Source of the DNA: Alteromonas mediterranea DE
Lineage (GTDB): Bacteria > Pseudomonadota > Gammaproteobacteria > Enterobacterales > Alteromonadaceae
DNA: 64,000 bases
Assembly: GCF_000020585.3 (NCBI RefSeq)
Contig: NC_011138.3
Coordinates: 3,227,195 to 3,291,194, forward strand
Direction: 5' to 3'
The position numbers and the translations under genes are program-made. Below the pieces are notes generated by a model. The model worked only from the letters and a program-made list of their open reading frames with translations. It was not told where the DNA came from and did no database searches. This document shows, piece by piece, positions 1-64,000 of this stretch (positions are counted from its first letter, which is position 1; each line of letters starts with the position of its first letter).

Positions 1-397
1 TGCTTTGTGTGTAGGGCGGTGGTACTAGACATTCCACTTACTCTTTTTAATTTGAAAGGTAGAAAACGAGATTGAGTATAGTGAGCTAACGTTTATGCAA
101 CAAATTGGAAATTTTTATCAATACATTTAAAAAGCAAATGTATTCTTGGGAAAACATGAGGAAAGCAAATATGTAAGCGATTACCACGCATTGAGATAGC
201 TTAACGAAGATCGCAGCCGCGACTATCGAACCTGAAAAAACTTAATATCAGATGGTGTTTAGAACAGGGAGTTACAATTTAATACCTAGCTTTTTTGAAA
301 CGTTGCTGAGTGTTTGCTGCGTAATTGTTGAGGGCGTTGTAAGGAATGTTTAAATACTTACTAGTAGCCTGTTGTAAGTTGTTCGACAGCAAGTGTG
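1..397. other. Gene-poor left edge
   Basis: I see no credible gene, RNA or repeat here. It lies downstream of nagA, whose stop is at 398, and is AT-rich with stops in all frames. No clear hairpin-plus-T-run terminator is visible. Confidence 0.5.
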
Positions 398-1537
398 CTA
401 AACGCACACCTCGCCATTTTGCCAAACGTGCGCAAGCGCGTTGTTTTCGCTCAGTTCTACAAAGTTTGCCCGTTGGCCTACTGCAATGCTGCCTACCTTT
501 TCGTTAATGCCCATAAACGCAGAAGGCGTTGCACTTGCCATGAGGCTCGCTTCTTCTAGCGAAATCCCTATGTAGTTAACACAGTTAATAACCGCGCCGT
601 GCATGTCTAAGCAGCTTCCTGCCAGCGTGCCATCAGGTGTAGTAAGTTTGTTACCCACACGGGTAATATGCGTATCGAAAAAGTCTATAACGTCTTTATC
701 AGCCCCTACATGGGCCATGGCATCGGTAACCAGCATTAATTGGGATGGCCCTTTGGTTTTAAAGGCAAGCTCAACCGCTTTAGGGTGTAAGTGCTGATGA
801 TCGACAATAATGCCGCAGGTGTTATTGCTTAGAAGCGCTGCGCCAACCATCCCCGGTTCGCGAGAGGTGAACGGCGACATCGCGTTGTATAAATGAGTAA
901 ATCCAGTCGCGCCTGCCTCAATCGCCCTTTCCACCACTTCAAACGGTGCATTAGAGTGACCTAGCGCTACAATAACGCCTTGGTTTACTAAGTCGCGAAT
1001 AACATCACACGAGGTATTCTCTGGCGCTAAGGTAATCATTACCTTGCCGAGGTCTTTGCGGGTATAAGTGGCAAGCTCTTTGTCGGTAAGCGGGCGAATA
1101 TATTTTGAAAGATGTACACCTTTTTTCTCAACGCTTAAGTGCGGCCCTTCGAAGTGAATACCTTCAACACTAGGATGACCGCTTTCTATTGCTTCACTTA
1201 CCGCATAGGCCGCGCTTTCAATGGTTGTAATATCATCGGTAATAAGTGTGGGGAAGAACGTGGTTGTACCAAACTTGCGATGCGCTTGGGCCATTGTTTT
1301 TATGCTTTGATATGTGGGCGCGTGATTAAACATTACGCCACCGCCACCGTTTACCTGGGTGTCTACAAACCCGGGTATAATTTTGTTGTGCACTCGCGTA
1401 GAAAACGCTTCGCGGTGCGTTTGTGACCCTGAAAGCGTTTCAATGTTAGCGATTACGCCATTTTCGATGGTAAGTACCTGGTCTTTTTCCCATGTACCTT
1501 TTATCAAAATATTTTCGGCCAAAATAGTCTTCATCAT
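398..1537 (-). CDS. nagA: N-acetylglucosamine-6-phosphate deacetylase NagA
   Basis: Removes acetate from N-acetylglucosamine-6-phosphate in the cytoplasm to give glucosamine-6-phosphate, the committing step of amino-sugar and chitin catabolism. The 379-residue product has the length of the family (about 380). Visible active-site features of this amidohydrolase TIM barrel are HFEGPH with the metal ligand E130, LGHSNA with H194, THLYNAM with H215, and TDAMA with the catalytic D272. The start at 1537 gives M-M-K; the second ATG three bases on is equally possible. It lies 122 bases after the kinase-like gene on the same strand, so the two probably form a kinase-deacetylase unit. Confidence 0.93.
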   Translation of the reverse strand: MMKTILAENILIKGTWEKDQVLTIENGVIANIETLSGSQTHREAFSTRVHNKIIPGFVDTQVNGGGGVMFNHAPTYQSIKTMAQAHRKFGTTTFFPTLITDDITTIESAAYAVSEAIESGHPSVEGIHFEGPHLSVEKKGVHLSKYIRPLTDKELATYTRKDLGKVMITLAPENTSCDVIRDLVNQGVIVALGHSNAPFEVVERAIEAGATGFTHLYNAMSPFTSREPGMVGAALLSNNTCGIIVDHQHLHPKAVELAFKTKGPSQLMLVTDAMAHVGADKDVIDFFDTHITRVGNKLTTPDGTLAGSCLDMHGAVINCVNYIGISLEEASLMASATPSAFMGINEKVGSIAVGQRANFVELSENNALAHVWQNGEVCV

Positions 1538-1658
1538 TGCGCTTTCACTTTCCTAATTGGGTGCGGTTGTAGCATTATGTTTAACGCGCGGGTTAACGCT
1601 AGCTTGCGTACATTCTCTGTCTGTAACTCTTATGCGTTGTGCTTAATTTATTTCAAGA

Positions 1659-2573
1659 CTAGCGTTCGTTATAAACGGCTTTAGCATACTTAATAGCACC
1701 TTGCTGAGGCAATAATTCACACGCTTGCACGCGAGCGCGAATTTTTTCAGATAAGTACGGTACATACACTTTGCTTAGCCCACCGATTAGGGCAAGATTA
1801 TAGGTATTCTCCCCTAAAAGCTGCTGGGCCATTGCTTCTAAATATTCAGCGCCCTCTTTAAAGATACGAACCACCCCGTCATTTGCTTCTTGTAAAAGTG
1901 GCAGCATGCAGGGTACTAAACTGGCGTAATGGTGTGTGCTAAAGCCTGCGCACTTTGCCACAATGTCATCTGCGTTTGTTGTACCAAGCGCTTCACACAC
2001 CTGCTTTGCTAGAACATCAGGGCTTCGAATATTATCTACACATAATAAGGTGTGCTGAATGGCTTTTAAACCCAGCCAAGCGCCACTGGCAACATCGCCG
2101 ATAGGGAAGCCATGCCCCCCAACATCGGTGAATTTACCCTCGGCAAATACCACTCCTGCCGACCCCGTACCCACAATAATTACTGCACCGGGCTTGCCGT
2201 TGTGCGCGCCTACGCAGGCAGCGTGTAAATCACTTAGCACAAACAGCGAATGAAACGGATGTTCCCAGCTTTCAAAACGCGCTTTTGCAGAAGTAATATT
2301 AGCGCCAGCAAGCCCGGCGCCAACGATACATTGTGATGCTGTGATGGGTTTTACTGTGGCGTCGCTGCTTTGTGAAGCCAAAAAGGCATTGGCAGATGCA
2401 ATAGCTTTGTTTACGCCATCCATTATGGATGTTTTAGCAAGCTCTCCGTCACGCATGATATTGGCAGGGCCGCTAATGCCTTCTCCTAACTGCGCCCCGT
2501 TTTTATCTTGCAATGTAACTCTGCAATTGGTGCCGCCGCCGTCTATGCCGATAAAATACAATTCAGAGTTCAT
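1659..2573 (-). CDS. nagK: BadF/BadG-family N-acetylglucosamine kinase
   Basis: ATP-dependent sugar kinase of the BcrAD/BadFG family (ASKHA fold), probably phosphorylating free N-acetylglucosamine to supply NagA downstream. The phosphate-binding loop IDGGGTNCR is at residues 10-18 of the 304-residue product, and a second glycine-rich loop, IIVGTGSAGVV, follows near the middle; a C-terminal ALIGGLS loop matches the adenosine motif. I start it at the ATG at 2573, because the reading frame further upstream opens only with a TTG that adds five residues without a better ribosome site. The nagK name is inferred from the neighbour nagA; another amino-sugar substrate remains possible. Confidence 0.8.
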   Translation of the reverse strand: MNSELYFIGIDGGGTNCRVTLQDKNGAQLGEGISGPANIMRDGELAKTSIMDGVNKAIASANAFLASQSSDATVKPITASQCIVGAGLAGANITSAKARFESWEHPFHSLFVLSDLHAACVGAHNGKPGAVIIVGTGSAGVVFAEGKFTDVGGHGFPIGDVASGAWLGLKAIQHTLLCVDNIRSPDVLAKQVCEALGTTNADDIVAKCAGFSTHHYASLVPCMLPLLQEANDGVVRIFKEGAEYLEAMAQQLLGENTYNLALIGGLSKVYVPYLSEKIRARVQACELLPQQGAIKYAKAVYNER

Positions 2574-2771
2574 GACACGTTCTCGCAATTATAGTAAGTC
2601 GTTTTAATGGGTAGAGTGCGCGATGTTACAGCAAAGCGCTTGGCACCCGAAGCGTAAAATGTACAAAGCCGAGCAGGTTCAAAATGAATCGAGTAAAGAA
2701 CCTGGGCTTTCACTCCAATACATTTGCAAATATAATCACTACAAGCACATGCATTAACAAAGCTAATAAAT

Positions 2772-3620
2772 ATGAAACAGCTTTCTTTAGACACATTACG
2801 TACCTTCGTAAGCGTTATCGAACTGGGTGGCTACGCAAAAGCGGGCGACTTTTTGGGTCGCTCTCAACCTGCCATTAGCTTGCAAATTAAAAAGCTAGAG
2901 TCGCAGTTAGACAGAAAGTTATTCACCAAAGTCGGTCAGCGCCACATACCTAGTGCCGATGGCAACTGGCTTTACCCAAAAGCGAAAGAGCTACTAGAGC
3001 TTAACGACAATATTTTTCGAAGCTTAACCCCTGCTCCATTAAGCGGGCGGTTGCGTTTAGGCATTCCCAATGAATTCGCGTCTACCCTATTACCGGGCTT
3101 AATTGGTGAGTTTTCAAAACGCTACCCTGATGTGTCTTTAGAAGTCACGTCGGCATTAAGCCGCGACCTCCTGCACCCGAGTCAGCGCGATCACTTTGAC
3201 CTAATTCTGGCGCTGGTAAACCCCAACGAGCAAACCGAAGGTGAAGTCGTGCTCGAAGACGACGTTGTATGGGTTGGCGACAACGCTCATCCGTTGGTAG
3301 GACATAACATTCCGTTAGTGTTAGCGCCAGATGGCTGTATGTATCGAAGCCGCGTAATTGAGCAGTTAAAGCAGCAAACCTTTGCATGGAAGATTAGCTA
3401 TACCAACGCTGATTTAGGCGGGCTGGTAGCGGCTATTCAGCAAGGTCTTGGCGTCACCGCGCTCGCGAAATCAAGCTTGCCTGCCAACTTAGCGGTGTTA
3501 AACCACCCGCATTTGCCTAAGCTTGGTAAAGTGAATATTTGCCTGTTTAACCAAGACACCCAGCACCCTGTGATAAGCAAAACCTTGGCGGAATTCTTTA
3601 AGGTGCGGTTGAGAGGGTAA
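2772..3620 (+). CDS. LysR-family transcriptional regulator
   Basis: A 282-residue LysR-type regulator: winged helix-turn-helix at about residues 3-62 (TFVSVIELGGYAKAGDFLGR, then QPAISLQIKKLE) and a C-terminal periplasmic-binding-protein-like effector domain from about residue 90. It is divergent from the amino-sugar genes, separated by 198 bases, and precedes the lactate permease gene on its own strand by 334 bases, so its target could be either side. The sequence does not settle which inducer it senses. Confidence 0.88.
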   Translation: MKQLSLDTLRTFVSVIELGGYAKAGDFLGRSQPAISLQIKKLESQLDRKLFTKVGQRHIPSADGNWLYPKAKELLELNDNIFRSLTPAPLSGRLRLGIPNEFASTLLPGLIGEFSKRYPDVSLEVTSALSRDLLHPSQRDHFDLILALVNPNEQTEGEVVLEDDVVWVGDNAHPLVGHNIPLVLAPDGCMYRSRVIEQLKQQTFAWKISYTNADLGGLVAAIQQGLGVTALAKSSLPANLAVLNHPHLPKLGKVNICLFNQDTQHPVISKTLAEFFKVRLRG

Positions 3621-3954
3621 TTTGTTTACCGCCAGATTCTCCCTTTGTTTTGGCTTTGGATATCCAACAAAATTCAAGCACTCAAGTCGCAATCAAATAA
3701 TAATCTTTACGTATATTGTTCTTGGTCAAACACGCACTTATTTCCTGCAAAACCTTTATTCTAAGACCAAAAATTAGTGCTATAACTATGAGCAAATAGC
3801 CTATCGTGTTCATTGAAATGCATGCGCGCTTCGCTCAGTCACGCTTTTTCACAAACGCTCTGGAGCTTTGGTAAGCTTCAGTTGAAGCACCACGCATTTT
3901 GGGCTTAAGTTCGAGTTCTCGCGCCCGTTTAGAATAGTAAAATCCAGACAATAA
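3621..3954. other. Gene-poor interval between the LysR gene and lctP
   Basis: 334 bases with no supportable gene. It must contain the lctP promoter, but I cannot pick a convincing -35/-10 pair, and no strong Shine-Dalgarno precedes the lctP start. Confidence 0.4.
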
Positions 3955-5589
3955 ATGAATGCCACAAACTTACTTATCGCAGCTTATGCGCCCTTATTTT
4001 TGCTCATTTACCTGATGGTGAAGCCAAACGGTATGGCGTCAAGTAAAGCCTTGCCCTTAAGCGCCTTAGCTGCTTATTTAATTGTGATTTTTAACGGTCA
4101 CTCATCTTTAACGCTTATACATGCTAGCGTTGTACAAGGCGTTTTGCTGGCGTTAACGCCGTTATCAATTATAGCCGGCGCCATATTTTTGTTTCTGTGT
4201 ATGGAAAAAACGGGCGCACTGGCAACCTTGAAAAATGGCTTAAATACAATCAGTTCGAACAAGGTTGCTCAATTGATGATTGTAGGCTGGGCGTTCGCAT
4301 TTCTTATTGAAGGTGCCAGCGGTTTCGGCACGCCTGCTGCGATAGCGGCGCCCATACTTTTTAGTTTAGGTTTTGCGCCTGTAAACGTTGCCCTATTCTG
4401 CTTAGTGACCAATACCATTCCGGTCATTTTCGGTGCCATGGGTACGCCAGTGTGGTTTGGTATGTCGCTGTTATCACTGCAAGAAGACACTATTATTGAT
4501 ATCGCCACCCTTGCCGCATTAATCAGCACGCTTGTTGCACCAGCGATTGTGTTTATGGCATTGCGATTAGTTATACCGTCTTGGAAAATCATATTCAGGC
4601 ATTCGCTTTTTATCGTTTCTTCGACATGCGCATGCACCCTGCCTTTCTTCGCATTAAGTTTTTACAGTGTTGAATTCCCCTCGCTGTTAGGCGGCGGCAT
4701 TGGCCTTATCATTACTGTTTTGATGGCTAAATCAGGGTTTGGGCTTTCCTCGGCAGCTAATGAGTTTGAAACAAAGGTTGATACACAAAAAAAGACTGCC
4801 TCACCCAGTGGCAGAGAACTTGCCAAGGCATCTTTTCCCTTGTGGGGCACTGTGATAATGCTTTTACTTACTCGACTTCCAGAGCTTGGACTTAGAAGCT
4901 TGTTACAAGATGGCGCCCCTAATATAACGGCATCACTGGGAATATTAGGCAATTTATCGGTAAGCGCTAGCTTAGTTATATCGATAACAGGTATTTTAGG
5001 CACCAGTATTCAATGGAAACATAGCGTGCTTTACGTTCCCTCGTTAATACCTTTTATTGTCGTGGCGTTTGCCAGTGTTTATAGTTTTGGCTCTCGGGAA
5101 TGGGTGTCCAGAATAACATCTGTGTCGTCCCAAACCGCAGTGCGTATGACAAAACCACTATTTGCGCTATTGGGCGCGCTTGTATTTGTAAATTTAATGA
5201 TGCTGGGCGGCGAACAGTCGGCCGTGTCAGTGATTGGCAAACACATGGCATTCCTAGCGGGTAATAATTGGCCCCTTTTCGCACCGCTACTTGGTGCGCT
5301 TGGTAGCTTTTTTTCCGGTTCGGCCACCATTTCGAACCTTACCTTTGCAGGAATTCAGCACGCTATCGCTGAACAATTGTCTTTACCTTTACCGGTCGTG
5401 CTCGCCCTTCAAAGTGTAGGGGCTGCAATGGGAAATATGGTATGTATCAACAACATTGTGGCGGTAACCGCAATTTTAGGGCTTAAAGGTCAAGATGGCG
5501 TTATATTAAAAAAAGCGGCGGGTATTCTGGCGATATACGCCATTTTAGTAGGCAGTTTAGGAGCTTGTTTGATAAGTATTTACCGCTAG
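3955..5589 (+). CDS. lctP: L-lactate permease (LctP family)
   Basis: Inner-membrane proton symporter for lactate, possibly glycolate. The 544-residue protein is hydrophobic throughout, with about 12-14 membrane segments, and carries the family's internal sequences FLIEGASGFGTPAAI at about residues 116-130, GTPVWFGMS near 163, and LGSFFSGSATISNLTFAG in the C-terminal half. It stands alone between the LysR gene and a convergent DHH phosphoesterase gene, with a strong hairpin 31 bases after its stop. Length and conserved signatures make the family call safe; the exact substrate is not read from the sequence. Confidence 0.9.
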   Translation: MNATNLLIAAYAPLFLLIYLMVKPNGMASSKALPLSALAAYLIVIFNGHSSLTLIHASVVQGVLLALTPLSIIAGAIFLFLCMEKTGALATLKNGLNTISSNKVAQLMIVGWAFAFLIEGASGFGTPAAIAAPILFSLGFAPVNVALFCLVTNTIPVIFGAMGTPVWFGMSLLSLQEDTIIDIATLAALISTLVAPAIVFMALRLVIPSWKIIFRHSLFIVSSTCACTLPFFALSFYSVEFPSLLGGGIGLIITVLMAKSGFGLSSAANEFETKVDTQKKTASPSGRELAKASFPLWGTVIMLLLTRLPELGLRSLLQDGAPNITASLGILGNLSVSASLVISITGILGTSIQWKHSVLYVPSLIPFIVVAFASVYSFGSREWVSRITSVSSQTAVRMTKPLFALLGALVFVNLMMLGGEQSAVSVIGKHMAFLAGNNWPLFAPLLGALGSFFSGSATISNLTFAGIQHAIAEQLSLPLPVVLALQSVGAAMGNMVCINNIVAVTAILGLKGQDGVILKKAAGILAIYAILVGSLGACLISIYR

Positions 5590-5620
5590 CAGCGAAAATA
5601 AAGCACGAGTGTTACAAAAG

Positions 5621-5652
5621 GGGCAAGACAAGGGTACTGTCTTGCCCTTTAC
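5621..5652. terminator. Bidirectional terminator between lctP and the DHH gene
   Basis: A perfect 10-bp stem, GGGCAAGACA (5621-5630) with TGTCTTGCCC (5638-5647), a 7-base loop, then TTTA on the plus strand and a T-containing run after the stem on the minus strand. It sits between two convergent genes. Confidence 0.8.
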
Positions 5653-5666
5653 TAAATGACTATTCA

Positions 5667-6599
5667 TTACCCATCGTTGGTAATGGTGTCGATAAGCTCG
5701 CTAAGCACAGCTTCTGCTTTACTGGTTTCAACCTGGCACGTGCCGGCGTTCATATGACCGCCACCGCCATACTTCAAGCACAACTCACCTACATTGGTTT
5801 TAGAGCTACGGTTAGTAATGGATTTACCAATAGCAAATACCACGTTTTGCTTTTTAAGGCCCCACATTTTGTGAATAGAGATATTGCAGTCTGGGTACAT
5901 GGCATAAATAACAAAACGGTTCGTGGCGTAAATGGTCTCTTCTTCGGTTAAATCTAACACCACAAGGTTATTATGTACGGTTGCGCATTTTGCTATTTGC
6001 GCCTTCGCCAATTCGTTATGCTCGTGATATAGGCTCACGCGCTCAGCCACATCTTCCATTTGCAGTATTTCTTCAATACTGTGGTCTTTACAGGCATCAA
6101 TAAGCTTCATCATTAGCTGATAGTTAGAGATTTTGAAATCTCTGAAACGGCCAAGACCCGTGCGGGCATCCATGATGAAGTTCATAAGCACCCAGTCGGT
6201 AGGCTCTAGGATCTCCTCTTCGCTAAACTGCGCAGAGTCGCCTTTATCTACCGCGTCCATCATATCTACCGAGATATTGGGAAATTTCTCGGCCCCACCA
6301 TAATAGTCATAAACCACTCGCGCCGCCGACGGTGCTTCTGGGTCGATAATATGATTCTCGATACCGCTCGCGTTTCTTACCGTTTCGCTAAGGTGATGAT
6401 CAAAGGCTAAATGACAGCCAGCTACATAAGGCAGGTTGGTTGTAATGTCATTCTCGGTGATGTCTATTTTGCCGTCCTGCATGTCTTTAGGGTGTACAAA
6501 CAAAATATCATCTATCATGTCTAAGTCTTTTAGTAAGACCGCACATACTAATCCGTCAAAATCACTTCTGGTTACTAATCTAAATTTTCTTTCAGGCAT
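5667..6599 (-). CDS. DHH/DHHA1-family phosphoesterase
   Basis: Manganese-dependent phosphoesterase of the DHH superfamily, 310 residues. The N-terminal DHH domain shows SDFDGLVCA at about residues 13-21 and the FDHH box near residue 66; the C-terminal DHHA1 domain shows KYGGGGHMNAG near residue 280. Relatives act on oligoribonucleotides, cyclic dinucleotides or polyphosphate; which one applies here cannot be told. The ATG at 6599 is followed directly by a typical N-terminus, MPERKFRLV. It is monocistronic and convergent with lctP. Confidence 0.85.
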   Translation of the reverse strand: MPERKFRLVTRSDFDGLVCAVLLKDLDMIDDILFVHPKDMQDGKIDITENDITTNLPYVAGCHLAFDHHLSETVRNASGIENHIIDPEAPSAARVVYDYYGGAEKFPNISVDMMDAVDKGDSAQFSEEEILEPTDWVLMNFIMDARTGLGRFRDFKISNYQLMMKLIDACKDHSIEEILQMEDVAERVSLYHEHNELAKAQIAKCATVHNNLVVLDLTEEETIYATNRFVIYAMYPDCNISIHKMWGLKKQNVVFAIGKSITNRSSKTNVGELCLKYGGGGHMNAGTCQVETSKAEAVLSELIDTITNDG

Positions 6600-6828
6600 G
6601 GTTTATCCATCATTCACTTAGGTAATAATGTTAAGTGTAACAGCTAATAGAAATTTTGAGAGACAGGTTTATTAATACCAGTCCGCATAGTTAATTACCC
6701 ACTCAGCGAGAGTTAAAATATTCGTAATCGCGGCGTGTTACCGTAGGTATAGTGGTTCTACATCGAGGTGGCACAACAAAGAGTACGGACTTTTTAAACA
6801 TAAAACTTATTTTTAGTTTTGTGTATTT

Positions 6829-8136
6829 TTAGGGCAAAACACTTACCTGAACAGGTAGAGATTTTAGCCTACCCAGCGGTTTCGCCAAACTCTCTGGTGG
6901 CTCAGTGAAGTAAGCAGGGCCCGTTTCTGTCATGTACAAACAGTCTTCCAAGCGCACACCAAATTCACCGGGAATATAGATACCTGGCTCGTTAGAGAAG
7001 CACATACCTTTTTTAAGTGGCGTATTTTCACCGCGTACAAAGTTAACGCTTTCATGCCCTTCCATACCGATCCCATGACCCGTTCTGTGGCTTAACCCGG
7101 GCAATTCATAGTCCTTACTGTACCCTTTGCTGGCATAGTATTGGCGCACTGCATCATCCACTTTGCCCGCGGGCTCACCAATTTTAGCTGCGGCGAATGC
7201 CACGTTCTGACCTTCTCTTACTGTGTGCCATACATCCTGAACTTTCTGAGACGCTTTGCCAAATACCAAAGTACGGCTTATGTCGCTTTGGTACCCGTGC
7301 ACACTGCAACCGCTATCTAGCAAAATTACAGAACCTTCTTTGATAGTTTGCGCTGCACTCGTGCCATGAGGGTAAGCACTTGCATCGTTAAAGAGCGCCA
7401 AACACCAAGCGCCGCTTCCGCCTAAGCGCTGCTGCGCGGTGTTCATCAAACTTTTGACGTCCTGCTGTGCCATGCCAAGCTTTAAGTTATTAAAAACAAA
7501 CTCGTAGGCCCGCAAAGTAACCTCATTGGCCTTATGCATAAGTGCCAATTCGCTAGCAGTTTTGTACATACGACAGCCAAGCGTAACGGGCTCGGCAGGA
7601 ACGATCTTCATATTTGGCAGCGCACGGCTAACTCCTGTTACCACAAAGTAACGCACGCTGTTCTCAAAACCGATATTACCGCTTGTGATACCGCGCGATT
7701 TTAAAATACTGGCTGCAGCATCAAACGGGCTTTCGTGCTCCTGCCACACTCTTACATCATCGCCTATAGCCAACGACTCGAGCACGCTTGGCTTTTCGAA
7801 AAACGGCGTAATCACTGCCACGTCGCCTTTTTGAGGGATAATTAACGCGGTTAAACGCTCGCTGCGCCACCATTTAATCCCAGAAAAATATTCCATTGCC
7901 GCACCCGGCTCTATTAATATTGCTGCGATATCCTGGGCTTTCATTAGCGACTGCGCTTTTTCAATACGCGCTCTACGCTCTTCCACGGTAATCGGCTTTG
8001 CGCTTGCGGTGATATCCGTTAATACATTGATATCGTTTAGGCCCGCTGTGTTGGTTTTATCTAATGCAGCCATCGACGCCATAGGTGCAAGCGCAATGCT
8101 AGCCCCAGCTAATTTCAAGAAATGTCGCTTATTCAT
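6829..8136 (-). CDS. Exported M24-family Xaa-Pro peptidase
   Basis: Metallopeptidase with the pita-bread fold, 435 residues. Residues 1-23 form an export signal: KRHFLKLAGASIALAP resembles a Tat motif but has K-R in place of R-R, so Sec or Tat export is open. The creatinase-like N-terminal domain is followed by the catalytic domain with the five metal ligands visible: LLDSGC and SDISRTLVFG (two Asp), HRTGHGIGM (His), NEPGIY (Glu) and RLEDCLYMTE (Glu). A cytoplasmic relative, pepP, lies 4 kb away. It probably cleaves proline-containing peptides in the periplasm. Confidence 0.85.
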   Translation of the reverse strand: MNKRHFLKLAGASIALAPMASMAALDKTNTAGLNDINVLTDITASAKPITVEERRARIEKAQSLMKAQDIAAILIEPGAAMEYFSGIKWWRSERLTALIIPQKGDVAVITPFFEKPSVLESLAIGDDVRVWQEHESPFDAAASILKSRGITSGNIGFENSVRYFVVTGVSRALPNMKIVPAEPVTLGCRMYKTASELALMHKANEVTLRAYEFVFNNLKLGMAQQDVKSLMNTAQQRLGGSGAWCLALFNDASAYPHGTSAAQTIKEGSVILLDSGCSVHGYQSDISRTLVFGKASQKVQDVWHTVREGQNVAFAAAKIGEPAGKVDDAVRQYYASKGYSKDYELPGLSHRTGHGIGMEGHESVNFVRGENTPLKKGMCFSNEPGIYIPGEFGVRLEDCLYMTETGPAYFTEPPESLAKPLGRLKSLPVQVSVLP

Positions 8137-8235
8137 GTCCCTTCCTGTCGTTTTAATTGAGGTTGTCTAACCCCTTTGTTTTATGCGAATAACATTGAAT
8201 TGCTTATAGTTTAGCCAGTAAAGCTTGCCTTTACT

Positions 8236-9111
8236 TTACGCCCACATAACGAAAACGGCGGCTAGACCAATGAGAAGCAAGCCAACTATTTCGCGTTTTG
8301 TTACTGCATTCTTTAGCCAGTAATGCGAAAGCAAAAGGGTTAACAAAACCTCTAACTGACCAAGCGTTTTAACAAGAGCTACATGCTGCAGTGCCATAGC
8401 AGTAAACCAGCAGATTGAGCCTAAACAGCTTACTGTACTTATCGCTAGCACCTGCTTTTTAGCGTTCACTAGTTGCTTAAACACGAAGGGTTTGGTTAAT
8501 AAAATATATCCACTTAAAGCTATCGCCTGAACGCATAACACCCATAATAGAACCCAAGCTGCTGCAAGGGTGTATTGTATATCAAGCATGTGGCTGGCTT
8601 CGCGCACTAGCAATGAGGTTAGAGCAAAGCAAGTACCACAGGCAAGGCCAAGCACCATGGTTTTCGCGCTAATACCATGAATTCGGTTACCACTGCTTAA
8701 CACAAACACTGCTATTCCGCCTATGACTATGCCTACCCAACCAAGCGGCGTTAAGTAACTGCCAAAAAAGAGCATGCCTACCACCCCCGCCACTAAGGCT
8801 TCACTTTTTGCCAAGCCTGCTCCAGTAGCGAAGTTCTTTTGCTTAAACAAAATCACCATTAAAGAAGTGGCCGCTATTTGAAGCAGTGAAGCACACAAGA
8901 TCACTGTGATAAATGGGCCCGTAAATTGCGGCAGCTGGCTGGCACTACTGCTATAGAGCATAAGCAAATAAACAAGGGCTATGGGCGGAGCCAAGATAAA
9001 GCGAGATAGCGTAACACCAGAGGTACTAACTGAACCACTTAGTTTGCTTTGCAGCGCATTACGCACGGTTTGCATGATTACCGCGCCCAATGTAAATAAG
9101 ATCCAACTCAT
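8236..9111 (-). CDS. DMT-superfamily (EamA-like) transporter
   Basis: Integral membrane protein of 291 residues with about ten membrane-spanning segments in two homologous halves, the layout of EamA-type metabolite exporters. Charged residues are confined to short loops, for example KQKNFATGAGLAK near residue 90. Substrate unknown. It lies 100 bases after the M24 peptidase start on the same strand, and is probably transcribed separately. Confidence 0.8.
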   Translation of the reverse strand: MSWILFTLGAVIMQTVRNALQSKLSGSVSTSGVTLSRFILAPPIALVYLLMLYSSSASQLPQFTGPFITVILCASLLQIAATSLMVILFKQKNFATGAGLAKSEALVAGVVGMLFFGSYLTPLGWVGIVIGGIAVFVLSSGNRIHGISAKTMVLGLACGTCFALTSLLVREASHMLDIQYTLAAAWVLLWVLCVQAIALSGYILLTKPFVFKQLVNAKKQVLAISTVSCLGSICWFTAMALQHVALVKTLGQLEVLLTLLLSHYWLKNAVTKREIVGLLLIGLAAVFVMWA

Positions 9112-9280
9112 TAGCGTCGCTTTACCTTTAAAATCAATTTACTACGTGCCGTTCACGCGTTTTTTATTTGGTAGTGGCTTCGCTTCCAGATAACGCCTGT
9201 AGACGCTTTGCTTTGAAGTCACTTTCGCGCTTCCAATAAGGCCATACATCACCTTGAGCATAGTGGGTAAGCACAAAATG

Positions 9281-9313
9281 GAGTCAAAATGAGGTTCCCT
9301 CAGACTTTGACCC
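9281..9313 (-). terminator. Probable terminator downstream of ubiI
   Basis: An inverted repeat pairs GGAGTCAAAATGAGG with CCTCAGACTTTGACCCC around a short loop, with a small bulge. It lies 15 bases after the ubiI stop. On the minus strand it ends in a short T-run (ATTTTG). It could instead be a chromosomal repeat element of the REP type. Confidence 0.5.
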
Positions 9314-9327
9314 CATAATTTTTGGGT

Positions 9328-10500
9328 TTAAAGGCCCATGGCGTGGCTGACGAAGGCGTTTTTAATGGTTGTGAGTTTGTCTGTGGCTGAAAGGCCTATG
9401 CCGCGTACTAATTTCTTCAACGGGTCGTTGCCGTCGAATAAGAATTTGAAGCCATCCATTGCCGCTATCATTTTCGTGGCTTCCGTTTTACGGCTTCGCT
9501 CATAGCTGCGTAAGTGCTTGTACAAACCTATGTCTTTACCGGCAGCGCTTAGGCTACTTAGTGACTCAGCCAGCGCTAGCGCATCTTGCATACCTAGATT
9601 TGCCCCCTGCCCGGCCAGCGGATGAATAGTATGCGCGGCATCGCCCACCAGCACTACCCCATCTTTTGCCCACTGCCTTGCATAGCGCATGGTTAATGGA
9701 AACGCAGCGCGCTCGGTTTTAAGCGAAATAGTGCCTAAAACGCTATTACTCGCGGCGGTCAAAGCATGGCAAAAAGCGTCATCATCCAGTGCCATTAATG
9801 AGCTTGCTTGCTCTGGGGTTTGCGACCAAACAATTGAACAGACGTTTGGTTCTGCCATTGGAAGTAGCGCTAGCGGGCCTGTGGGCGTAAACGCTTGGCG
9901 CGCCACATTGTTGTGTGGTTCATCGGTTTTGACATTAGCTACTATTGCAGTATGCTCATAATCTTTGAAGGTAATTGGCAGGCCAGCCTGCTTTCTTACA
10001 AACGAATTAGCCCCATCAGCGCCTACTAATAATCTGCAGCTTAGCACGTCGTCGTTATCTAGCATCAGCATGGTTTGATTAGGGCCTGCAAGTACTCTAT
10101 CAATACCGGCAGTGACTAACTGAACATTCGATTGCGCTTCAACAGCTTGGGCTAGTGCGTTAACTAACGCCTGATTTTCCACAATAACCCCAAGGGTATC
10201 GCTACCCATCTCATCACACGAAAAATGAATATCACCAAAACTGTCTTTGTCCCACACATGCATTGCGGTGTAGGAATTAGCGCGGTCTTGTTGTAAATGG
10301 GGCCACACATCGAACTGTTGCAACGCTTTAATATTAGCCTGATTGATTGCGCTAACACGCGCCGTTGGCCTATCTGCAAGCACCTGATAACAGGGCGATT
10401 TATCAATAATCGCTATATTTAGTTCACTGTCTTTTAGCGCCGCTGCAAGGGTTAGCCCTACAATGCCACCGCCCACTATTGCTATATCAACATGCTGCAT
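9328..10500 (-). CDS. ubiI: 2-polyprenylphenol hydroxylase UbiI (VisC)
   Basis: FAD-dependent aromatic hydroxylase of ubiquinone synthesis, acting at C5 of the polyprenyl-phenol ring. The 390-residue protein shows the dinucleotide fold GGGIVGL at residues 10-16, the GADGANS motif near 160, and the second FAD motif VVLVGDAAHTIHPLAGQG near 284. The G-D-A-A-H form matches UbiI/VisC rather than UbiH. It starts within the last 14 bases of ubiH, so the two are translationally coupled, in the order ygfB-pepP-ubiH-ubiI known from many gammaproteobacteria. Confidence 0.9.
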   Translation of the reverse strand: MQHVDIAIVGGGIVGLTLAAALKDSELNIAIIDKSPCYQVLADRPTARVSAINQANIKALQQFDVWPHLQQDRANSYTAMHVWDKDSFGDIHFSCDEMGSDTLGVIVENQALVNALAQAVEAQSNVQLVTAGIDRVLAGPNQTMLMLDNDDVLSCRLLVGADGANSFVRKQAGLPITFKDYEHTAIVANVKTDEPHNNVARQAFTPTGPLALLPMAEPNVCSIVWSQTPEQASSLMALDDDAFCHALTAASNSVLGTISLKTERAAFPLTMRYARQWAKDGVVLVGDAAHTIHPLAGQGANLGMQDALALAESLSSLSAAGKDIGLYKHLRSYERSRKTEATKMIAAMDGFKFLFDGNDPLKKLVRGIGLSATDKLTTIKNAFVSHAMGL

Positions 10501-11830
10501 GGTTATCTCTGTCTTTATCGAGTGTTACGCCGTAGCCCGTGGTATGTTTCACAAACGCTTTTTTCGCCTGTGGCATTATGCTTAACGCGAGTAGCGATAA
10601 ATTTCTGCCAATTACGGTGGGAAAGTATTGATTCGAATAGGTTCTCACTAGGGTATCGGTAAGGGTGACCGTATTCTCTCTGTCTGTCTTGCGTGCGTTG
10701 GCGTAATGTTGAGTTATACTAAAAGCGCCCGGGTCAAAGTTATCAGCAACGTTTTCCAGCAGTGTCTCATTCGCACAACCTTGTTTTTTAGCAGTTGGTT
10801 TTGTGTGCTCTAGTGCCGCCGAACTCAATACCGATATAAGCGCACTTAAATCACGTAATCCTAAATTAAACCCTTGCCCGGCAATAGGGTGAAGAGCTTG
10901 CGCGGCATTCCCTACTACTACCGCGCGATGGGTAGCAACACTCTGCGCTTTAGTCAGAGCCAAGGGATAGCTCGCCAACTCACTAACTCGTAGCACTTTA
11001 CCTTGTCGAAAACCAAAAGCCTGTTGCAGCGCTTGTGTGAATTCATCGGGGGTCAGAGTCATCAACAATTTTGCCGCATCGGTTTCCACTGTCCACACTA
11101 CTGAAAAACCATTCCCACTGGCTTTAACGCCATTAATTTCACTATCGAAGGGAAGAAACGCAAGGGGCCCTGACTCGGTGAAACGCTCATAAGCTTTGTT
11201 TTCATGCGGAAGCTGCGTGTGCACGTTAAACACAATGGCAGTTTGATGGTAATCGCACGACGTTTTAGTCATTCCCACCTGCTCGGCCAGCCCTGAGCGC
11301 CCACCATCAGCAATGACCAATAATTTTGTGCTTAACGTTTCGCCGTTATCAAGTAGCACCTCTACGCTATTACTTTGCTGATTCACGCGGGTTACCTTTG
11401 CAGGTGCGATATGTTGATAAGCAGAACTTGCATTCGCCGCGAGTCGGGTTAATGCACTTAAACTTACCACCTGTCCGAAAGCGTTGATGTGGTAATCACG
11501 GCTATTTAGGTTCAAAAGGCCGACATGCCCTTTATCACTTACCTCAATATGTTTTATTTCTGGGGGTAACTCACCGTTGTGCTGTTTGGCCAAATCGTCA
11601 AGGTTTAGCCCAATATCAGAGAGCTCGTTCACCGTGCGTCGCGCTAGGGCAATAACGCGGGTATCGGTAAATGGATTAAAGTCATCTGTCGCGGCGTTGT
11701 TTTGCTGTGGGTCAGCCGCATCAATAAGCGTTACAGACAGCCCCACTTTCTCGGCAAGCCCTTTGGCCAGTACGGTACCTACAATACCCCCGCCTATAAT
11801 TACTACATCAACCGGTTCTGCTGATTTCAC
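10487..11830 (-). CDS. ubiH: 2-polyprenyl-6-methoxyphenol hydroxylase UbiH
   Basis: FAD monooxygenase hydroxylating C1 of the ubiquinone ring precursor. At 447 residues it is about 50 longer than the E. coli enzyme; part of the excess is a polar insert near residues 340-370. Diagnostic features are VIIGGGIVGTVLAKG at about 10-24, LLVIADGGRSG near 170, and VVVGNAAQALHPIAGQG near 310; the G-N-A-A-Q form is that of UbiH. It is followed by an overlapping ubiI and preceded by pepP with a 175-base gap. Confidence 0.9.
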   Translation of the reverse strand: MKSAEPVDVVIIGGGIVGTVLAKGLAEKVGLSVTLIDAADPQQNNAATDDFNPFTDTRVIALARRTVNELSDIGLNLDDLAKQHNGELPPEIKHIEVSDKGHVGLLNLNSRDYHINAFGQVVSLSALTRLAANASSAYQHIAPAKVTRVNQQSNSVEVLLDNGETLSTKLLVIADGGRSGLAEQVGMTKTSCDYHQTAIVFNVHTQLPHENKAYERFTESGPLAFLPFDSEINGVKASGNGFSVVWTVETDAAKLLMTLTPDEFTQALQQAFGFRQGKVLRVSELASYPLALTKAQSVATHRAVVVGNAAQALHPIAGQGFNLGLRDLSALISVLSSAALEHTKPTAKKQGCANETLLENVADNFDPGAFSITQHYANARKTDRENTVTLTDTLVRTYSNQYFPTVIGRNLSLLALSIMPQAKKAFVKHTTGYGVTLDKDRDNHAAC

Positions 11831-12005
11831 TCTATTTGCCTTCCTGTCGCCCAGTTCTCTTGCTCTTAATTTCGTTTTATGAACGGTTTTCGTAACGCGG
11901 CACTATTCTTTTCCCACCTCAGCGTTTCTATGTACCGTCGTATACACTAAGCTGATTCAATGGGACCTTTATTACTTGCCTGCTGTTATACAAGTTCAAG
12001 GGCGC

Positions 12006-13319
12006 TTAGCTTTTGGCCATAAGCGCTTCAATTTCATCAATCTCTTTAGGCACATCCGACGTTAAAATTTCAACACCGGTCGCGGTGATAACCACGTCGT
12101 CTTCTATTCGCACGCCAATACCTTTGTACTTGTCTGGCGCGTCGCTGTCTTGACTAATATAAACACCTGGCTCGATGGTAATCACCATGCCTGGCTTTAA
12201 CGGGCGGTCTTCGCCCTCAACTTTATAATTACCAACGTCGTGAACATCTAACCCCAGGAAATGCCCTAGCCCGTGCATGTAAAAGTGGCGCCAACTCTCG
12301 TTCTCTAGATTTTCAGCAACACTACCCTCTAATACGGCGAGGTCAACTAAACCTTGAGTAATAATTTCGGCGCTGTGTAACATTGCTTGCGACAAGGTAA
12401 CGCCCGGCGCAAGCATATCTAAAACACTCTTTTGCGCTTTAAGTACTAAGCTATAAATTTCCCTTTGCGCATGGGTAAATTTACCATTTGCAGGAAAGGT
12501 TCGGGTAATATCGGCAGCGTAACCTTGATATTCAGCACCAGCATCGATCAAGATCAAATCGCCATCATTTATCTGGCCGTTATTTTGGGTGTAGTGCAAA
12601 ATACACGCGTTATCACCACTGCCAACAATTGTACTGTAGGCAGGGGAACGTGCACCGGCCATAGCAAATTCGTGGTGAATTTCCGCCTCTAGCTGATACT
12701 CAAAACAGCCAGGAGAAGCGAACTGCATCGCTCTTTTATGCGCCCTTGCACTTATTTCGCCTGCGGCTTTCATCATCGCCACTTCACACGCTGACTTAAA
12801 CAAACGCATTTCGTGCAAGATGGGACATAAATCATAAACAGCGCCAGGGGCAAGCGATTCTTTTGGCGCATCGCGCAAGGTGGTGAGCGCTTCAGTGAAT
12901 AGTGTATCGTGCGCTTTGTTGTTGCCTAATGAGAAATATACATTATCTTGCCCTTGAATTGAGGCAAGTAGCGCCTCTTCAAGCTCGTGCAGCTCAAACG
13001 CTTCATCGAGACTAAAACGCGCTAATGCAGCCTCTGCACCAAGGCGCTTACCATGCCAAATTTCTGCGCTTCTGTCTTTCTCTTGAACCACCATGGCACG
13101 ATAGCTTTCTCCATAGCGGGGGTGATTTGACAATATTAACCATGCGTTCGGCTCTTCAAACCCGGTTAAGTACCAGAAATCGCTATCTTGTCTGAAAGTG
13201 TACTCGGTATCGCGACTTCGCGTTACCAACCCAGCAGCTGGCACGATACACACACTATTTGGCTTACACTGCGCCAATAGTCGGTCTTGACGAGCTATAA
13301 ACTCTTGCGCACTAATCAT
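12006..13319 (-). CDS. pepP: Xaa-Pro aminopeptidase PepP
   Basis: Cytoplasmic aminopeptidase P (M24B), which removes the N-terminal residue before proline using two manganese ions. The 437 residues match the E. coli enzyme (441). The N-terminal domain is followed by the catalytic domain with LIDAGAEYQGYAADITRTFP (two Asp ligands), HGLGHFLGLDVHD (His), TIEPGVYI (Glu) and GVRIEDD (Glu). The ATG at 13319 gives the family-typical N-terminus ISAQEFIARQDRLL. It follows ygfB by 54 bases, the usual gammaproteobacterial order. Confidence 0.93.
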   Translation of the reverse strand: MISAQEFIARQDRLLAQCKPNSVCIVPAAGLVTRSRDTEYTFRQDSDFWYLTGFEEPNAWLILSNHPRYGESYRAMVVQEKDRSAEIWHGKRLGAEAALARFSLDEAFELHELEEALLASIQGQDNVYFSLGNNKAHDTLFTEALTTLRDAPKESLAPGAVYDLCPILHEMRLFKSACEVAMMKAAGEISARAHKRAMQFASPGCFEYQLEAEIHHEFAMAGARSPAYSTIVGSGDNACILHYTQNNGQINDGDLILIDAGAEYQGYAADITRTFPANGKFTHAQREIYSLVLKAQKSVLDMLAPGVTLSQAMLHSAEIITQGLVDLAVLEGSVAENLENESWRHFYMHGLGHFLGLDVHDVGNYKVEGEDRPLKPGMVITIEPGVYISQDSDAPDKYKGIGVRIEDDVVITATGVEILTSDVPKEIDEIEALMAKS

Positions 13320-13373
13320 AAATGAGAAAACCCTACATAAGTCAGATAAAGCTTATTGTTGCTTAACAATTAA

Positions 13374-13940
13374 TTAGTGTACGGACGGCGTGTCTTGTTG
13401 ATCATCCAAAAGTGACTGACCTAGCTCGCTAAAGCACAAAATAGCAGAGATTTTTACGTATTCTTCCACCTCTAATAGCGCTTTTTCAGATTCTTCATCA
13501 GCATCCATCGGTTCTTCCATGCGTGAAATATCTGAAAAATCTTCAAGTGCTTCTTTTACATCATCTGAACATTGCATTAAGTCTTGTTGATGCAAACCAA
13601 AACCCAGCATAAAGCCTTGTACCCAGTTAATTAGGGCCGCGCCTCGGTCGTTAATTGGGGCCTGATCGTCAGGAAGTAACAAGGTAAGCGCAAACTCAGG
13701 TTCTAGCAACTGCTGACACGTTTGATTAAAAAGCGTGGTTAAAAGATGCTGCGTTTGGTCACTAAAGCCTTCACCTTGATTAATGGTTTCACTCAAGGCT
13801 TCTAACCACTTTTGGTCGGTCAGTGACATTCCGCCACAAAGCATGCCGCACAAAATGCCATGAACCTCTGCCGCATCTACTATGATGCTCTGCTGCGACA
13901 ATTTATTGCTTACGCTATCGTAATCGAGCTGTTTTTCCAC
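13374..13940 (-). CDS. ygfB: YgfB/YecA-family protein (UPF0149)
   Basis: Small acidic protein of the UPF0149 family; in Pseudomonas a homologue modulates gene expression, but its biochemical role is not general knowledge. The signature AAEVHGILCGMLCGG and the C-terminal LGFCxSELGQ-like helix are present. I start at the GTG at 13940 (VEKQLDYDSV), because this aligns with the E. coli N-terminus; the TTG 36 bases upstream gives an untypical extension. It heads the ygfB-pepP-ubiH-ubiI block. Confidence 0.85.
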   Translation of the reverse strand: MEKQLDYDSVSNKLSQQSIIVDAAEVHGILCGMLCGGMSLTDQKWLEALSETINQGEGFSDQTQHLLTTLFNQTCQQLLEPEFALTLLLPDDQAPINDRGAALINWVQGFMLGFGLHQQDLMQCSDDVKEALEDFSDISRMEEPMDADEESEKALLEVEEYVKISAILCFSELGQSLLDDQQDTPSVH

Positions 13941-14452
13941 GAATCGTACTCTTGTTTGTAAATGGATTGAGAACAACGCCTCGTTAAGCTAGGCCAACAA
14001 GCGTGTCATCTCTTGATGGAGTTAATACTAGCAAAATTCAATGTACAAAGCCCACATTTGCCCCAAGCAATATACGAACTTTAACACCGCTCGGCACTTC
14101 GTGTTCACACTTCGCTCAATTGGGCTTGTAGGTTGCATACTCACTGTCCAATCAGTATGTAATTGGCAAAATTATCTTTACTATGGGTAGTAACACAGCG
14201 TGAATTCATCTAAGATCATTTGTGTTGGATACGGAATTCCTCTCGCAACAGTCTTGTAAGTATTTAATAGCTGTTTTGTTATTATTGAGCTTATCTTATA
14301 TGCGTGTATAATTGCTGACCAATTGGTCAAGAAAATGTTAATTTTTAACGACTTTTATATTCACCACGCAAAATAGTTATAAAGCGCATTAAGTGATCCC
14401 CTTCACTGGATCTCGCGTTTGTTATACCCTGTTGCGTTAATACAACAACAAT
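13941..14452. other. Gene-poor interval upstream of 6S RNA; no zapA
   Basis: Over 500 bases with no supportable gene. In many gammaproteobacteria zapA lies here, divergent from ygfB and ahead of ssrS; no ZapA-like frame is present on either strand. A promoter with an operator-like palindrome is annotated separately. Confidence 0.6.
14285..14329 (+). promoter_or_regulatory. Sigma-70-like promoter with overlapping palindromic operator
   Basis: TTGAGC (14285-14290), 16 bases, then TATAAT (14307-14312). The perfect 14-bp palindrome TGACCAATTGGTCA (14316-14329) covers the expected start point. It points towards ssrS about 130 bases downstream, and could be its distal promoter or a relic of a lost gene's promoter. 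A TetR-type repressor would suit the palindrome, but that is a guess. Confidence 0.5.
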
Positions 14453-14634
14453 GTTTCCTGGGATGTTTGCTAGTTCATTCATGTCCCTGGCCGATGCTTT
14501 AAACCTAGGAAGTTGAAACAGCTGCTATTGTGCAAGCTCGACGCGTATCGAGAAGCCTACGGCAATTGTGATTCTTCCGCCCTGAACTTTTCGGTTCACG
14601 GGCGAAACATGGACAGCGGCATTCTGGGAAGCAC
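14453..14634 (+). ncRNA. ssrS: 6S RNA
   Basis: Regulatory RNA that binds sigma-70 RNA polymerase in stationary phase. The two ends pair: TTTCCTGGGATGTT at 14454 with GCGGCATTCTGGGAAGC ending at 14631, enclosing blocks that match E. coli 6S in order: GTCCCTGGCCGAT, GCTCGACGCG-TATCGAGAAGCC, and the closing-stem segment CCGCCCTGAAC-GTTCACGGGCG. Gene order (ygfB side, then ssrS) agrees. The weak TATACC at 14423-14428 may be part of a proximal promoter. Exact ends are uncertain by several bases. The phage begins just beyond it. Confidence 0.9.
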
Positions 14635-14698
14635 CACCCTCCTTAAAATCAATACTTTACGCGCTTTTTTAAAACGCAATCACGTACAGACACGTTTT

Positions 14699-14755
14699 AA
14701 AATTCGCACTTTTTTCGCACTCGGGGTTAAAAATTCGCACTTTTTTCGCACTCGG
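14699..14755 (+). repeat. Two 26-bp direct repeats at the host-phage junction
   Basis: Copies at 14699-14724 and 14730-14755 are identical: AAAATTCGCACTTTTT followed by TCGCACTCGG, with period 31. They lie between the end of 6S RNA and the first phage operator. They could be integrase arm sites, part of attL, or a junction left by insertion. A related CTTTTTTCGCACT word recurs in the phage early region at about 52792. Confidence 0.6.
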
Positions 14756-14782
14756 AAAGTGGTAATTTTCAACCTCTTATCT

Positions 14783-14799
14783 TATAATCAGTGATTATA
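14783..14799. promoter_or_regulatory. Phage operator, perfect (TATAATCA-G-TGATTATA)
   Basis: Perfect 17-bp palindrome with one central base, 25 bases before the exonuclease start. It is the leftmost member of the dispersed operator family and marks the first certain phage sequence. Confidence 0.75.
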
Positions 14800-14823
14800 C
14801 CCGCCCAAAGTAGGATAATCACA

Positions 14824-15417
14824 TTGACCCAAGTGATCCGCAAAATGAAAGACGTCATGATCGACATTGAAACTGTCGGTACTCAACCTTACTCGGCTAT
14901 CGTTTCCATCGGTGCTGTGTTCTTTGACCCGTTTACCGGCGAAACAGGAAGAACGTTTTATGACGTTATTTCTTTAGACTCGTGTATTAAACACGGGCTG
15001 GTAATGGACCCATCAACAATCCAGTGGTGGATTAAACAAGACAAAGAAGCCGCGAAAGTCTTTTTCGGTTTCAAACGAAACTTACCTGATGTAATGACAT
15101 CGTTCACTGAATTTTTAACTGCCGAAGGCATTACCAAAAAATCAGTCAAGCCATGGGGCAACGGTGCCAGTTTCGATATCACACTTTTAGAGTGCGCATA
15201 CAAAGTTGTCGGCCAAGAACACCCGTGGGAATTTTGGAATGTCCGCGACGTTCGAACAGTAGTGGCAATGGGCGAAGGGATCTCCGATGCCAAAAACACT
15301 ATCCCGCGTGCAGGTACTTACCACAACGCATTGGATGACTCGGTTCACCAAGTTAAGTATGTGTCAGAAATTATGCGCGTATTGCGCGAAGGCAAAGAGG
15401 TAAACCCAGGCATGTGA
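14824..15417 (+). CDS. DEDDh 3'-5' exonuclease (Rv2179c/exonuclease VIII-like)
   Basis: RNase H-fold exonuclease of the phage Rv2179c-like type. Acidic active-site residues are visible as MIDIET near the N-terminus, WGNGASFDI in the middle, and HNALDDSVHQ near the C-terminus, giving the DEDDh set. I start it at TTG 14824, which has TAGGA eight bases upstream; ATG 14845 (MKDVMIDIET) is the alternative, and the GTG at 14791 lies inside the operator. It stands alone on the plus strand, with an operator in front and a terminator behind, opposite the repressor gene. Probable roles are phage recombination or degradation of host nucleic acid. Confidence 0.85.
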   Translation: MTQVIRKMKDVMIDIETVGTQPYSAIVSIGAVFFDPFTGETGRTFYDVISLDSCIKHGLVMDPSTIQWWIKQDKEAAKVFFGFKRNLPDVMTSFTEFLTAEGITKKSVKPWGNGASFDITLLECAYKVVGQEHPWEFWNVRDVRTVVAMGEGISDAKNTIPRAGTYHNALDDSVHQVKYVSEIMRVLREGKEVNPGM

Positions 15418-15435
15418 CTTGAAGACGTCTGGCAC

Positions 15436-15567
15436 ATGCGTGGTCCTACCGTTACCTATGACGTGTCACCTCCTTACACCGAGGCCGGTAGTCAACTGAA
15501 TGTGCAAGCCAGGGTTATGTTTACTCCCCATAGACTCGGTAAGCTCGCCGAGGGCGAAGAGAGCTAA
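15436..15567 (+). CDS. Small frame in phase with the exonuclease, after its stop
   Basis: Directly after the exonuclease TGA (15415-15417) the same frame stays open for 49 more codons to TAA at 15565. An ATG at 15436 gives 43 residues (MRGPTVTYDVSPPYTEAGSQ...). No good ribosome site precedes it. It may be a separate small gene, a readthrough extension (the stop is followed by C, a leaky context), or a remnant of a longer protein. Confidence 0.3.
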   Translation: MRGPTVTYDVSPPYTEAGSQLNVQARVMFTPHRLGKLAEGEES

Positions 15568-15587
15568 GTAGTAAAGCCAAAAAGAAG

Positions 15588-15615
15588 AACCCCGCATTTG
15601 CGGGGTTTCTTTTTA
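15588..15615. terminator. Bidirectional terminator between exonuclease and repressor genes
   Basis: AACCCCGCATTTGCGGGGTT forms an 8-bp GC-rich stem with a 4-base loop, with TTTCTTTTT after it on the plus strand and TTCTTCTTTTT on the minus strand. It overlaps the end of the repressor gene by a few bases. Confidence 0.88.
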
Positions 15616-16260
15616 TTTAAACGGCATGGACTTGTCGTTCATTTTATTTTGTATGGCCATAACATAATGGACGACGCCAGTATCGGTGGGCTCGTTAAAT
15701 GTTTTACCATTCAAAGAGTAAGTCACCACCCACTGGGCTGACAAATATCTTAATAAACCATAGAAGACTTCATTATCCTTGATAACTATAACGTAGTCAT
15801 GCTCATGGACCTTAGAAGCAGGATCGCAAATAATATGCTGGCCTTTCTTCAACCCATCATAATTCTCCACATCCACCTCTATTGCAAAGCAGTCCTTCGG
15901 GACGGCAGGAAAATTTACTGCTAATGACTTCATTGTGCTTTCCATTCCTGATAATGCGTACTTAACTGGTACCCAGGCTTTAGTCAAACCGGATACCACG
16001 GTGTTCACATCAGTTAGATCGGAATCGATGTCTGAGGGTTTACAACCAACCATGGCGGCAAACTTTCTAATGATATCCGTATTCAGCGCCATTGATTTTT
16101 TAGCAGACGGGTTACGTCCGCTTAGGTAGTAGGAGAACGCTGGCTGAGAAATTCCTAGAATCTTTGCTGCTTTTTGCTGAGTGAGTCCTTTTTCACCTTT
16201 TCCTTTTAGTTCCCAGTAGTAATTCAGTTTCTTACGTATTGCATCGTAATCGCGCTGCAT
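15613..16260 (-). CDS. CI-like repressor with a degenerate S24 domain
   Basis: 215-residue phage repressor. Residues 24-52 are an XRE helix-turn-helix (LTQQKAAKILGISQPAFSYY, LSGRNP). Residues 118-200 resemble the LexA/CI C-terminal fold (KKGQHIICDP, HDYVIVIKDNEVFYGLLRY), but the expected catalytic Ser falls on N133 (FAIEVDVENY) and the Lys on Y167/G168; no Ala-Gly or Cys-Gly cleavage site is seen in the linker. AGGAG lies 8 bases before the ATG. A perfect variant operator lies 28 bases upstream, implying autoregulation. It is co-oriented with the lysis genes and is the best candidate to bind the dispersed 17-bp palindromes. Confidence 0.85.
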   Translation of the reverse strand: MQRDYDAIRKKLNYYWELKGKGEKGLTQQKAAKILGISQPAFSYYLSGRNPSAKKSMALNTDIIRKFAAMVGCKPSDIDSDLTDVNTVVSGLTKAWVPVKYALSGMESTMKSLAVNFPAVPKDCFAIEVDVENYDGLKKGQHIICDPASKVHEHDYVIVIKDNEVFYGLLRYLSAQWVVTYSLNGKTFNEPTDTGVVHYVMAIQNKMNDKSMPFK

Positions 16261-16287
16261 TATCCGCTCCTGCGTATAAATTAACCT

Positions 16288-16304
16288 TATAAGTAATACT
16301 TATA
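16288..16304. promoter_or_regulatory. Variant operator at the repressor gene (TATAAGTA-A-TACTTATA)
   Basis: Perfect 17-bp palindrome of the same architecture as the other operators, with GT in place of TC in each half. It lies 28 bases before the repressor start, overlapping its probable promoter, as expected of an autoregulatory site. Confidence 0.7.
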
Positions 16305-16422
16305 TAATAGGTACAACTTAACGGTTTTGCAACATCTTAATGCGTAATAAAACCAAGGTTCTACATCTTTTTTCTGATGTTTTTTTCGTCGTCTCGTTTA
16401 GAAATATATACAGGCGTATGAT

Positions 16423-16439
16423 TATAATCAATACCTATA
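16423..16439. promoter_or_regulatory. Hybrid operator (TATAATCA-A-TACCTATA)
   Basis: The left half is the common half-site; the right half resembles the variant at 16288. It lies between the last lysis gene (stop at 16460) and the repressor gene, 119 bases from the other site. Confidence 0.55.
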
Positions 16440-16459
16440 TTATACTTTCGTCTATTTGA

Positions 16460-16801
16460 TTATGGATTTTTGAATATACTCATCCAAGCTACGACACCGA
16501 GAACCATGTAAGTTATTACTTTTTCTACGATTTTCAACCCACCATTGGTAAAAGCAACAGGCTTTATCATAGCCGTCTTTACGTTTGTAAGTTCTTTGTT
16601 AATAGCTTTTATCTGATCTTTAGTTTCTTGCTTAAACTCATCATGCCCAGAACTTCGTTCTTCTATGCGTAATGCCAGTTCAGTAAACTTCGCTAGGTTA
16701 TCGCTCATCTTAGTGACCGACTCCCGTAATGCACGGTTCTCGGTCCTAGATTCTTCGCGCTGTTCTCTGATAATTTCAAGCAATCGATCGTACTCACTCA
16801 T
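16460..16801 (-). CDS. XhlA-like coiled-coil protein with C-terminal membrane anchor
   Basis: 113 residues: a long charged coiled coil (EIIREQREESRTENRALRES and onward) and one C-terminal membrane segment, IVEKVITYMVLGVVAWM. This layout matches XhlA-type accessory lysis proteins; an unusual inner-membrane spanin is the alternative. I start at ATG 16801, which overlaps the endolysin stop as ATGA, rather than the upstream frame opening at 16858. Last gene of the late operon. Confidence 0.65.
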   Translation of the reverse strand: MSEYDRLLEIIREQREESRTENRALRESVTKMSDNLAKFTELALRIEERSSGHDEFKQETKDQIKAINKELTNVKTAMIKPVAFTNGGLKIVEKVITYMVLGVVAWMSIFKNP

Positions 16802-17211
16802 TTCTTTGGGCTCCACGTAGTGATAGCCTTGCAGTTCCTGACGTCGATATGCACCCATGTCGGTGTATCTAATTCCACGAAAGTAATAAACGGGAACTCT
16901 TCGGGATGAGTGAGAATATAATGGCGCACTTCTTCAGGCGTAGCTTTAGAGAATTTACAATCTGCAGCGCGCCCAAACGTATGCTGTGAGAAAGGGCTGT
17001 AGTGTTTACAGTCCGGTGTTCTTAGCCCAGACTCGGTGAACCCTCCCCCACTATGCCAATTATTAATCGTACAAGGACCGAACTTTTCGCGTAGCTGATC
17101 AATAGTTATAAGTAAGCGTTCGTCGATAAGTTCCAGCGACCTAGCACCCCGTTTCAAGAATACAGATTTAGGAACTAGTTCCTGCGCTATAAAATACTTT
17201 GGCTTATACAC
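16798..17211 (-). CDS. M15-family peptidase (endolysin)
   Basis: 137-residue zinc peptidase of the M15 type, which cuts peptide crosslinks of peptidoglycan to release virions. The metal ligands are visible in SQHTFGRAADCKF (H77, D84) and WVHID (H121). The protein is a bare catalytic domain, with no signal peptide or wall-binding domain, so it needs the holin encoded just upstream. It overlaps that gene by 8 bases and the next by 4, forming a compact lysis cassette. Confidence 0.85.
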   Translation of the reverse strand: MYKPKYFIAQELVPKSVFLKRGARSLELIDERLLITIDQLREKFGPCTINNWHSGGGFTESGLRTPDCKHYSPFSQHTFGRAADCKFSKATPEEVRHYILTHPEEFPFITFVELDTPTWVHIDVRNCKAITTWSPKK

Positions 17212-17737
17212 TTGGCTTTCTCCCTAGGTCCTTGATCTTGGAACCGAGAGAACTACCGAAATGAAAATTGATAATATCCTGGCGTTCTTTAAGTAACGAG
17301 TTCAGCATGAACCCTGTTAGGTTGCCGAGTGCAATTAAGATCTCACTATTACCCTGCAAAAAATACATAGCCAAGATATTCAGAGCAAAAAGAATCAACG
17401 CTAGAGGCAGATTATACTTGGTGACATTGTCCGCTATTTTGTCAGCGCCCATTGCGTTTTTGGCGTACATCTCTCGGGCAGACTGTACGTTGGCGAGGTC
17501 TATCCGTTCCTGCACCCACTTGTCTTCTAGCAAAGCCTGCTGGAATTTAAGCTGGTAATCAGAATTAATAGCCATTACATCTTTGGCTTCTATTTCGTTG
17601 TCACTGCCTGTTACTTTTATAGCAGTTTCTACGACCTTAGATGCGACTTTCGCTTCGTCATCTTTACCGAATAGCTTTAAAATGTCTGGCGCGTACTGCG
17701 CCAAACCTAATGCTACGCTCAACAATGGTGCTGGCAT
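17204..17737 (-). CDS. Probable holin
   Basis: 177 residues with a soluble N-terminal half and two hydrophobic segments, LPLALILFALNILAMYFLQ (about 110-128) and ILIALGNLTGFMLNSLL (133-149), ending in a basic tail (KIKDLGRKPSV). The layout resembles the 3TM/GTA-type holins. Its position immediately before the M15 endolysin supports the role. Sequence alone does not prove pore formation. Confidence 0.65.
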   Translation of the reverse strand: MPAPLLSVALGLAQYAPDILKLFGKDDEAKVASKVVETAIKVTGSDNEIEAKDVMAINSDYQLKFQQALLEDKWVQERIDLANVQSAREMYAKNAMGADKIADNVTKYNLPLALILFALNILAMYFLQGNSEILIALGNLTGFMLNSLLKERQDIINFHFGSSLGSKIKDLGRKPSV

Positions 17738-17742
17738 AAGTA

Positions 17743-18180
17743 TTACCCCGCTTCTTGGAGTGTCGATATTATCTTAACTTTCTCCAAGAAAACCGGTGGC
17801 AGCTTATGGCCGTCTTCCGTAATTACGACTAATTGGTGCATGCCCTGACCGTTAAAATCAAGGAGCGCATCGTCGATGTGTATTAATATTTTACCATCTT
17901 TAAAGGACACACCGCTAGTCATGTCTGCTGTTATTTTAACCTCTCCGAGTTGGTCAGCCAGCGAGTAGAAAGCCTCTCTGAACAAGTCAGTGCTCACTGC
18001 GGTTCCGTCTTTGTATTGCACAGTACAGACTAAAAAGTTATCTGAAAAATCAAACAAAGTGACCGGGGTGTATTTTACCTTCACCCCGTCAACTAAGCCC
18101 ACGATAGGAGTGTAGTAAGGAAGTTCGTACGAACCGAACTCCCCCGATACATTCCAACTACCTGATACGTTCCACGCCAT
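17743..18180 (-). CDS. Small protein downstream of the spike genes
   Basis: I do not recognise this 145-residue protein. It is beta-rich with an N-terminal pseudo-repeat (WNVSGSWNVSG). The start codon shares one base with the stop of the preceding spike gene, and it is followed after 5 bases by the holin gene. A tail-fibre accessory or assembly chaperone is plausible from position. Confidence 0.7.
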   Translation of the reverse strand: MAWNVSGSWNVSGEFGSYELPYYTPIVGLVDGVKVKYTPVTLFDFSDNFLVCTVQYKDGTAVSTDLFREAFYSLADQLGEVKITADMTSGVSFKDGKILIHIDDALLDFNGQGMHQLVVITEDGHKLPPVFLEKVKIISTLQEAG

Positions 18181-21100
18181 TATTGTATTACCCCATAAAA
18201 CGCGCCCCCGGTTTGAGGGTAATTACTACCTAACCAAAGACCCACGATCTGGGTTCCAGATTCTAGGTCCGAGGTTTCAAGCGTTAGCACATCATTTGAA
18301 AATGTTGCTGGGCCGCTAAATACTGGCGTTGTTAAATCATTAGGTTCAAACAACACAATATCGTAGGTGCCTGATCCAGAACCTTTAATAGTTACACTCA
18401 GAGTCTGGGTTGTGGGTTCTAGAACCTGGGCTGCAACAGAAATGTCCACGTAAACAGGTGCCGAATCTACGCCGTCATCATCAGTGACAATAAGCTCTAA
18501 CGTTACTGTTTGAGCAGTATCAGACACCGGTGAAGTAAAGCTGATGTTTTCAGCGGTAGTGCTTGATAACACTACACCACTGTTAGTAGTTTCACGCCAC
18601 TTGTAACCTACTATTGTACCATCACCATCAGAACTACCAGATGCGCTAACTTGCACTAATACACCAGCCGCTACTGACTGATCGGGGCCAGCGTTTGCTA
18701 CTGGGGGTTGGTTTATTTCTTCGCTAACAATAACAGTTTGCGTTGCTGAACCTACGTTACCCGCCGCGTCTGTTGCGGTTGCCGTTACAGTGTATGTGCC
18801 AGCGGTGCTAGTATTAACAGGATTTGAAACAGTCGGTGTTAGTGTTCCATCGTTCGCATCAATAGCTGTGACTTGTGGGGTATATGAGTCACCTACTGTT
18901 AGCGTTATGGTACTGCCACCTACAAACGTGATTTGTGGGGGCGTACTATCCACTTCTTCGGTGATAACAAACTCTACATCATCACTGGTACTACCTTGGG
19001 CGTTAGTTGCTGTTAGACGTAGGTTATGAACACCAGCTTCATCGAACGTTACCGTGGGGTTTAAGATAGTTGTATCCGAAAAGATGGGAGTTTGACCTGT
19101 GGTACAAGTCCAGACCAAACTATCATAATCACTGGCTGTACCATTTAACTGAAACGAATCCCCAACCATACCAGCATCATTTACCCCTGCATTAACGGTT
19201 GGTGTTGTTGCGCCTCTAGCTTCATTTGAATAAGAGTTAACGGTGATTTCTTCAATTTCCATCGAAGTGTTTTCACCGCTAGGAGTGCTAAAGTTCATAG
19301 CTAGGGCCAGTGGTTGTGATATATCTAAGCTTTCTAGTGTAAATTCGTTTATCACACTAACACCACCGAGAATATGAACTACTCTCGTAGCGGGGAAAAT
19401 TCTAATCCCGTATACAATCCTTGAAGTGTAATATTCTCTCTGGCTGTCTGCTTGGGTGCGGTCGTAACTGCCAACAGTTTTACGAGTATCATGCTCTTTG
19501 CTTGCAACGCCATCAGACAAAACGTTATAAATAAGACTCCCATTTTCTTTGGTCCAAATGAATCTCGCAGCGTTTGACGGAGATGCGGGGTCGTCAAAAA
19601 AACCAATTTCGCCGTAAATGTCTTGCACATCGGTCTGCGCCTGTCTTTTAAATTTAACTTCTAATACGTCATAATCTAAAAGGTTAAACGTGCCGAAATT
19701 TATAACGTTGGAGTCTCCATTCGCGTTTAACGGGAATTCTAACAATCCATCTTGGTTTGTTGTTGGATTGCTGGTAGCTGTCATTCCAGAAGTGTTATTG
19801 CTATTTACACGTAATAGCTCAGTTTTATTCGATAGAGGCTGAATTATCGACCAATCGTAATCTATCTCGGCAACGTCTAGCATTGCGATTACGGTGTCGT
19901 TGTTTTGCGCTTTACCACGGTAGAAACCATAAAGTTTCCCTTCGTACTCTACTTCGCTGTAATGCGTTATTTCCCCATCGTCAAAAGATCCATCAGCGCC
20001 CAACTCAACAAAATTATTTGGCAAAGAAACGATGTTGAAGTTTTCATCAACTAACACCTCTATCGGCTTTAAAGGTATTCCATCGCCTCCCGTAACTACG
20101 TCTTTTCTGATGTTTACAGATAAACGGTAATACGGCCCATCTTTTCTAAGAGTGGAAATATTGCTAAGCATAATTACCCAATTTACATTCCACCCCGAAG
20201 CGGCACCTGCGTATATTACTTCGGGGTGACGACTTCGGTCGAACATGGTTATTATTTCATAAGCTTCGGGGTCTTCAATGTCGTTAGTGCCGTATATGAC
20301 CTCTGAAGGACCGCGAGAAGGATCGCCTCCACCATGAGTAGCATTAACCAAAAACTCATAGGGTTGCGAAGGAATGGGGTTTTTGATTATATTCGCGTAA
20401 CCCGTATGCATAGTCCCTTGTTCTTTATTAGCATCATAACTAAGTAACGGAGAAACAACACTCGTGAAATCAATACCGTTAAAACCTTTAGCTAATGATG
20501 TGCCTTGGTCTACATTCCCCGCAGAATTAGAATTTAAAATGTTGTGTGTAAATAAATATACCGTTCCGTTACTAGTAATAACCGAGGGCGTTTCACTGGG
20601 GGCCGCGCTTTCTGTAAATATGGGATTTGTTTTCTTAGCTATGTGGTCAAACTCAGAACGATTAGACACATTTTGCCATTCTTCCCACGCGGCAGTTTCT
20701 GTAGGCTCCCCTAATTCAGCGTTATAAACGCGAACATAAATCCCCGTAGTGACGTTCGCGGGTGCGTGGTCAGGTGAGGTATACATAATGAGAGGGTATT
20801 TAGTAGAAGGCCAGTTAGGTATTGTGTCTCCACGGACAACGGTAGGCCAGTATTCTGAGTACAAACCTATGTCAGCCATTGCGCTATGCAGAGGTACAAT
20901 TTGCCCTAATTTTGTTGCGCTCAACCCTTTACCAGTATGAACCAACGATACAGGCTCTTCGGTTTGGTAAGACATCCAGTTAATAGCTATTGTAGAGTCA
21001 TCGGTTTTGAAGCCAGTTTTACCTTGCCCACTTAAAAAGCTGTCGTCGGTTTCAGCTGCAAGCTCATCGTTCAAAAAGAAGCGTATTCTTTCATTTGTTA

Positions 21101-21476
21101 CTTTAACTTTTAACTTGTTAGCATTTGACTGGTATATAGAGTCTTTATTTACGTCTACTACGGTATTATTCACGCCATTAACTTTTTTGATTAATCGGCA
21201 TCGCCCGGTTTCTCCATCGGTAACTACAACAAGCCAGTTGTTGTTTTCATCTACATAACGAACCATGAAACCATATTGCTTATTATTTCCTGACGGCTCT
21301 TCGGCGTACATTTCAAAAACGCCGTTTGACACGGAATCGTCAAAAATGAAAAAGTTACTTGAAACCGGAGAAGATACATAAGCTTTCCCCCCGTTGATTA
21401 CTAGGTTATTGCTTACTGCGGTTATACCAGCAACAGAGGTTGTACCGTCTGGGTAATTAAAGCGCTCTAATGCCAT
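18180..21476 (-). CDS. Multidomain receptor-binding/spike protein with PKD-like domains
   Basis: 1098 residues. Residues 1-170 look like a concanavalin/LamG-type jelly roll (FNYPDGTTSVAG, GYGFMVRY-like strands). The middle, about 185-620, is rich in repeated strands and Trp/His, like a beta-propeller glycosidase or lectin. The C-terminal 350 residues hold immunoglobulin-like modules: a PKD-type domain, a DUF5011-type domain (DSTPPQITFVGGSTITLTVG) and another PKD-type domain (NQPPVANAGPDQS). Such modules are typical of carbohydrate-binding phage adhesins. Follows the tailspike gene by 11 bases. Enzymatic activity is not established. Confidence 0.7.
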   Translation of the reverse strand: MALERFNYPDGTTSVAGITAVSNNLVINGGKAYVSSPVSSNFFIFDDSVSNGVFEMYAEEPSGNNKQYGFMVRYVDENNNWLVVVTDGETGRCRLIKKVNGVNNTVVDVNKDSIYQSNANKLKVKVTNERIRFFLNDELAAETDDSFLSGQGKTGFKTDDSTIAINWMSYQTEEPVSLVHTGKGLSATKLGQIVPLHSAMADIGLYSEYWPTVVRGDTIPNWPSTKYPLIMYTSPDHAPANVTTGIYVRVYNAELGEPTETAAWEEWQNVSNRSEFDHIAKKTNPIFTESAAPSETPSVITSNGTVYLFTHNILNSNSAGNVDQGTSLAKGFNGIDFTSVVSPLLSYDANKEQGTMHTGYANIIKNPIPSQPYEFLVNATHGGGDPSRGPSEVIYGTNDIEDPEAYEIITMFDRSRHPEVIYAGAASGWNVNWVIMLSNISTLRKDGPYYRLSVNIRKDVVTGGDGIPLKPIEVLVDENFNIVSLPNNFVELGADGSFDDGEITHYSEVEYEGKLYGFYRGKAQNNDTVIAMLDVAEIDYDWSIIQPLSNKTELLRVNSNNTSGMTATSNPTTNQDGLLEFPLNANGDSNVINFGTFNLLDYDVLEVKFKRQAQTDVQDIYGEIGFFDDPASPSNAARFIWTKENGSLIYNVLSDGVASKEHDTRKTVGSYDRTQADSQREYYTSRIVYGIRIFPATRVVHILGGVSVINEFTLESLDISQPLALAMNFSTPSGENTSMEIEEITVNSYSNEARGATTPTVNAGVNDAGMVGDSFQLNGTASDYDSLVWTCTTGQTPIFSDTTILNPTVTFDEAGVHNLRLTATNAQGSTSDDVEFVITEEVDSTPPQITFVGGSTITLTVGDSYTPQVTAIDANDGTLTPTVSNPVNTSTAGTYTVTATATDAAGNVGSATQTVIVSEEINQPPVANAGPDQSVAAGVLVQVSASGSSDGDGTIVGYKWRETTNSGVVLSSTTAENISFTSPVSDTAQTVTLELIVTDDDGVDSAPVYVDISVAAQVLEPTTQTLSVTIKGSGSGTYDIVLFEPNDLTTPVFSGPATFSNDVLTLETSDLESGTQIVGLWLGSNYPQTGGAFYGVIQ

Positions 21477-21487
21477 TTTTATTCTCT

Positions 21488-24379
21488 CTATACTGTAATT
21501 GAAATTGTGTTAGACCACGCGCCTATGAGCGCACCGTTTAGGCAACGGCATCTGATCTGGTATGTGCCTGAAGTAAAAGAAAGTGCACGTTTGAAACAAC
21601 CAACAACCCCAGGCAAACCTACGTTAGGAACGGATAAAGGTGACCAACTAGAACCACCATTGTTTGATACCTCAAATTCCATATCTGTCATAGCTGCTCG
21701 GCAAAGGTCTTTCATTGTTGGGTAAGTTTTCAATACGTGAACAAGTTTTGGACGTATTCTTACAGGACTGTAAGTGCTATATGTACCGAACTCTTTAGGC
21801 TGATTTTGAAGCTGGTCTGTACTAACGCAGCGAACACCATCTACCGCACAATTCCATATTTCTATGTATGGGCTAGAGTGACTAGGTGAAAATACTTCAC
21901 GTACACCTGATGTTCTAACGAACTCGGTATTAGCAACCGTAGCTGAACCTTTAGAGTGGGTACGAAGCATCTTACAAGCACCCTCGTAACGCGAGTGATT
22001 TACTTCAGAACGCTTTTTCAAGTCGGTCACTGCGTCAGAGCTGTTTTTTAAATCACAACCATAAATATTTACGGAGTATTTAAAAGCTTCTTCACCGCTG
22101 TAAGCGCCATTGACTACGAAGCAATCAGAATTGCCAAATCGACTGTTATAGTTACCAAAATTCGAATCGAGCAATAAATCGACATCACAAAAATGTAGTT
22201 GTTGCTCTTTAACGAAAGGACCATACAAATCGCCAGTCACAGCCGTTTGCCATGTTTCTTGCTCGCCTTCGTAACCACCAATAAAATCCATTTTGTATAC
22301 TTCAAGCGACTCCGCGCCACGAAGGTTAATTCCATTCCTGCGGTTTCTAACTGTTACGTTCTCAGCAAGATAATGGGCTGTTGGGTTGTTGCTTCTATGA
22401 CCATCACGCTCGTTCTGTTCAAGGACACCCGACAAGTAAATATCTGCGGTATACAGGTCTTTAAGCCTTGTAACAGGTAGCACATCGAACATTAAATTAA
22501 CGTCATTGCCGTTAACCGTGACGCTTAATTCTGGTACTGCTGGCGTTTCGGTTCTTAGCAGTTTACGCACGTAGATATTTTGGACGTTACCCTTGTAGCC
22601 GCTGGCTGTGATTTGAACTTGGGTAGCGTTAGCTGGCGCACGAATAAGCCAAACCTCAGTACCTTCTAAGTTGTGGCTGTATTGGCCTACTGCACTACCG
22701 ATTTTAGGCGTGACTGAACCGCTTTCTATGTCTACCAACTTCAAAGAGATTTGATAAACCTCACCTTCTTCAAAGGTGTAGCTAGCGCTCAAAGGGTTAC
22801 TTGTACTGTTTGCATAATAGTTACCGCCGCTCTTAGTCCAGCCGCTACCGGTAAAACCCTCTGGCTGAACCACTTTGGCACCTACTTCGGGAGAAGGAAG
22901 TATTTTGAAGCGGTGCATATAGATAAAGTTTTCAGTGCTGTATCTGAAGTAATCGATAGCTTCTTCACCCGGGTCTAGGTGCAACCAATTATCTAAAGGC
23001 ATGTACCTTAAAGAACCATCACCTGTAGGCACGATTCTCGCCCCACTAGGCAAATCAATCTGGCTAGAAAAAGCATTCTCAGTACCTTGCACTGATACCG
23101 CATTATCCATTTGAGGTATGTGCATGTAAGGCAGCGACAGTGTTTTGTTTGCGTATACAGGTAGTACATCATCGGTTACTGTGGCTTTTACACCCCGCCA
23201 ACTTTCACCTTCACTTAAAACTACGGTTTCATTATATAAATTACCGTTAACAGTCACGTTGTTTAGTATGAAAGTACAATTACCACGAGCGTATACAAAA
23301 GGCAGGGGTGCTAAGGCTTTATAGTCACCACCGTTTATCGTAATTGTTGAACCTTCATACCCTACAACTACGCCTAAGCCACTGGTTTCATCCAAGTTGC
23401 AGCCACAGTTATTAAGTTCACCGTCTTTTTTAAACTCGTAAGCGAAACCATCACCCTGTATTCTTCGCGTCCATGAAACCATACAATCTCTAGCGGTAGA
23501 AGTTTCAGAAAAATGAATACCCTTACAATCGTAGCTTGACGTTAAACCCTTAACATCAACGGGGCATTCAAACCTAAAGCCTTCGTCACTGAAACCCTGA
23601 GTCTCGACATACCGAACAACCGCTTTAGAACCTTGCTCCAAATGAACACCGATGAAAGGCGTAGGGTTTTCGGCAAAAAGGTTATTCTCGTTTATAATTT
23701 TACCGCCAACGATTTCTATTTCAGAGTGACCGGCCCTTACTGCAATACCAATATCGCCTGAGCCGGTAATATCGAAACCCTGCATTGATACATTGCTCGA
23801 ACCGATTGGTATGTCTAGCGCTTTTAGTAACGTCTTAATAAACGTTAAACTTCTCAAAACCCAATCAAACATGCGATACCCCCGAGTATCGATTAATCCC
23901 GCGTTGCTTAAAATGGCACCGTGTATTTCAGTGCCTCGATTGTCTTTGGTAAGTGTTAAGAAGTTTTGTGAGTCTTTAAGTTTTACGCTGTAAAAACGAT
24001 GATAATCAGCGCTAAGTAAAATAAACTCAGCCGGTGCGTTTATAATCCACGGTGAATGATTATCTAAACTCGTGTCTATTTCGCTTTCACCAACTTGCAA
24101 ACCAAAGTAAAACGAGAACCATGCGCCTTCTGTGGCTTCATCAATATCGAAATTCCAAGGCGCGGTTCTAGGGACCCAATCGCGCACTTCAGAAGGGTGA
24201 GCTCCTATATAAAAATTATCACCGCGTTCTATGCGGTAGTTCGGGTTTTCACCCTCACTGTCGTTATATATGCGGTGGTAAACTTCATTTATATCTTGAA
24301 CAGGGTTGCTGTCGGACCACTCTTCACCGTCCGTCCATCCGTCATAGGCAAGTAGGTTTACATCAAACAATCTATCCAT
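21488..24379 (-). CDS. Right-handed beta-helix tailspike
   Basis: 963 residues with repeated short strands and Asn/Gly turns (FDITGSGDIGIAVRAG, VEIVGGKIINENN-like) in about residues 180-400 and again at 690-850, the look of parallel beta-helix spikes that bind and often cut surface polysaccharide. The region between, near 550-640, resembles a carbohydrate-binding jelly roll. Its start overlaps the end of the fibre gene by 8 bases. The enzyme class cannot be read by eye. Confidence 0.75.
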   Translation of the reverse strand: MDRLFDVNLLAYDGWTDGEEWSDSNPVQDINEVYHRIYNDSEGENPNYRIERGDNFYIGAHPSEVRDWVPRTAPWNFDIDEATEGAWFSFYFGLQVGESEIDTSLDNHSPWIINAPAEFILLSADYHRFYSVKLKDSQNFLTLTKDNRGTEIHGAILSNAGLIDTRGYRMFDWVLRSLTFIKTLLKALDIPIGSSNVSMQGFDITGSGDIGIAVRAGHSEIEIVGGKIINENNLFAENPTPFIGVHLEQGSKAVVRYVETQGFSDEGFRFECPVDVKGLTSSYDCKGIHFSETSTARDCMVSWTRRIQGDGFAYEFKKDGELNNCGCNLDETSGLGVVVGYEGSTITINGGDYKALAPLPFVYARGNCTFILNNVTVNGNLYNETVVLSEGESWRGVKATVTDDVLPVYANKTLSLPYMHIPQMDNAVSVQGTENAFSSQIDLPSGARIVPTGDGSLRYMPLDNWLHLDPGEEAIDYFRYSTENFIYMHRFKILPSPEVGAKVVQPEGFTGSGWTKSGGNYYANSTSNPLSASYTFEEGEVYQISLKLVDIESGSVTPKIGSAVGQYSHNLEGTEVWLIRAPANATQVQITASGYKGNVQNIYVRKLLRTETPAVPELSVTVNGNDVNLMFDVLPVTRLKDLYTADIYLSGVLEQNERDGHRSNNPTAHYLAENVTVRNRRNGINLRGAESLEVYKMDFIGGYEGEQETWQTAVTGDLYGPFVKEQQLHFCDVDLLLDSNFGNYNSRFGNSDCFVVNGAYSGEEAFKYSVNIYGCDLKNSSDAVTDLKKRSEVNHSRYEGACKMLRTHSKGSATVANTEFVRTSGVREVFSPSHSSPYIEIWNCAVDGVRCVSTDQLQNQPKEFGTYSTYSPVRIRPKLVHVLKTYPTMKDLCRAAMTDMEFEVSNNGGSSWSPLSVPNVGLPGVVGCFKRALSFTSGTYQIRCRCLNGALIGAWSNTISITV

Positions 24380-25955
24380 AATGGGGTATTCTCATTTTGA
24401 GCGATTCCACAAGAATAGTGGCGCTTATTGGGCTATTAGGATTTGTGCGCTTTAAATAAATGCGCTCATCAGCGATAAACCGAGAAGGACCAGAGAAGTA
24501 AATACGGTTCGGATTTGCGTTAGAAACTGTTACAGCTATAGAGCCTCTTAAATTTGAAACATCTAAGATTATTTCAAACTGAAAATCGTCAAAACCGTCA
24601 CCAAAAAACCTTAATGCGTCTGTGCTACCATCAGCTTCAGTAACAGTAAACACGCGGGGGTTATTTGTATCCTGTGCCCAGCTTGGCCCAATTTCATCTA
24701 ACGTGTCAGGGAACATATCTTCGCTGTACCAATAGCCATCAGCCTTTTGGTAGAACGTTCTAAAAGGTGATCGTAATGTACCGAAAGCCACATCGAATTT
24801 GGCATTGAGTGAGCCCACATTGGATTGGTTTACATCAAATTGATGCCAACCGGTGTCTAGTTCGATGTACTCAATAATCCCTTCAAAATACTGGCTATTA
24901 AATTCACCTATTTTGTATAAAGGGTCTTCTTCGAGGATTGTGGTTTCGTACTCATACCATTGGTGATTCGCTAGCGTTGGGTTATTAGGCAAACCTAAGC
25001 CCCCATTACCCATCGGATATACGCGCATTTTGATATTGCCGCTGTACGCATTATTGTTATTGAAGCGAAGTATCAAGCCACGATAAAAAATAGGGAAAGC
25101 ACGACTGGCAATAGTAGTAGTAATAGTGAACCAGCTATCAGTCAGTGCTACATGAACCTCTCCACGTACATCATCAAACTGGATCATGCGCTTGTTGTTA
25201 GGTGATTCGGTTGGACGTACTTCGGTTTTCGTTAGTGTCGGATAGTCAGTTAGACGCTGGGTTAAACTTTGCTCGCGATTTATACGAGGGCTAATTGCCA
25301 GCGATTTCTTATCCTGTGTCACTGACTCAGGTAATTGCTCATCTGATACCGTACCAGTCACTTCCTGGAACTCAGGCCAGCGTGTTGCAGTTTCCGGTTT
25401 ATCGGTTACTTCTATCCACGTATGCCCGTGCTGAGACGGAGTAAAAGACATGGGTTTGTTAAGAATAGCCGACCAGTAAATATCTCCATACCCACCGCCT
25501 ATTTCGCCATCGGCGATATCCGCAAAAAGATTCTCTAAACCAACAGGGGTGAATATGTTTCTCTGGCCACCGTTACCGTCATCTATTGCATAACGATCTT
25601 CAGTGGCATTGACCCAGTTATAGAATTCAAATTTTTGTTGTAATAACTGGAATTGGAAATTAACGAAATCAGATGCTAGTCCAGCGTTCGTTTGCCGCGC
25701 AAACGACTTTTCAATGGTATAAGTCGCATCTGATAAATCAGCTTCTTCGAAAGGCTGTTCAGATATAAGCGTGCGGATCAAAAGTGTAGAATCATCTACC
25801 ACTTCATAAATGCGATAGTATTTATTACCGCCGTCAAACGTTATCAGGCTGTTAGCTTGTACTAGCCCGATAGTTTTAAAGTATGTATCAGTACCAGTAA
25901 CAGTGTTGCTTCCTTGGCTAACCGAAACCGTACCTGATTGGTACGTTTGACTCAC
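24372..25955 (-). CDS. Tail fibre or spike-anchoring protein
   Basis: 527 residues. The N-terminus (SQTYQSGTVSVSQGSNTVTG) is typical of podovirus tail adaptors that plug fibres into the tail; about residues 165-190 carry a DIYWSAILNKPMSF segment and an HGHTW motif common in fibre proteins. The rest is beta-rich. It starts with GTG at 25955, 13 bases beyond an operator, and so heads the spike-lysis transcription unit. Confidence 0.75.
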   Translation of the reverse strand: MSQTYQSGTVSVSQGSNTVTGTDTYFKTIGLVQANSLITFDGGNKYYRIYEVVDDSTLLIRTLISEQPFEEADLSDATYTIEKSFARQTNAGLASDFVNFQFQLLQQKFEFYNWVNATEDRYAIDDGNGGQRNIFTPVGLENLFADIADGEIGGGYGDIYWSAILNKPMSFTPSQHGHTWIEVTDKPETATRWPEFQEVTGTVSDEQLPESVTQDKKSLAISPRINREQSLTQRLTDYPTLTKTEVRPTESPNNKRMIQFDDVRGEVHVALTDSWFTITTTIASRAFPIFYRGLILRFNNNNAYSGNIKMRVYPMGNGGLGLPNNPTLANHQWYEYETTILEEDPLYKIGEFNSQYFEGIIEYIELDTGWHQFDVNQSNVGSLNAKFDVAFGTLRSPFRTFYQKADGYWYSEDMFPDTLDEIGPSWAQDTNNPRVFTVTEADGSTDALRFFGDGFDDFQFEIILDVSNLRGSIAVTVSNANPNRIYFSGPSRFIADERIYLKRTNPNSPISATILVESLKMRIPHYG

Positions 25956-25968
25956 GATTAAACCTAAA

Positions 25969-25985
25969 TATAATTATTGATTATA
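25969..25985. promoter_or_regulatory. Phage operator (TATAATTA-T-TGATTATA)
   Basis: One mismatch from the consensus. It lies 13 bases upstream of the GTG of the fibre gene, and heads the unit that runs through the spikes to the lysis genes. On the minus strand it is preceded by GGTAAAA, as at other late sites. Confidence 0.72.
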
Positions 25986-26016
25986 TTTTACCATCCTGAT
26001 TTGGTTTGTGAATCAT

Positions 26017-28413
26017 TTATTGTGTGTAGAGGGCGCTAATGTTTTTCAATGAGTTCCCCTGTTTAGTCACATCAACACATATTGAATTTTGCAATATAGT
26101 TGAGTCCCTATCAGCGTTCATAATAAGTTTTAGATTTTTTGTGCTGTTACCTTTTGCTATAAAAGCACCAAAAGCAGACCCTACTGTTTCACCTAATTCT
26201 ATGCTGTTAACGCTAAACCGTTGAACCTCTAATTCATCAAGATAAAGCACCATATCTAAATCCATGGGAGTATTTTTATTAGCTACGGCTGTGTTTTGTA
26301 TTTGTACGTAGCTTATGTAAACGTACCTATCGAAATATGGCCCTACGTATCCAGGATCTACGTCTACGTCCAGTATTACCGTTGGGGTGTTTGGAGGTAC
26401 TTCCACTGCAGGGTCGACATTCAAAATATACCGATCTAATACATCACCTTCGATGTTCTGGGCATAAACTGTACCTTCTACTGTACAAGTATCTTTGATT
26501 GTTACGTTATCTAACGTACCAGACTCGGCTTGTATTTCACCTTGGAAATATCCGTTTTCAAAATAGGCATCTACCCCAGTTAACACGCCGAACTCGTCAA
26601 TGAACGTTTTATTATTAACGTTTAGTGTCACGCCGATTAATTGGCCGCCCTGTATAATAGGCGACGTAATTTGTTTACCCGCAAATAAATCACCAACAAT
26701 GATACTGTCTGCGACCAGACTCGTTATAGTTGCGGTGTCTACTAGCAGCGTATCGATCAGTACGTACCCATCTTCGTTAATAATAAACGGGATGACTTCT
26801 TCACCATTAGCGGGGTTGTGTACAGAAAATGTATCTGCTGCTATATGGAACCCCGTTCTTATTTCCCCGTCGTCGTCTGTGCGTGCTACAAACCCTACCC
26901 CATATTGTAGGTCGTTGATCGTGGTCTTGATCCCCCACTGTGCTGTATATTTGTTTTCAGCGTCTAGCGCTGTCGACATTATTTCCGATAATGAGTAAGA
27001 CACATCACCGTTGTCTACGGTTAGGGTATCTCCTATTGCTGCCATTAGCTCGCCGTCAATATTTGCCAATACAGCATCGACTGAGTCGATAAACGATCCT
27101 ATTAATTTCGGTGTGCCATCTGGGTTTGTTTTTATCGTTCCATCGGGGTTCCGTTCAAAGATCTCAGCGGTTAGATTATCTATACGTGCCGCTGTACTGG
27201 CTACCTCATCCGCTGTCGCAGCTTCTACGCTACTAGCAAATCCGCCGGTTAAAATCGGATTACCGTCTTCGTCTAAAATAAGCTCGCCATTTTCGTCTTC
27301 CTGAAAAATACTGGCGCTTACTGTATTAAGTTTAGTTGCGGTTGCCTCTCGTTCTTCCGCTGTGACCTTTTCGACGGATGTATTAAACCCACCGCTAAGG
27401 ATAGGGACACCATCTTCATCTACTACATAAGAACCATCAGGGTTAACCTGGAAAATAGCAGCGGCTAATTGGTTTCTGCTTTCTGCTTCAGCGCTAAAAG
27501 CATCTGCCGTTACTTTATCCACTGATGTGATAAACGACCCCGCGAATACCTTATCTCCGTCATTGTCTAAAATAACGTTGCCGTTCTCATCTGTGTCATA
27601 AATCGACGCAGTTAGCTGTTCTATTTTTTCTACGCTAGCAAGGTTCTCGGTTTCTACGACTTCTACGAACTCGTCGTATTTAGTACCTAATCTGCTTTCT
27701 GTAAGGATCAGCTGTGTGCCTACCGCTTGCACGGTTTCTTGGAGTCCTAACACTGTACCGAAGTAGTCATTATCGAGGATGTCCATAGCGTCCGTGATAT
27801 CGTTTTGCCATATACTTAAACTAGCTAAAACATCTTCGCGTGCTTGGTCTATTACTGCGTCGTAACTTAATGCCGTCTCTGCGTACAGGCCATTGGTGCT
27901 ATGATAAGGGCCTGCTACGCCATTAACGTTTACAAACCGGACCCAGTAATAATGCGCGCTTTGCGGGTCTACGATATCGCTGTATAAAAACCCGTTGTTC
28001 GTGCCTATTAAAACAGCAGAGCCTACATCTATTGTCTGGTTAGGATCATCAGAGTTCTCGGTTATCCGATATACTTCAGCAAAGGCATGACCGTTATAAC
28101 TCGGTAAATCCCATGACAAAAGAACAAAGTCTATCCCCGCGTGGGCGTTAACGTTTGTCGGAGCCGGCGGAGTTTCTACTGGACCGCCACCGGTGCTAGG
28201 CGGAGATAATGAAATCCCGCCGTTAAGTGAGAGATTTAAACTGGCAATACCGCCGTCGCCTAAATCACGAAAAGTTACAGCGCGATCTATGGCCTTACCG
28301 CGACGCCCCATTTGAACTTCTAACCCTTCTCTTATGCTTTCTAAGAAAGGTCGCATTTCTCGTGGAACAGTGCCGGGGACCGGAGGGATACCCCCCGTGC
28401 GAGTTTTACTCAT
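26017..28413 (-). CDS. Host-specificity protein (gpJ C-terminal-like)
   Basis: 798 residues. Residues 85-180 form a fibronectin type III domain (PPAPTNVNAHAGIDFVLLSW). Residues 240-430 hold four repeats of about 45 residues, each ending like 'DENGNVILDNDGDKVFAGSF' and followed by SVxxVTA-type helices. Residues 440-660 resemble the DUF1983/central-fibre part of lambda gpJ (KYTAQWGIKTTINDLQYGVG). It starts in the ATGA overlap with the preceding gene. The lack of the large gpJ N-terminus fits a short-tailed phage. Confidence 0.75.
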   Translation of the reverse strand: MSKTRTGGIPPVPGTVPREMRPFLESIREGLEVQMGRRGKAIDRAVTFRDLGDGGIASLNLSLNGGISLSPPSTGGGPVETPPAPTNVNAHAGIDFVLLSWDLPSYNGHAFAEVYRITENSDDPNQTIDVGSAVLIGTNNGFLYSDIVDPQSAHYYWVRFVNVNGVAGPYHSTNGLYAETALSYDAVIDQAREDVLASLSIWQNDITDAMDILDNDYFGTVLGLQETVQAVGTQLILTESRLGTKYDEFVEVVETENLASVEKIEQLTASIYDTDENGNVILDNDGDKVFAGSFITSVDKVTADAFSAEAESRNQLAAAIFQVNPDGSYVVDEDGVPILSGGFNTSVEKVTAEEREATATKLNTVSASIFQEDENGELILDEDGNPILTGGFASSVEAATADEVASTAARIDNLTAEIFERNPDGTIKTNPDGTPKLIGSFIDSVDAVLANIDGELMAAIGDTLTVDNGDVSYSLSEIMSTALDAENKYTAQWGIKTTINDLQYGVGFVARTDDDGEIRTGFHIAADTFSVHNPANGEEVIPFIINEDGYVLIDTLLVDTATITSLVADSIIVGDLFAGKQITSPIIQGGQLIGVTLNVNNKTFIDEFGVLTGVDAYFENGYFQGEIQAESGTLDNVTIKDTCTVEGTVYAQNIEGDVLDRYILNVDPAVEVPPNTPTVILDVDVDPGYVGPYFDRYVYISYVQIQNTAVANKNTPMDLDMVLYLDELEVQRFSVNSIELGETVGSAFGAFIAKGNSTKNLKLIMNADRDSTILQNSICVDVTKQGNSLKNISALYTQ

Positions 28414-30053
28414 AACTCACTCCAGTCGCTGGCTAGGTAAACCCCTGTTACTTGTCCTGTGCCGTGGATTTTTACTTCCCACTCGTTGGCGAGAAAACCC
28501 GATTCCATATAAACAGGACGGCTATCATCGACGGTAAAGTCAGTGCTGTTCACGAGCTGATCATCATAATAAGCATATACGGTCACTTGAGCTGGGTAGT
28601 ATTTCGCTTTGACTTTAAGTAATGCGAAGTTCAGCGCTTGGTCCATTTGCACGCGCTTGGATACCCACTCATAACTAAGGGTAGTTTCACCTTTGTTGAA
28701 TTTTGCTATCTGCCCGTTTGTTTTATTTAAGTACAGAGTATCGTCATGACGGTGCCCGCAGTCCGCATAAAAATCTAAGTCTATCCACGAAACGCTACCG
28801 CCCCTTGGATCTAGAATAAAACCCCTATCGCCGCTTTCTGCTTCGCAAAATCCGAAGTATTTCCCCTCGTGGTATATGCCCCATATCGTGCTAGGGTTAA
28901 GTTCCCCCCATTCATCTTGGGAAAAAATACCCTCGGTTAATACTTTAAGTTCACCGTTGGCGATGCCACATAGACCGTCCGGGCTTGCGTACATGACAAT
29001 GTTTTCGCCAGACACGATTGAGCGTCTAGAGACACATGGTTGTTGGTAATTTAATGGCGCCAACGACATCGACGATGGATCAGAGCCATATACTAAATAC
29101 GGAATATCCTTGGTTAATACCACGGCGCCGTTATCGGTTATTGCGCAGCCTACTATGTCTTTGATGGGTTTGCGATACGCGATAGGCCAGGCGTAAGGTA
29201 AATTAATCTCGGAGAAACAAATCTCTGTTTTGGTTACCCCGATAAGATACCCGTTCGCTGCTGCACCCATCCAAAACAAAGGACCGTCGGGATATAACGA
29301 AGTATCGTCATCCGGTGGGCCATCCCATTCTGCAGACGCTATCACCGGACCTAGTTCGTCAGATTCTAGTGAATCAGTGTGAGTGGTTTGTGAGGCGAGT
29401 AACTCCGCACATAGCTGATAGGACCCAGATTCTGTGCCAGCATTTGATCGGTATATTCTAATTCTTGCGCCGCTTCCCATGTTGCTGTTACCACCAGACG
29501 GTATGGTTAAACTTAGGTCTACCGACTGATCGGGGAAATACACATCAACCGAGTTGCTCGGCAGACTAGGCACAGACTCCCACCCCCATGCGTTGACATA
29601 AGTGTACACATACGAAACGGTTTCCGCGTCGAGCGGATCGGCTTCTGCAGGCGTTGCTCCTTGCACTGATATGTTAGGGGCAAGACTTGGAGAGGGTACG
29701 CTTAATCTATACGAGGTTGATGGGTACGGCTCACCCGCCAGGGCTAAATCGTTTCGCGTTACTCTTGGATAATCCGTATCTGCGATAAATACATACTTGT
29801 ACGGGTCGTTCACAATAGGAGATGGAACGAACGACACTACGTCGTTGTCCACGAACCAATACGTGTCTTCATACAAAAATATGGTCTTTTTACCGACAGC
29901 GCTTTTTCCGATTTCTAGCATGCTTCGGTAAGGTTCTAACCGCCCCCTGTCTAGCCGCGTGTTCAACGCTTTCTGGGCATACCCGTCAGCAAGCTGTGAC
30001 GGGGCTATCATGGGGGCTGCGCCACCGAATTGTTCGAACGCTATTACGGACAT
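28410..30053 (-). CDS. Tail nozzle / DNA-stabilisation-like protein
   Basis: 547 residues, rich in beta strands with a repeated Tyr/Trp pattern, like the propeller-shaped nozzle or P22 gp10-type stabilisation proteins that close the portal vertex. The N-terminus FEQFGGAAPMIAPSQLADGY is typical of the group. GAGGT lies just before the ATG, and a perfect operator lies 11 bases upstream, so this gene opens its own two-gene unit. Confidence 0.65.
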   Translation of the reverse strand: MSVIAFEQFGGAAPMIAPSQLADGYAQKALNTRLDRGRLEPYRSMLEIGKSAVGKKTIFLYEDTYWFVDNDVVSFVPSPIVNDPYKYVFIADTDYPRVTRNDLALAGEPYPSTSYRLSVPSPSLAPNISVQGATPAEADPLDAETVSYVYTYVNAWGWESVPSLPSNSVDVYFPDQSVDLSLTIPSGGNSNMGSGARIRIYRSNAGTESGSYQLCAELLASQTTHTDSLESDELGPVIASAEWDGPPDDDTSLYPDGPLFWMGAAANGYLIGVTKTEICFSEINLPYAWPIAYRKPIKDIVGCAITDNGAVVLTKDIPYLVYGSDPSSMSLAPLNYQQPCVSRRSIVSGENIVMYASPDGLCGIANGELKVLTEGIFSQDEWGELNPSTIWGIYHEGKYFGFCEAESGDRGFILDPRGGSVSWIDLDFYADCGHRHDDTLYLNKTNGQIAKFNKGETTLSYEWVSKRVQMDQALNFALLKVKAKYYPAQVTVYAYYDDQLVNSTDFTVDDSRPVYMESGFLANEWEVKIHGTGQVTGVYLASDWSEL

Positions 30054-30063
30054 ATCAACCTCA

Positions 30064-30080
30064 TATAATCATTGATTATA
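30064..30080. promoter_or_regulatory. Phage operator, perfect (TATAATCA-T-TGATTATA)
   Basis: Perfect palindrome in the 29-base gap between the 2149-residue virion gene and the nozzle gene, 11 bases before the nozzle start. On the minus strand it is preceded by GTAAAA. Confidence 0.8.
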
Positions 30081-30082
30081 TT

Positions 30083-33000
30083 TTACTGGAAAAGATCATC
30101 GATGTCATAGCCTAAAAGTTTGCCGCCTGTCTGCGATACATAAGGTATGGCACGTCTTAGTCCAGCGGTGATTTCTAGTCCGTCTCGTCCAAAAAACGAA
30201 TCGATGTGTTCTGCTGTCGGCCCCAATAAAGAAGCCAACGGCGAGTCTCCATACTTAGGCGCGTTATACATACCTACTAACAATGACGCAGGTCCTAGAC
30301 CGCCTGCCCTATCGAACAACTCAAAGGTATAGGCTGCCGCGCCCATTTTGGCGCTTGGCCCTTCGAAGTTACCGTACTTGATAAACTCTTTTAGCTCTAG
30401 ACCTATCGCCGCTAAACCCATTAAAGGCACCCCTGCGAACAACAACGGTGTGAGAGATTTGGGGATACTATCGCCTCTACGTTGACGGGCTTTAATTTCT
30501 CGCGCCATGCCCTTGATAACCGTCGTACCAAAGGCCCAGTAAAAAGATTTTAACTGCCACACGAGCTGATGGAAGAAACCTAGATCACTTCCCCATGTTG
30601 GTCGTTGTGCAGCGTTAGGTCTTAATATTGATTCGTCGGCGAACTGGTTAACTGCCGCCACTATTTTATCGATGCCGGGATCTTTACCGTCAGAAACTTT
30701 AGGGCTTCCTTTTCTTTGCCAGTACTTCACATCGTCTCGTGTTAACCCTAGTTCGTTTAAGAATCTAGCGCCATGTCGTTGGTTATTTGCTGATTCCTCT
30801 ATAAAGTGAAACCCAGCTGACATCGCCATTATTCGCGTTGTTTTCGTAAACCACTCTAGACCAATAGCACGGAAAAATCTGTCATTCCATTTCTGTACTG
30901 TAGGATCGGTGAATGTCCCGCCGTATTGCTGGTTAATAATCGACGTTACCGTATCGTGCTGAATAACACCTATTGTTCTTGCGATAAGTTCTAAATCGTC
31001 TCTGTTTTTAAACGCATCGAACAGTACTTTAGACTGTTTAACCATACTGCCGAAACTGTCTACTTTCCCCCGTGCCATAATATTAGCGATATCGGTCACT
31101 GAGCTTATAGTGGCAAAAGCTAAAGTAGTGTAATACTGCATCGCCATCATCCACTGTTGGAGCTTACGCGATTCAGGGCTGATGCTAATACCTAAGCGTC
31201 CCATGTAACCTTCGATTATATGTCGCGCTTCTTTTTGACGGTCTTCCGGTAGCTTTTCTATGGCCTCGTCTATTCTCCCGTTAGGGTTCCAATATTCCGG
31301 CGGCTTAGGAGGATTGCTTTTTAGATAATCTATCTGGTCTTGCAAAGCCGCTTTGAAACTCAAGTCAGGATGCGTGAGTAGTTGTTCTTCTAACGACGCT
31401 ATCATTTCGTTGTGGTTTTGCACTTCTTCGCGGAAGTTCTTCGCTATTTCAGAAACACGTTCTAGCGTTTTTGGGTTTACATACTGCGTTTGTGCTTGGC
31501 GTTTAAGACGGTTTTCCAAATCTTCGACTGTGTTATACGCACCAGCGCGAGTCTCGTATTCTGCACGCGATGTTGTTTTGTGGATGTATTTAAACAGCCT
31601 ATGACTTGGCGTAGCCATGAAACGTTCTAAGGCTGACTCCGGGATATCTTTTAGCATACGCGTTGAAACGTTGTCGTTTCCTGGTGCGCGTAGCCCAGAG
31701 TCTTCGAACAGTTCTTCTGATATAGCGCCTTCTTCCGCGATTATAGTACGGATGATCTCTTCCATTTTGGCGTTAGATATATCTGGCATCGCGTTTCTAA
31801 GTACCGCTTTGAAACCTTCGATGTCATTGATAATGGCTTCTGGGTCGTAGATCCTAGGCATGTAGTCATCTATCTTACCTAGCTTTCCACCCATTCTTTC
31901 GGCAGCATACTTCCACATATCATCCATGATTTCTTTGAACTCTGGCGTCTGCTGGTTTATGGCATTGTCGCGTAGCCACTCATCCCATAGGTCTGGGTCT
32001 TCTGGCATGATGTCCTTAAAACGTGCCTCCCACTGTGCTTGCTTTTGTGCACGGGCGTTAAACCAACCTTTGAGCTGCGGCGTGTTTTCTGACTTTAACC
32101 CACCTTTTTTTAAGAACCCGTTGCTAAGAAGAGTAGCCAGTGACTCGTCTGAATCTGCCACATGGTCTTTGTGTACGCTGTATATCATACCGTTCCAGAA
32201 CACGTTCTCACCAACTGAGTACGATTCACCGAACGTATATTTCCTTTCCGCTGTTCTAAAAAGAGAACTGTCTGTATGGTCAGTAGTTGTTGACCGAGAA
32301 TAAAAAATATTTGCGATGATAGACCCTTCCGCGCCCATCTTGCGTAGGCGCGCATCTGCAGTGCGATATAGCTTATCTGCGTCGCGGCCTATTTTTCTAG
32401 CAAATGCACTGTTGGTAATCGAGGCTAGTTTGCGCTTTACTGCATTAAATTCTTCGCGCCCGTAGTTTTTAAATTCACCAAAACCTACGCGGTCTTTACC
32501 AGAAAACAAACCATCGCGTACTGCTTTATCCATAAACTTAGCGAACTGGTGATTAGTCTTGAATCTGTCGGGTAAGATTTCTTTTAATGCATCGAAGATA
32601 CGTTTAAATCCAGCAAAAAAGTGCTCTTTCCAGCTTTTAAGCGCAGGGCGATTTTCACGTTGTTTTTTACCGGAGAACGTATCTTTCGCCCACGCGGCGG
32701 TTTGATCTGCGAACCACTCTTCGAAGTCAGGTTCACCTGATTCTTTAAACTCTTTTTCTAGCCGTGCTTTGTCGGCGTTTGAAACGGTATCCCATTTGGT
32801 ATTAAACAGAACATGGCCGAATTCGTGAGCGAGGATAAGTAAACGTTTAGCCTGGGTTTTAGGATTTTTAACTCTACCTGATTTAAGGCCTATAACCGCA
32901 AAGTCTCCCATAGGTATATAACGGCCGCCAGTCTCGCCTGATTTCAGTGCTTTGTGTAGGTTTTCTATAGGCTTTAACGGCAGTCGTATTTTCCCTGCTT

Positions 33001-36000
33001 TGATCCCTCGTATAACGGCATCGAGGTCGGATTCGTCGAGAACAAGGAGCGGTGTTTCGTTACCAAGTAATTTACGTACTTTTTGTAGAAACGTTTTTTC
33101 TTTTGCATCAATGCCTCTGCTTACTCGTATGCCATCAATATCTTCTAAATTAATTTCCGTATCGATGTCGCGTCTGCCGGTTGGCCCGGCAAACGTATCT
33201 TCGAGTTCGTTATTGGTGTCTTCGTTAAGACGACTTTTCGGCGCATCCGTTGTTTCGTTGTTTTGCACTTCTTTGCGCGTATTAGAAGCCCTTACAAAGT
33301 TACCTTGCTGCTGCTGTTTTTGTGCTTCTTCACGGCGTTGTTCTATGCTTTCTATTTCTCGGTCTAGCTCGCTAATCCGGTTGTCCCAGTAAGTGATTTC
33401 CTGGCGTGCTCGATCTTGGGCTTTTTTATCGCCTTTGCGAGAAGCGTCTGCATATTTAGCTTTGTTTTCTTCTAGTTTATTAACGGCATTAGTTTGCTGT
33501 TCTTCGGCTACGCGAATTTCTTCGCTAAACGAATCAGGATTAAATGCGCCTTTTCTTCCTTCGTAACCTTTATTGTTTACGAAGCTGTCTTGCTGATTGT
33601 ATTCGTCGCGGGTTTGGTTCGTTTTCGCCTCTGACTCTACGCGTCTGATTGTCGCTTTGTGACGATCTACACGCTCTTGTAGCTTGCTTATTTGTGCTTG
33701 GATCTCAGGTGCTTGTTCTGGGTTGCTCGCCAGGCCCTGGGACAATTCCGATATTTCGCTGTTTAACGACTGAATCTTAGTTCGGGCATACTCGATTCTG
33801 CCTCGGTCTTTGTTGCTTAGCCTAACCGGGTCGTCTCCCAGACCGCGTTCTTTTTTAGCAGCTTCTACTAGCTCATTATACGTGTACTTTTTACCGTCAA
33901 TAGTAGCCACGGTATGGGTAGAAGACTCACTTGTTATGTCATCCACGGCGCGTGGGGGCAACCCCATTTCTGTAAGTTGAGCAAGTGCTAAGTTCATTGC
34001 GTTGATATAACGCTCAAACTCGTTCCGCGTCGATACGCTATCAGCGCGTTCTATATCTAGAAAACCGCCGCTGTGTGTTCCGTCCTTATCTTTTTTACCT
34101 AGCAATAAGCGATGGAAGTTCACATTGCGGGTTTTATTGTCGTTATCAACAAAACTGATTTGTCCGCCTTTTCTGTATGCGCCTGCGCCATAGCGGATAG
34201 CAGAGCTCACTACGTCGTCGAGATTTTTGCTTTTACCTTTAATTGATATTTTCTGTGTCGAAGGATCTTGGTCTTTGGAAACACTAAATCCGCCAAAGGT
34301 TACATCACTGTTATTGCCGTCGACTTCGTTTTCGTTAACTTCGGCTAGATCAAGTAGGCGGCCAGCAGGGCTTTCGTACCCACCTGACTCTTCACGGATT
34401 TGTTCTTTTTCCTGGTTAACATCTTGGCGTTGACGTTTTACTAAGTCTTTTATTCTCCGACGAAGAACCTGTTTGATTTGGTCCGGTTTAACAAACGCCA
34501 ATTGCCCGTTCTCGCCTGCGCGAACGTGTTGCGCAGCAATAATACTATCGAGTGAACCTTTTGAAGCTAGTACAGGTGAGCCGTAGTTTCCGTCTTTATC
34601 TATCGGGATTACGCCAACTTCTACCTCATCAGGCTTTGCGTTTACTCCGTAGTTTTGTACCGCACCCGTGCCTTCTTCTTTTAACAGTTGCACAACTGCA
34701 GGGTCTTTGAAAAACAAACGGCCACCAATGACTTGTTTGTCATCTGTCATATCAGGAGTGATTTCTACTGACTGAACAGATTTATCCTCAAGTAATAGCT
34801 GTGGGGTTTCTTCGCCGGGGGTTTGAATATAGCCCGGCTGACGGTCTTGCATAAACGCATTAGCAGAAAAAGCAATTTCTTTATTAGACGAAGGCACGGG
34901 TAAACCAGCTTTAGTAAAGCCTTCGATAATTTTATCTGCTTCTTGTTCCTCATCTAGCACCTGTGTTTGGATTTGAGAACGCATCTGTTCGCGGGGTAAC
35001 GTGTTTTCCTGTTGCTCGAGCGTTGGTTGCTCTTGATCGAGTGCCTGTGTTTGAACCTGCGAGCGCATCTGGTCGCGCGGTAACGTGTTTTCTTTCGGCG
35101 CTAATAACTCGGCAATAGGCGATACTTCTACCGGCGGTTGCTCTTGGTCGAGTACCTGTGTTTGAACTTGCGAACGCATCTGATCGCGTGGTAGCGTGCC
35201 ATCTGTTTGCGTGGTACCAAGAAGTTCTGCTATCGGGTCTGCTTCTGGCTGTGCCACTTCTTGGGTACTTACTTTCGAAGTATATACCGGCGATGACACG
35301 CCTAGCTGCGGCGCAGGTGTATTAACCTCCCCGTCTATGGGCGCGGCTTCTATCCCCGCTGCTTGTTCTTGGTTACCAGCAAACGGTTCACTCGGAATAA
35401 ATTCTCCGTCGAGCGGCCCTGGCGCCATCTGGGTATTTTGCTGCACTTCTTCGGTATTAACTTTAGATGTGTAGTTTGGCCCAGTCGGGGATGCTTCGCC
35501 CTCGAACGTTTGCCCTTGCGGTTGTGTAAACGTAGTTTGCGGTCCAGTAGGATCTTCCGCAGGTAGATACTCTCCCATGAGTTCTTCTACTTGGGGCGGT
35601 AGCGTAATTCGTGTTTCATCGTCTTTTTGACTGGCCTGATATAAATCCAGCATAGACGACGTTAGCTGCGTACCGGCACCTGTAGTACCGCCCACGATAC
35701 CGCCTTGTATCATGGAGTTTAAGATCTCATCGAAGTTGTCTTGGGTCAGCACAGATGTATCAGTTAAATCGGCGATCGCCGCTTTGTCTAACGTAGTCTG
35801 TGCACCCTCGGTTATAGATTCTAGGCCCGATTGCTTACCTAGCTGTTCGGCTGCTCTTTTAAATAAGTCTTTGACGTTTGCCGTTTTGCCTACTGAACTG
35901 GACAGGTCATCGAATAACTTGGCAAGTGGGCCGACTTCTAAAGCCGTTTTTGCTGCACCTACGGTTAGTGCCGCAATAGGATTTTCGATACCTGCTTCGT

Positions 36001-36532
36001 TAAACTCTAACTGGGTTTCACCAACTGTCTGAGGAATGTTATTAACGACAAGCCCTGCTTTGAAAGCGCCAAGCGCTTGTTTACGAGTGACTTGCCCCAT
36101 GATGGCTTTGCCCAGTGCAGCTTTTGCAGCAATGCTACCAAACCCGCCAATAGCGGTAGTAGCGAAATCATAGGTTTGTTCGCCTAACGCCGATGCAGCG
36201 TAATCACCGAAATCCGCAAACGTTTCGATGTCTTTATAAGAAGAAATCCGCGCAGGGTTTAGCGCGGCGTCTTTTAGGTTTTTTTCTATGCCGTCTTTAG
36301 CCCACTCTTCGGCGGCTTCTGCACCTACTAATTGGCTAAGTGCTTGTATAAATCCATACCCTGCGGCTTGGTTGTTATCTGTTCCGCGATACACCCCTTT
36401 CATAAATTCACTAGGGTTATTTGTTGATGTCGCGGTATTAATAGATTGGCCGACATTCCCTGCCATTAGTTCGTCAACAGGCGAAGTATTAGAAGGTGTT
36501 CCGCCTAGTAGTTCTGCAATTGGGTCTGCCAT
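30083..36532 (-). CDS. Giant internal virion (ejection) protein with zinc-protease motif
   Basis: 2149 residues, the largest product in the window. Residues 1-540 are low-complexity, with four (D/S)P(I/V)xEL(L/M) boxes and three copies of a unit built on LPRDQMRSQVQTQ. Residues 900-1090 are coiled coil. HEFGH at 1236-1240 with EEWFAD about 30 residues on makes a gluzincin-like metallopeptidase. The C-terminal 250 residues contain hydrophobic stretches (LTPLLFAGVPLMGLAAIG). Such giant proteins are packed in podovirus heads and ejected with the DNA; here it may also open the cell wall or process virion proteins. It lies 6 bases after the 597-residue gene. Confidence 0.75.
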   Translation of the reverse strand: MADPIAELLGGTPSNTSPVDELMAGNVGQSINTATSTNNPSEFMKGVYRGTDNNQAAGYGFIQALSQLVGAEAAEEWAKDGIEKNLKDAALNPARISSYKDIETFADFGDYAASALGEQTYDFATTAIGGFGSIAAKAALGKAIMGQVTRKQALGAFKAGLVVNNIPQTVGETQLEFNEAGIENPIAALTVGAAKTALEVGPLAKLFDDLSSSVGKTANVKDLFKRAAEQLGKQSGLESITEGAQTTLDKAAIADLTDTSVLTQDNFDEILNSMIQGGIVGGTTGAGTQLTSSMLDLYQASQKDDETRITLPPQVEELMGEYLPAEDPTGPQTTFTQPQGQTFEGEASPTGPNYTSKVNTEEVQQNTQMAPGPLDGEFIPSEPFAGNQEQAAGIEAAPIDGEVNTPAPQLGVSSPVYTSKVSTQEVAQPEADPIAELLGTTQTDGTLPRDQMRSQVQTQVLDQEQPPVEVSPIAELLAPKENTLPRDQMRSQVQTQALDQEQPTLEQQENTLPREQMRSQIQTQVLDEEQEADKIIEGFTKAGLPVPSSNKEIAFSANAFMQDRQPGYIQTPGEETPQLLLEDKSVQSVEITPDMTDDKQVIGGRLFFKDPAVVQLLKEEGTGAVQNYGVNAKPDEVEVGVIPIDKDGNYGSPVLASKGSLDSIIAAQHVRAGENGQLAFVKPDQIKQVLRRRIKDLVKRQRQDVNQEKEQIREESGGYESPAGRLLDLAEVNENEVDGNNSDVTFGGFSVSKDQDPSTQKISIKGKSKNLDDVVSSAIRYGAGAYRKGGQISFVDNDNKTRNVNFHRLLLGKKDKDGTHSGGFLDIERADSVSTRNEFERYINAMNLALAQLTEMGLPPRAVDDITSESSTHTVATIDGKKYTYNELVEAAKKERGLGDDPVRLSNKDRGRIEYARTKIQSLNSEISELSQGLASNPEQAPEIQAQISKLQERVDRHKATIRRVESEAKTNQTRDEYNQQDSFVNNKGYEGRKGAFNPDSFSEEIRVAEEQQTNAVNKLEENKAKYADASRKGDKKAQDRARQEITYWDNRISELDREIESIEQRREEAQKQQQQGNFVRASNTRKEVQNNETTDAPKSRLNEDTNNELEDTFAGPTGRRDIDTEINLEDIDGIRVSRGIDAKEKTFLQKVRKLLGNETPLLVLDESDLDAVIRGIKAGKIRLPLKPIENLHKALKSGETGGRYIPMGDFAVIGLKSGRVKNPKTQAKRLLILAHEFGHVLFNTKWDTVSNADKARLEKEFKESGEPDFEEWFADQTAAWAKDTFSGKKQRENRPALKSWKEHFFAGFKRIFDALKEILPDRFKTNHQFAKFMDKAVRDGLFSGKDRVGFGEFKNYGREEFNAVKRKLASITNSAFARKIGRDADKLYRTADARLRKMGAEGSIIANIFYSRSTTTDHTDSSLFRTAERKYTFGESYSVGENVFWNGMIYSVHKDHVADSDESLATLLSNGFLKKGGLKSENTPQLKGWFNARAQKQAQWEARFKDIMPEDPDLWDEWLRDNAINQQTPEFKEIMDDMWKYAAERMGGKLGKIDDYMPRIYDPEAIINDIEGFKAVLRNAMPDISNAKMEEIIRTIIAEEGAISEELFEDSGLRAPGNDNVSTRMLKDIPESALERFMATPSHRLFKYIHKTTSRAEYETRAGAYNTVEDLENRLKRQAQTQYVNPKTLERVSEIAKNFREEVQNHNEMIASLEEQLLTHPDLSFKAALQDQIDYLKSNPPKPPEYWNPNGRIDEAIEKLPEDRQKEARHIIEGYMGRLGISISPESRKLQQWMMAMQYYTTLAFATISSVTDIANIMARGKVDSFGSMVKQSKVLFDAFKNRDDLELIARTIGVIQHDTVTSIINQQYGGTFTDPTVQKWNDRFFRAIGLEWFTKTTRIMAMSAGFHFIEESANNQRHGARFLNELGLTRDDVKYWQRKGSPKVSDGKDPGIDKIVAAVNQFADESILRPNAAQRPTWGSDLGFFHQLVWQLKSFYWAFGTTVIKGMAREIKARQRRGDSIPKSLTPLLFAGVPLMGLAAIGLELKEFIKYGNFEGPSAKMGAAAYTFELFDRAGGLGPASLLVGMYNAPKYGDSPLASLLGPTAEHIDSFFGRDGLEITAGLRRAIPYVSQTGGKLLGYDIDDLFQ

Positions 36533-36537
36533 ACAAC

Positions 36538-38331
36538 CTACTTATTGAAGTTTGTTATCATTGTTTTGAATTCGTCCATGGTGATGCCTGGCGTTTTCTT
36601 TGCCTGTTTTACATAAGTTGCGAAAAGCATCTCTGGCGTTATGTTTGGGCGACCTGCGTTTTGTAACTCGCGCGACAGCACCATGCCTTTTTCTATAAAT
36701 GCATCCGAAAGTGATTCGTTGCCTATTGCCCCTGCGGCTGATACCGCAGCACCAAGAACCGTAGGATTTATGTTGTGCACAACGCTTTCCCCTTCGCGGA
36801 AAGAAAACCAGTCTTGGTATTCGTCTGCCGCTTTTTCGCCAATACGACGCCCTGCAATAACTGTATTGATATTGTCAGAGTTAATAATGTCTTTACCCAA
36901 AATAGATTGCGCTTTTTGGAACTCATTTAACACTGACGACTCTGCGATAGCCCTTTCGTTTTCATCCATGTCGTCGTAATCTTCAACGGTTAATCGCGCC
37001 AAATGTCCTGCAACGCGTTCGTTTAAATCTAGCGTTTTAGCAGGGTCTGTTGGTTTCGCTTTCGCTGCACCGGCTGCGACGAGTAAATCTACTTTGGTTT
37101 TTTCCGCTTCTTTAGTGGTAGGGATATCCGCCGAACCAAAACGTGCGAAGTTTTGCCCTTGCTGCATGTCCCAGATTCCGCTAGACAGGTTCGTTACGAT
37201 AGTGTCGTATTTTTCTGTACCTGTTAAACGAGAACCTGATGCTGCTTTACCCACTTTTTGGATGGCTTTATCTTGCATCTCTGGGGTGACTTTACTCGGA
37301 TCAATAACGTAGTTCTTAGGTGCTTTAGCTATCGCACTCGGGTCTTGTAATTGCCTGATGTTCTCGGGTTTACCACTTGCGAGTGCTTTGATATTGGCTT
37401 TGTTTTGGTTAATAAGATCACGCTGGGCGTTAGTAACTGGCGATGCTTCCGCGTAGTTGTTAACCGCATCAGGACCTTTTTTAGTAAAGCTGCCCCATTC
37501 TGTTGGCATGCTTCTTTGCTGTGGTCTTGTAGTAGCTGTAGCTTCGGCACCCGACGTGAGTTCTAAGAACGATTGTCCTTGGTCCGGTGTAACTGATGTG
37601 TCAACCGGTACTGGCACTTCTTGTGGCGCAGGAGCAAAGCCTCCGCCAGTTTGGGTATACATTTGTGTTAATGCTTCCGGCGTTACACCTAATCGTTGGT
37701 TAAGCGTCTGCAGAGAGTTTTGGTAAAGCGCGTTTACCTGTGAGCCAGAGTATACTCGTTTGTAGGGGTTACCACCTTTAACAGACTGATAAGTTACTTC
37801 GTAGCTTCCGTCATTTAGGCGATTAGCCCCAAGTATCTGATCCTCACCTAATGCGCCGGTAGTATCCGTTCTGCGCAGTAATGACAGCACTTCGCGACCT
37901 TGACCTGCATCGTATAGTTCATCAACTGATTTTGCACGCACTGACTGGGTATTTGCATCGGGGGTGTAAAACATGCCCACGCCGTTGCGGAGAATTTGGT
38001 CGCGTTTTAGTGCGTCTGCTTCTTGGATTCCTAGGTCATGCAATTCTTGTTTTCTAGAATCTGTGTTACGCATAGTATATGCTTGTGCACTATACATATC
38101 ACCCATGTTGGCTTTGAACGTAGCATCGGTATTCGCGGCTTGTTGCTTAATACCTAAATCTACATCGACTTGATCTAGAGCGCGGCCTGCTTCTTTCTGA
38201 CGTGCGATTTCTTTAACGCGATTTAGTTGCGCAAGTTCGTTTCGATATTCTTCATCTAGATCTTGTTGACGTCTCGCGCTCTGATAATTTAGCGCGGTAG
38301 AAAGTAATTGTGCTGGATTAAAATCTGTCAT
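36538..38331 (-). CDS. Internal virion protein
   Basis: 597 residues with no domain I recognise. The first 110 residues are a charged helical stretch (DEEYRNELAQLNRVKEIARQ), followed by Gln/Pro-rich linkers and a helical C-terminal half. Its position between two other probable internal proteins and its composition match the T7 gp15 / P22 gp20 class of ejected proteins. Start codon is directly coupled to the gene ahead (1-base gap). Confidence 0.65.
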   Translation of the reverse strand: MTDFNPAQLLSTALNYQSARRQQDLDEEYRNELAQLNRVKEIARQKEAGRALDQVDVDLGIKQQAANTDATFKANMGDMYSAQAYTMRNTDSRKQELHDLGIQEADALKRDQILRNGVGMFYTPDANTQSVRAKSVDELYDAGQGREVLSLLRRTDTTGALGEDQILGANRLNDGSYEVTYQSVKGGNPYKRVYSGSQVNALYQNSLQTLNQRLGVTPEALTQMYTQTGGGFAPAPQEVPVPVDTSVTPDQGQSFLELTSGAEATATTRPQQRSMPTEWGSFTKKGPDAVNNYAEASPVTNAQRDLINQNKANIKALASGKPENIRQLQDPSAIAKAPKNYVIDPSKVTPEMQDKAIQKVGKAASGSRLTGTEKYDTIVTNLSSGIWDMQQGQNFARFGSADIPTTKEAEKTKVDLLVAAGAAKAKPTDPAKTLDLNERVAGHLARLTVEDYDDMDENERAIAESSVLNEFQKAQSILGKDIINSDNINTVIAGRRIGEKAADEYQDWFSFREGESVVHNINPTVLGAAVSAAGAIGNESLSDAFIEKGMVLSRELQNAGRPNITPEMLFATYVKQAKKTPGITMDEFKTMITNFNK

Positions 38332-38332
38332 T

Positions 38333-38911
38333 TTAAATACCCATTAATAGCATTGCGCCTGCTGTAGTCGCCAAGCCTAAGTTAGTTGAATCCGCCTGGG
38401 CCTGTCCGTTTAGGTATGCTTGCTCTCTTGAGCTCGCCATCCCTGTCCCATCTGCCAGGCCTTGAACTGCCGATTGTTGGTTATTTACCGCGATTGACAT
38501 TAAGTTAGATAGGTTTTCGAAATTCGATGTTTCTTGGTCTACCCTAGCGTTATTGACATTCGCGTCACCCTGTGCAGAAGCATTAACAGCATTTGTTCTT
38601 TGCATTAATTTTTGCTGCGCTGGAGTTAATGCAGTCACCCCACGACTTAGGTCCAGGTTTTGGTTCTTCGTGGTTTTTGCCAGCAACGATGCGGCGTCTT
38701 CTTTAGCGGTATCGATAAGCTCTGTTGAGTTTATCTCTCCGATCATTTGATCGATAAACGGTGAATAGTTTTTAGAGTAGTTTTGAGACATTTGTCTGTT
38801 GGCTTGTGCCAATGAAGTCTCTGCAGCCGAGTCTGAAAAAACGCTCGACAACGGTGTTGTTAGACTAGACATATATTGTTTTGTATTAACGCTAGGGAGT
38901 CGATTCAGCAT
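38333..38911 (-). CDS. Small internal virion protein, Ala/Gln-rich
   Basis: 192 residues, Ser/Ala/Gln/Asn-rich helices and a short hydrophobic C-terminus (LGLATTAGAMLLMGI). Layout and size resemble the 213-residue product encoded at 39384-40025 on the other side of the moron gene, so the two may be divergent paralogues. AAGG lies 9 bases before the ATG. It opens the internal-protein unit just below a perfect operator. Confidence 0.6.
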   Translation of the reverse strand: MLNRLPSVNTKQYMSSLTTPLSSVFSDSAAETSLAQANRQMSQNYSKNYSPFIDQMIGEINSTELIDTAKEDAASLLAKTTKNQNLDLSRGVTALTPAQQKLMQRTNAVNASAQGDANVNNARVDQETSNFENLSNLMSIAVNNQQSAVQGLADGTGMASSREQAYLNGQAQADSTNLGLATTAGAMLLMGI

Positions 38912-38925
38912 TTTTTCGGCCTTAC

Positions 38926-38942
38926 TATAATCATTGATTATA
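38926..38942. promoter_or_regulatory. Phage operator, perfect (TATAATCA-T-TGATTATA)
   Basis: It lies 15 bases upstream of the 192-residue virion gene (minus strand) and 15 bases from the -35 box of the divergent moron promoter, so a bound repressor could influence both directions. Confidence 0.8.
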
Positions 38943-38956
38943 TTTTAACACGCATA

Positions 38957-38984
38957 TTGACAATGAGCCATTTATCTCTAAGGT
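38957..38984 (+). promoter_or_regulatory. Probable moron promoter
   Basis: Consensus -35 TTGACA (38957-38962), 16 bases, then TAAGGT (38979-38984) as a weak -10. It faces the plus-strand gene at 39009, against the direction of the late operon. Confidence 0.45.
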
Positions 38985-39008
38985 AAAGTTTTATCTTAGG
39001 GAACAACG

Positions 39009-39401
39009 ATGAAACTACTTTATTTATTAGCCTTCATGCCGATGGTTTGCTCCGCTTATGATGGACTGGAGCAAGCCCAGATAATTATATGCGGTGTTAT
39101 AGCCGAAGACCTTAAAAACACTTACACCATGAAAGATTTGGACCCTGATGTGTTTTTCGATGAGTATAATAAGATCCAAGAAGAAACTGGGCTATGGACC
39201 GAACAAGGTAAGGAAAAATCGTACGCCCACGCTTCTTATGTCGCTAATAAGACTAAGACTGAATTTGCGGACCTAAATCCGGTCGGTAAAAGGCGCGACC
39301 CTGTATACCAGCTATTCAATGATATACATGATAGTTCATTCCATGCATGGGGTTTTTATAGCTGCGAGGGTATGTACCGGCGATTAAATGCCGGTGAATG
39401 A
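39009..39401 (+). CDS. Secreted moron protein on the opposite strand
   Basis: 130 residues with a Sec signal peptide at 1-16 (MKLLYLLAFMPMVCSA), then a small soluble domain with three further cysteines besides C14 and no recognised family. AGGGA precedes the ATG by 6 bases. It is the only plus-strand gene within 35 kb of minus-strand late genes, has its own promoter, and its end overlaps the convergent virion gene by 18 bases. These are features of a lysogenic-conversion gene expressed from the prophage; superinfection exclusion or an envelope/toxin role would fit. Function unknown. Confidence 0.8.
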   Translation: MKLLYLLAFMPMVCSAYDGLEQAQIIICGVIAEDLKNTYTMKDLDPDVFFDEYNKIQEETGLWTEQGKEKSYAHASYVANKTKTEFADLNPVGKRRDPVYQLFNDIHDSSFHAWGFYSCEGMYRRLNAGE

Positions 39402-40025
39402 TCCCAACGTCGGTGTGGGCATGTTTACTATTTTAGCCCCATTGTTGCCAGCGCCGAAATTACCTAACCATCCACGGCCGGTTGTTTGACCGGTCTTCAT
39501 GTCGAATTTACCGTTAGCAAAAATACCGTCATTATTGGCGTAGTTCATACCGCCTAGCATTGCGAGTGTAGCGACTGAACTAATCATATTAGACTCTTTT
39601 TGGGCGTCGCGTTGCATGTCTTGAAGTATTTCGTTGGTGTTGGTTTGTGCTAGAGCGCTGGTACCACTTTGAGCGGTTGTAGCCATACCTTTACCGACTC
39701 GAAGGGCATTCAATCGTTTGTTATCTAAATCTTGCTTACCTAACTGACGGGCGTTAGTTGCTCCGCGCATTTCCGCTGTTGCACCGGCGCGGTTTATGCC
39801 CAGGTCTGCTAAAACGTTGCCCGTTTTCATAGAGGCTGTAGCTTGGTTAGCATCGGCGTTGGCGCGGTTAAGAAGTTTTTGTGTGTTGTCTTTTGATACG
39901 CGCGCGAGATAAGGATCTTGCGCTGCAGCAAGAACTTTGTTGGCTTCATTAATATCCCTGATGCTTTGGGTGTATAAGTCGCGTTCGCCTTGCAATGCAG
40001 CCTGTTTTTTTGGACCTGATGCCAT
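39384..40025 (-). CDS. Small internal virion protein
   Basis: 213 residues: a charged helix (QGERDLYTQSIRDINEANKV), an Asn/Ala/Gln-rich helical middle, a short hydrophobic stretch (SSVATLAMLGGMNY) and a Gly-rich tail. Similar layout to the product at 38333-38911. Position suggests an internal core protein analogous to T7 gp14. Confidence 0.6.
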   Translation of the reverse strand: MASGPKKQAALQGERDLYTQSIRDINEANKVLAAAQDPYLARVSKDNTQKLLNRANADANQATASMKTGNVLADLGINRAGATAEMRGATNARQLGKQDLDNKRLNALRVGKGMATTAQSGTSALAQTNTNEILQDMQRDAQKESNMISSVATLAMLGGMNYANNDGIFANGKFDMKTGQTTGRGWLGNFGAGNNGAKIVNMPTPTLGSFTGI

Positions 40026-40026
40026 G

Positions 40027-40446
40027 TTAAACCTCTATCTCGTAAGTGCGTTCTGATTCTTTGAAACCATAACGTTCTGCCCTGCGTTGCCATCCTTTGC
40101 GTTTGGTTCTGAATACTATTTTTTCAGCCCCGGTGTTGCTTGCTATCTCTCGAATATAATCCATTGTTTCGTCTATGGTCTTGTCCGAGAGCGGCTTTGG
40201 TGCGTAGGCTAGCCATACCAAAATACCTTTTGTGTCGTGCTCATCTATGCTCTCGTGTAAAACAAAAAAGCCTACGTATTCGTAGTCTTCTAATATTAAA
40301 AGCATGATAGCTTCGCCTGACTCTATACTTGCTTGTACATAATCAGGGTTAGTGCCTGATTTAGCTTTCGGGCTAAATGCTTGCACCATAGACTTAACGT
40401 CTATTTGGTTTACGTTATCTTTGTTGATGACCTCGAACGTCACCAT
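40027..40446 (-). CDS. GNAT-fold acetyltransferase-like protein
   Basis: 139 residues with the order of strands and helices of a GNAT domain: YEYVGFFVLHE, GILVWLAYAP, then the helix TMDYIREIASNTGAEKIVF and the C-terminal RAERYGFKESERTYEIEV, typical of the last GNAT strands. Such genes sit at this place in several podophages. The acetyl-CoA-binding Q/RxxGxG/A loop is poor, so activity is uncertain. It overlaps the preceding gene by 7 bases. Confidence 0.65.
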   Translation of the reverse strand: MVTFEVINKDNVNQIDVKSMVQAFSPKAKSGTNPDYVQASIESGEAIMLLILEDYEYVGFFVLHESIDEHDTKGILVWLAYAPKPLSDKTIDETMDYIREIASNTGAEKIVFRTKRKGWQRRAERYGFKESERTYEIEV

Positions 40447-41042
40447 CTGAATCTCGCTTGTGTGGTTTTATTTTGTTTGCCGTTGATGCTTTTTTGCGCC
40501 TTGAACTTTTCTGATTCGTACATCGCTAGTGCGGCTTGTGCGATAGAAGGGTTCGACCATGTGCGTTCTGGCATACTGGTAAGGCGAAACACCGCCTGGT
40601 TAACAATAGCATCGACCCACCTATCCATTTGTGTGTCATCTAACTCATTAGCGTCACGGGTAGGTTTTACAGCAACACGCAGTGTTAGCGTACCCGATTG
40701 TTGCGGCGTAGGCGTAAGCGTTAGGGTGTTGTTTTGCTCATAAAACGAATCTGTTCTACCGTTCCCTTTACTCATGGCTTCTAGTGAATTAGGAATTATC
40801 GCGTTTAGCTTTTTACCATTAAGAGAAACGCTGAGCACCTGTGACAAAGTAGTGTCCAGTGGTGTGGGCGCAACATAACGGTTTTTTCCAGCTGTGACTG
40901 GAATATCTGTCGTATGAGTATAAACCGGTACTTCATTGAAAAACGTAATGGCGGCACGACGAAGTTCCCGAACTGCTATCATTTCTGGGCAGTTCGGGGC
41001 GTAGTGATTAACGTCTGGAAGAAGTTCGTCGAAAAATGCCAT
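40440..41042 (-). CDS. Head-tail connector-like protein
   Basis: 200 residues with helical ends and a beta-rich centre. The N-terminus FFDELLPDVNHYAPNCPEMI and the later FYEQNNTLTLTPTP are reminiscent of podophage connector proteins. The shared base with the preceding gene (ATG at 41042) and its place after capsid and adaptor genes support a neck role. Family assignment is by position. Confidence 0.55.
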   Translation of the reverse strand: MAFFDELLPDVNHYAPNCPEMIAVRELRRAAITFFNEVPVYTHTTDIPVTAGKNRYVAPTPLDTTLSQVLSVSLNGKKLNAIIPNSLEAMSKGNGRTDSFYEQNNTLTLTPTPQQSGTLTLRVAVKPTRDANELDDTQMDRWVDAIVNQAVFRLTSMPERTWSNPSIAQAALAMYESEKFKAQKSINGKQNKTTQARFRW

Positions 41043-41728
41043 TAACGTCTTTTACTTTTTTCTTGGTCCATGTTAGGCGTAGACGACAAATCAATTTCTG
41101 ATTTTGCACCTAGCGATTCACGGAACAACTGGTAGTGATTCACTGCGCGTTGTGCATTACCTGCATAACTTGAATCTTTCGTGTAACAGCGATAAAGCAC
41201 ATAGTCCACGATTTGGTTAGCGTAAATATCAGGTACTTTGATGTCTTCCCCAAGTGCTGCTAGAGGAGTCGGTGACGCAGAGTAAAGGATATTCACGTAG
41301 CCGGTTACTGATGGTTGTGGTGGATAAACGAAGTAACGCGTTGGATCGTCTTCATCAAAAATATAATGGAGTACCTCAACGTTAGCGTCGTCTACGTGCC
41401 AAGCTGGATTTTCAGCATCAAGGATTTCGCGATCTGTGATACGAATAACACGGCCCGGTGCATCAGACCCGTCGTTTTGGGCGCTCTGCATGTTTCGTGT
41501 TACGTTAAGTAGCATTACGCCATCGCTTGGGATGGTTTGTAATGTACCTGTGTTTAACTTAACGTTAGTATTCTTGGCGCCAGCACTAGGCTTTAACAGC
41601 ACGACTTCACGTTGTGCGTCGTTTACCCAGCCTAGCATTTCTGGATCTTTCCAGCGCATACCACCAGGAGTTGTTTCCTGTAAGATCAGGCGAACTTTGC
41701 GGATTAGTGAGTCTGCTGTAATAGCCAT
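41042..41728 (-). CDS. Head-tail adaptor-like protein (DUF6682 type)
   Basis: 228 residues; the N-terminal helices (ADSLIRKVRLILQETTPGGM and WVNDAQREVVLLKP) are the usual start of adaptor proteins that bind below the portal. A Pro-rich beta region and a helical C-terminus with a charged tail follow. Starts 11 bases after the small head gene. Confidence 0.65.
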   Translation of the reverse strand: MAITADSLIRKVRLILQETTPGGMRWKDPEMLGWVNDAQREVVLLKPSAGAKNTNVKLNTGTLQTIPSDGVMLLNVTRNMQSAQNDGSDAPGRVIRITDREILDAENPAWHVDDANVEVLHYIFDEDDPTRYFVYPPQPSVTGYVNILYSASPTPLAALGEDIKVPDIYANQIVDYVLYRCYTKDSSYAGNAQRAVNHYQLFRESLGAKSEIDLSSTPNMDQEKSKRR

Positions 41729-41738
41729 TTATTCGCCC

Positions 41739-41942
41739 TTACTTAGTCTTAGCAGCAGTCGAAGTGGTTTTAGAAGCAGGTTTAACTTCGGTTAAACGCG
41801 CAGCTAGGCATGCGTCGACAAGTGCAGGTTTGACTGCTTTCTCTTCACCAGCTTCAAACACAACTGCATAAGGTGGTGCTGAAACGCGGATTTCGAAATC
41901 AGTCGGATTTTTAAAAGTGGTCAATTCAATTTTTTGAGTCAT
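41739..41942 (-). CDS. Small head protein, possible capsid decoration
   Basis: 67 residues: a short beta domain (FEIRVSAPPYAVVFEAGEE) and an Ala/Lys/Thr-rich tail. I start at ATG 41942 (MTQKIELTTF), which has a ribosome site, not at the upstream frame opening. It directly follows the capsid gene, as small decoration or completion proteins often do. I do not recognise the family. Confidence 0.6.
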   Translation of the reverse strand: MTQKIELTTFKNPTDFEIRVSAPPYAVVFEAGEEKAVKPALVDACLAARLTEVKPASKTTSTAAKTK

Positions 41943-42001
41943 GGTAAAAATCTCGTAGTGGTAAGAAAGGAGCATCCTGCCCCGCCCTTACGACCCAACC
42001 T

Positions 42002-43117
42002 TTAGATAGCAGCGTCGATTACTGCTACGCCGAAGTCTTCAACCGAGCTGGTTACAGTAGAGTTAAACTTAGGCTTCAAGAAGCCACACATTTTGCCTAC
42101 TGAGATACCTACCTGGTTCTCATAATCGAAGCGATCTTCGTTCCAGTAAGGAGCACCGATGTCCGCGAACGCTAGTGCCTGTGCACCACACATAAGGATG
42201 CGCTGTCCGTCAACATCGCCAGCTGCGCCGAACTTGTTACCCGCACTTGCGCCTTTAGTGTTGAACACGTGACGGTATGAGTGGATCATCGCGCCGTCGA
42301 TCATGAACGTTTCACCGCCTGCGAACAGAGAGTTCGAGTCGCCGCGTACACCTGCGTTACGAGCGTTGGCAATAAAGTCAGCATCAAGCTTGAGCTTCGC
42401 CATACCCTGCGGGGTAAGGAAGAAGTGGAATGTCTCGCTACCGCCTTTGCCTTTAACACCACGGATGTAGTTGTCTTTAGCAAATGCCAGTGCTTGAACG
42501 ACGTGACGGTAGCCGAATGCATCTGAGCTGGTCAGTGAACTTTCAGTGCCTAGAACGATGTCCGAACCTGACACGCGGAGATGGCGGTTAGCTGTAGGAG
42601 CTGCAACGTCTGACGCGTATTCTAAGTCAGTTAGGTTTTGACCCGCTGATTTAGTTGGACGGTCACCGCCGTTATTCTTTTTATCGTAAGTTACGCCTGA
42701 TAGCGTCAAGAACGCTTGCTGGTCATAGCGGTCTGCTAGCCAGTAGCCTAGAACGTCACGTGACGTTTGACGGAAGTTAACGATAGACTTTTGATCAGCC
42801 ATGCGGCCGGTAGTACGGTTAGCGTTACGAAGTTGGTCGATCTGGATTACGGTATCGTAAGCTTTGATCTCTTCTTCGTTACCCTCTAGGTCATAATCAC
42901 CTGTTACACCGTCCCCTTCTAGGTCTGGTACAAGGGTTACAACTGCACGGGTACCGCGTTCGTCTTTAGTAAGTTCTGTTACTCGATGAATCATCGAGTC
43001 ATGTGAAGTCCCCATGAACTTCGTCATGAATGATTTTTCACGCGCTACTTTCCACACATCACGAGCCCAAACGGTCTTTTGTTCTGTGGTTAGCGCGGCA
43101 AAATTGGTCTTAGCCAT
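42002..43117 (-). CDS. Major capsid protein, N4 gp56 family
   Basis: 371 residues. The N-terminus (WARDVWKVAREKSFMTKFMG), the KDERGTRAVVTLVPDLEG strand segment and the conserved DQLRNANRTTGRMADQ stretch are hallmarks of the N4gp56/DUF4043 HK97-fold capsid family. AGAGG lies before the ATG. It is preceded by a 167-base leader with an operator and two hairpins, and follows the scaffold gene, as usual for tailed phages. Confidence 0.85.
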   Translation of the reverse strand: MAKTNFAALTTEQKTVWARDVWKVAREKSFMTKFMGTSHDSMIHRVTELTKDERGTRAVVTLVPDLEGDGVTGDYDLEGNEEEIKAYDTVIQIDQLRNANRTTGRMADQKSIVNFRQTSRDVLGYWLADRYDQQAFLTLSGVTYDKKNNGGDRPTKSAGQNLTDLEYASDVAAPTANRHLRVSGSDIVLGTESSLTSSDAFGYRHVVQALAFAKDNYIRGVKGKGGSETFHFFLTPQGMAKLKLDADFIANARNAGVRGDSNSLFAGGETFMIDGAMIHSYRHVFNTKGASAGNKFGAAGDVDGQRILMCGAQALAFADIGAPYWNEDRFDYENQVGISVGKMCGFLKPKFNSTVTSSVEDFGVAVIDAAI

Positions 43118-43199
43118 TTTAAGCCTCTAACTGTTAAGAAAAAATTCTGGTTTTGGTCGCGTGACGTGCGAAATACGAATTGTACAGGCGGGTCTTTTG

Positions 43200-43236
43200 A
43201 GTTCTGCCAGGAGAACTAGCCCCGTAACGTGGGGCT
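43200..43236 (-). promoter_or_regulatory. Two hairpins in the capsid mRNA leader
   Basis: AGTTCT/AGAACT with a 6-base loop (43200-43217) abuts AGCCCC/GGGGCT with a 7-base loop (43218-43236). Neither is followed by a T-run, so a terminator is unlikely; mRNA stabilisation or processing of the capsid transcript is possible. Confidence 0.45.
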
Positions 43237-43257
43237 ATATCGAGTTTATAAATATAT

Positions 43258-43274
43258 TATAATCAATGATTATA
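43258..43274. promoter_or_regulatory. Phage operator, perfect (TATAATCA-A-TGATTATA)
   Basis: It lies between scaffold and capsid genes, 141 bases upstream of the capsid start. It heads the capsid-connector-internal protein unit. Confidence 0.8.
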
Positions 43275-43284
43275 ATAGGTGCAA

Positions 43285-44310
43285 CTAAAGAATGTCACCA
43301 CGTAAACGGCGTAAGTCTTCTTCGCTTAGCTTTTCGAATTCCGCCTCGGGAATTTCTTCAATACTTCTGCGTGTTTTACCGGTTTCTAACTCGCCGGTAC
43401 TACGCGGCGGAGTCTTGATAGCTGCCTCTACGTTTTTCTTAATGTCTTTTTGCGGAGGCGGTGGTGCTTCTTGCTTTTGCTGTTCTTGCTTACCAGATAT
43501 GCCGTGCAAACGTAACGTAATATCTGACGCACGCTTTAGGGCCAAGTGACCTGGTTCGCCTTTAGCAATAAACGCGTCACGGATATCCAAGACTTCTTGC
43601 AGAATATCACTGTTAAAGTTTTCGCTTTCTTTGTTGAGTACGTCGTATTCCGCAACCAAACGATTGGCTTCTTCGTTCAATAACGCCTGTGCTTTTTCCG
43701 CGGCTGTCATTGTTTGGATGGTTTCCGTACTCGACTTAGTTGCATCTTTGACTGCTTTAGCGTTGGTCTTTTGAATTAGCTCTGCTATCTTGGTCGCGGC
43801 GTCTGCGACGTTGCCATCAAGGGCGCCGTTTAACGCTTCAGTTAGTTCTGCGTTCAGATCTAACTCTGGCTCTGCTGGTTCTGGGTCGGGTTCTTTTGAC
43901 TCAGGAGCTGACATGCGGTCCAACTGCTCTTGCAGAAGACGGAACTTTTCTTCGAAACCAGAAAGTTTTTCCTCCGCCGCTTTGCGTTTCTCCGATTCTT
44001 TTTTGAACCTGTCATAGGGGATCTTATTCCCTACCGGCGCTTCTTCTCGGCTTTCGCTACCATCATCTGGGTCTGGCGCTTGATCTCCCTCGCTGCCGTC
44101 ATCCTCCGGTATGTCGGTGTTTTCGGGTTCTCCACTAGTGTCGCTAGCTGGTGTATCTTCTGGCTGTACGTCTTCGATTTCTGGGGTGTCTTCGATGACA
44201 TCCCCGCGATCGATTTCACCGCTGTCATAATTCTCTGTATCAAGTTCATCGACAGTTCCTCCGAAATCGTTTAGTTCACCTACGCTAGGCTGATTGTTCT
44301 TTGGGTCCAT
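43285..44310 (-). CDS. Scaffolding protein
   Basis: 341 residues, strongly acidic N-terminal 80 residues (DTPEIEDVQPEDTPASDTSG), a central coiled coil (KKESEKRKAAEEKLSGFEEK) and a basic helical C-terminus, the classic composition of scaffold proteins. It overlaps the portal gene by 26 bases and precedes the capsid gene, the canonical place. Confidence 0.8.
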   Translation of the reverse strand: MDPKNNQPSVGELNDFGGTVDELDTENYDSGEIDRGDVIEDTPEIEDVQPEDTPASDTSGEPENTDIPEDDGSEGDQAPDPDDGSESREEAPVGNKIPYDRFKKESEKRKAAEEKLSGFEEKFRLLQEQLDRMSAPESKEPDPEPAEPELDLNAELTEALNGALDGNVADAATKIAELIQKTNAKAVKDATKSSTETIQTMTAAEKAQALLNEEANRLVAEYDVLNKESENFNSDILQEVLDIRDAFIAKGEPGHLALKRASDITLRLHGISGKQEQQKQEAPPPPQKDIKKNVEAAIKTPPRSTGELETGKTRRSIEEIPEAEFEKLSEEDLRRLRGDIL

Positions 44311-46387
44311 TGGCTTTCTCTCTATCTTGGGTAAGTTTAAGGGCAGAGTCCGCTAACCGTGCATTGTTCTGCATTTTGGTTTTTTGTAGCGACGCTTGTT
44401 GAGATAGCGCAGACATTTGTAGCCTTACGTTAAGTTCTTGCTCACGTTGGTCGCGTTGTGCTTTAAGGTCGCGGATTTGCTTCAAGAACTGTCCGCGTTG
44501 TAGATCTTGTGCTTTCGCTGTATTAAGTAGTGTAACTGACTGCAGCTCGCGGATTTCAGCGTCGAGTTTCTCTAGTTCTAGCTGTGCGTTCTGGATAGCC
44601 ATCTGGTTTTGCATCTGTGCCAGTTGCTGCTGTTCAGGTGTCATTTCACCTAGGCCAGACATGTCTTTGAGCATACGTGCGATTTCTTGCTTACGTGCAA
44701 GATGTGATGATTCAACGATAAAGTGGTCTGGGATTTGAACGCCTACCTGGCGTAAAGACAGCGCCTCGGCAAACTGCATTTCATCAAACGAATCTCGTGC
44801 CGGTGCGCTTGCAACTACAACGTCATATTCACCAACTGTTACGTCGTTAACAACGCGGCCGGCTGCCTGCTGGTTAATCACCATCTGTTCGCGAGGCTGT
44901 TCCGGTTCCATGTAATCAGTAATAAAGAACACGCGTTCTTGGGTGTAGAAGTCCTGGATAAGTTCTAGGATTTTTTCTGCAAGCAGCTTGCGTGAGAATT
45001 CTAAATTACTAAACGGTACCTGTAGTTGGATCTGACCGCGTGCGGTTTTTTCCTGTAACGCTATGCCAGAAACCTCGGCGTTTTCCGAGCCTAATATGGC
45101 GTCGTTCATACCCGAGATTTCTTTGATGTCCATTGCGCCTTTGGTGCTGATTCTGTCTACGCCCGTTGGCACTGGGTTAGGTTTAATTTTTTCAGGGGCA
45201 CCGATTTGTGGGTTGTACGTAATTACCGAGCCCGTCTTCGCGCCTTCTTCGGCGAGTTCTTCCGGTGACATATTCGTAAGCGAGCCTTCAGGGACTAACC
45301 ATCCCGAGTTCGCCGTAGTATTGATAATATGTAGTTCTTGGCTGCGCGTTTTATTAAGGAACTCTTGCGGCGAAATAATGTTGCGCACCAACCCAATAGG
45401 CTTACCGCGACGATATATAGGAAAATAAGGTACAACAGTAAATGTACGATACGGTGACCAGTCATCATGCAGTACCACGGAATCAGCAGTTATTGTCCAG
45501 CGGACCGAACGTTTTTTACGTTTAATGATTTCCAGGCCAAATGTCTGCCTTACGTTTTCAATATGTTCTGGTGTCCACTGTTCGGGGATCTTACGTGTCT
45601 CACCGCTTCTGGGTTCGATGAACTCTTGAATGATACGGGTTTTGTAATATTGACGCTCAACCACCCTGACATTGCGAACAGTAGCACCGTCAGCGATACT
45701 ATTAGTGTCTGCCGCTGTTTCTTCGTCAGATCCGAACGTATGCTTAGATAACTCAATAGAGTCGCGGCCATAATGCGCACCCGCTGCGCGATTGATAACC
45801 TCAGTACGTTTATCTTCACCATATTGCTCGCCTATTTGTTGTGGCGACATCCATCGGGTTATAAAAACCTCGGACCATTTTTTAGGGTCATAGGACGTGG
45901 CATCTGGGTCGGGGATAACCGCGATAGGGTTTTCCGTATCGATAGCTATCTCACCTTCGATAACCTCGTCGTGGTTCAGACGTACGTCGTAATAACCCCT
46001 ATCCATAATTAGTCCGTCAGCATAGACCATAGGTTCTATGTGCTTTGCGAAATAATTTTCTTCTAGGATGTGGTCAACTAGTTTAGTCAGCACCGTTGAC
46101 ACTGCTTGTGATGCTGCGCCGCGTTTGGCTTTAAACTGGATGTCTGCACGACGGTTAGCTTGCTCACCTAACGCCGCGTTGACTGTCGGTAGTATGTTAT
46201 TAATGGTTAAAGCAGGTCGTCCTTCGTTTTCTAACGCTTGACGATCCGCTTCATCCCATTGGTCGCCGATATAGAATTTCTCGAACTTTTGGGCTTCATC
46301 AACGTATTTTCTGTGCCCGCGATCACGGGCCCGAACGTATCGGTCCCAGTTCTCTTGTGCAACTTCGAGCTTCTTAATATCGGCCAT
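44285..46387 (-). CDS. Portal protein, P22 type
   Basis: 700 residues forming the dodecameric vertex through which DNA enters. The conserved start (KFYIGDQWDEADRQALENEG, then RPALTINNILPTVNAALGEQ) is that of P22-like portals, and the C-terminal 130 residues are Gln-rich barrel helices (RGQFLKQIRDLKAQRDQREQ). It opens its unit 13 bases below a perfect operator. Confidence 0.88.
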   Translation of the reverse strand: MADIKKLEVAQENWDRYVRARDRGHRKYVDEAQKFEKFYIGDQWDEADRQALENEGRPALTINNILPTVNAALGEQANRRADIQFKAKRGAASQAVSTVLTKLVDHILEENYFAKHIEPMVYADGLIMDRGYYDVRLNHDEVIEGEIAIDTENPIAVIPDPDATSYDPKKWSEVFITRWMSPQQIGEQYGEDKRTEVINRAAGAHYGRDSIELSKHTFGSDEETAADTNSIADGATVRNVRVVERQYYKTRIIQEFIEPRSGETRKIPEQWTPEHIENVRQTFGLEIIKRKKRSVRWTITADSVVLHDDWSPYRTFTVVPYFPIYRRGKPIGLVRNIISPQEFLNKTRSQELHIINTTANSGWLVPEGSLTNMSPEELAEEGAKTGSVITYNPQIGAPEKIKPNPVPTGVDRISTKGAMDIKEISGMNDAILGSENAEVSGIALQEKTARGQIQLQVPFSNLEFSRKLLAEKILELIQDFYTQERVFFITDYMEPEQPREQMVINQQAAGRVVNDVTVGEYDVVVASAPARDSFDEMQFAEALSLRQVGVQIPDHFIVESSHLARKQEIARMLKDMSGLGEMTPEQQQLAQMQNQMAIQNAQLELEKLDAEIRELQSVTLLNTAKAQDLQRGQFLKQIRDLKAQRDQREQELNVRLQMSALSQQASLQKTKMQNNARLADSALKLTQDREKANGPKEQSA

Positions 46388-46400
46388 AATACTTTCTAGT

Positions 46401-46417
46401 TATAATCAATGATTATA
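46401..46417. promoter_or_regulatory. Phage operator, perfect (TATAATCA-A-TGATTATA)
   Basis: Perfect palindrome in the 32-base gap between the DUF3310 gene end and the portal start. The minus-strand side is preceded by GTAAAA as at 25969 and 30064, forming an extended 23-base late-unit motif. Confidence 0.8.
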
Positions 46418-46419
46418 TT

Positions 46420-46713
46420 TTACTTGACAACTTGATCATCGACAAGCGGAGTTTCAAACAGCTTGTTTCTGTACCACTCGGATTTGTCGATGTCCTGCTG
46501 TAGTTTGTCTTTGTTACCGGCGCGGAGCCTGTATTTGAGTGCGTTACCTTTGCAGTAACCGGCAAACTCTTCAGGAGTTAAGGCCGCGCGAATAACGTCA
46601 ATGGCCTGCTGGTCTGGAAACAAATCGTAATGCTTTGGATTATTAACCGGGTCGTGCACGGGTTTAGTATGGTCATTCACCATCTCTTGTAGGAGATCAT
46701 CATAATGGCTCAT
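46420..46713 (-). CDS. DUF3310 protein
   Basis: 97 residues of the phage DUF3310 (SaV-like) family, recognisable by VNNPKHYD, DVIRAALTPEEFAGYCKGNA and LKYRLRAGNKD...SEWYRNKL. Function unknown; often near DNA metabolism or packaging genes. I start at ATG 46713, overlapping the preceding stop as ATGA; the upstream frame from 46755 would overlap it by 46 bases. Confidence 0.8.
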   Translation of the reverse strand: MSHYDDLLQEMVNDHTKPVHDPVNNPKHYDLFPDQQAIDVIRAALTPEEFAGYCKGNALKYRLRAGNKDKLQQDIDKSEWYRNKLFETPLVDDQVVK

Positions 46714-46898
46714 GCTTTTAACCTCACTCGTAGGTTCTGGAGCATGTCGATGCAACGTTCTGGCGTTGCACTAAGCAACTGTTCGAAGTCTGCCTTCTCC
46801 ATAATAACCGCGGCGAATGATACGCCAGCGCCAAGTGTTGTAGATGGTTTAATCGAAGTGTTTTCGTACTGCTTATTGTTCGGGTCGAGTAATATCAT
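46710..46898 (-). CDS. Small protein after the terminase
   Basis: 62 residues; not recognised. Mixed beta then helix (MEKADFEQLLSATPERCIDM). Bounded by ATGA overlaps with the terminase gene before it and the DUF3310 gene after it, which supports translation. Confidence 0.65.
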   Translation of the reverse strand: MILLDPNNKQYENTSIKPSTTLGAGVSFAAVIMEKADFEQLLSATPERCIDMLQNLRVRLKA

Positions 46899-49642
46899 GC
46901 GCGCATGTAGCTCCGTCGTTTGGTTGAGTTAGTAACGTACTTGTTGAGTCTGTCTTTCCATGATTTCTTTTTCTTAGGTTTTGGGTCGTGGGTCACGATG
47001 AACTGATCTAGCATCTGGAACGCCCACGAAAAAGCATCGACCTGGTCGTCGTGTGTCCCAGCTGGGAATCGCAGCATCTCGTTGCGGATCTCGTTTGTAA
47101 ATTCTGCGTTCTTAGGAAGTAGCACCATGCCCTGTTGCATACGACCTTGTAATGGACGGGCACGAGCGGATTTATCGCGGCGTCCTGTTTTCAGTTCTTC
47201 ATAAGCAAAGAATGTTTTGCGCTCTCGCATACGTTTGCGGAGCATAGGACCTAGGGCCATTTCAATCTGGCCTTTTTCGAACCCAACAACTTGAGGCAAG
47301 AACGCTGTGTACTCGTCGATGATTTTCTCGATGATTTCTAGCGCGTCCCATTTACCGCGTGCAACGTTAAGCAGATACGCTTTGTCATCGCGGTCGATAC
47401 CGATAGTTACACCTACTGTGTAGTCGTTATGTTCTGCGGTACCAATGGCGAAGTCCCACGCTTGATAAACTTTCAGTCGCTCTCGTGGGGGTTCGACCTC
47501 GTAATACCTGAACCAATCTTTTTGAAAGTAGGCGCCCTCGTCCGGTACAGGGTTCTGCTGGTAAAGGGCCGACCAATCTCTGTCGCCAACGGCGCGTTTG
47601 ATTCGCTCGAGTGCATCCAGCGGATATCGGTCGGGGTGGAGTGCGTCGCCTTTGAGACGGTATTTCTCGTTGCTCACGGCGATCGCGGGATAACGGACAA
47701 TCTCCCATTTGTCACCGCCTTCGTTCTCTTGGTCGATAAGCCAGCCGGCTAGGTCGTCGTCGTGCCAGCGCGTTAAAATAACAAGTACACCGCCGCCTGG
47801 AGCAAGACGCGTATAAAACGTCGAGGTGTACCAGTCTTTGATTTTCTGGCGGTTGGTCGCAGATTCTGCGTCCTCTCGGTTTTTAATCGGGTCGTCTATT
47901 ATTCCGATGTGGGCCCCCCTCCCTGTGATTGCGCCACCGACGCCCGCAGCTACGTATCCGCCGTTAGCATCAGTGTTCCATCGTTCCGCGGATTGAGACT
48001 TTTTGTCTAGTCGGGTCTTGAATATGCGCCCGTAATCTGGGTCGGCTAAGATCCCACGTACTTTGCGCGAGAAGTCCATGGCGAGGTCCGAAGCATACGA
48101 CGACGCGATTACTTCGTGCTTGGGCATTCGTCCTAGGTGCCAGGCCGGAAAGGTTTTCGACGCGAGTTCTGAATTATGTGTCGCTACTAGCTTTTTACCG
48201 ACTAGATATAGACCGTCTGGGGAATCAACCTGGATGCAATGCCCTTTTTCACCGTTCGGTAAATATTCTACTTTTTCTATTGATACTCGTCTTTCAGTAG
48301 GGAATCTTGTGATTCTTTTTCGTGATAGAGCTACGGGAATAACCATTGTAGGGTTAAACCCCACAACGAAATATGGCTTAGTTCCTTGTATACAACTCGT
48401 AGAGAGTTTAGGTTGTATTTCTTCTATGTATGGTTTGAACCCTAGCGTCGTACATAGGTCTAAAACACCGTTGGCTAGCGGTTTGTCCGCTGTGGTGAAA
48501 CGCATTCGGCTGTTCTTATCCGTGTGTCCGTCGGTATCTATAAGGCCAGCTAATAGTTCTAACCTGTCTTTTAATGACGCCCGTAGGAACACTTCTGGGA
48601 TGTGTTTATTGTTTAGTACGTTTAGTTCTTTTAACTCTTTGAACATTCGGCCTGCGACATTCGGCCTAGGACCGCTGAACCTAGTAGTGTATACACCTGT
48701 CTGCTTGTGTACCGTCCATGATGATACTTCGTACCCACAACGCGTTATTTTGTCTATTACTGGCTGATCTTTCTTGTCATGGGTAATACAACCAGAATTC
48801 TTTGTTCCGTCCCCCAACCATGCGCCTAGCACGTAGGGGTGCATAGGCAGGTCAGCACTGTCGAATTCTAGTGCGTTTGTTTTAGGTACTTGGAACTGGA
48901 ACCTGTTTCCTGCTGTTAGGCTTCGAGGCGTACCGCGATTAGTGTTCTCCAGAAACCATTTGGTTTCTACCGTTTTTTCTTGTTTGTCTGCGCGTGAGTA
49001 TACTGTCCACTCATGGTTAGCATGGCATCTGATTTTCTCGCCGTTAGTGAAAGTAACAACGTAGTCATCTACCGCTTCATCAGAAAGCGCTAGTACGTCT
49101 ACTGGTTTACCCGACGGATGAAAAACCTGGTCCCCAGGTACTAGGTCGCCGTGCGTTACCCATCCTCGGTTAGCAGTTAGCACCGGTGTTGAATGGGCAA
49201 TGTTTTTACCGTGACGTGGCGGTAAGAACAACATAAGTCGTGGGGATTTTTTATCGATGACGTCTTGCGAGAATTTTTCGAGTTTCGAACAAATGTCGAT
49301 GTGCACCCAGCCCGGCATGTACTCCGGGTTGAATCGCTGGACAAACGGGAGGAGTCTACGTCGCGACAACTCCCGTTCGGCCTGCTCCTTGCGCGCGGCA
49401 GCTTTTCTGTCGAGAAGTTTAGCTTCTTCTATTTTTCGCTGCTCTTCTTCGTATTTTATTTCATCTGCTTGTTGCTTGAGCATCTCGCGCTGGTCGTCAG
49501 ACATGCGTTTTTTTGCCCCTGCGAGCTCAACACTTTGCAGATGCGATACCTTACATTCGTGGCATACCGAGCCCACGAACAAGGTTATAGGTAATTCGTT
49601 CTGACACTTAGGGCAGAGTTTCTTCGTTATCGTCATCGTCAT
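46895..49642 (-). CDS. terL: Large terminase subunit with intein
   Basis: 915 residues as encoded; 571 after removal of the 344-residue intein (residues 147-490). The N-terminus carries a zinc ribbon (CPKC...CHEC, residues 10-30) and a charged coiled coil. The ATPase has Walker A LPPRHGK-S split by the intein between K146 and S491, Walker B HIGIIDDP, and LTRWHDDDLAG. The C-terminal nuclease shows YQAWDFAIG, VVGFEKGQ and HDDQVDAF. The enzyme cuts and pumps phage DNA into heads. It overlaps the small-terminase gene by 35 bases. Confidence 0.93.
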   Translation of the reverse strand: MTMTITKKLCPKCQNELPITLFVGSVCHECKVSHLQSVELAGAKKRMSDDQREMLKQQADEIKYEEEQRKIEEAKLLDRKAAARKEQAERELSRRRLLPFVQRFNPEYMPGWVHIDICSKLEKFSQDVIDKKSPRLMLFLPPRHGKNIAHSTPVLTANRGWVTHGDLVPGDQVFHPSGKPVDVLALSDEAVDDYVVTFTNGEKIRCHANHEWTVYSRADKQEKTVETKWFLENTNRGTPRSLTAGNRFQFQVPKTNALEFDSADLPMHPYVLGAWLGDGTKNSGCITHDKKDQPVIDKITRCGYEVSSWTVHKQTGVYTTRFSGPRPNVAGRMFKELKELNVLNNKHIPEVFLRASLKDRLELLAGLIDTDGHTDKNSRMRFTTADKPLANGVLDLCTTLGFKPYIEEIQPKLSTSCIQGTKPYFVVGFNPTMVIPVALSRKRITRFPTERRVSIEKVEYLPNGEKGHCIQVDSPDGLYLVGKKLVATHNSELASKTFPAWHLGRMPKHEVIASSYASDLAMDFSRKVRGILADPDYGRIFKTRLDKKSQSAERWNTDANGGYVAAGVGGAITGRGAHIGIIDDPIKNREDAESATNRQKIKDWYTSTFYTRLAPGGGVLVILTRWHDDDLAGWLIDQENEGGDKWEIVRYPAIAVSNEKYRLKGDALHPDRYPLDALERIKRAVGDRDWSALYQQNPVPDEGAYFQKDWFRYYEVEPPRERLKVYQAWDFAIGTAEHNDYTVGVTIGIDRDDKAYLLNVARGKWDALEIIEKIIDEYTAFLPQVVGFEKGQIEMALGPMLRKRMRERKTFFAYEELKTGRRDKSARARPLQGRMQQGMVLLPKNAEFTNEIRNEMLRFPAGTHDDQVDAFSWAFQMLDQFIVTHDPKPKKKKSWKDRLNKYVTNSTKRRSYMRA
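48173..49204 (-). mobile_element. Class 3-type intein with LAGLIDADG endonuclease in terL
   Basis: 344-residue protein intron inserted in the terminase Walker A lysine-serine junction. Position 1 is Asn (N-I-A-H-S-T-P-V aligns with the usual C-x-x-G-D-T), so there is no nucleophile there. The WCT set of class 3 inteins is present: W66 (NHEWTV), C323 (GHCIQV) and T342 (ATHN), with terminal H343-N344 and Ser as the +1 residue. A homing-endonuclease domain has LAGLIDADG motifs at about 124-133 (YVLGAWLGDG) and 218-226 (LAGLIDTDG). Confidence 0.88.
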
Positions 49643-50093
49643 AAGTAATGGCGTAGCTGGATGGGTCTAAGTCAATATCCATGCCTGCCATTTCTTGGAG
49701 CTGACGATCGTCAAGTTCTCTAAGCTGGTCTGAGCGAGTAATCTCGATTTCTTTCTTTTCGGGGGCTGCAAGTCCGTGGAGTTTTATCAACTCTTGCACG
49801 GCCTTGATCTCTTCCGTGGAGTCCTTGGATTTCCGATGGGACTCTAGGAGCAACATTGTTGCTTGGTCTTTTGTGAATTTTATCCCTTCAGGTGCGGCAT
49901 ATAACCTAGGATCAAACATCTCGCGCATTTGCATCAAGCGCGTTTGTATATGGTCCTGGTTATAAAGTTCTATGCCCTGTACCGATGTCATGCCGAGTGA
50001 TTCCGCTGCAGCTTGTGGTGATACACCGCGCAGTACTAGGCTGATGAATGTACGCTCTTGGGCAGAGATCGCAGGTTCTGGGATCTGGGTCAT
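49608..50093 (-). CDS. terS: Small terminase subunit
   Basis: 161 residues. The N-terminal helix-turn-helix (ERTFISLVLRGVSPQAAAES, LGMTSVQGIELY) and helical centre are those of small terminases that recognise the packaging site; the C-terminus is acidic (DPSSYAITYDDDDNEE). I start at ATG 50093 (MTQIPEPAIS), directly below the operator, not at the frame opening 219 bases upstream. Confidence 0.8.
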   Translation of the reverse strand: MTQIPEPAISAQERTFISLVLRGVSPQAAAESLGMTSVQGIELYNQDHIQTRLMQMREMFDPRLYAAPEGIKFTKDQATMLLLESHRKSKDSTEEIKAVQELIKLHGLAAPEKKEIEITRSDQLRELDDRQLQEMAGMDIDLDPSSYAITYDDDDNEETLP

Positions 50094-50101
50094 GCAGAAA
50101 T

Positions 50102-50118
50102 TATAATCAAAGGTTATA
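50102..50118. promoter_or_regulatory. Phage operator (TATAATCA-A-AGGTTATA)
   Basis: Left half consensus, right half with two changes; identical to the site at 58415. It lies 8 bases upstream of terS and heads the late region. Confidence 0.7.
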
Positions 50119-50355
50119 TCCGTGTCTATGGAGAAATTCCACAAAAAAATTTTTAAAAACGCTTTTTCTGTATTCCGTTTTTCGCTTTTTCTTTTCCACA
50201 CCGTTAATTCTGAATAAACGCGACTTTTAGAAAATTGCTCTCCAAGCCTGTGTACTGGGGTACTCCACATCAAAGGAAACGGGACTCCCGACCCCGATTC
50301 CCGTACCCCCACCCCCCGTTATTTGACATCGAGAATTGAACCTAGTCGATTGGGA

Positions 50356-50393
50356 CCCCTATCGTGCTAGGACACCCCTATCGTGCTAGGACA
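50356..50393. repeat. 19-bp tandem repeat, two copies
   Basis: CCCCTATCGTGCTAGGACA at 50356-50374 and 50375-50393, exact. Followed by further CCTAGGAC words at about 50405-50420. Confidence 0.85.
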
Positions 50394-50432
50394 CCCGCCG
50401 CTTGTCCTAGGACCTAGGACGCGGGTTCTCGA

Positions 50433-50471
50433 GACTCGAAGAGCAGACTCGAAGAGCAGACTCGAAGAGCA
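50433..50471. repeat. 13-bp tandem repeat, three copies
   Basis: GACTCGAAGAGCA repeated exactly three times, with degenerate GACTCG words continuing downstream. It lies 86 bases ahead of the first early gene. Confidence 0.88.
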
Positions 50472-50556
50472 CAAAGACTCGACACTCGCGGTGCTCGTGA
50501 GGCGTGAGACTCGTGAGCTAATTCTGGCTCGTTGAATCCAACTAAGGAGAACAGTC

Positions 50557-50769
50557 ATGTTTGGATTACTACTTATCGCCCTTGCCGCCACAGGTGTTGC
50601 CTTTGCTCTTATGTCATTTGCGCAGCGTGACAAGCCCGTGCCACTGGACAGTGCGCAGACCATGTTCAACGACAACGTACTTGAGGGCGAGTACACCGTG
50701 GTGCACGAGTACCCGAAGCGCCCCAAGGTTCACACTCGTGTGTTATCGGAGGACGAAAGATGCGTGTAA
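50557..50769 (+). CDS. Small membrane protein
   Basis: 70 residues: an N-terminal membrane segment (LLLIALAATGVAFALMSF) and a soluble tail. TAAGGAGA ends 7 bases before the ATG, a strong ribosome site. First early-region gene; no 17-bp operator precedes it, unlike the other units. Overlaps the next gene by 10 bases. Confidence 0.75.
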   Translation: MFGLLLIALAATGVAFALMSFAQRDKPVPLDSAQTMFNDNVLEGEYTVVHEYPKRPKVHTRVLSEDERCV

Positions 50770-50963
50770 TCAATGACTTACATGATTTACGCGCGCTTCT
50801 TGATGCCAACGACTTTCAGGTATCGCCGAAGCGTGAGCTTAACCCCGACCTTCAAATCAAGTCCGACATGCTTGATGCGGTGGGCGGATTCGATTCACTC
50901 CCCAGCCGCACTTACGCAGGTTGGGGCAACCCCGAAGCAGAGTGGGCAGATTCTGGACTCTAG
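50760..50963 (+). CDS. Small protein of unknown function
   Basis: 67 residues, acidic and mostly helical with a Gly/Pro-rich end (LPSRTYAGWGNPEAEWADSG). Not recognised. Starts within the end of the membrane-protein gene, which suggests coupled translation. Confidence 0.65.
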   Translation: MRVINDLHDLRALLDANDFQVSPKRELNPDLQIKSDMLDAVGGFDSLPSRTYAGWGNPEAEWADSGL

Positions 50964-51009
50964 CTTCACATCAACTCTTTTTAAATTAAATTAAATAGGA
51001 AATTCTACC

Positions 51010-51753
51010 ATGTTAAATTTTGACCAACTTCAAGAGAACTTCGCCGCTGATGTTAACACTGTATCAGCTAACCTTAACGTACGTGAAGTGAGCACGGCTG
51101 ATTTGCAAGCGGCGCTCATCGGCGAAGCATGTGAGTATATGGCGTCATATTCTCCAGCCGAGGACGCGGGTGCTTCGCAGCTTATCGCTAACAAGCTGGC
51201 GAACGAAGCGCAGGACGCGGATGATTTCGGTGAGTTTATCTCAGCGAAAATCATGGGTATCTTTGAGCGCAAGAAAGCTGCCCTTGCTGCTGATAACGCG
51301 GACGCCGTTGCCAGTGCCGAGACCGCCTCGCAAGGTCTGGCTACTTTCATCAAGCGTGTGCAGTCGAGCGTAGGTCGTAGTTCATACTACCGTCAACGCG
51401 AGGCGGAGCGTTTGGAAACCCCAGCGGCTGATGCCAACGGTCGTGAGTACCAAGGCATGCGTCCTGTACCAGTGCGTACAGATTACGACGGTTTCCAGCG
51501 CTTGTACTTCACACCCGACCAAGTCACCGAGGCGGTTGACGAGTTGTTCCCGCAGCTGGAGAAAGCGTACACATTCGCGCTTAGCATGTGTGATTCGTAC
51601 ATCCAGAAACGCATGGGTGACTTCCCGTTCTCTTCGGTGAAAGTCGGTAATGAGTACCGTGACTTTATGACCCGTGGTGAGTTGTTCCAGCACCTAGGTT
51701 CTGTAACCGCAGCCCGTCAGGGTAGCGTTGACGAAGCACTTGCGATGGTATAG
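51010..51753 (+). CDS. Unknown Ala-rich protein
   Basis: 247 residues, largely helical and Ala-rich in the first half (AALAADNADAVASAETASQG), with more ordered sequence in the second half (DGFQRLYFTPDQVTEAVDEL). I recognise no family. TAGGA lies ahead of the ATG, and a UUCG-capped terminator follows. G+C at third codon positions looks higher than in the downstream microgenes, so it may have a different history. Confidence 0.75.
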   Translation: MLNFDQLQENFAADVNTVSANLNVREVSTADLQAALIGEACEYMASYSPAEDAGASQLIANKLANEAQDADDFGEFISAKIMGIFERKKAALAADNADAVASAETASQGLATFIKRVQSSVGRSSYYRQREAERLETPAADANGREYQGMRPVPVRTDYDGFQRLYFTPDQVTEAVDELFPQLEKAYTFALSMCDSYIQKRMGDFPFSSVKVGNEYRDFMTRGELFQHLGSVTAARQGSVDEALAMV

Positions 51754-51762
51754 CCATCGCCC

Positions 51763-51806
51763 GCCCTGTAATCACTTCGGTGGTTGCAGGGCATTTGTTG
51801 TTGTAT
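51763..51806 (+). terminator. Terminator with UUCG tetraloop
   Basis: 13-bp stem GCCCTGTAATCAC (51763-51775) with GTGGTTGCAGGGC (51780-51792), including G-T pairs, capped by TTCG between C and G, the very stable cUUCGg loop, and followed by ATTTGTTGTTGT. It ends the 51010 transcript. Confidence 0.75.
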
Positions 51807-51820
51807 GACGGATCTAGAAC

Positions 51821-51924
51821 ATTCGCCCGGCGCGCTACGCTTGCTGGGCGAATATCCTAGAACCTAGAACGCCGTTCGCGGAGACAAGTCTCCGCGGCAC
51901 CGCCCGTAGCTTAGGCAAACGGGC
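51821..51924 (+). other. Cluster of further inverted repeats
   Basis: ATTCGCCCGGC with GCTGGGCGAAT (51821-51853), the near-perfect palindrome CGCGGAGACAAGTCTCCGCG (51877-51896), and GCCCGT with ACGGGC (51902-51924). Together with the terminator before it, the region folds into four consecutive structures; it could be a structured phage RNA or protein-binding DNA. Confidence 0.5.
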
Positions 51925-51979
51925 ACTACTCCACCTCTTAAACCTAGTTAAATGAGCACTCAACCAAGGAGCGTGTACC

Positions 51980-52012
51980 ATGTAAATGAGCAACCCTAAC
52001 CCCAACATGTGA
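51980..52012 (+). other. Start-stop minigene with strong ribosome site
   Basis: AAGGAG is followed after 9 bases by ATG TAA (51980-51985) and, at once, by an eight-codon frame MSNPNPNM (51986-52012). Such minimal frames are known in lambda bar RNA, where they sequester tRNA; here it may be chance. Confidence 0.25.
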
Positions 52013-52210
52013 TCGTGACGTATCCCGCATAAGGCTTCGCGCAGGGATGAGTTCGGCTTGGCACACCGTTAACACACTAAGTTTGCCACTCAAACACACC
52101 ACCAGAACGCCTGAGAGCGCCTCACAGATCATTTCTACTAGTTAGCTAACCCATCGTACTGGGTTCTAGTTAGATGGCCCTGAGTCGCTTCTCACGCACG
52201 ATTTGAAAAG

Positions 52211-52441
52211 TGGCCAAATACGTGTCCAATTTCGAAAAAAAAGTTGGCCAGAGGCCTCTAAGCCACGTCCTGTAAGGGCTGTAGAGGAGTTATGTTAGTG
52301 GTTACTATCACCTCTAGGCTGCATTCCTTCGTTTTCACCAATTGGCCATTTTTCGCCCCCTACTATATATGTATTTTAAGGTTTTTACTCTTACTACTTA
52401 TTCAACAACTGAACTATATAAATAATAAGGATAATTGGCCA
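52211..52441. repeat. Dispersed TTGGCCA repeats
   Basis: The palindromic core TGGCCA occurs at 52211, 52245, 52343 and 52436, three of them as TTGGCCA, with a related ACCAATT at about 52480. The surrounding sequence is AT-rich. They may be binding sites of a replication or control protein. Confidence 0.45.
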
Positions 52442-52447
52442 ATATAA
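52292..52447 (+). CDS. Possible small hydrophobic protein
   Basis: 51 codons from ATG 52292 with GAGGAG six bases upstream. The peptide has one hydrophobic stretch (ILRFLLLLLIQQ). The ribosome site could pair with CCTCT 20 bases on. It overlaps the TGGCCA repeats, and I see no relative; it may be a chance frame. Confidence 0.3.
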   Translation: MLVVTITSRLHSFVFTNWPFFAPYYICILRFLLLLLIQQLNYINNKDNWPI

Positions 52448-52662
52448 AGAATAACTACTAACAATCAGTGACTTAACCTGACCAATTTTCAAAAACAAAA
52501 TGGACAACCGTGGTTTTTACCCCCTAAAACGTGGATTTGAAACCCCCAAAAAGGACGATTTTCTCTAATGCATTAATCGTGCCAACACAGTTTCCAGAAA
52601 AAACACCCCAATTTTTTAGGGGTAAAATTAATTTTTACTGTCAAAATTTTTTTGGATTTTGA

Positions 52663-52678
52663 ATGTAAACGTTTACAT
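52663..52678. promoter_or_regulatory. LacI-family-type palindrome
   Basis: ATGTAAACGTTTACAT is a perfect 16-bp palindrome with the central AACGTT typical of LacI/GalR/PurR-family operators. No such regulator gene is in the window, so a host protein is possible. Confidence 0.45.
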
Positions 52679-52693
52679 CGAGGGTCGAAAATT

Positions 52694-52810
52694 GCCCAAG
52701 TGCCATTTAGTGAACACCGCGACCACTTATTTTTGCGTGACTGGTCGTACCAATGTCATTCATCGCACTTGGCACGAGTAATGCATAACGCCTTTTTTCG
52801 CACTTGGCAC
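52694..52810. repeat. Iteron-like GCACTTGGCAC repeats
   Basis: CGCACTTGGCAC at 52764-52775 and 52799-52810 (period 35) and an inverted relative GCCCAAGTGCC at 52694-52704; GGCACTTTTTCAC at about 52820 is a partial copy. CTTTTTTCGCACT in front of the second copy recurs at the host junction (14710). Confidence 0.55.
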
Positions 52811-52899
52811 ACTCCATGCATGGCACTTTTTCACCTTTTTAATCGAAAAAGACGAACAAATAACCTTATTTGATTCGATTTTTCCGTCTTTACACTCTT

Positions 52900-52916
52900 T
52901 ATAATCAGTGGTTATA
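52900..52916. promoter_or_regulatory. Phage operator (TATAATCA-G-TGGTTATA)
   Basis: One mismatch from the palindrome. It lies 55 bases upstream of the first gene of the long early operon and probably controls entry into the microprotein array. Confidence 0.72.
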
Positions 52917-52971
52917 TCATCAAACCGCTGCGACCCAGAACCAAGAACCCAGATTCAAGGACCTAGAACCT

Positions 52972-53181
52972 ATGAGCGACTTAAAAGAATTCAAAATCGT
53001 TATCGAAGAAAGCGACACAGGACGACAACTAGTTTTACCTAACGTGATGGCCAGCGATTACTGCGTTGCAGAGGCGTACGGTAATCATGTCGCAGCATCC
53101 CTCCCCGTTTCTGAAATTGACCGACAGCAAGGTTTCGGCGTTAGCGAAACGTCATGGTCTTGCTGGCCCGAAGAAGTATAA
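52972..53181 (+). CDS. Small early protein
   Basis: 69 residues, unknown. Acidic N-terminus (SDLKEFKIVIEESDTGRQLV). I start at ATG 52972, just after the leader phrase AAGGACCTAGAACCT that also precedes the next gene. First gene after the operator at 52900. Confidence 0.65.
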   Translation: MSDLKEFKIVIEESDTGRQLVLPNVMASDYCVAEAYGNHVAASLPVSEIDRQQGFGVSETSWSCWPEEV

Positions 53182-53200
53182 ATTCAAGGACCTAGAACCT

Positions 53201-53416
53201 ATGGCAAAGGAACTCATTCTAAAACCCCACACTCGCTTGTTCCGTCAAGACCGCAAGTACTATGAACAGGTACAGTACCGCAACACATTCTGTAAAGATG
53301 TAGACGGACAGTGGTACTTCTGCTCACGAGACGGAGAACCGCAGGAAGCCGTTAATTTCACTATGATCGAGGATAAGCCTCGGTTTATTAAAGTATTGGA
53401 GCCCAGCGATGGATAA
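53201..53416 (+). CDS. Small early protein
   Basis: 71 residues, basic N-terminus and aromatic-rich middle (KYYEQVQYRNTFCKDVDGQW). Unknown. It is preceded by the same 15-base leader as the gene before it, AAGGACCTAGAACCT, which suggests duplication of a translation-start cassette. Confidence 0.65.
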   Translation: MAKELILKPHTRLFRQDRKYYEQVQYRNTFCKDVDGQWYFCSRDGEPQEAVNFTMIEDKPRFIKVLEPSDG

Positions 53417-53657
53417 GTATGCCGAAATACAGCAGCGCGTGAGAAAAGTCCGTGGCGTAGTACGAACTTACGAAACAGCAAGTGCTGACAGCCTACTAGA
53501 CGTCTCTTCATCGGTAAAAGACTCGACTATGCCTTACTACCATGAAATAGCGGCAGAAATAGAACGGCACCGCGAAGTAGTACTGGAAATACTACGCAAG
53601 CAGCTCAAGGCAGATCAAGCGCGGCTCAGTATTGTCGAGAAGATTTTAACTGAATAG
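53409..53657 (+). CDS. Small helical early protein
   Basis: 82 residues, predominantly charged helix (AAEIERHREVVLEILRKQLK). Starts 8 bases inside the previous gene. Unknown function. Confidence 0.65.
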   Translation: MDKYAEIQQRVRKVRGVVRTYETASADSLLDVSSSVKDSTMPYYHEIAAEIERHREVVLEILRKQLKADQARLSIVEKILTE

Positions 53658-53675
53658 CTAAAGGAAATTGAAATT

Positions 53676-54008
53676 ATGGCATTAACAGCATGGGCACAAG
53701 AAGCAAAAGCCAAGAGAGAGGCATGGTATAAAATTGAAAGGCTAGAAGCGCAACTAGCAAAGGCTAATGAGCGTATAGAAGAACTTGAGCATTACAATCT
53801 TAGATTAGCTAACGAGTCACACGCCAAAAGTCTTGAGATCGATAGCGCTAATAAATCAGTCATAGAGACTCACGTTAAAGCTTTACAGTCTTTGTTAAAT
53901 AAAAAATGTCCTGTTTCTGGTTACGTCATACGAGACAAAGAAAGCCGTGAAATCATTGTAGAAGAACTAGAACAGCTGCTAAAAGAACAATCGACCGATG
54001 TACGATAA
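53676..54008 (+). CDS. Coiled-coil early protein
   Basis: 110 residues, a long coiled coil (KIERLEAQLAKANERIEELE) followed by a short globular end (CPVSGYVIRDKESREIIVEE). AAGGA precedes the ATG. It is the last ordinary gene before the microgene array, whose first frame starts inside its final codons. Confidence 0.7.
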   Translation: MALTAWAQEAKAKREAWYKIERLEAQLAKANERIEELEHYNLRLANESHAKSLEIDSANKSVIETHVKALQSLLNKKCPVSGYVIRDKESREIIVEELEQLLKEQSTDVR

Positions 54009-54180
54009 CAGGCTACGCATACTTGTGCTCTACAGCTCCATAACTAACGGCAGAAACCACATCTATGTTATGGCGCCAGGCATGTGGAAAAACGGCCCTT
54101 TGTATAACCTCATCACCAACCTTGGTGCTAGAGAGACATGTGACGAAAACTATCCATCGGTAAGGACCCAGAACCTATGA
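53998..54180 (+). CDS. Array microprotein 1
   Basis: 60 residues. Strand RLRILVLYSS, helix box PLYNLITNLGARE, last strand region NYPSVR. Starts 11 bases inside the coiled-coil gene; its TGA overlaps the next ATG. Confidence 0.65.
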   Translation: MYDNRLRILVLYSSITNGRNHIYVMAPGMWKNGPLYNLITNLGARETCDENYPSVRTQNL

Positions 54181-54314
54181 TACTAGCCAAATGGGAATCT
54201 GAACGCATGATCCGATTATACGACCTACGACCCGGTACCCGGGCCCACGAATCACTGCGTAAAGTAGGCCTAAAAGCGACGGGATCGTTCGGCGTGCTAG
54301 GGGTTAGATATTAA
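54177..54314 (+). CDS. Array microprotein 2
   Basis: 45 residues, ATGA overlap with member 1. Helix box HESLRKVGLKATG, ending GVLGVRY. Preceded by AAGGACCCAGAACCT, a variant of the leader seen at 52955 and 53184. A partial operator-like TGATCCGATTATA lies inside it. Confidence 0.6.
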   Translation: MILAKWESERMIRLYDLRPGTRAHESLRKVGLKATGSFGVLGVRY

Positions 54315-54454
54315 TGATAAAACTCATACATTTTGACCAGCTATATGTGGTAGCAGCGACCGGTGTATCGGAAATACCACTAGAACCGTTGGTATATAAA
54401 CTAGGTATGAAGGACCACACCCTAGGAACTATGCCCAAGGTGAAGTACAGATGA
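54314..54454 (+). CDS. Array microprotein 3 (archetype)
   Basis: 46 residues and a clear model of the family: MIKLIHFDQLYVVAATG (two strands), PLEPLVYKLGMKDH (helix box), TMPKVKYR (last strand). One-base overlap (TAATG) with member 2. Confidence 0.7.
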   Translation: MIKLIHFDQLYVVAATGVSEIPLEPLVYKLGMKDHTLGTMPKVKYR

Positions 54455-54615
54455 TAAAGCTAAACACATGGAAGGCCGCAAAAAAAGTGTACGTATTAGG
54501 CGCTTCCATCCCCTCAAAAGTTAGGCCACTCTTACTTAAGGTAGGCTTTTGCGCTTCCACCACCAAGCACTGGCCGTCAATAGAATACGGAACTGCGTAT
54601 GCCAGCGGTCAATAA
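54451..54615 (+). CDS. Array microprotein 4
   Basis: 54 residues: MIKLNTWKAAKKVYVLGA, helix box VRPLLLKVGFCA, HWPSIEYGTAY, with a few extra C-terminal residues that overlap member 5 by 17 bases. ATGA overlap with member 3. Confidence 0.7.
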   Translation: MIKLNTWKAAKKVYVLGASIPSKVRPLLLKVGFCASTTKHWPSIEYGTAYASGQ

Positions 54616-54772
54616 AATAACGTTAGTGCATCATTACTCACTCAGTAAATTGCACGGTACCATCTAGATATTAGGTGGTAACCCTAAAAGTCATATTTTA
54701 GCTGCTATAGTACAGAAACTTGGAGCGAAACCGTCAAAGTACAGCCCGCCAAAAATAGAGTACGAACGATGA
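54599..54772 (+). pseudogene. Array member 5, interrupted by an in-frame TAG
   Basis: The frame opens with MPAVNKITLVHHYSLSKLHG, meets TAG at 54665-54667, and continues in phase through a full family core: HILAAIVQKLGAKPS and PPKIEYER to the TGA at 54772. Both halves match the family, so this is one gene broken by a nonsense change. TAG is a normal stop elsewhere in the array, so recoding is unlikely. Confidence 0.65.
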
Positions 54773-54924
54773 TAATAATAAAAATTGGATCTCTAAACAA
54801 AGTCCTTGTTTCCGCTAAGCGCCTTAATGATGACATAAACGCAATCTTAATTAAACTCGGCATGCGCCAAGAGACCCCGTACCGAATACCTACGATCCTC
54901 TATTCGGTGCCTGCGTTTCGATAG
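54769..54924 (+). CDS. Array microprotein 6
   Basis: 51 residues: MIIIKIGSLNKVLVSAKR, helix box INAILIKLGMRQ, RIPTILYSVP. ATGA overlap with the broken member 5; ends in TAG. Confidence 0.68.
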   Translation: MIIIKIGSLNKVLVSAKRLNDDINAILIKLGMRQETPYRIPTILYSVPAFR

Positions 54925-54934
54925 CGGATTCATT

Positions 54935-55078
54935 ATGTTTAAGATCAAAATACTCCATTTCAAAGATAAAAAAAACGTGTTTGCATTGGCACAAGGACAT
55001 GTTCCCTTAAAACAAATTCTAATAAAAATAGGTATGAATATACCTCATGCTGGCGCATTACCAAAGGTTTACTACTAA
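54935..55078 (+). CDS. Array microprotein 7
   Basis: 47 residues: MFKIKILHFKDKKNVFALAQ, LKQILIKIGMNI, ALPKVYY. One of few members with a gap (10 bases) before it. Nearest relatives appear to be members 8 and 9, which share the PKVYY/PRVYH ending. Confidence 0.68.
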   Translation: MFKIKILHFKDKKNVFALAQGHVPLKQILIKIGMNIPHAGALPKVYY

Positions 55079-55221
55079 TGTATGGCTTTAAATTAAGACA
55101 TTGGAAACGTAGCAAAAAGATATCCGTAATGTCTCATCAGGACATAAAGCTAAAAGTTGTGTTACTAAAAATAGGGGTGGATGTGCCCACCCCCTTTTCG
55201 CACCCAAAGGTTTACTACTAA
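55078..55221 (+). CDS. Array microprotein 8
   Basis: 47 residues, same length as member 7 and ending in the same HPKVYY; MYGFKLRHWKRSKKISVM, LKVVLLKIGVDV. One-base overlap. Probably a recent duplicate of member 7. Confidence 0.68.
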   Translation: MYGFKLRHWKRSKKISVMSHQDIKLKVVLLKIGVDVPTPFSHPKVYY

Positions 55222-55382
55222 TGATAAAACTCCAAATCCGTAAATTCACTATTGCCATGGCTTTATATGTAAATGCAGGTAAGTCCCATCCAGCACACCA
55301 TGTTTTGGTTAAGTTAGGCGCAGAGTTACCCGACGGACATAAAATACCGAGGGTCTACCACCAAAGGATCTACTACCAATGA
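55221..55382 (+). CDS. Array microprotein 9
   Basis: 53 residues: MIKLQIRKFTIAMALYVNAG, AHHVLVKLGAEL, KIPRVYHQRIYYQ; the ending looks like a duplicated VYxxR(I)YY. One-base overlap before it, 4-base overlap after it. Confidence 0.68.
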   Translation: MIKLQIRKFTIAMALYVNAGKSHPAHHVLVKLGAELPDGHKIPRVYHQRIYYQ

Positions 55383-55675
55383 ACACGTCCCAGATTCGCC
55401 CAGTTATTAACAAAAACGGCCTAGGATATAGAACCTATGTTCTAGTACGTGACAGCTTTTTTACCGGCAAAAAATACCGTCTTATAACATGGATACGCAG
55501 CAAAGAAACCAAGCGTATCGATGTCACTGAATGCGTAAGTTTTAGGCACGCAGACTTCCCTGTGGTCACCGAAAAGTTTGATGACATCACAGTATCGGCC
55601 ACAATCGAAGAAGCGGTATCAAACATCCGTAAAGTCTATGGCACTAGCGATGACATAGAAGAGTGGCAGCCCTAA
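55379..55675 (+). CDS. Non-family 98-residue protein inside the array
   Basis: 98 residues with strands VLVRDSFFTGKKYRLITWIR and a C-terminal helix (ATIEEAVSNIRKVYG). It lacks the K-L-G box, although the helix is similar in place; it may be an enlarged relative or an inserted gene. Overlaps both neighbours (4 and 1 bases). Confidence 0.65.
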   Translation: MNTSQIRPVINKNGLGYRTYVLVRDSFFTGKKYRLITWIRSKETKRIDVTECVSFRHADFPVVTEKFDDITVSATIEEAVSNIRKVYGTSDDIEEWQP

Positions 55676-55842
55676 TGGGAAAAATAGAAATAGAAAAAAT
55701 GCCGCCACACATCAGTGTACAAGCGAATCTAGAAGTGGCTGTCAGTGCATCACTAAGTGCTGCGCTAAGAATAATAGAGCAATTAGATAGTAGCGCGAAG
55801 TACGAGGAATCTTGCGACTGGATATTATTTGAGTATGAGTGA
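55675..55842 (+). CDS. Array microprotein 11
   Basis: 55 residues, divergent: GKIEIEKMPPHISVQANL, helix LSAALRIIEQLDSS, ending WILFEYE. The helix and final aromatic strand keep the family order. Confidence 0.6.
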   Translation: MGKIEIEKMPPHISVQANLEVAVSASLSAALRIIEQLDSSAKYEESCDWILFEYE

Positions 55843-56008
55843 CAAACAGCCACTGGAAATCTGGGAAGGACTCAATAACAAAATACTAGTTTCCACAACC
55901 CTCGACTTCGACCCAGTACACAAGATACTAGAAAAACTCGGCCTAGAACCTGAGACCCACAACCGATGGCCAGCGATAGCCCCTTATTTTGATAAGCGGA
56001 GAAAATGA
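55835..56008 (+). CDS. Array microprotein 12
   Basis: 57 residues: strand ILVSTTLDF, helix box VHKILEKLGLEPETHN, RWPAIAPYF. Eight-base overlap with member 11. Confidence 0.65.
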   Translation: MSDKQPLEIWEGLNNKILVSTTLDFDPVHKILEKLGLEPETHNRWPAIAPYFDKRRK

Positions 56009-56196
56009 GATTATTGATAAGGTATTCCAGAACACACGGCATGGCCACACTAACCACAGGTCCGGTGCACATGATGGCAAATAACCCCGAGCTTTTTAGC
56101 CTAGTAGGTAGACTTGCAGGCGGAATATTCGCCGCGTCTATAGTGCCTTTTGGAGCGGTTATATACATAGAGAAAAAATATGATTGGAATGTATAG
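56005..56196 (+). CDS. Array microprotein 13
   Basis: 63 residues and unusually hydrophobic (LFSLVGRLAGGIFAASIVPF). It may form a membrane segment and so may have departed from the family role. ATGA overlap with member 12. Confidence 0.58.
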   Translation: MRLLIRYSRTHGMATLTTGPVHMMANNPELFSLVGRLAGGIFAASIVPFGAVIYIEKKYDWNV

Positions 56197-56329
56197 ACAT
56201 TGGAATGAGATAGAGTTTGTTACCCCTGACGAATACTCCTCCGTCAACAAGCTGCTAACTAGAATCTTTGATCTGAATCCTGAAACTGAGGATTCTTGGC
56301 CATCGATCAAAGTGCAGGAAGGACGATGA
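56180..56329 (+). CDS. Array microprotein 14
   Basis: 49 residues: MIGMYRHWNEIEFVTPDE, VNKLLTRIFDLNPETED, SWPSIKVQ. Resembles member 12 in the NPETxxxWP stretch. Overlaps member 13 by 17 bases. Confidence 0.65.
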   Translation: MIGMYRHWNEIEFVTPDEYSSVNKLLTRIFDLNPETEDSWPSIKVQEGR

Positions 56330-56469
56330 GAATACAAAACTACCCTGATGCCAAGATTATTTACCTGACTTATGTACCTTTTGCCATAGCTCCTGTGTTC
56401 AGAAAAATACTCAACAAGACATGGCTATATAGGTTCGACACTGAGAGTGTCTTTTCAGCGAGATACTAA
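56326..56469 (+). CDS. Array microprotein 15
   Basis: 47 residues: MRIQNYPDAKIIYLTYVP, helix VFRKILNKTW; the box after the helix is lost. AAGGACG precedes the ATG. Confidence 0.58.
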   Translation: MRIQNYPDAKIIYLTYVPFAIAPVFRKILNKTWLYRFDTESVFSARY

Positions 56470-56597
56470 TGAAAATAATAGTCTTCGAAAAATTCATAGC
56501 CGTAAGCGTATTTGGCGCTCCTAGTACCATAAAAAAGCTTTCGAAAGACCTAGTACATTTCAACAACCGGTACATGGCCATAGTGATATGGAAATAA
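56469..56597 (+). CDS. Array microprotein 16
   Basis: 42 residues, the shortest member: MKIIVFEKFIAVSVFGAP, TIKKLSKDLVHF, RYMAIVIWK. One-base overlap before it and 10 bases with the next. Confidence 0.58.
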   Translation: MKIIVFEKFIAVSVFGAPSTIKKLSKDLVHFNNRYMAIVIWK

Positions 56598-56737
56598 AGC
56601 TCCATAGGGGACTGTCCTTGTACCTGTATATACCGGACGAGGCAGAGAACAAATCTCTGATATATAGCATTTTTTACAAACTCGGCGCTGAAGACCACGT
56701 AGGCGCGGTGCCGAAAATTACTTTGGATAACCCATGA
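56588..56737 (+). CDS. Array microprotein 17
   Basis: 49 residues: MEIKLHRGLSLYLYIPD, LIYSIFYKLGAEDHVG, AVPKITLD. A well-preserved member, very like member 3 in the KLGxxDHxxxxxPK stretch. Confidence 0.68.
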   Translation: MEIKLHRGLSLYLYIPDEAENKSLIYSIFYKLGAEDHVGAVPKITLDNP

Positions 56738-56877
56738 GTAACGGCAAGTTTCGTATTATAAAAGGAATGTCAGCCACTTTCGTTTTTCTAGCGGGCGACT
56801 CTCACCAAAGCCTTGCCGCTATTTTTCATAAACTCGGATCGAATAGCACATACATAGTAGTGATACACCATGACTGA
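56734..56877 (+). CDS. Array microprotein 18
   Basis: 47 residues: GKFRIIKGMSATFVFLAGD, SLAAIFHKLGSNST, YIVVIHHD. ATGA overlap with member 17. Confidence 0.65.
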   Translation: MSNGKFRIIKGMSATFVFLAGDSHQSLAAIFHKLGSNSTYIVVIHHD

Positions 56878-57052
56878 AACTTTCAAACTAGATATCGTAT
56901 TGGGCACAAACTGGATTCGCATAGGTACAGAAGCCCCTGGAGGCGCTACACACGCGATAGAGTATTTAATTAAATCTCTATCTCCTAGCATAATTGAAGG
57001 CCCTCATTTGAGGGATGCGCTACTAATAAAAAATGTCGATGAAGAAGATTAA
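56870..57052 (+). CDS. Array microprotein 19
   Basis: 60 residues: FKLDIVLGTNWIRIGTEA, AIEYLIKSLSPSIIE, then an extended acidic tail (IKNVDEED). Overlaps member 20 by 20 bases. Confidence 0.63.
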   Translation: MTETFKLDIVLGTNWIRIGTEAPGGATHAIEYLIKSLSPSIIEGPHLRDALLIKNVDEED

Positions 57053-57206
57053 AATAACTAAAGAAAGATACGGAACTTCAATACAAGCACTCAAAAATGT
57101 TTCGGATTTTTGCCTAGAAACAGAGCTTATTATATACAAGCTGTGTGAGAATTCGTCTTGTAGTAGACCTAACGAAGTCACAATCTTAAGGGTTGACCAT
57201 GGCTAG
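57033..57206 (+). CDS. Array microprotein 20
   Basis: 57 residues: MKKIKITKERYGTSIQ, ETELIIYKLCENSSC, EVTILRVDHG. This and members 21, 22, 28 and 29 have C where others have G after K-L, forming a local K-L-C subgroup. Confidence 0.63.
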   Translation: MSMKKIKITKERYGTSIQALKNVSDFCLETELIIYKLCENSSCSRPNEVTILRVDHG

Positions 57207-57390
57207 CCTTCAAGTCCAGATTATTAAATTCGAAATAGATGTTAGCATCGTCGCGTGGGACGAAAAAGGAGATATAAACCTCAATGTAGAACGTTTGATA
57301 CACAAACTATGCATTAATTTATCCACCACGACGCCCGATAAAGATAACATGTTGAACATTGTTTATGACTCGCAAAATATCAATTCTTAA
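57199..57390 (+). CDS. Array microprotein 21
   Basis: 63 residues from ATG 57199: LQVQIIKFEIDVSIVAWDE, VERLIHKLCINLSTT, MLNIVYDS. Close to member 22 (IERLIYSLC). Overlaps it by 26 bases. Confidence 0.65.
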   Translation: MASLQVQIIKFEIDVSIVAWDEKGDINLNVERLIHKLCINLSTTTPDKDNMLNIVYDSQNINS

Positions 57391-57556
57391 AAGAGGATCA
57401 AGCCGAGTAATAATAGAAGCCTCGTACGGAGACGACATCGCTTTAGAAATAGAGCGTCTCATATACTCGCTTTGTAAACGCTCAGCTTTAGGTGAACCGA
57501 CCGAACTATACCCAGTAAGATTACATGCAAATACTTTATCTTTACCCGAAAACTGA
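57365..57556 (+). CDS. Array microprotein 22
   Basis: 63 residues from ATG 57365: KISILKRGSSRVIIEASYGD, IERLIYSLCKRSALGEPTE, LYPVRL. Its last 32 bases also encode the start of member 23, the longest overlap in the array. Confidence 0.65.
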   Translation: MTRKISILKRGSSRVIIEASYGDDIALEIERLIYSLCKRSALGEPTELYPVRLHANTLSLPEN

Positions 57557-57683
57557 TGGCGTGGCATTGTTACCAGATACTCGGCTCTGCGACCCAGAAC
57601 GAAGGGCCTTGGATACAGTAATCAAAAAAATGTTTAAAAACGCAGTAGTGATAGGAACACTATGGTACATAGTGTCAAAATAG
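57525..57683 (+). CDS. Array microprotein 23
   Basis: 52 residues: MQILYLYPKTDGVALLPD, helix ALDTVIKKMFKNAV, GTLWYIVSK. Contains a coding copy of the GACCCAGAACG word found in several leaders. Confidence 0.58.
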   Translation: MQILYLYPKTDGVALLPDTRLCDPERRALDTVIKKMFKNAVVIGTLWYIVSK

Positions 57684-57829
57684 TGAGAACCCGCCCTACC
57701 CGAGTTTCCAAAACACGGTTGGTACGAGTAGGCATAAGAGAAATATATGACTCTCCTATCAACCGTATAATAGAAAAACTAGGTCCTAAAATAGAAGACA
57801 GAGGGAGGCCACGAATATGGGTAAACTAA
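57662..57829 (+). CDS. Array microprotein 24
   Basis: 55 residues: MVHSVKIVRTRPTR, strand TRLVRVGIREIYD, helix box INRIIEKLGPKIED, RPRIWVN. Overlaps its neighbours by 22 and 13 bases. Confidence 0.65.
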   Translation: MVHSVKIVRTRPTRVSKTRLVRVGIREIYDSPINRIIEKLGPKIEDRGRPRIWVN

Positions 57830-57981
57830 CGTTATACAAGTACGATGACGATTTACTAATCTTTGAACTAGAAGTGGAAAGCGGACAAACAATCCCTGCG
57901 GAATGGTTAATCCATAAGATCGCCCCGCACACTGTTCTTATACCCACGATCCGCAATTCCCCAAGAGTGATACTAAAATGA
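57817..57981 (+). CDS. Array microprotein 25
   Basis: 54 residues: MGKLTLYKYDDDLLIFELEV, IPAEWLIHKIAPHT, LIPTIRNSPRVILK. The box is K-I-A. ATGA overlap with member 26. Confidence 0.63.
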   Translation: MGKLTLYKYDDDLLIFELEVESGQTIPAEWLIHKIAPHTVLIPTIRNSPRVILK

Positions 57982-58244
57982 TCAAGCTTTTTAGTTATGA
58001 AGGTACTGTTGAGTTTGCCTCTGACGCAGGCGTAAACACAGACGAAACCCAACCCAACTACGCTTTTTTAATAGCGTTTTCTACTGACGAAGATATCTAC
58101 GGCAACCACACCACGCGCCTAGATATCGAATACAAACGCACAAATGCTCTTATAACTAAGTTACATGGAAAACAACTTGAATGCGGAGAGTGCAGCACCA
58201 ACCTCGGTGAAATCTGTAAAGTTAAGAAACGATCACAATGGTAA
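57978..58244 (+). CDS. Array protein 26 (enlarged member)
   Basis: 88 residues: MIKLFSYEGTVEFASDAGVN, a longer acidic insert, then RTNALITKLHGKQLECGECS with two close cysteines. The helix box is recognisable but the final strand is replaced by a basic tail (KVKKRSQW). Confidence 0.63.
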   Translation: MIKLFSYEGTVEFASDAGVNTDETQPNYAFLIAFSTDEDIYGNHTTRLDIEYKRTNALITKLHGKQLECGECSTNLGEICKVKKRSQW

Positions 58245-58390
58245 AAGTGACTAAAAACACGTGCAAGGTCCAAGTTAAAACAACCAAGAACCTAGGACCT
58301 ATAGCTATGATTTTGTACCAAATAGCAGGGAAACGTAATTACCTTGTAGCCAACGGTGTTGTTTTTCACAATCGAAACGGCCGGTACTAA
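58238..58390 (+). CDS. Array microprotein 27
   Basis: 50 residues: MVKVTKNTCKVQVKTTKNLG, AMILYQIAGKRN, VVFHNRNGRY. It carries a coding copy of the CCTAGGACCTA word. Last member before the internal operator gap. Confidence 0.6.
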   Translation: MVKVTKNTCKVQVKTTKNLGPIAMILYQIAGKRNYLVANGVVFHNRNGRY

Positions 58391-58414
58391 TCGTTTTTTC
58401 TCGTTGGAACCAAT

Positions 58415-58431
58415 TATAATCAAAGGTTATA
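58415..58431. promoter_or_regulatory. Phage operator inside the array (TATAATCA-A-AGGTTATA)
   Basis: Same 17 bases as the terS operator. It occupies the only sizeable gap of the array, 9 bases before member 28, and so divides the array into two units of about 27 and 16 genes. Confidence 0.7.
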
Positions 58432-58440
58432 TTCAAGCCC

Positions 58441-58617
58441 ATGAAACCTAAATTAATAATATTACTTTGTGAACGCCAAGTAGCATTTAAGGTAAGGGAA
58501 ACCTTATCTAACATACACCCCGTAGAGTTTCTGGTACATAAATTGACGGGTAAAACAATATACGGCCGCCCTCAATACAATAGACACGGTACGATAGACA
58601 TAAGCCATGAACGATAA
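58441..58617 (+). CDS. Array microprotein 28
   Basis: 58 residues: MKPKLIILLCERQVAFKVRE, HPVEFLVHKLTGKTIYG, GTIDISHE. First gene after the internal operator; no clear Shine-Dalgarno between operator and ATG (TTCAAGCCC). Confidence 0.63.
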   Translation: MKPKLIILLCERQVAFKVRETLSNIHPVEFLVHKLTGKTIYGRPQYNRHGTIDISHER

Positions 58618-58783
58618 AAACAAACTTGCTTTGTGTATGTTAAGTGGACGCGCATTACTCTTCAAAATCCGCGATGAATACAGTCCTGTTACAGATGTAG
58701 AAAATTTAATATATAGATTATGCACTGGACATTTACGCAGCCGACCTACAAAACAAAAACACGGGATGCTGGATATTAAATAA
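58607..58783 (+). CDS. Array microprotein 29
   Basis: 58 residues, equal in length to member 28: KNKLALCMLSGRALLFKIRD, VENLIYRLCTGHLRSRP, GMLDIK. Overlaps member 28 by 11 bases; likely its sister. Confidence 0.63.
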   Translation: MNDKNKLALCMLSGRALLFKIRDEYSPVTDVENLIYRLCTGHLRSRPTKQKHGMLDIK

Positions 58784-58784
58784 C

Positions 58785-58994
58785 ATGTTTAAGTTACATA
58801 TTAAAAATTATACTTGGTACATAACCATTTACACTAATTCAGGACCCGACTCTTTATCAAAAGTCCCTGAATCAGAACTCATCGTTTTTAAAATAGCCCC
58901 CAAAGGTATGGTGTCAGTACCTACGTCAAAAAAAGTAATGAAAATATTTGACTCAAAAGAAAAATACGACATGTACGCCGAAGCAAGGAAATGA
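58785..58994 (+). CDS. Array microprotein 30
   Basis: 69 residues: MFKLHIKNYTWYITIYTNSG, ESELIVFKIAPKGMVSVP, then a lysine-rich tail (KKVMKIFDSKEKYDMYAEAR). Core FKIAPxG like member 25. Confidence 0.63.
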   Translation: MFKLHIKNYTWYITIYTNSGPDSLSKVPESELIVFKIAPKGMVSVPTSKKVMKIFDSKEKYDMYAEARK

Positions 58995-59149
58995 GAGACA
59001 AATTACAAATACTGCGTTGGATACAAAGCACGACTTACGTACTTAAACGCCCGTATGGTAGCAAAATGCCAGAAAACCTACGGAAAGTGCTCCTGAAACT
59101 GGACCGCACGTCACTTCTAAGCTACGACGGAGTAACCTATGCCGAATAA
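58991..59149 (+). CDS. Array microprotein 31
   Basis: 52 residues: KLQILRWIQSTTYVLKRPYG, NLRKVLLKLDRTSLL, GVTYAE. ATGA overlap before it; 11-base overlap after it. Confidence 0.63.
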   Translation: MRDKLQILRWIQSTTYVLKRPYGSKMPENLRKVLLKLDRTSLLSYDGVTYAE

Positions 59150-59306
59150 CATTGAGATAGCCTACTCAAAATACGATTGTGTTTTTTTCGTTTGCCCCGC
59201 ACCTTACGGTGCAGTTAATAAAGTCCTTGATAAACTTGTCGCATGCTGCGCCAAGGGTAACGTAGAAAACAACCGCTCGTGGCCAGAAATAGGGCTAATA
59301 CTATAA
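59139..59306 (+). CDS. Array microprotein 32
   Basis: 55 residues: NNIEIAYSKYDCVFFVCPAP, VNKVLDKLVACCAKGN, SWPEIGLIL. Cysteine-rich for its size (five). Confidence 0.65.
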   Translation: MPNNIEIAYSKYDCVFFVCPAPYGAVNKVLDKLVACCAKGNVENNRSWPEIGLIL

Positions 59307-59488
59307 TGAACAACAGCATAGAGATAATCGCTTTTACACGTAGAGTAATAACTATCAGCGTAAATGAATACTGGCACCCAGTGAATCATGTTATTGGAAG
59401 ATTACTGGAAAACACTAAAAAAGGCTCCACTGAAACTGCAACAGCTTGGCCCCAAATAAGAACAGACAAGGACAAATCGCATGTGTAA
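59306..59488 (+). CDS. Array microprotein 33
   Basis: 60 residues: SIEIIAFTRRVITISVNE, VNHVIGRLLENTKKGS, AWPQIRTDK. Its NSIEI / VN / WP pattern makes it the sister of member 32. One-base overlap. Confidence 0.65.
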   Translation: MNNSIEIIAFTRRVITISVNEYWHPVNHVIGRLLENTKKGSTETATAWPQIRTDKDKSHV

Positions 59489-59678
59489 AAAAGAGACAGT
59501 GTTCAGAAACTACAACACCTGGTGGGCCTATATGCTAATGACCCAGAACCTAGGACAAAGTTTCTCCCGTCACATAATGACGGACCAAGGACCCAGAAAA
59601 CAGGTCTTTGCAAAACTTCCTGACGGCGAGGTCGTAGGTCATTGGACCCCCGCAGAATCTATTGGGTACTGTTACTAA
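59481..59678 (+). CDS. Array microprotein 34 (atypical)
   Basis: 65 residues, Trp/Tyr-rich (NYNTWWAYMLMTQNLGQSFS), then KQVFAKLPDGEVVGHW. The order is unlike the family; it also carries coding copies of the ACCCAGAACCTAGGAC word. Possibly a foreign or strongly rearranged member. Confidence 0.58.
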   Translation: MCKKETVFRNYNTWWAYMLMTQNLGQSFSRHIMTDQGPRKQVFAKLPDGEVVGHWTPAESIGYCY

Positions 59679-59836
59679 TGCAGATAATAATAGATGCCAC
59701 AGGCGGTACAATAGACATAGATGTAATAGACCAATCACTTTCTCTAGTAATCAATAAACTTGTCCCGCTAGGTACTACCCATTTTAAGTGGGACCGATGT
59801 TCATATTGTAACCGCATTCTAAAAAAGGCCGAGTAA
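59678..59836 (+). CDS. Array microprotein 35
   Basis: 52 residues: MQIIIDATGGTIDIDVIDQ, LSLVINKLVPLGTTH, then CSYCNRILKKAE, a CxxC pair at the end. It includes the word TIDIDV, reminiscent of the N-P-V-D-I box of the following subgroup. Confidence 0.6.
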   Translation: MQIIIDATGGTIDIDVIDQSLSLVINKLVPLGTTHFKWDRCSYCNRILKKAE

Positions 59837-59837
59837 A

Positions 59838-60005
59838 ATGATTACATTAGAGTTACTCGATAGTCCTCAAAACCCTGTTGACATTAACTTTTTTGAAGCA
59901 AGCCAAAAAGAATGCCACATCGTATCGTCACTTTTATTGAAACTGTCTTCAGAACTTAGAAGAGAGCACCCCAATATATATTATGTGGAGTATTACCAAG
60001 AATGA
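59838..60005 (+). CDS. Array microprotein 36 (NPVDI subgroup)
   Basis: 55 residues: MITLELLDSPQNPVDINFFE, helix box VSSLLLKLSSELRRE, NIYYVEYYQE. First of the block sharing N-P-(V/I)-D-I after the first strand and K-L-S after the helix. Confidence 0.7.
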   Translation: MITLELLDSPQNPVDINFFEASQKECHIVSSLLLKLSSELRREHPNIYYVEYYQE

Positions 60006-60178
60006 TAGAACTGTTCAGAGTCGGTAACAGGAACGGGAATAACCCCATAGACATAGCTTACGGGAATTCTGGTACTGGAATACGTAACCAAAAAGTAGCC
60101 GCTGTATTCAAGAAACTGTCTTCTAAATTATCTGTATATACAACCTTTGCGGTCTATCGACATGATAAAAATAATTAA
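60002..60178 (+). CDS. Array microprotein 37 (NPVDI subgroup)
   Basis: 58 residues: MIELFRVGNRNGNNPIDIAY, VAAVFKKLSSKLSVYT, FAVYR. ATGA overlap with member 36; 17-base overlap with member 38. Confidence 0.7.
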   Translation: MIELFRVGNRNGNNPIDIAYGNSGTGIRNQKVAAVFKKLSSKLSVYTTFAVYRHDKNN

Positions 60179-60320
60179 ATTCAACAATACAAAAAACCCA
60201 GTGGACATAAACTTTTATGGTGGCACAGCGGCCGACTCAACTGTTTTAATGGAAATACTAAGACAACTAAGTTATGAGATGTACGTTTCACACGAATTTG
60301 CGGAATATTACACAGAATGA
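60162..60320 (+). CDS. Array microprotein 38 (NPVDI subgroup)
   Basis: 52 residues: MIKIIKFNNTKNPVDINFYG, VLMEILRQLSYEMYVS, EFAEYYTE. The NPVDINF box is identical to that of member 36. Confidence 0.72.
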   Translation: MIKIIKFNNTKNPVDINFYGGTAADSTVLMEILRQLSYEMYVSHEFAEYYTE

Positions 60321-60469
60321 TTGAATTAATCCGACACTTTCATGAATCAAACCCAGTAGATATCAGCCACATGGATGGCGGATACTCAATATCAAATATA
60401 CTTGCTAAGTTAACCCCAGGCATGTTTTGCCATAAGCATTACTCTGAGTACTTTTGCCATGAACGATGA
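60317..60469 (+). CDS. Array microprotein 39 (NPVDI subgroup)
   Basis: 50 residues: MIELIRHFHESNPVDISHMD, SISNILAKLTPGMFCH, HYSEYFCHER. ATGA overlap before it; overlaps the next by 11 bases. Confidence 0.7.
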   Translation: MIELIRHFHESNPVDISHMDGGYSISNILAKLTPGMFCHKHYSEYFCHER

Positions 60470-60635
60470 AGTAATTGAAATCGTACGGTATAAAAGCATA
60501 ACTAAAAACCCCGTAGATATATTTTTTGACGGTAAAAGAAACGAAGAGTTATCCGCTATATTCAAAAAGCTGTCTACCGACATGTATGCTTTTACGAACA
60601 ACTCGATGGAGTACATAATATGGCCTCTCGAATGA
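60459..60635 (+). CDS. Array microprotein 40 (NPVDI subgroup)
   Basis: 58 residues: EVIEIVRYKSITKNPVDIFF, ELSAIFKKLSTDMYAF, SMEYIIWPLE. Very close to member 41 in the NPVDIFF and KKLS stretches. Confidence 0.72.
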   Translation: MNDEVIEIVRYKSITKNPVDIFFDGKRNEELSAIFKKLSTDMYAFTNNSMEYIIWPLE

Positions 60636-60787
60636 TCGAAATAATAAAAAACGAAGAGACGATTCGCCACAACCCTGTAGATATTTTTTTCGTTGGAGAG
60701 CAACACGAAAAGTTAAGAACTACCCTCAAAAAACTATCTCAGAATCTAGGTATATTCGGGAGCCACTTAATCGAGTACATAAGATGA
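60632..60787 (+). CDS. Array microprotein 41 (NPVDI subgroup)
   Basis: 51 residues: MIEIIKNEETIRHNPVDIFF, LRTTLKKLSQNLGIFG, HLIEYIR. ATGA overlaps on both sides. Confidence 0.72.
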   Translation: MIEIIKNEETIRHNPVDIFFVGEQHEKLRTTLKKLSQNLGIFGSHLIEYIR

Positions 60788-60969
60788 TTCGGGTAGTATA
60801 TTTCCCCGAGAGAACAAATTCGAATGTGCTAGACATAGATCATTTCGATGAAGCCTCTATCACAGGACCTATAATCCAGAAACTAGGGCCTTCGAACTTA
60901 GAAATGTCTGGTACAGGTAATTATACGGAGTACTGGGATCATGAAAATCCTACTTCTCAGGATGGCTAA
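60784..60969 (+). CDS. Array microprotein 42 (bridging member)
   Basis: 61 residues: MIRVVYFPERTNSNVLDIDH has the D-I of the NPVDI block, while TGPIIQKLGPSNLE has the K-L-G of the main family, ending NYTEYW. It links the two subgroups and supports common origin. Confidence 0.7.
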   Translation: MIRVVYFPERTNSNVLDIDHFDEASITGPIIQKLGPSNLEMSGTGNYTEYWDHENPTSQDG

Positions 60970-61090
60970 CCGAAATCCCATAGACATCATTACAGATCCT
61001 TCTGTTCATGACGTCATAATATCCATAGCTTCAATCAATAAAACAAAATCTATAAGTAACATGAAAACCTATATTGAGTGTTACCTATAA
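60941..61090 (+). CDS. Array microprotein 43 (last, degenerate)
   Basis: 49 residues: MKILLLRMANRNPIDIITD keeps the box, but the helix (VHDVIISIASINKT) has lost K-L-S; ends TYIECYL. Starts 29 bases inside member 42. An operator follows 23 bases after its stop. Confidence 0.65.
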   Translation: MKILLLRMANRNPIDIITDPSVHDVIISIASINKTKSISNMKTYIECYL

Positions 61091-61112
61091 CTAAAAGTTA
61101 TTTAACAAACTT

Positions 61113-61129
61113 TATAATCTCTGATTATA
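61113..61129. promoter_or_regulatory. Phage operator (TATAATCT-C-TGATTATA)
   Basis: One mismatch in the left half. It lies between the array and the final operon, 36 bases before the start of the 76-residue gene. Confidence 0.72.
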
Positions 61130-61165
61130 TAAACAACCTTACCCCGTCATTCTAAGGAGACGACA

Positions 61166-61396
61166 ATGTCAGCAATTGAAAAACGCGAAGTAGAAATCAC
61201 AGAAGAAGAACGCAAGTTACTCAACGAACACGGTGCTACGTTAACCGACACCGAAGACGAGTGGCGCGCGCTCACCGCGATGATGCACAACATCACTTTT
61301 GAAGATTTGGGCAACATCATTCTTGCTAACCCAGCCGAAGGCGAACCCCTTGGCATTTTCTTTAAAGAAACAGACAAGGGCCTTACATTGGATTAA
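61166..61396 (+). CDS. Small acidic early protein
   Basis: 76 residues, acidic and helical (KREVEITEEERKLLNEHGAT). Strong AAGGAG ribosome site. Unknown function; no array signature. Confidence 0.72.
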   Translation: MSAIEKREVEITEEERKLLNEHGATLTDTEDEWRALTAMMHNITFEDLGNIILANPAEGEPLGIFFKETDKGLTLD

Positions 61397-61399
61397 TCC

Positions 61400-61633
61400 A
61401 TGCCGTTGTTAAGCAAACTCGTACGGCATCTGTTGTTTACCTTAACTGCAGATGTCGTACGTAACCCCGAAAAGTATTCCTATCACGCTAAGCGCGCTTA
61501 CAGCTCAGCAGTATGTAAAGCTCGAAATGCTAAGGAGAAGATCAGAAATGAAATGGAACGAATTAAAAAATCTCGCCAAAAACAAGCTAGACCAAGCGAT
61601 ACTAAAAGTAGCTCCTTGGGTGATAGCGAGTAG
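61400..61633 (+). CDS. Small basic protein
   Basis: 77 residues, strongly basic with helices (NAKEKIRNEMERIKKSRQKQ). Starts 3 bases after the previous stop. Its last 86 bases overlap the next gene in another frame. Confidence 0.6.
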   Translation: MPLLSKLVRHLLFTLTADVVRNPEKYSYHAKRAYSSAVCKARNAKEKIRNEMERIKKSRQKQARPSDTKSSSLGDSE

Positions 61634-61730
61634 TGGCTTAGCCATAGGGATTTTTTGGCTTGCTCCTGTCTTCGCCATGCTATGCATAGGTTTTGGTATC
61701 GGAGTATGGGTATGCAACAAAAAACCATGA
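61548..61730 (+). CDS. Small membrane protein overlapping the previous gene
   Basis: 60 residues from ATG 61548, which has TAAGGAG at the right distance. A charged helix (WNELKNLAKNKLDQAILKVA) is followed by hydrophobic segments (VIASSGLAIGIFWLAPVFAM). I reject the longer frame from 61452, which lacks a ribosome site. Confidence 0.68.
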   Translation: MKWNELKNLAKNKLDQAILKVAPWVIASSGLAIGIFWLAPVFAMLCIGFGIGVWVCNKKP

Positions 61731-61906
61731 CATTCCCCAACCACAACGAGTGGCTCGCGGCGGTAGCGTTCTTCGGTCTTTACTATGATAAAGACGAAAC
61801 CAACGAATACCCTACAGACGTTGCTCGTAATCCCCATAACGGGGAATGTTTCGGTGTTTATGACACAGAAACGGACCACAACTATTTGTGGATAGGAGAG
61901 CACTAG
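61712..61906 (+). CDS. Small protein with N-E-W-L-A-A motif
   Basis: 64 residues from ATG 61712 with GGAG upstream; ATG 61727 is an alternative. NHNEWLAAVAFFGLYYDKDE then a Tyr/His-rich end. It resembles the next product (DTWLAAAEMFGYKVV), so the two are probably paralogues. Confidence 0.65.
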   Translation: MQQKTMTFPNHNEWLAAVAFFGLYYDKDETNEYPTDVARNPHNGECFGVYDTETDHNYLWIGEH

Positions 61907-62127
61907 TGCGCAGCAAACACACCGTGAAATACGATTCGTTAGATACATGGTTAGCTGCAGCAGAGATGTTCGGGTACAAGGTGGTAAAAATGTCTCGCGG
62001 TCGCGCTGCTTATCGTAAAGCAGTAACCAGAAATGGCCATCGTAGAGACGTTATGTGCGGCTCGTACTCAATAACGACTAACCCTTTCACCCAAAAAGTC
62101 ACTGAAACTAATTGGCTAGAAGTATAA
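61906..62127 (+). CDS. Paralogue of the preceding WLAA protein
   Basis: 73 residues from GTG 61906, sharing one base with the previous TAG and with AGGAG upstream. SLDTWLAAAEMFGYKVVKMS then a basic middle (RKAVTRNGHRR). Its stop TAA lies within the next operator. Confidence 0.65.
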   Translation: MRSKHTVKYDSLDTWLAAAEMFGYKVVKMSRGRAAYRKAVTRNGHRRDVMCGSYSITTNPFTQKVTETNWLEV

Positions 62128-62139
62128 TCAGGAGTTATA
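62123..62139. promoter_or_regulatory. Operator fused with a ribosome site (TATAATCA-G-GAGTTATA)
   Basis: Consensus left half, altered right half. The central AGGAG is also the Shine-Dalgarno of the gene at 62141, and its first bases contain the stop of the previous gene. The change from palindrome may reflect this double use. Confidence 0.5.
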
Positions 62140-62140
62140 T

Positions 62141-62353
62141 ATGCCCCGTGATACTGAAAAAGAAACTCCTTGCGAAACGGAAGAGCAATTCCGTGGCGCT
62201 GTGGAAGTTATCCATTCTAAACCAGGCAAGGACATACATATCGTCGAAGACGGTGAGTTCTACCTGTTCGCGTTCGATCATGAGAGAAACAAGATCGGAT
62301 TTTTCAATAAATCAACTAGTGCAGGATATGTAAAGGATGCCACGAGTAATTGA
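62141..62353 (+). CDS. Small early protein
   Basis: 70 residues, beta-rich (HIVEDGEFYLFAFDHERNKI) after an acidic N-terminus. Unknown. Ribosome site lies in the operator. Confidence 0.68.
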   Translation: MPRDTEKETPCETEEQFRGAVEVIHSKPGKDIHIVEDGEFYLFAFDHERNKIGFFNKSTSAGYVKDATSN

Positions 62354-62510
62354 CCTGTATGTAGGTTTCATCGTGCTTATCCCTTTACTTGCCGGGCTCA
62401 GTTTATTCAACCCGTTGTATTGGCTCTGGGTGCTTGTAGCTTATATGAAGTACCGCAAAGCCGTTAATTTAAACGCTTATTTAATTTCTCAATTAAGGAA
62501 ACAAAAATGA
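62337..62510 (+). CDS. Small membrane protein
   Basis: 57 residues with two hydrophobic stretches (YVGFIVLIPLLAGLSLF and YWLWVLVAYM) and a basic tail. Starts 17 bases inside the previous gene; its TGA overlaps the ATPase ATG. Confidence 0.65.
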   Translation: MPRVIDLYVGFIVLIPLLAGLSLFNPLYWLWVLVAYMKYRKAVNLNAYLISQLRKQK

Positions 62511-63511
62511 AATCATCTGACATTGTAAACGCTATCGCTTTCCAGTTCACCGCTAACCGCATGCAGACATTCGCTATTGAAGGGCAGCCGGGTGTAGGTA
62601 AATCTGCGGTTGTTTACCAAGCTGCTAAACAACTAGGTGTACCGGTCATCGAATTCCGTCCATGTAACCACGGTATCGAAGACCTTGTTGGCTTACCAGA
62701 TTTCATCGAACGCGATGGTAAGCGATTCTCGACATTTGCCAAACCAGACTGGCTACCACTCGCGGACCGTGACGGCCCAGAAGGTATTTTCTTCATCGAT
62801 GAGTTCGCACAAGCGGCACCAGCGATGCAGAACTCCCTAAGTTCATTGATTCACGCTCCTCGTAAGCTACATGACTACGAAGTACCGAAAGGCTGGATGG
62901 TTGTTACTGCGTTTAACTCGGCCAAACACCGTGCGGCTACGCATAAAATGCCAACACACATCGCTGACCGACTGGCACCTAAAGTTGAAATGGACTTTGA
63001 TTTAAACGACTGGGTGAAATGGGCTGAAGACGCAGGTATAAATACTTCGTTAATTGCTTTCGCTAAATGGCGTGAAAACATCCTGACAAGCTTCGATCCT
63101 AAGCTAGACATTAACTGTACACCTCGTTCGCTTGCTATGTGCGACCCGTACGTAGATGCGCCGGCTGAAATCCAACACGAGCTTATTAATGGCACAATCG
63201 GTGAAGGCAACGGCGCGGAGCTACTTGGCTTTTTGCGTATCTGGAAAAACCTACCAGATATGGCGTATTTGCTTAAACACCCTGACACCACACCGGTGCC
63301 TGACAAACCAGACGTACTGTTTGCATTAACCCAGGCGTTGTCTTATCGCTGCGACATCAACAACGCCGATCACTTAGCGAAGTTCGTAAAACGCATGCCA
63401 AGTGAATACCAAGTAACGTTCTTTAAAGAAACGTTTAAACGCACGAAAGAAGTGTCTCGCTCACAAGCGTTCCGCGACTTCCTTCAAGCTAACCAAGCAC
63501 TAATTGTTTAG
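62507..63511 (+). CDS. MoxR-type AAA ATPase
   Basis: 334 residues. Walker A GQPGVGKS at 26-33, Walker B GIFFIDEF at 93-100 and sensor-like VVTAFNS near 134 identify an AAA+ ATPase of the MoxR group, which remodels a partner that usually carries a VWA or metallopeptidase-like domain. That partner begins 72 bases downstream. Similar pairs occur in N4-like phages; their role is not established. It is coupled to the small membrane protein by an ATGA overlap. Confidence 0.85.
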   Translation: MKSSDIVNAIAFQFTANRMQTFAIEGQPGVGKSAVVYQAAKQLGVPVIEFRPCNHGIEDLVGLPDFIERDGKRFSTFAKPDWLPLADRDGPEGIFFIDEFAQAAPAMQNSLSSLIHAPRKLHDYEVPKGWMVVTAFNSAKHRAATHKMPTHIADRLAPKVEMDFDLNDWVKWAEDAGINTSLIAFAKWRENILTSFDPKLDINCTPRSLAMCDPYVDAPAEIQHELINGTIGEGNGAELLGFLRIWKNLPDMAYLLKHPDTTPVPDKPDVLFALTQALSYRCDINNADHLAKFVKRMPSEYQVTFFKETFKRTKEVSRSQAFRDFLQANQALIV

Positions 63512-63583
63512 GTTATACACCGATTAAATATTGGCGTAATTAATCTTACGCCAATCGAAACAGAACAAAACTAGGAGACCAAA

Positions 63584-64000
63584 ATGGACGCCCTTACTCG
63601 ATTAACCCGTGCAAGAATCAAACTATCTTTGCACATGCCATTTTTTGGTAATTTACTGCTTAACTGCCAGCTACGTGAAGAACCACAAATCCCAACAATG
63701 GCGACCGACGGCCGTGACATTTTTTACAACGTAGAGTTCGTAGAAAACATGGAAATGAAAGGTCGTGATGATGAATACTTACAAGGTATTCTATGCCATG
63801 AAGTCATGCACAAAGTGTTCTTACATGTCGATCGTTTAAAAGGGCGTAACAAAGAACGTTTTAATGTTGCGGCTGACTATATAATCAATGATTTTATCAG
63901 CAAGGCAGGCGTGCCGTTGCCTCAAGGTGTACTGTTATCCGACGAGTACGATATGAATTGGAGTGCTGATGCTTGTTATGAAGATCTCGTACAAAAATTC
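63584..64000 (+). CDS. Metallopeptidase-like/VWA partner of the ATPase (cut by window end)
   Basis: The frame is open from ATG 63584 (AGGAGA upstream) to the window edge, 139 codons. The visible part matches the N-terminal domain of DUF2201/VWA-type proteins: LQGILCHEVMHKVFLH with an HExxH box at residues 72-76 and NVAADYIINDF after it. A VWA domain would be expected further on. The gene continues beyond the window. Confidence 0.8.
   Translation, partial: MDALTRLTRARIKLSLHMPFFGNLLLNCQLREEPQIPTMATDGRDIFYNVEFVENMEMKGRDDEYLQGILCHEVMHKVFLHVDRLKGRNKERFNVAADYIINDFISKAGVPLPQGVLLSDEYDMNWSADACYEDLVQKF

Follow-up and report, generated by a model that had tools for sequence, protein, structure and literature searches.

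The 64,000-nt stretch of Alteromonas mediterranea DE analysed here (the window; contig NC_011138.3, positions 3,227,195 to 3,291,194) contains a 63,250-bp prophage, with a 56-bp att repeat, whose integration site is the 6S RNA gene. It encodes a tyrosine integrase and a helix-turn-helix repressor and, judged by integrase, repressor and att repeats, is a complete temperate prophage. Within it, positions 53998-61090 of the plus strand hold an array of 43 callable short frames, designated m01-m43. An earlier note on this DNA had reported about 43 frames with these coordinates and this strand, which is right, and had assigned them to a phage operon; the genes are in fact part of an integrated prophage. 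The array follows a stretch of about 1.2 kb that lacks a long plus-strand gene (51763-52971; the longest ORF wholly within it encodes 73 aa from a TTG start), has a terminator-like hairpin at 51763-51792, and is probably the control region, with a putative promoter, of the rightward operon. The array is at a distance from the virion genes and ahead of the replication genes, on the same strand as a MoxR-type AAA ATPase (62507-63511, plus strand; downstream, where it is the first of the replication segment's large genes), a VWA-like protein, a family A DNA polymerase, a VapE-like protein and an SNF2 helicase. The terminase gene, 4.4 kb from the array, carries a LAGLIDADG match.

The frames encode 31-98 aa (42-65 aa in 39 of the 43) and cover 6928 of 7093 bases. 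Junctions overlap almost universally, as had been claimed (38 of 42): by 1 nt (TAATG) at 7, by 4 nt (ATGA) at 11 and by 7-35 nt at 20, the remaining four being gaps of 1, 1, 10 and 153 nt. Plus-strand ORFs of at least 40 aa number 42, compared with a mean of 11.7 and a maximum of 21 in 300 Markov simulations, which likewise gave a mean ORF coverage of 0.25 and a maximum of 0.45 against 0.97 in the array. The 153-nt gap contains a remnant of the family, a decayed copy (54616-54769, plus strand) in which an in-frame TAG lies upstream of a C-terminal half matching the common profile described below (54668-54769, E 2.3e-4). The calculated pI of the 43 products ranges from 4.3 to 11.7, so their surfaces differ.

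Kinship among the members is above chance. Among 45 proteins (m00-m44), 75 ordered pairs reach E<0.01, compared with 0.6 per shuffled set. The 43 array frames give 40 unordered pairs at this threshold, and 28 remain (42 frames, m27 dropped) after 8 residues are trimmed off both ends; untrimmed controls gave 2 pairs (43 of 45 minus-strand ORFs) and 0 or 1 (43 ORFs drawn ten times from the 105 others in the prophage). The pairwise links at E<0.01 involve 28 members, which fall into three sets (13, 9 and 6) with no link from one to another. A common profile matches 26 of the 43 frames at E<0.01, hereafter core members (24 of them its training set, with m17 and m23 outside it), as well as the stop-broken remnant, and matches nothing outside the array. 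When core members were left out one at a time, 19 of the 26 scored above every one of 200 shuffles and 5 were reached by 1-2 shuffles; the weakest, m21 and m26, were reached by 10 and 12 of 200. Leaving out whole subclusters still gave p<0.05 for 13 of 24 members, which favours one family across subclusters, and hhalign between subclusters gave P 3e-5 for A-B, with weak links for A-D (P 8e-4 over 21 columns), A-C (P 0.009) and B-D, B-C and C-D (P 0.01-0.04). Seven further frames reach only shuffle p<0.05 (probable members), and 10 of the 43 are not assignable to the family. The earlier description of the frames as mostly one family holds for the 26 on one profile; across subclusters the leave-out results favour it, but the subcluster links besides A-B are weak.

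Identity among the 26 core members averages 19% and reaches 42% in the closest paralogues. Pairs at E<0.001 (n=22) lie a mean of 4.4 places apart compared with 14.7 after permutation (0 of 10000 as low); neighbours are therefore most alike, which fits the prediction of tandem duplication. From sequence comparison, the array is likely a paralogous family that arose by tandem duplication of one gene. Duplication followed by diversification, as the earlier note had proposed, is supported by the pair, profile, leave-cluster-out and neighbour-similarity results, the members exceeding the shuffled sequences that it had set as the yardstick. Recent, accordion-like gene amplification was considered and rejected: the 20 of 24 repeat families listed include no near-identical tandem DNA copies, their longest direct repeat measuring 30 nt with 73% identity, and the closest core paralogues are 42% identical.

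Subcluster A (all frames are on the plus strand, and subcluster members are placed by the profile) comprises m03 (54314-54454, 46 aa), m04 (54451-54615, 54 aa), m05 (54769-54924, 51 aa), m06 (54935-55078, 47 aa; relative P0022, 91%), m07 (55078-55221, 47 aa), m08 (55221-55382, 53 aa; P0003, 92%) and m16 (56588-56737, 49 aa; P0023, 88%). Subcluster B contains m11 (55835-56008, 57 aa), m13 (56180-56329, 49 aa; P0010, 84%), m32 (59139-59306, 55 aa; P0005, 93%, and P0009, 76%) and m33 (59306-59488, 60 aa). Subcluster C contains m19 (57033-57206, 57 aa), m20 (57199-57390, 63 aa), m21 (57365-57556, 63 aa), m26 (58238-58390, 50 aa), m28 (58441-58617, 58 aa) and m29 (58607-58783, 58 aa). Subcluster D contains m36 (59838-60005, 55 aa, with the motif NPVDI; P0014, 89%), m37 (60002-60178, 58 aa), m38 (60162-60320, 52 aa), m39 (60317-60469, 50 aa; P0013, 78%), m40 (60459-60635, 58 aa), m41 (60620-60787, 55 aa; P0017, 84%) and m42 (60784-60969, 61 aa; P0016, 98%, and P0019, 72%). 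The core members outside the training set are m17 (56734-56877, 47 aa, E 1.8e-5) and m23 (57662-57829, 55 aa, E 0.0026).

Probable members are m01 (53998-54180, 60 aa, p 0.002 with the all-cluster profile), m14 (56326-56469, 47 aa, p 0.024), m24 (57817-57981, 54 aa, p 0.048), m25 (57978-58244, 88 aa, p 0.003, its match split into two weak pieces), m31 (58991-59149, 52 aa, p 0.002), m43 (60941-61090, 49 aa, p 0.016, with the motif NPIDI) and m27 (58356-58451, 31 aa, p 0.049), a doubtful frame with a GTG start. The profile did not place m02 (54177-54314, 45 aa), m15 (56469-56597, 42 aa; a single pairwise link, to m40) or m30 (58785-58994, 69 aa; a weak pairwise link to m08). Neither leave-one-out nor the all-cluster profile placed m09 (55379-55675, 98 aa), m12 (56005-56196, 63 aa) or m22 (57525-57683, 52 aa) in the family, to which m10 (55675-55842, 55 aa, p 0.079), m18 (56870-57052, 60 aa, p 0.063), m35 (59678-59836, 52 aa, p 0.077) and m34 (59481-59678, 65 aa), which contains a divergent 13-bp leader sequence copy, are also not assigned.

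Related proteins are found in the database (24 in number), none with a source-given name. Twelve of these differ from the window sequence; each of their units shares 56-98% identity with a single array position, the next reaching no more than 42%. In relative P0024, an m02-like and an m04-like unit are fused, m03 being absent from between them, and copy number consequently differs between relatives. Two genomes whose portals are 41-44% identical showed no such array in the 20 kb beside the portal, indicating that the array is not needed by that phage type. The distribution of the family is narrow in the genomes searched.

Predicted models of m03 (from all rows) and m40 (from the subcluster D rows plus m43 only) have the same order, strand-strand-helix-strand. 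This agrees with the order read by eye in the earlier note, and the structural differences between members that would have spoken against kinship do not appear in these two. Confidence in the models is moderate (mean pLDDT 69.7 and 71.9, pTM 0.40 and 0.45), and at this confidence neither gave a significant fold match among solved structures. The ancestral domain was likely about 50 residues long, with a predicted strand-strand-helix-strand fold.

Sites resembling ribosome-binding sites lie inside the preceding gene at 41 of 44 starts. The mean duplex energy is -3.7 at the 44 starts versus -1.3 at 100 other ATGs, and values of -4 or below occur at 15 of the 44 starts versus 10 of the 100 other ATGs and 13.9% of all positions. 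In several members the codons of the C-terminal motif fall on the Shine-Dalgarno sequence of the next gene (PKV on AAAGG; V/M/T-E-Y on GGAGT). Because the ribosome-binding sites sit inside preceding genes, part of the P-x-V-x-Y ending is the Shine-Dalgarno of the gene that follows, and the P-x-(I/V)-x-Y noted earlier as a shared feature of the products is not purely a protein motif.

No array member clearly matches a named protein family, and consequently nothing ties the family to a target. Pfam and PHROGs at E<=0.1 matched none of 28 members; the remaining 15 gave one Pfam match (DUF7454, E 0.05) and one PHROG match (E 0.032), each to a single member. NCBIfam and PADLOC matched none of the 28, although the silence of PADLOC says little, since it lists defence rather than anti-defence proteins. 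Among the families represented in Pfam and PHROGs (43 members searched) and NCBIfam (28), no significant homology to named anti-CRISPRs, including the AcrID1 type, was found.

The reading that we favour, with a probability of roughly 0.45, is that the products are diversified small binders made early, each of which likely blocks a host target of its own, possibly part of a defence. A domain of about 50 residues would have been duplicated in tandem and diverged into the array; a single co-translated message, with translation presumably coupled along its length, would release dozens of variants of one small scaffold early after induction or infection; each variant may bind a different host protein, perhaps of a defence; and strains would acquire, fuse, break or drop copies as the host repertoire shifts. 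It is possible, if doubtful, that such coexpressed scaffold variants constitute a viral “binder library”, a counter-defence cassette with modular gain and loss that would be of a new kind in phages.

Both host-defence inhibitors and subunits of a mixed complex had been offered earlier as guesses, and we rank the former above the latter. If the members were subunits of a single hetero-oligomeric assembly acting early in infection, likely a ring, filament or coat, they would share one fold while differing in edges and charges, and a coupled message would supply them in near-equal amounts. Such a role is consistent with the strand-strand-helix-strand order predicted in both models, the tight gene overlap and the conservation of single-position identity between relatives. 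However, a fixed assembly should tolerate poorly the absence of m03 and fusion of its neighbours in P0024, or the broken copy found here; the distance from the virion genes and the lack of a significant fold match for the moderate-confidence models also make this role unlikely. A near-neutral or selfish expansion of a duplication-prone stretch, in which few copies matter, could account for the decayed copy, the 10 frames without detectable family sequence and the narrow distribution in the genomes searched. We regard it, too, as improbable, given that 43 frames have been kept open despite 19% average core identity, that the ribosome-binding-like sites are retained and that single positions are 56-98% conserved in relatives. 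The position of the array beside replication genes and the probable control region could suggest that the small proteins regulate or modulate replication or the lysis-lysogeny decision of the phage itself and not host targets, but control of that kind does not call for dozens of divergent copies, and with no match to a DNA-binding family in Pfam or PHROGs (43) or NCBIfam (28) we consider this distinctly unlikely. That the frames are mostly untranslated, their similarity reflecting repeated Shine-Dalgarno and start-context signals, as the coincidence of motif codons with the next Shine-Dalgarno and the fall from 40 to 28 linked pairs on trimming might hint, is hardly credible beside those 28 pairs at E<0.01 (0-2 in untrimmed controls), the protein-level conservation in relatives and tiling far beyond simulation.

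If translated, the array would represent an unusually dense gene-family expansion for a phage, with at least 26 related genes, each about 50 codons long, packed into 7 kb. Its products would then offer natural variants of one small fold with which host targets could be sought. They would also allow a direct test of whether phages keep paralogue arrays as standing counter-defence repertoires, as has been suggested for some archaeal and eukaryotic viruses. The family also marks a blind spot in annotation, having no curated profile and 24 database proteins without source-given names.

Precedents for parts of this arrangement exist. Early anti-defence genes of archaeal rudiviruses, including AcrID1 and its relatives, have paralogues (PMC11065993, PMC7689449), also within one archaeal viral genome (PMC11065993). 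The rudiviral proteins resemble the array products in being small, early and divergent viral proteins (early expression being presumed for the array), whereas the array has at least 26 members in one overlapping series in a bacterial phage and no significant Pfam match among its 43 frames. In phage T6, the homing endonuclease SegB is reported to drive segmental amplification of anti-defence loci (PMC13096335). There, tandem copy-number change of phage genes, the point of likeness, is an answer to host defence; the T6 repeats, however, are recent expansions, whereas the array consists of divergent paralogues and yielded no long DNA repeat. The multigene families of African swine fever virus are also tandem sets of divergent paralogues that vary in number between strains and act in host interaction, but their proteins are much larger, the host is a eukaryote, and their genes are not known to overlap or to be translationally coupled. 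By portal sequence, KPP25-like podoviruses and Acidovorax phage AP1 are 38.6-40.1% identical to the prophage. No array of genes of about 50 codons is annotated in the 39.9 of 64.1 kb and 41.7 of 55.7 kb covered; in KPP25, as in the prophage, a small-gene region is divergent from the terminase-portal block.

The 43 plus-strand frames called between positions 53998 and 61090 (m01–m43, 31–98 aa) bear out the tandem array of about 43 overlapping short plus-strand genes described in the earlier note. The junctions overlap in 38 of 42 cases (single-base TAATG overlaps at seven, four-base ATGA overlaps at 11 and overlaps of 7–35 bases at 20), and the frames cover 6928 of the 7093 bases. Start codons were chosen by us, and m27 is a doubtful frame. 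Chance open reading frames (ORFs) can be rejected as the source of the array, given that the stretch has 42 plus-strand ORFs of at least 40 aa and a coverage of 0.97, whereas 300 first-order Markov simulations averaged 11.7 such ORFs, never exceeding 21, and reached a coverage of 0.45 at most. The minus strand of this stretch, with 30 ORFs of at least 40 aa and a coverage of 0.65, also lies above the simulations, an excess that we put down to the antisense of codon-structured DNA; these ORFs have almost no mutual similarity.

Predicted anti-Shine-Dalgarno energies, calculated with what we take to be the 16S end, average −3.7 kcal/mol over 44 starts (m01–m44) versus −1.3 at 100 other ATGs of the array, and are −4 or lower at 15 of the 44 starts, 10 of the 100 other ATGs and 13.9% of all positions. 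For 41 of the 44 starts the ribosome-binding site lies within the preceding frame, where AAAGG underlies PKV codons and GGAGT underlies V/M/T-E-Y codons; hence the C-terminal “PKVYY”/“VEYY” motif is partly the ribosome-binding site of the next gene. The P-x-(I/V)-x-Y ending proposed as a shared product motif is therefore rejected as a pure protein signature.

The claim that most products belong to one diversified family is supported by all-against-all comparison of 45 proteins (m00–m44), in which 75 ordered pairs reach E<0.01 versus 0.6 per shuffled set. At this threshold, 40 unordered pairs among the 43 frames link 28 members, which form three separate groups of 13, 9 and 6, and 28 pairs are still found after removal of eight residues from each end (42 proteins, m27 dropped). 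As controls, 43 of the 45 minus-strand ORFs gave two pairs, and when 43 ORFs were drawn ten times from the 105 other small ones of the prophage, each draw gave 0 or 1. A common profile, with 24 array members and 10 relatives as its building set, was scanned against 2443 stop-to-stop segments in all six frames of the window. It matched 26 called frames, referred to here as core members, and one remnant at E<0.01, with no match below E 0.5 outside the array; m17, m23 and the remnant, a copy at 54616–54769 decayed by an in-frame TAG stop, were absent from the building set. Seven more frames pass a shuffle test alone at uncorrected p<0.05 (21 tested: 19 array frames, m00 and m44), and 10 of the 43 have no assignment to the family. 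With leave-one-out profiles (29 seeds picked by eye, 200 shuffles each), 19 of the 26 core members scored above all shuffles and five were matched by one or two, while m21 was reached by 10 and m26 by 12; of the non-core seeds, m24 passes, and m02 (23/200) and m30 (57/200) fail.

Of the core members, 24 fall into four subclusters, A–D. When each was left out and scored by the other three, 6/7 (A), 2/4 (B), 2/6 (C) and 3/7 (D) of the members reached p<0.05; values combined over members assume an independence that the members do not have. Profile-profile comparison related A to B (P 3e-5, probability 73%) and, more weakly, A to D (P 8e-4, 25%, over 21 columns); P was 0.009 for A-C and 0.01–0.04 for B-D, B-C and C-D. 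These sequence comparisons therefore make a single ancestor of all four subclusters likely, short of proof. Similarity is biased toward neighbors: the 22 pairs at E<0.001 are separated by a mean of 4.4 places versus 14.7 in permutations, and eight are adjacent versus 1.0. Judged from the sequences, this is the pattern that tandem duplication leaves. Recent amplification was rejected as the origin of the array.

The proposed strand-strand-helix-strand order finds support in two predicted models, which agree in their order of elements at moderate confidence. The m03 model, from a 28-row alignment, has strands at 2–7 and 10–15, a helix at 24–29 and a strand at 42–44 (mean pLDDT 69.7, pTM 0.40). 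The m40 model, whose eight input rows comprised subcluster D and m43 alone, with no row from A, B or C, has strands at 6–10 and 19–23, a helix at 28–38 and strands at 42–46 and 49–52 (mean pLDDT 71.9, pTM 0.45). Fold searches of PDB and BFVD with these models gave no significant match; AFV1-102 and RNA polymerase subunit L were among the weak hits and were given no weight. Pfam, PHROGs, NCBIfam, PADLOC and PDB sequences yielded no usable match for array members, and it appears from these libraries that no curated family covers them.

Of the 24 proteins recovered by three protein searches, 12 are proteins of the window itself (one from a later start). Going by the longest contig reported for each, the 12 that differ lie on contigs, inferred to be one per length, of 44417 (six proteins), 37820 (four), 1246 and 1162 bases. 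Every unit in them shares 56–98% identity with a single array position and no more than 42% with the next best. One of these relatives, the 100-aa P0024, joins an m02-like unit to an m04-like unit with m03 absent between them, representing a copy-number difference plus a fusion, the latter of which might also be the product of a frameshift in sequencing. Change between relatives per fifth of the protein (13 pairs) is 0.22, 0.16, 0.17, 0.17 and 0.15; a concentration of change in mid-protein, as the m04/P0024 pair alone appears to have, was accordingly rejected.

As for such arrays elsewhere, when the window and 124 loci were scanned for chains of short frames, chains longer than seven turned up nowhere but in the window and in loci cut from it; the value for the window is 16, the array being broken by the length and spacing limits set. 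At the DNA level no relative was matched in phages (megablast) or plasmids (blastn), array proteins A3 and A6 had no relative in IMG/VR or in genomes of the species, and the MoxR ATPase and the gene at 51010 had none in IMG/VR. Across 58 further genomes from the genus, array profile A1 had no match, and across 393 others from the order it had only four weak ones (E 5e-4 to 0.008), which we take as chance: three lie inside frames of 274–1091 aa and one crosses three stops. In 245 other genomes of the family, profile A10 gave one weak match (E 0.004) and profile A11 none. Profile A1 was also without a match in the records, often fragmentary, for 27 of the 80 virus loci that carry the portal; an empty result of this kind is uninformative on its own. 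In two genomes with 41–44% identical portals, the 20 kb beside the portal holds no comparable run of short frames.

The genome is a single contig of 4,480,937 bases, of which the window spans bases 3227195–3291194. The array lies in a 63,250-bp element bounded by an exact 56-bp att repeat, at window positions 14577–14632 and at 15022–15077 of L002, the locus with the second copy. The left copy falls inside the 6S RNA gene (Rfam RF00013, 14452–14634), which is the integration site of the prophage and still matches the whole Rfam model at this end. The element encodes a helix-turn-helix repressor (15613–16260), a portal protein with 38.6–40.1% identity to those of KPP25 and Acidovorax phage AP1, a large terminase (46895–49642, minus strand) with an intein-like insertion matching LAGLIDADG_3, and a tyrosine integrase at its right end. 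Together with the att repeat, these genes mark the element as a temperate phage in its integrated state, podovirus-like in its structural genes, rather than a free phage record. The structural block also includes a 2149-aa protein (30083–36532, minus strand) without a Pfam match.

Upstream of the array lie 1.2 kb in which there is no long gene (the longest ORF contained entirely within them has 73 aa) and then four short genes; downstream, on the same strand, are genes for a MoxR ATPase, a VWA-like protein, a family A polymerase, a VapE-like protein and an SNF2 helicase. Given the long-gene-free stretch before it and the replication genes after it, the array is probably transcribed early.

We favor, at a probability of roughly 45%, a diversified set of small early binders directed against host targets, perhaps defenses. 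The members would be small binders on one predicted scaffold, each with a different host target. A common predicted scaffold, the lack of an enzyme family, varied charge (calculated pI 4.3–11.7), identities kept separate across relatives and changing number together fit such a set. Host defenses are a well-known reason for diverse early viral proteins, and by analogy this could extend to the array. PMC11065993 makes the case that the early genes of archaeal viruses are, for the most part, likely to be anti-defense genes, and it also reports uncharacterized Acr paralogues within one genome. Less probable, and about level with each other, are the readings that the members are subunits of a hetero-oligomer and that the array is a near-neutral expansion. 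Viral multigene families enlarged by tandem duplication are of a known kind. The size class, density and overlap of this multigene array appear new for a bacterial phage, and no account of such an array was found among the titles and abstract openings listed for open-licence papers.

Promoter-like sites are not in excess (20 versus 25.4 in shuffles), and an Rfam scan of 50000–64000 gave no match. A leader, AAGGACC(T/C)AGAACCTATG, occurs at 52957–52974, 53186–53203 and 54162–54179, where it contains the starts at 52972, 53201 and 54177; nowhere else in the genome does it match exactly. It resembles start-associated sequences of some mycobacteriophages. Reading by eye, we also noted repeated TTGGCCA and GCACTTGGCAC words at 52180–52860, which are possibly operators of the rightward operon.
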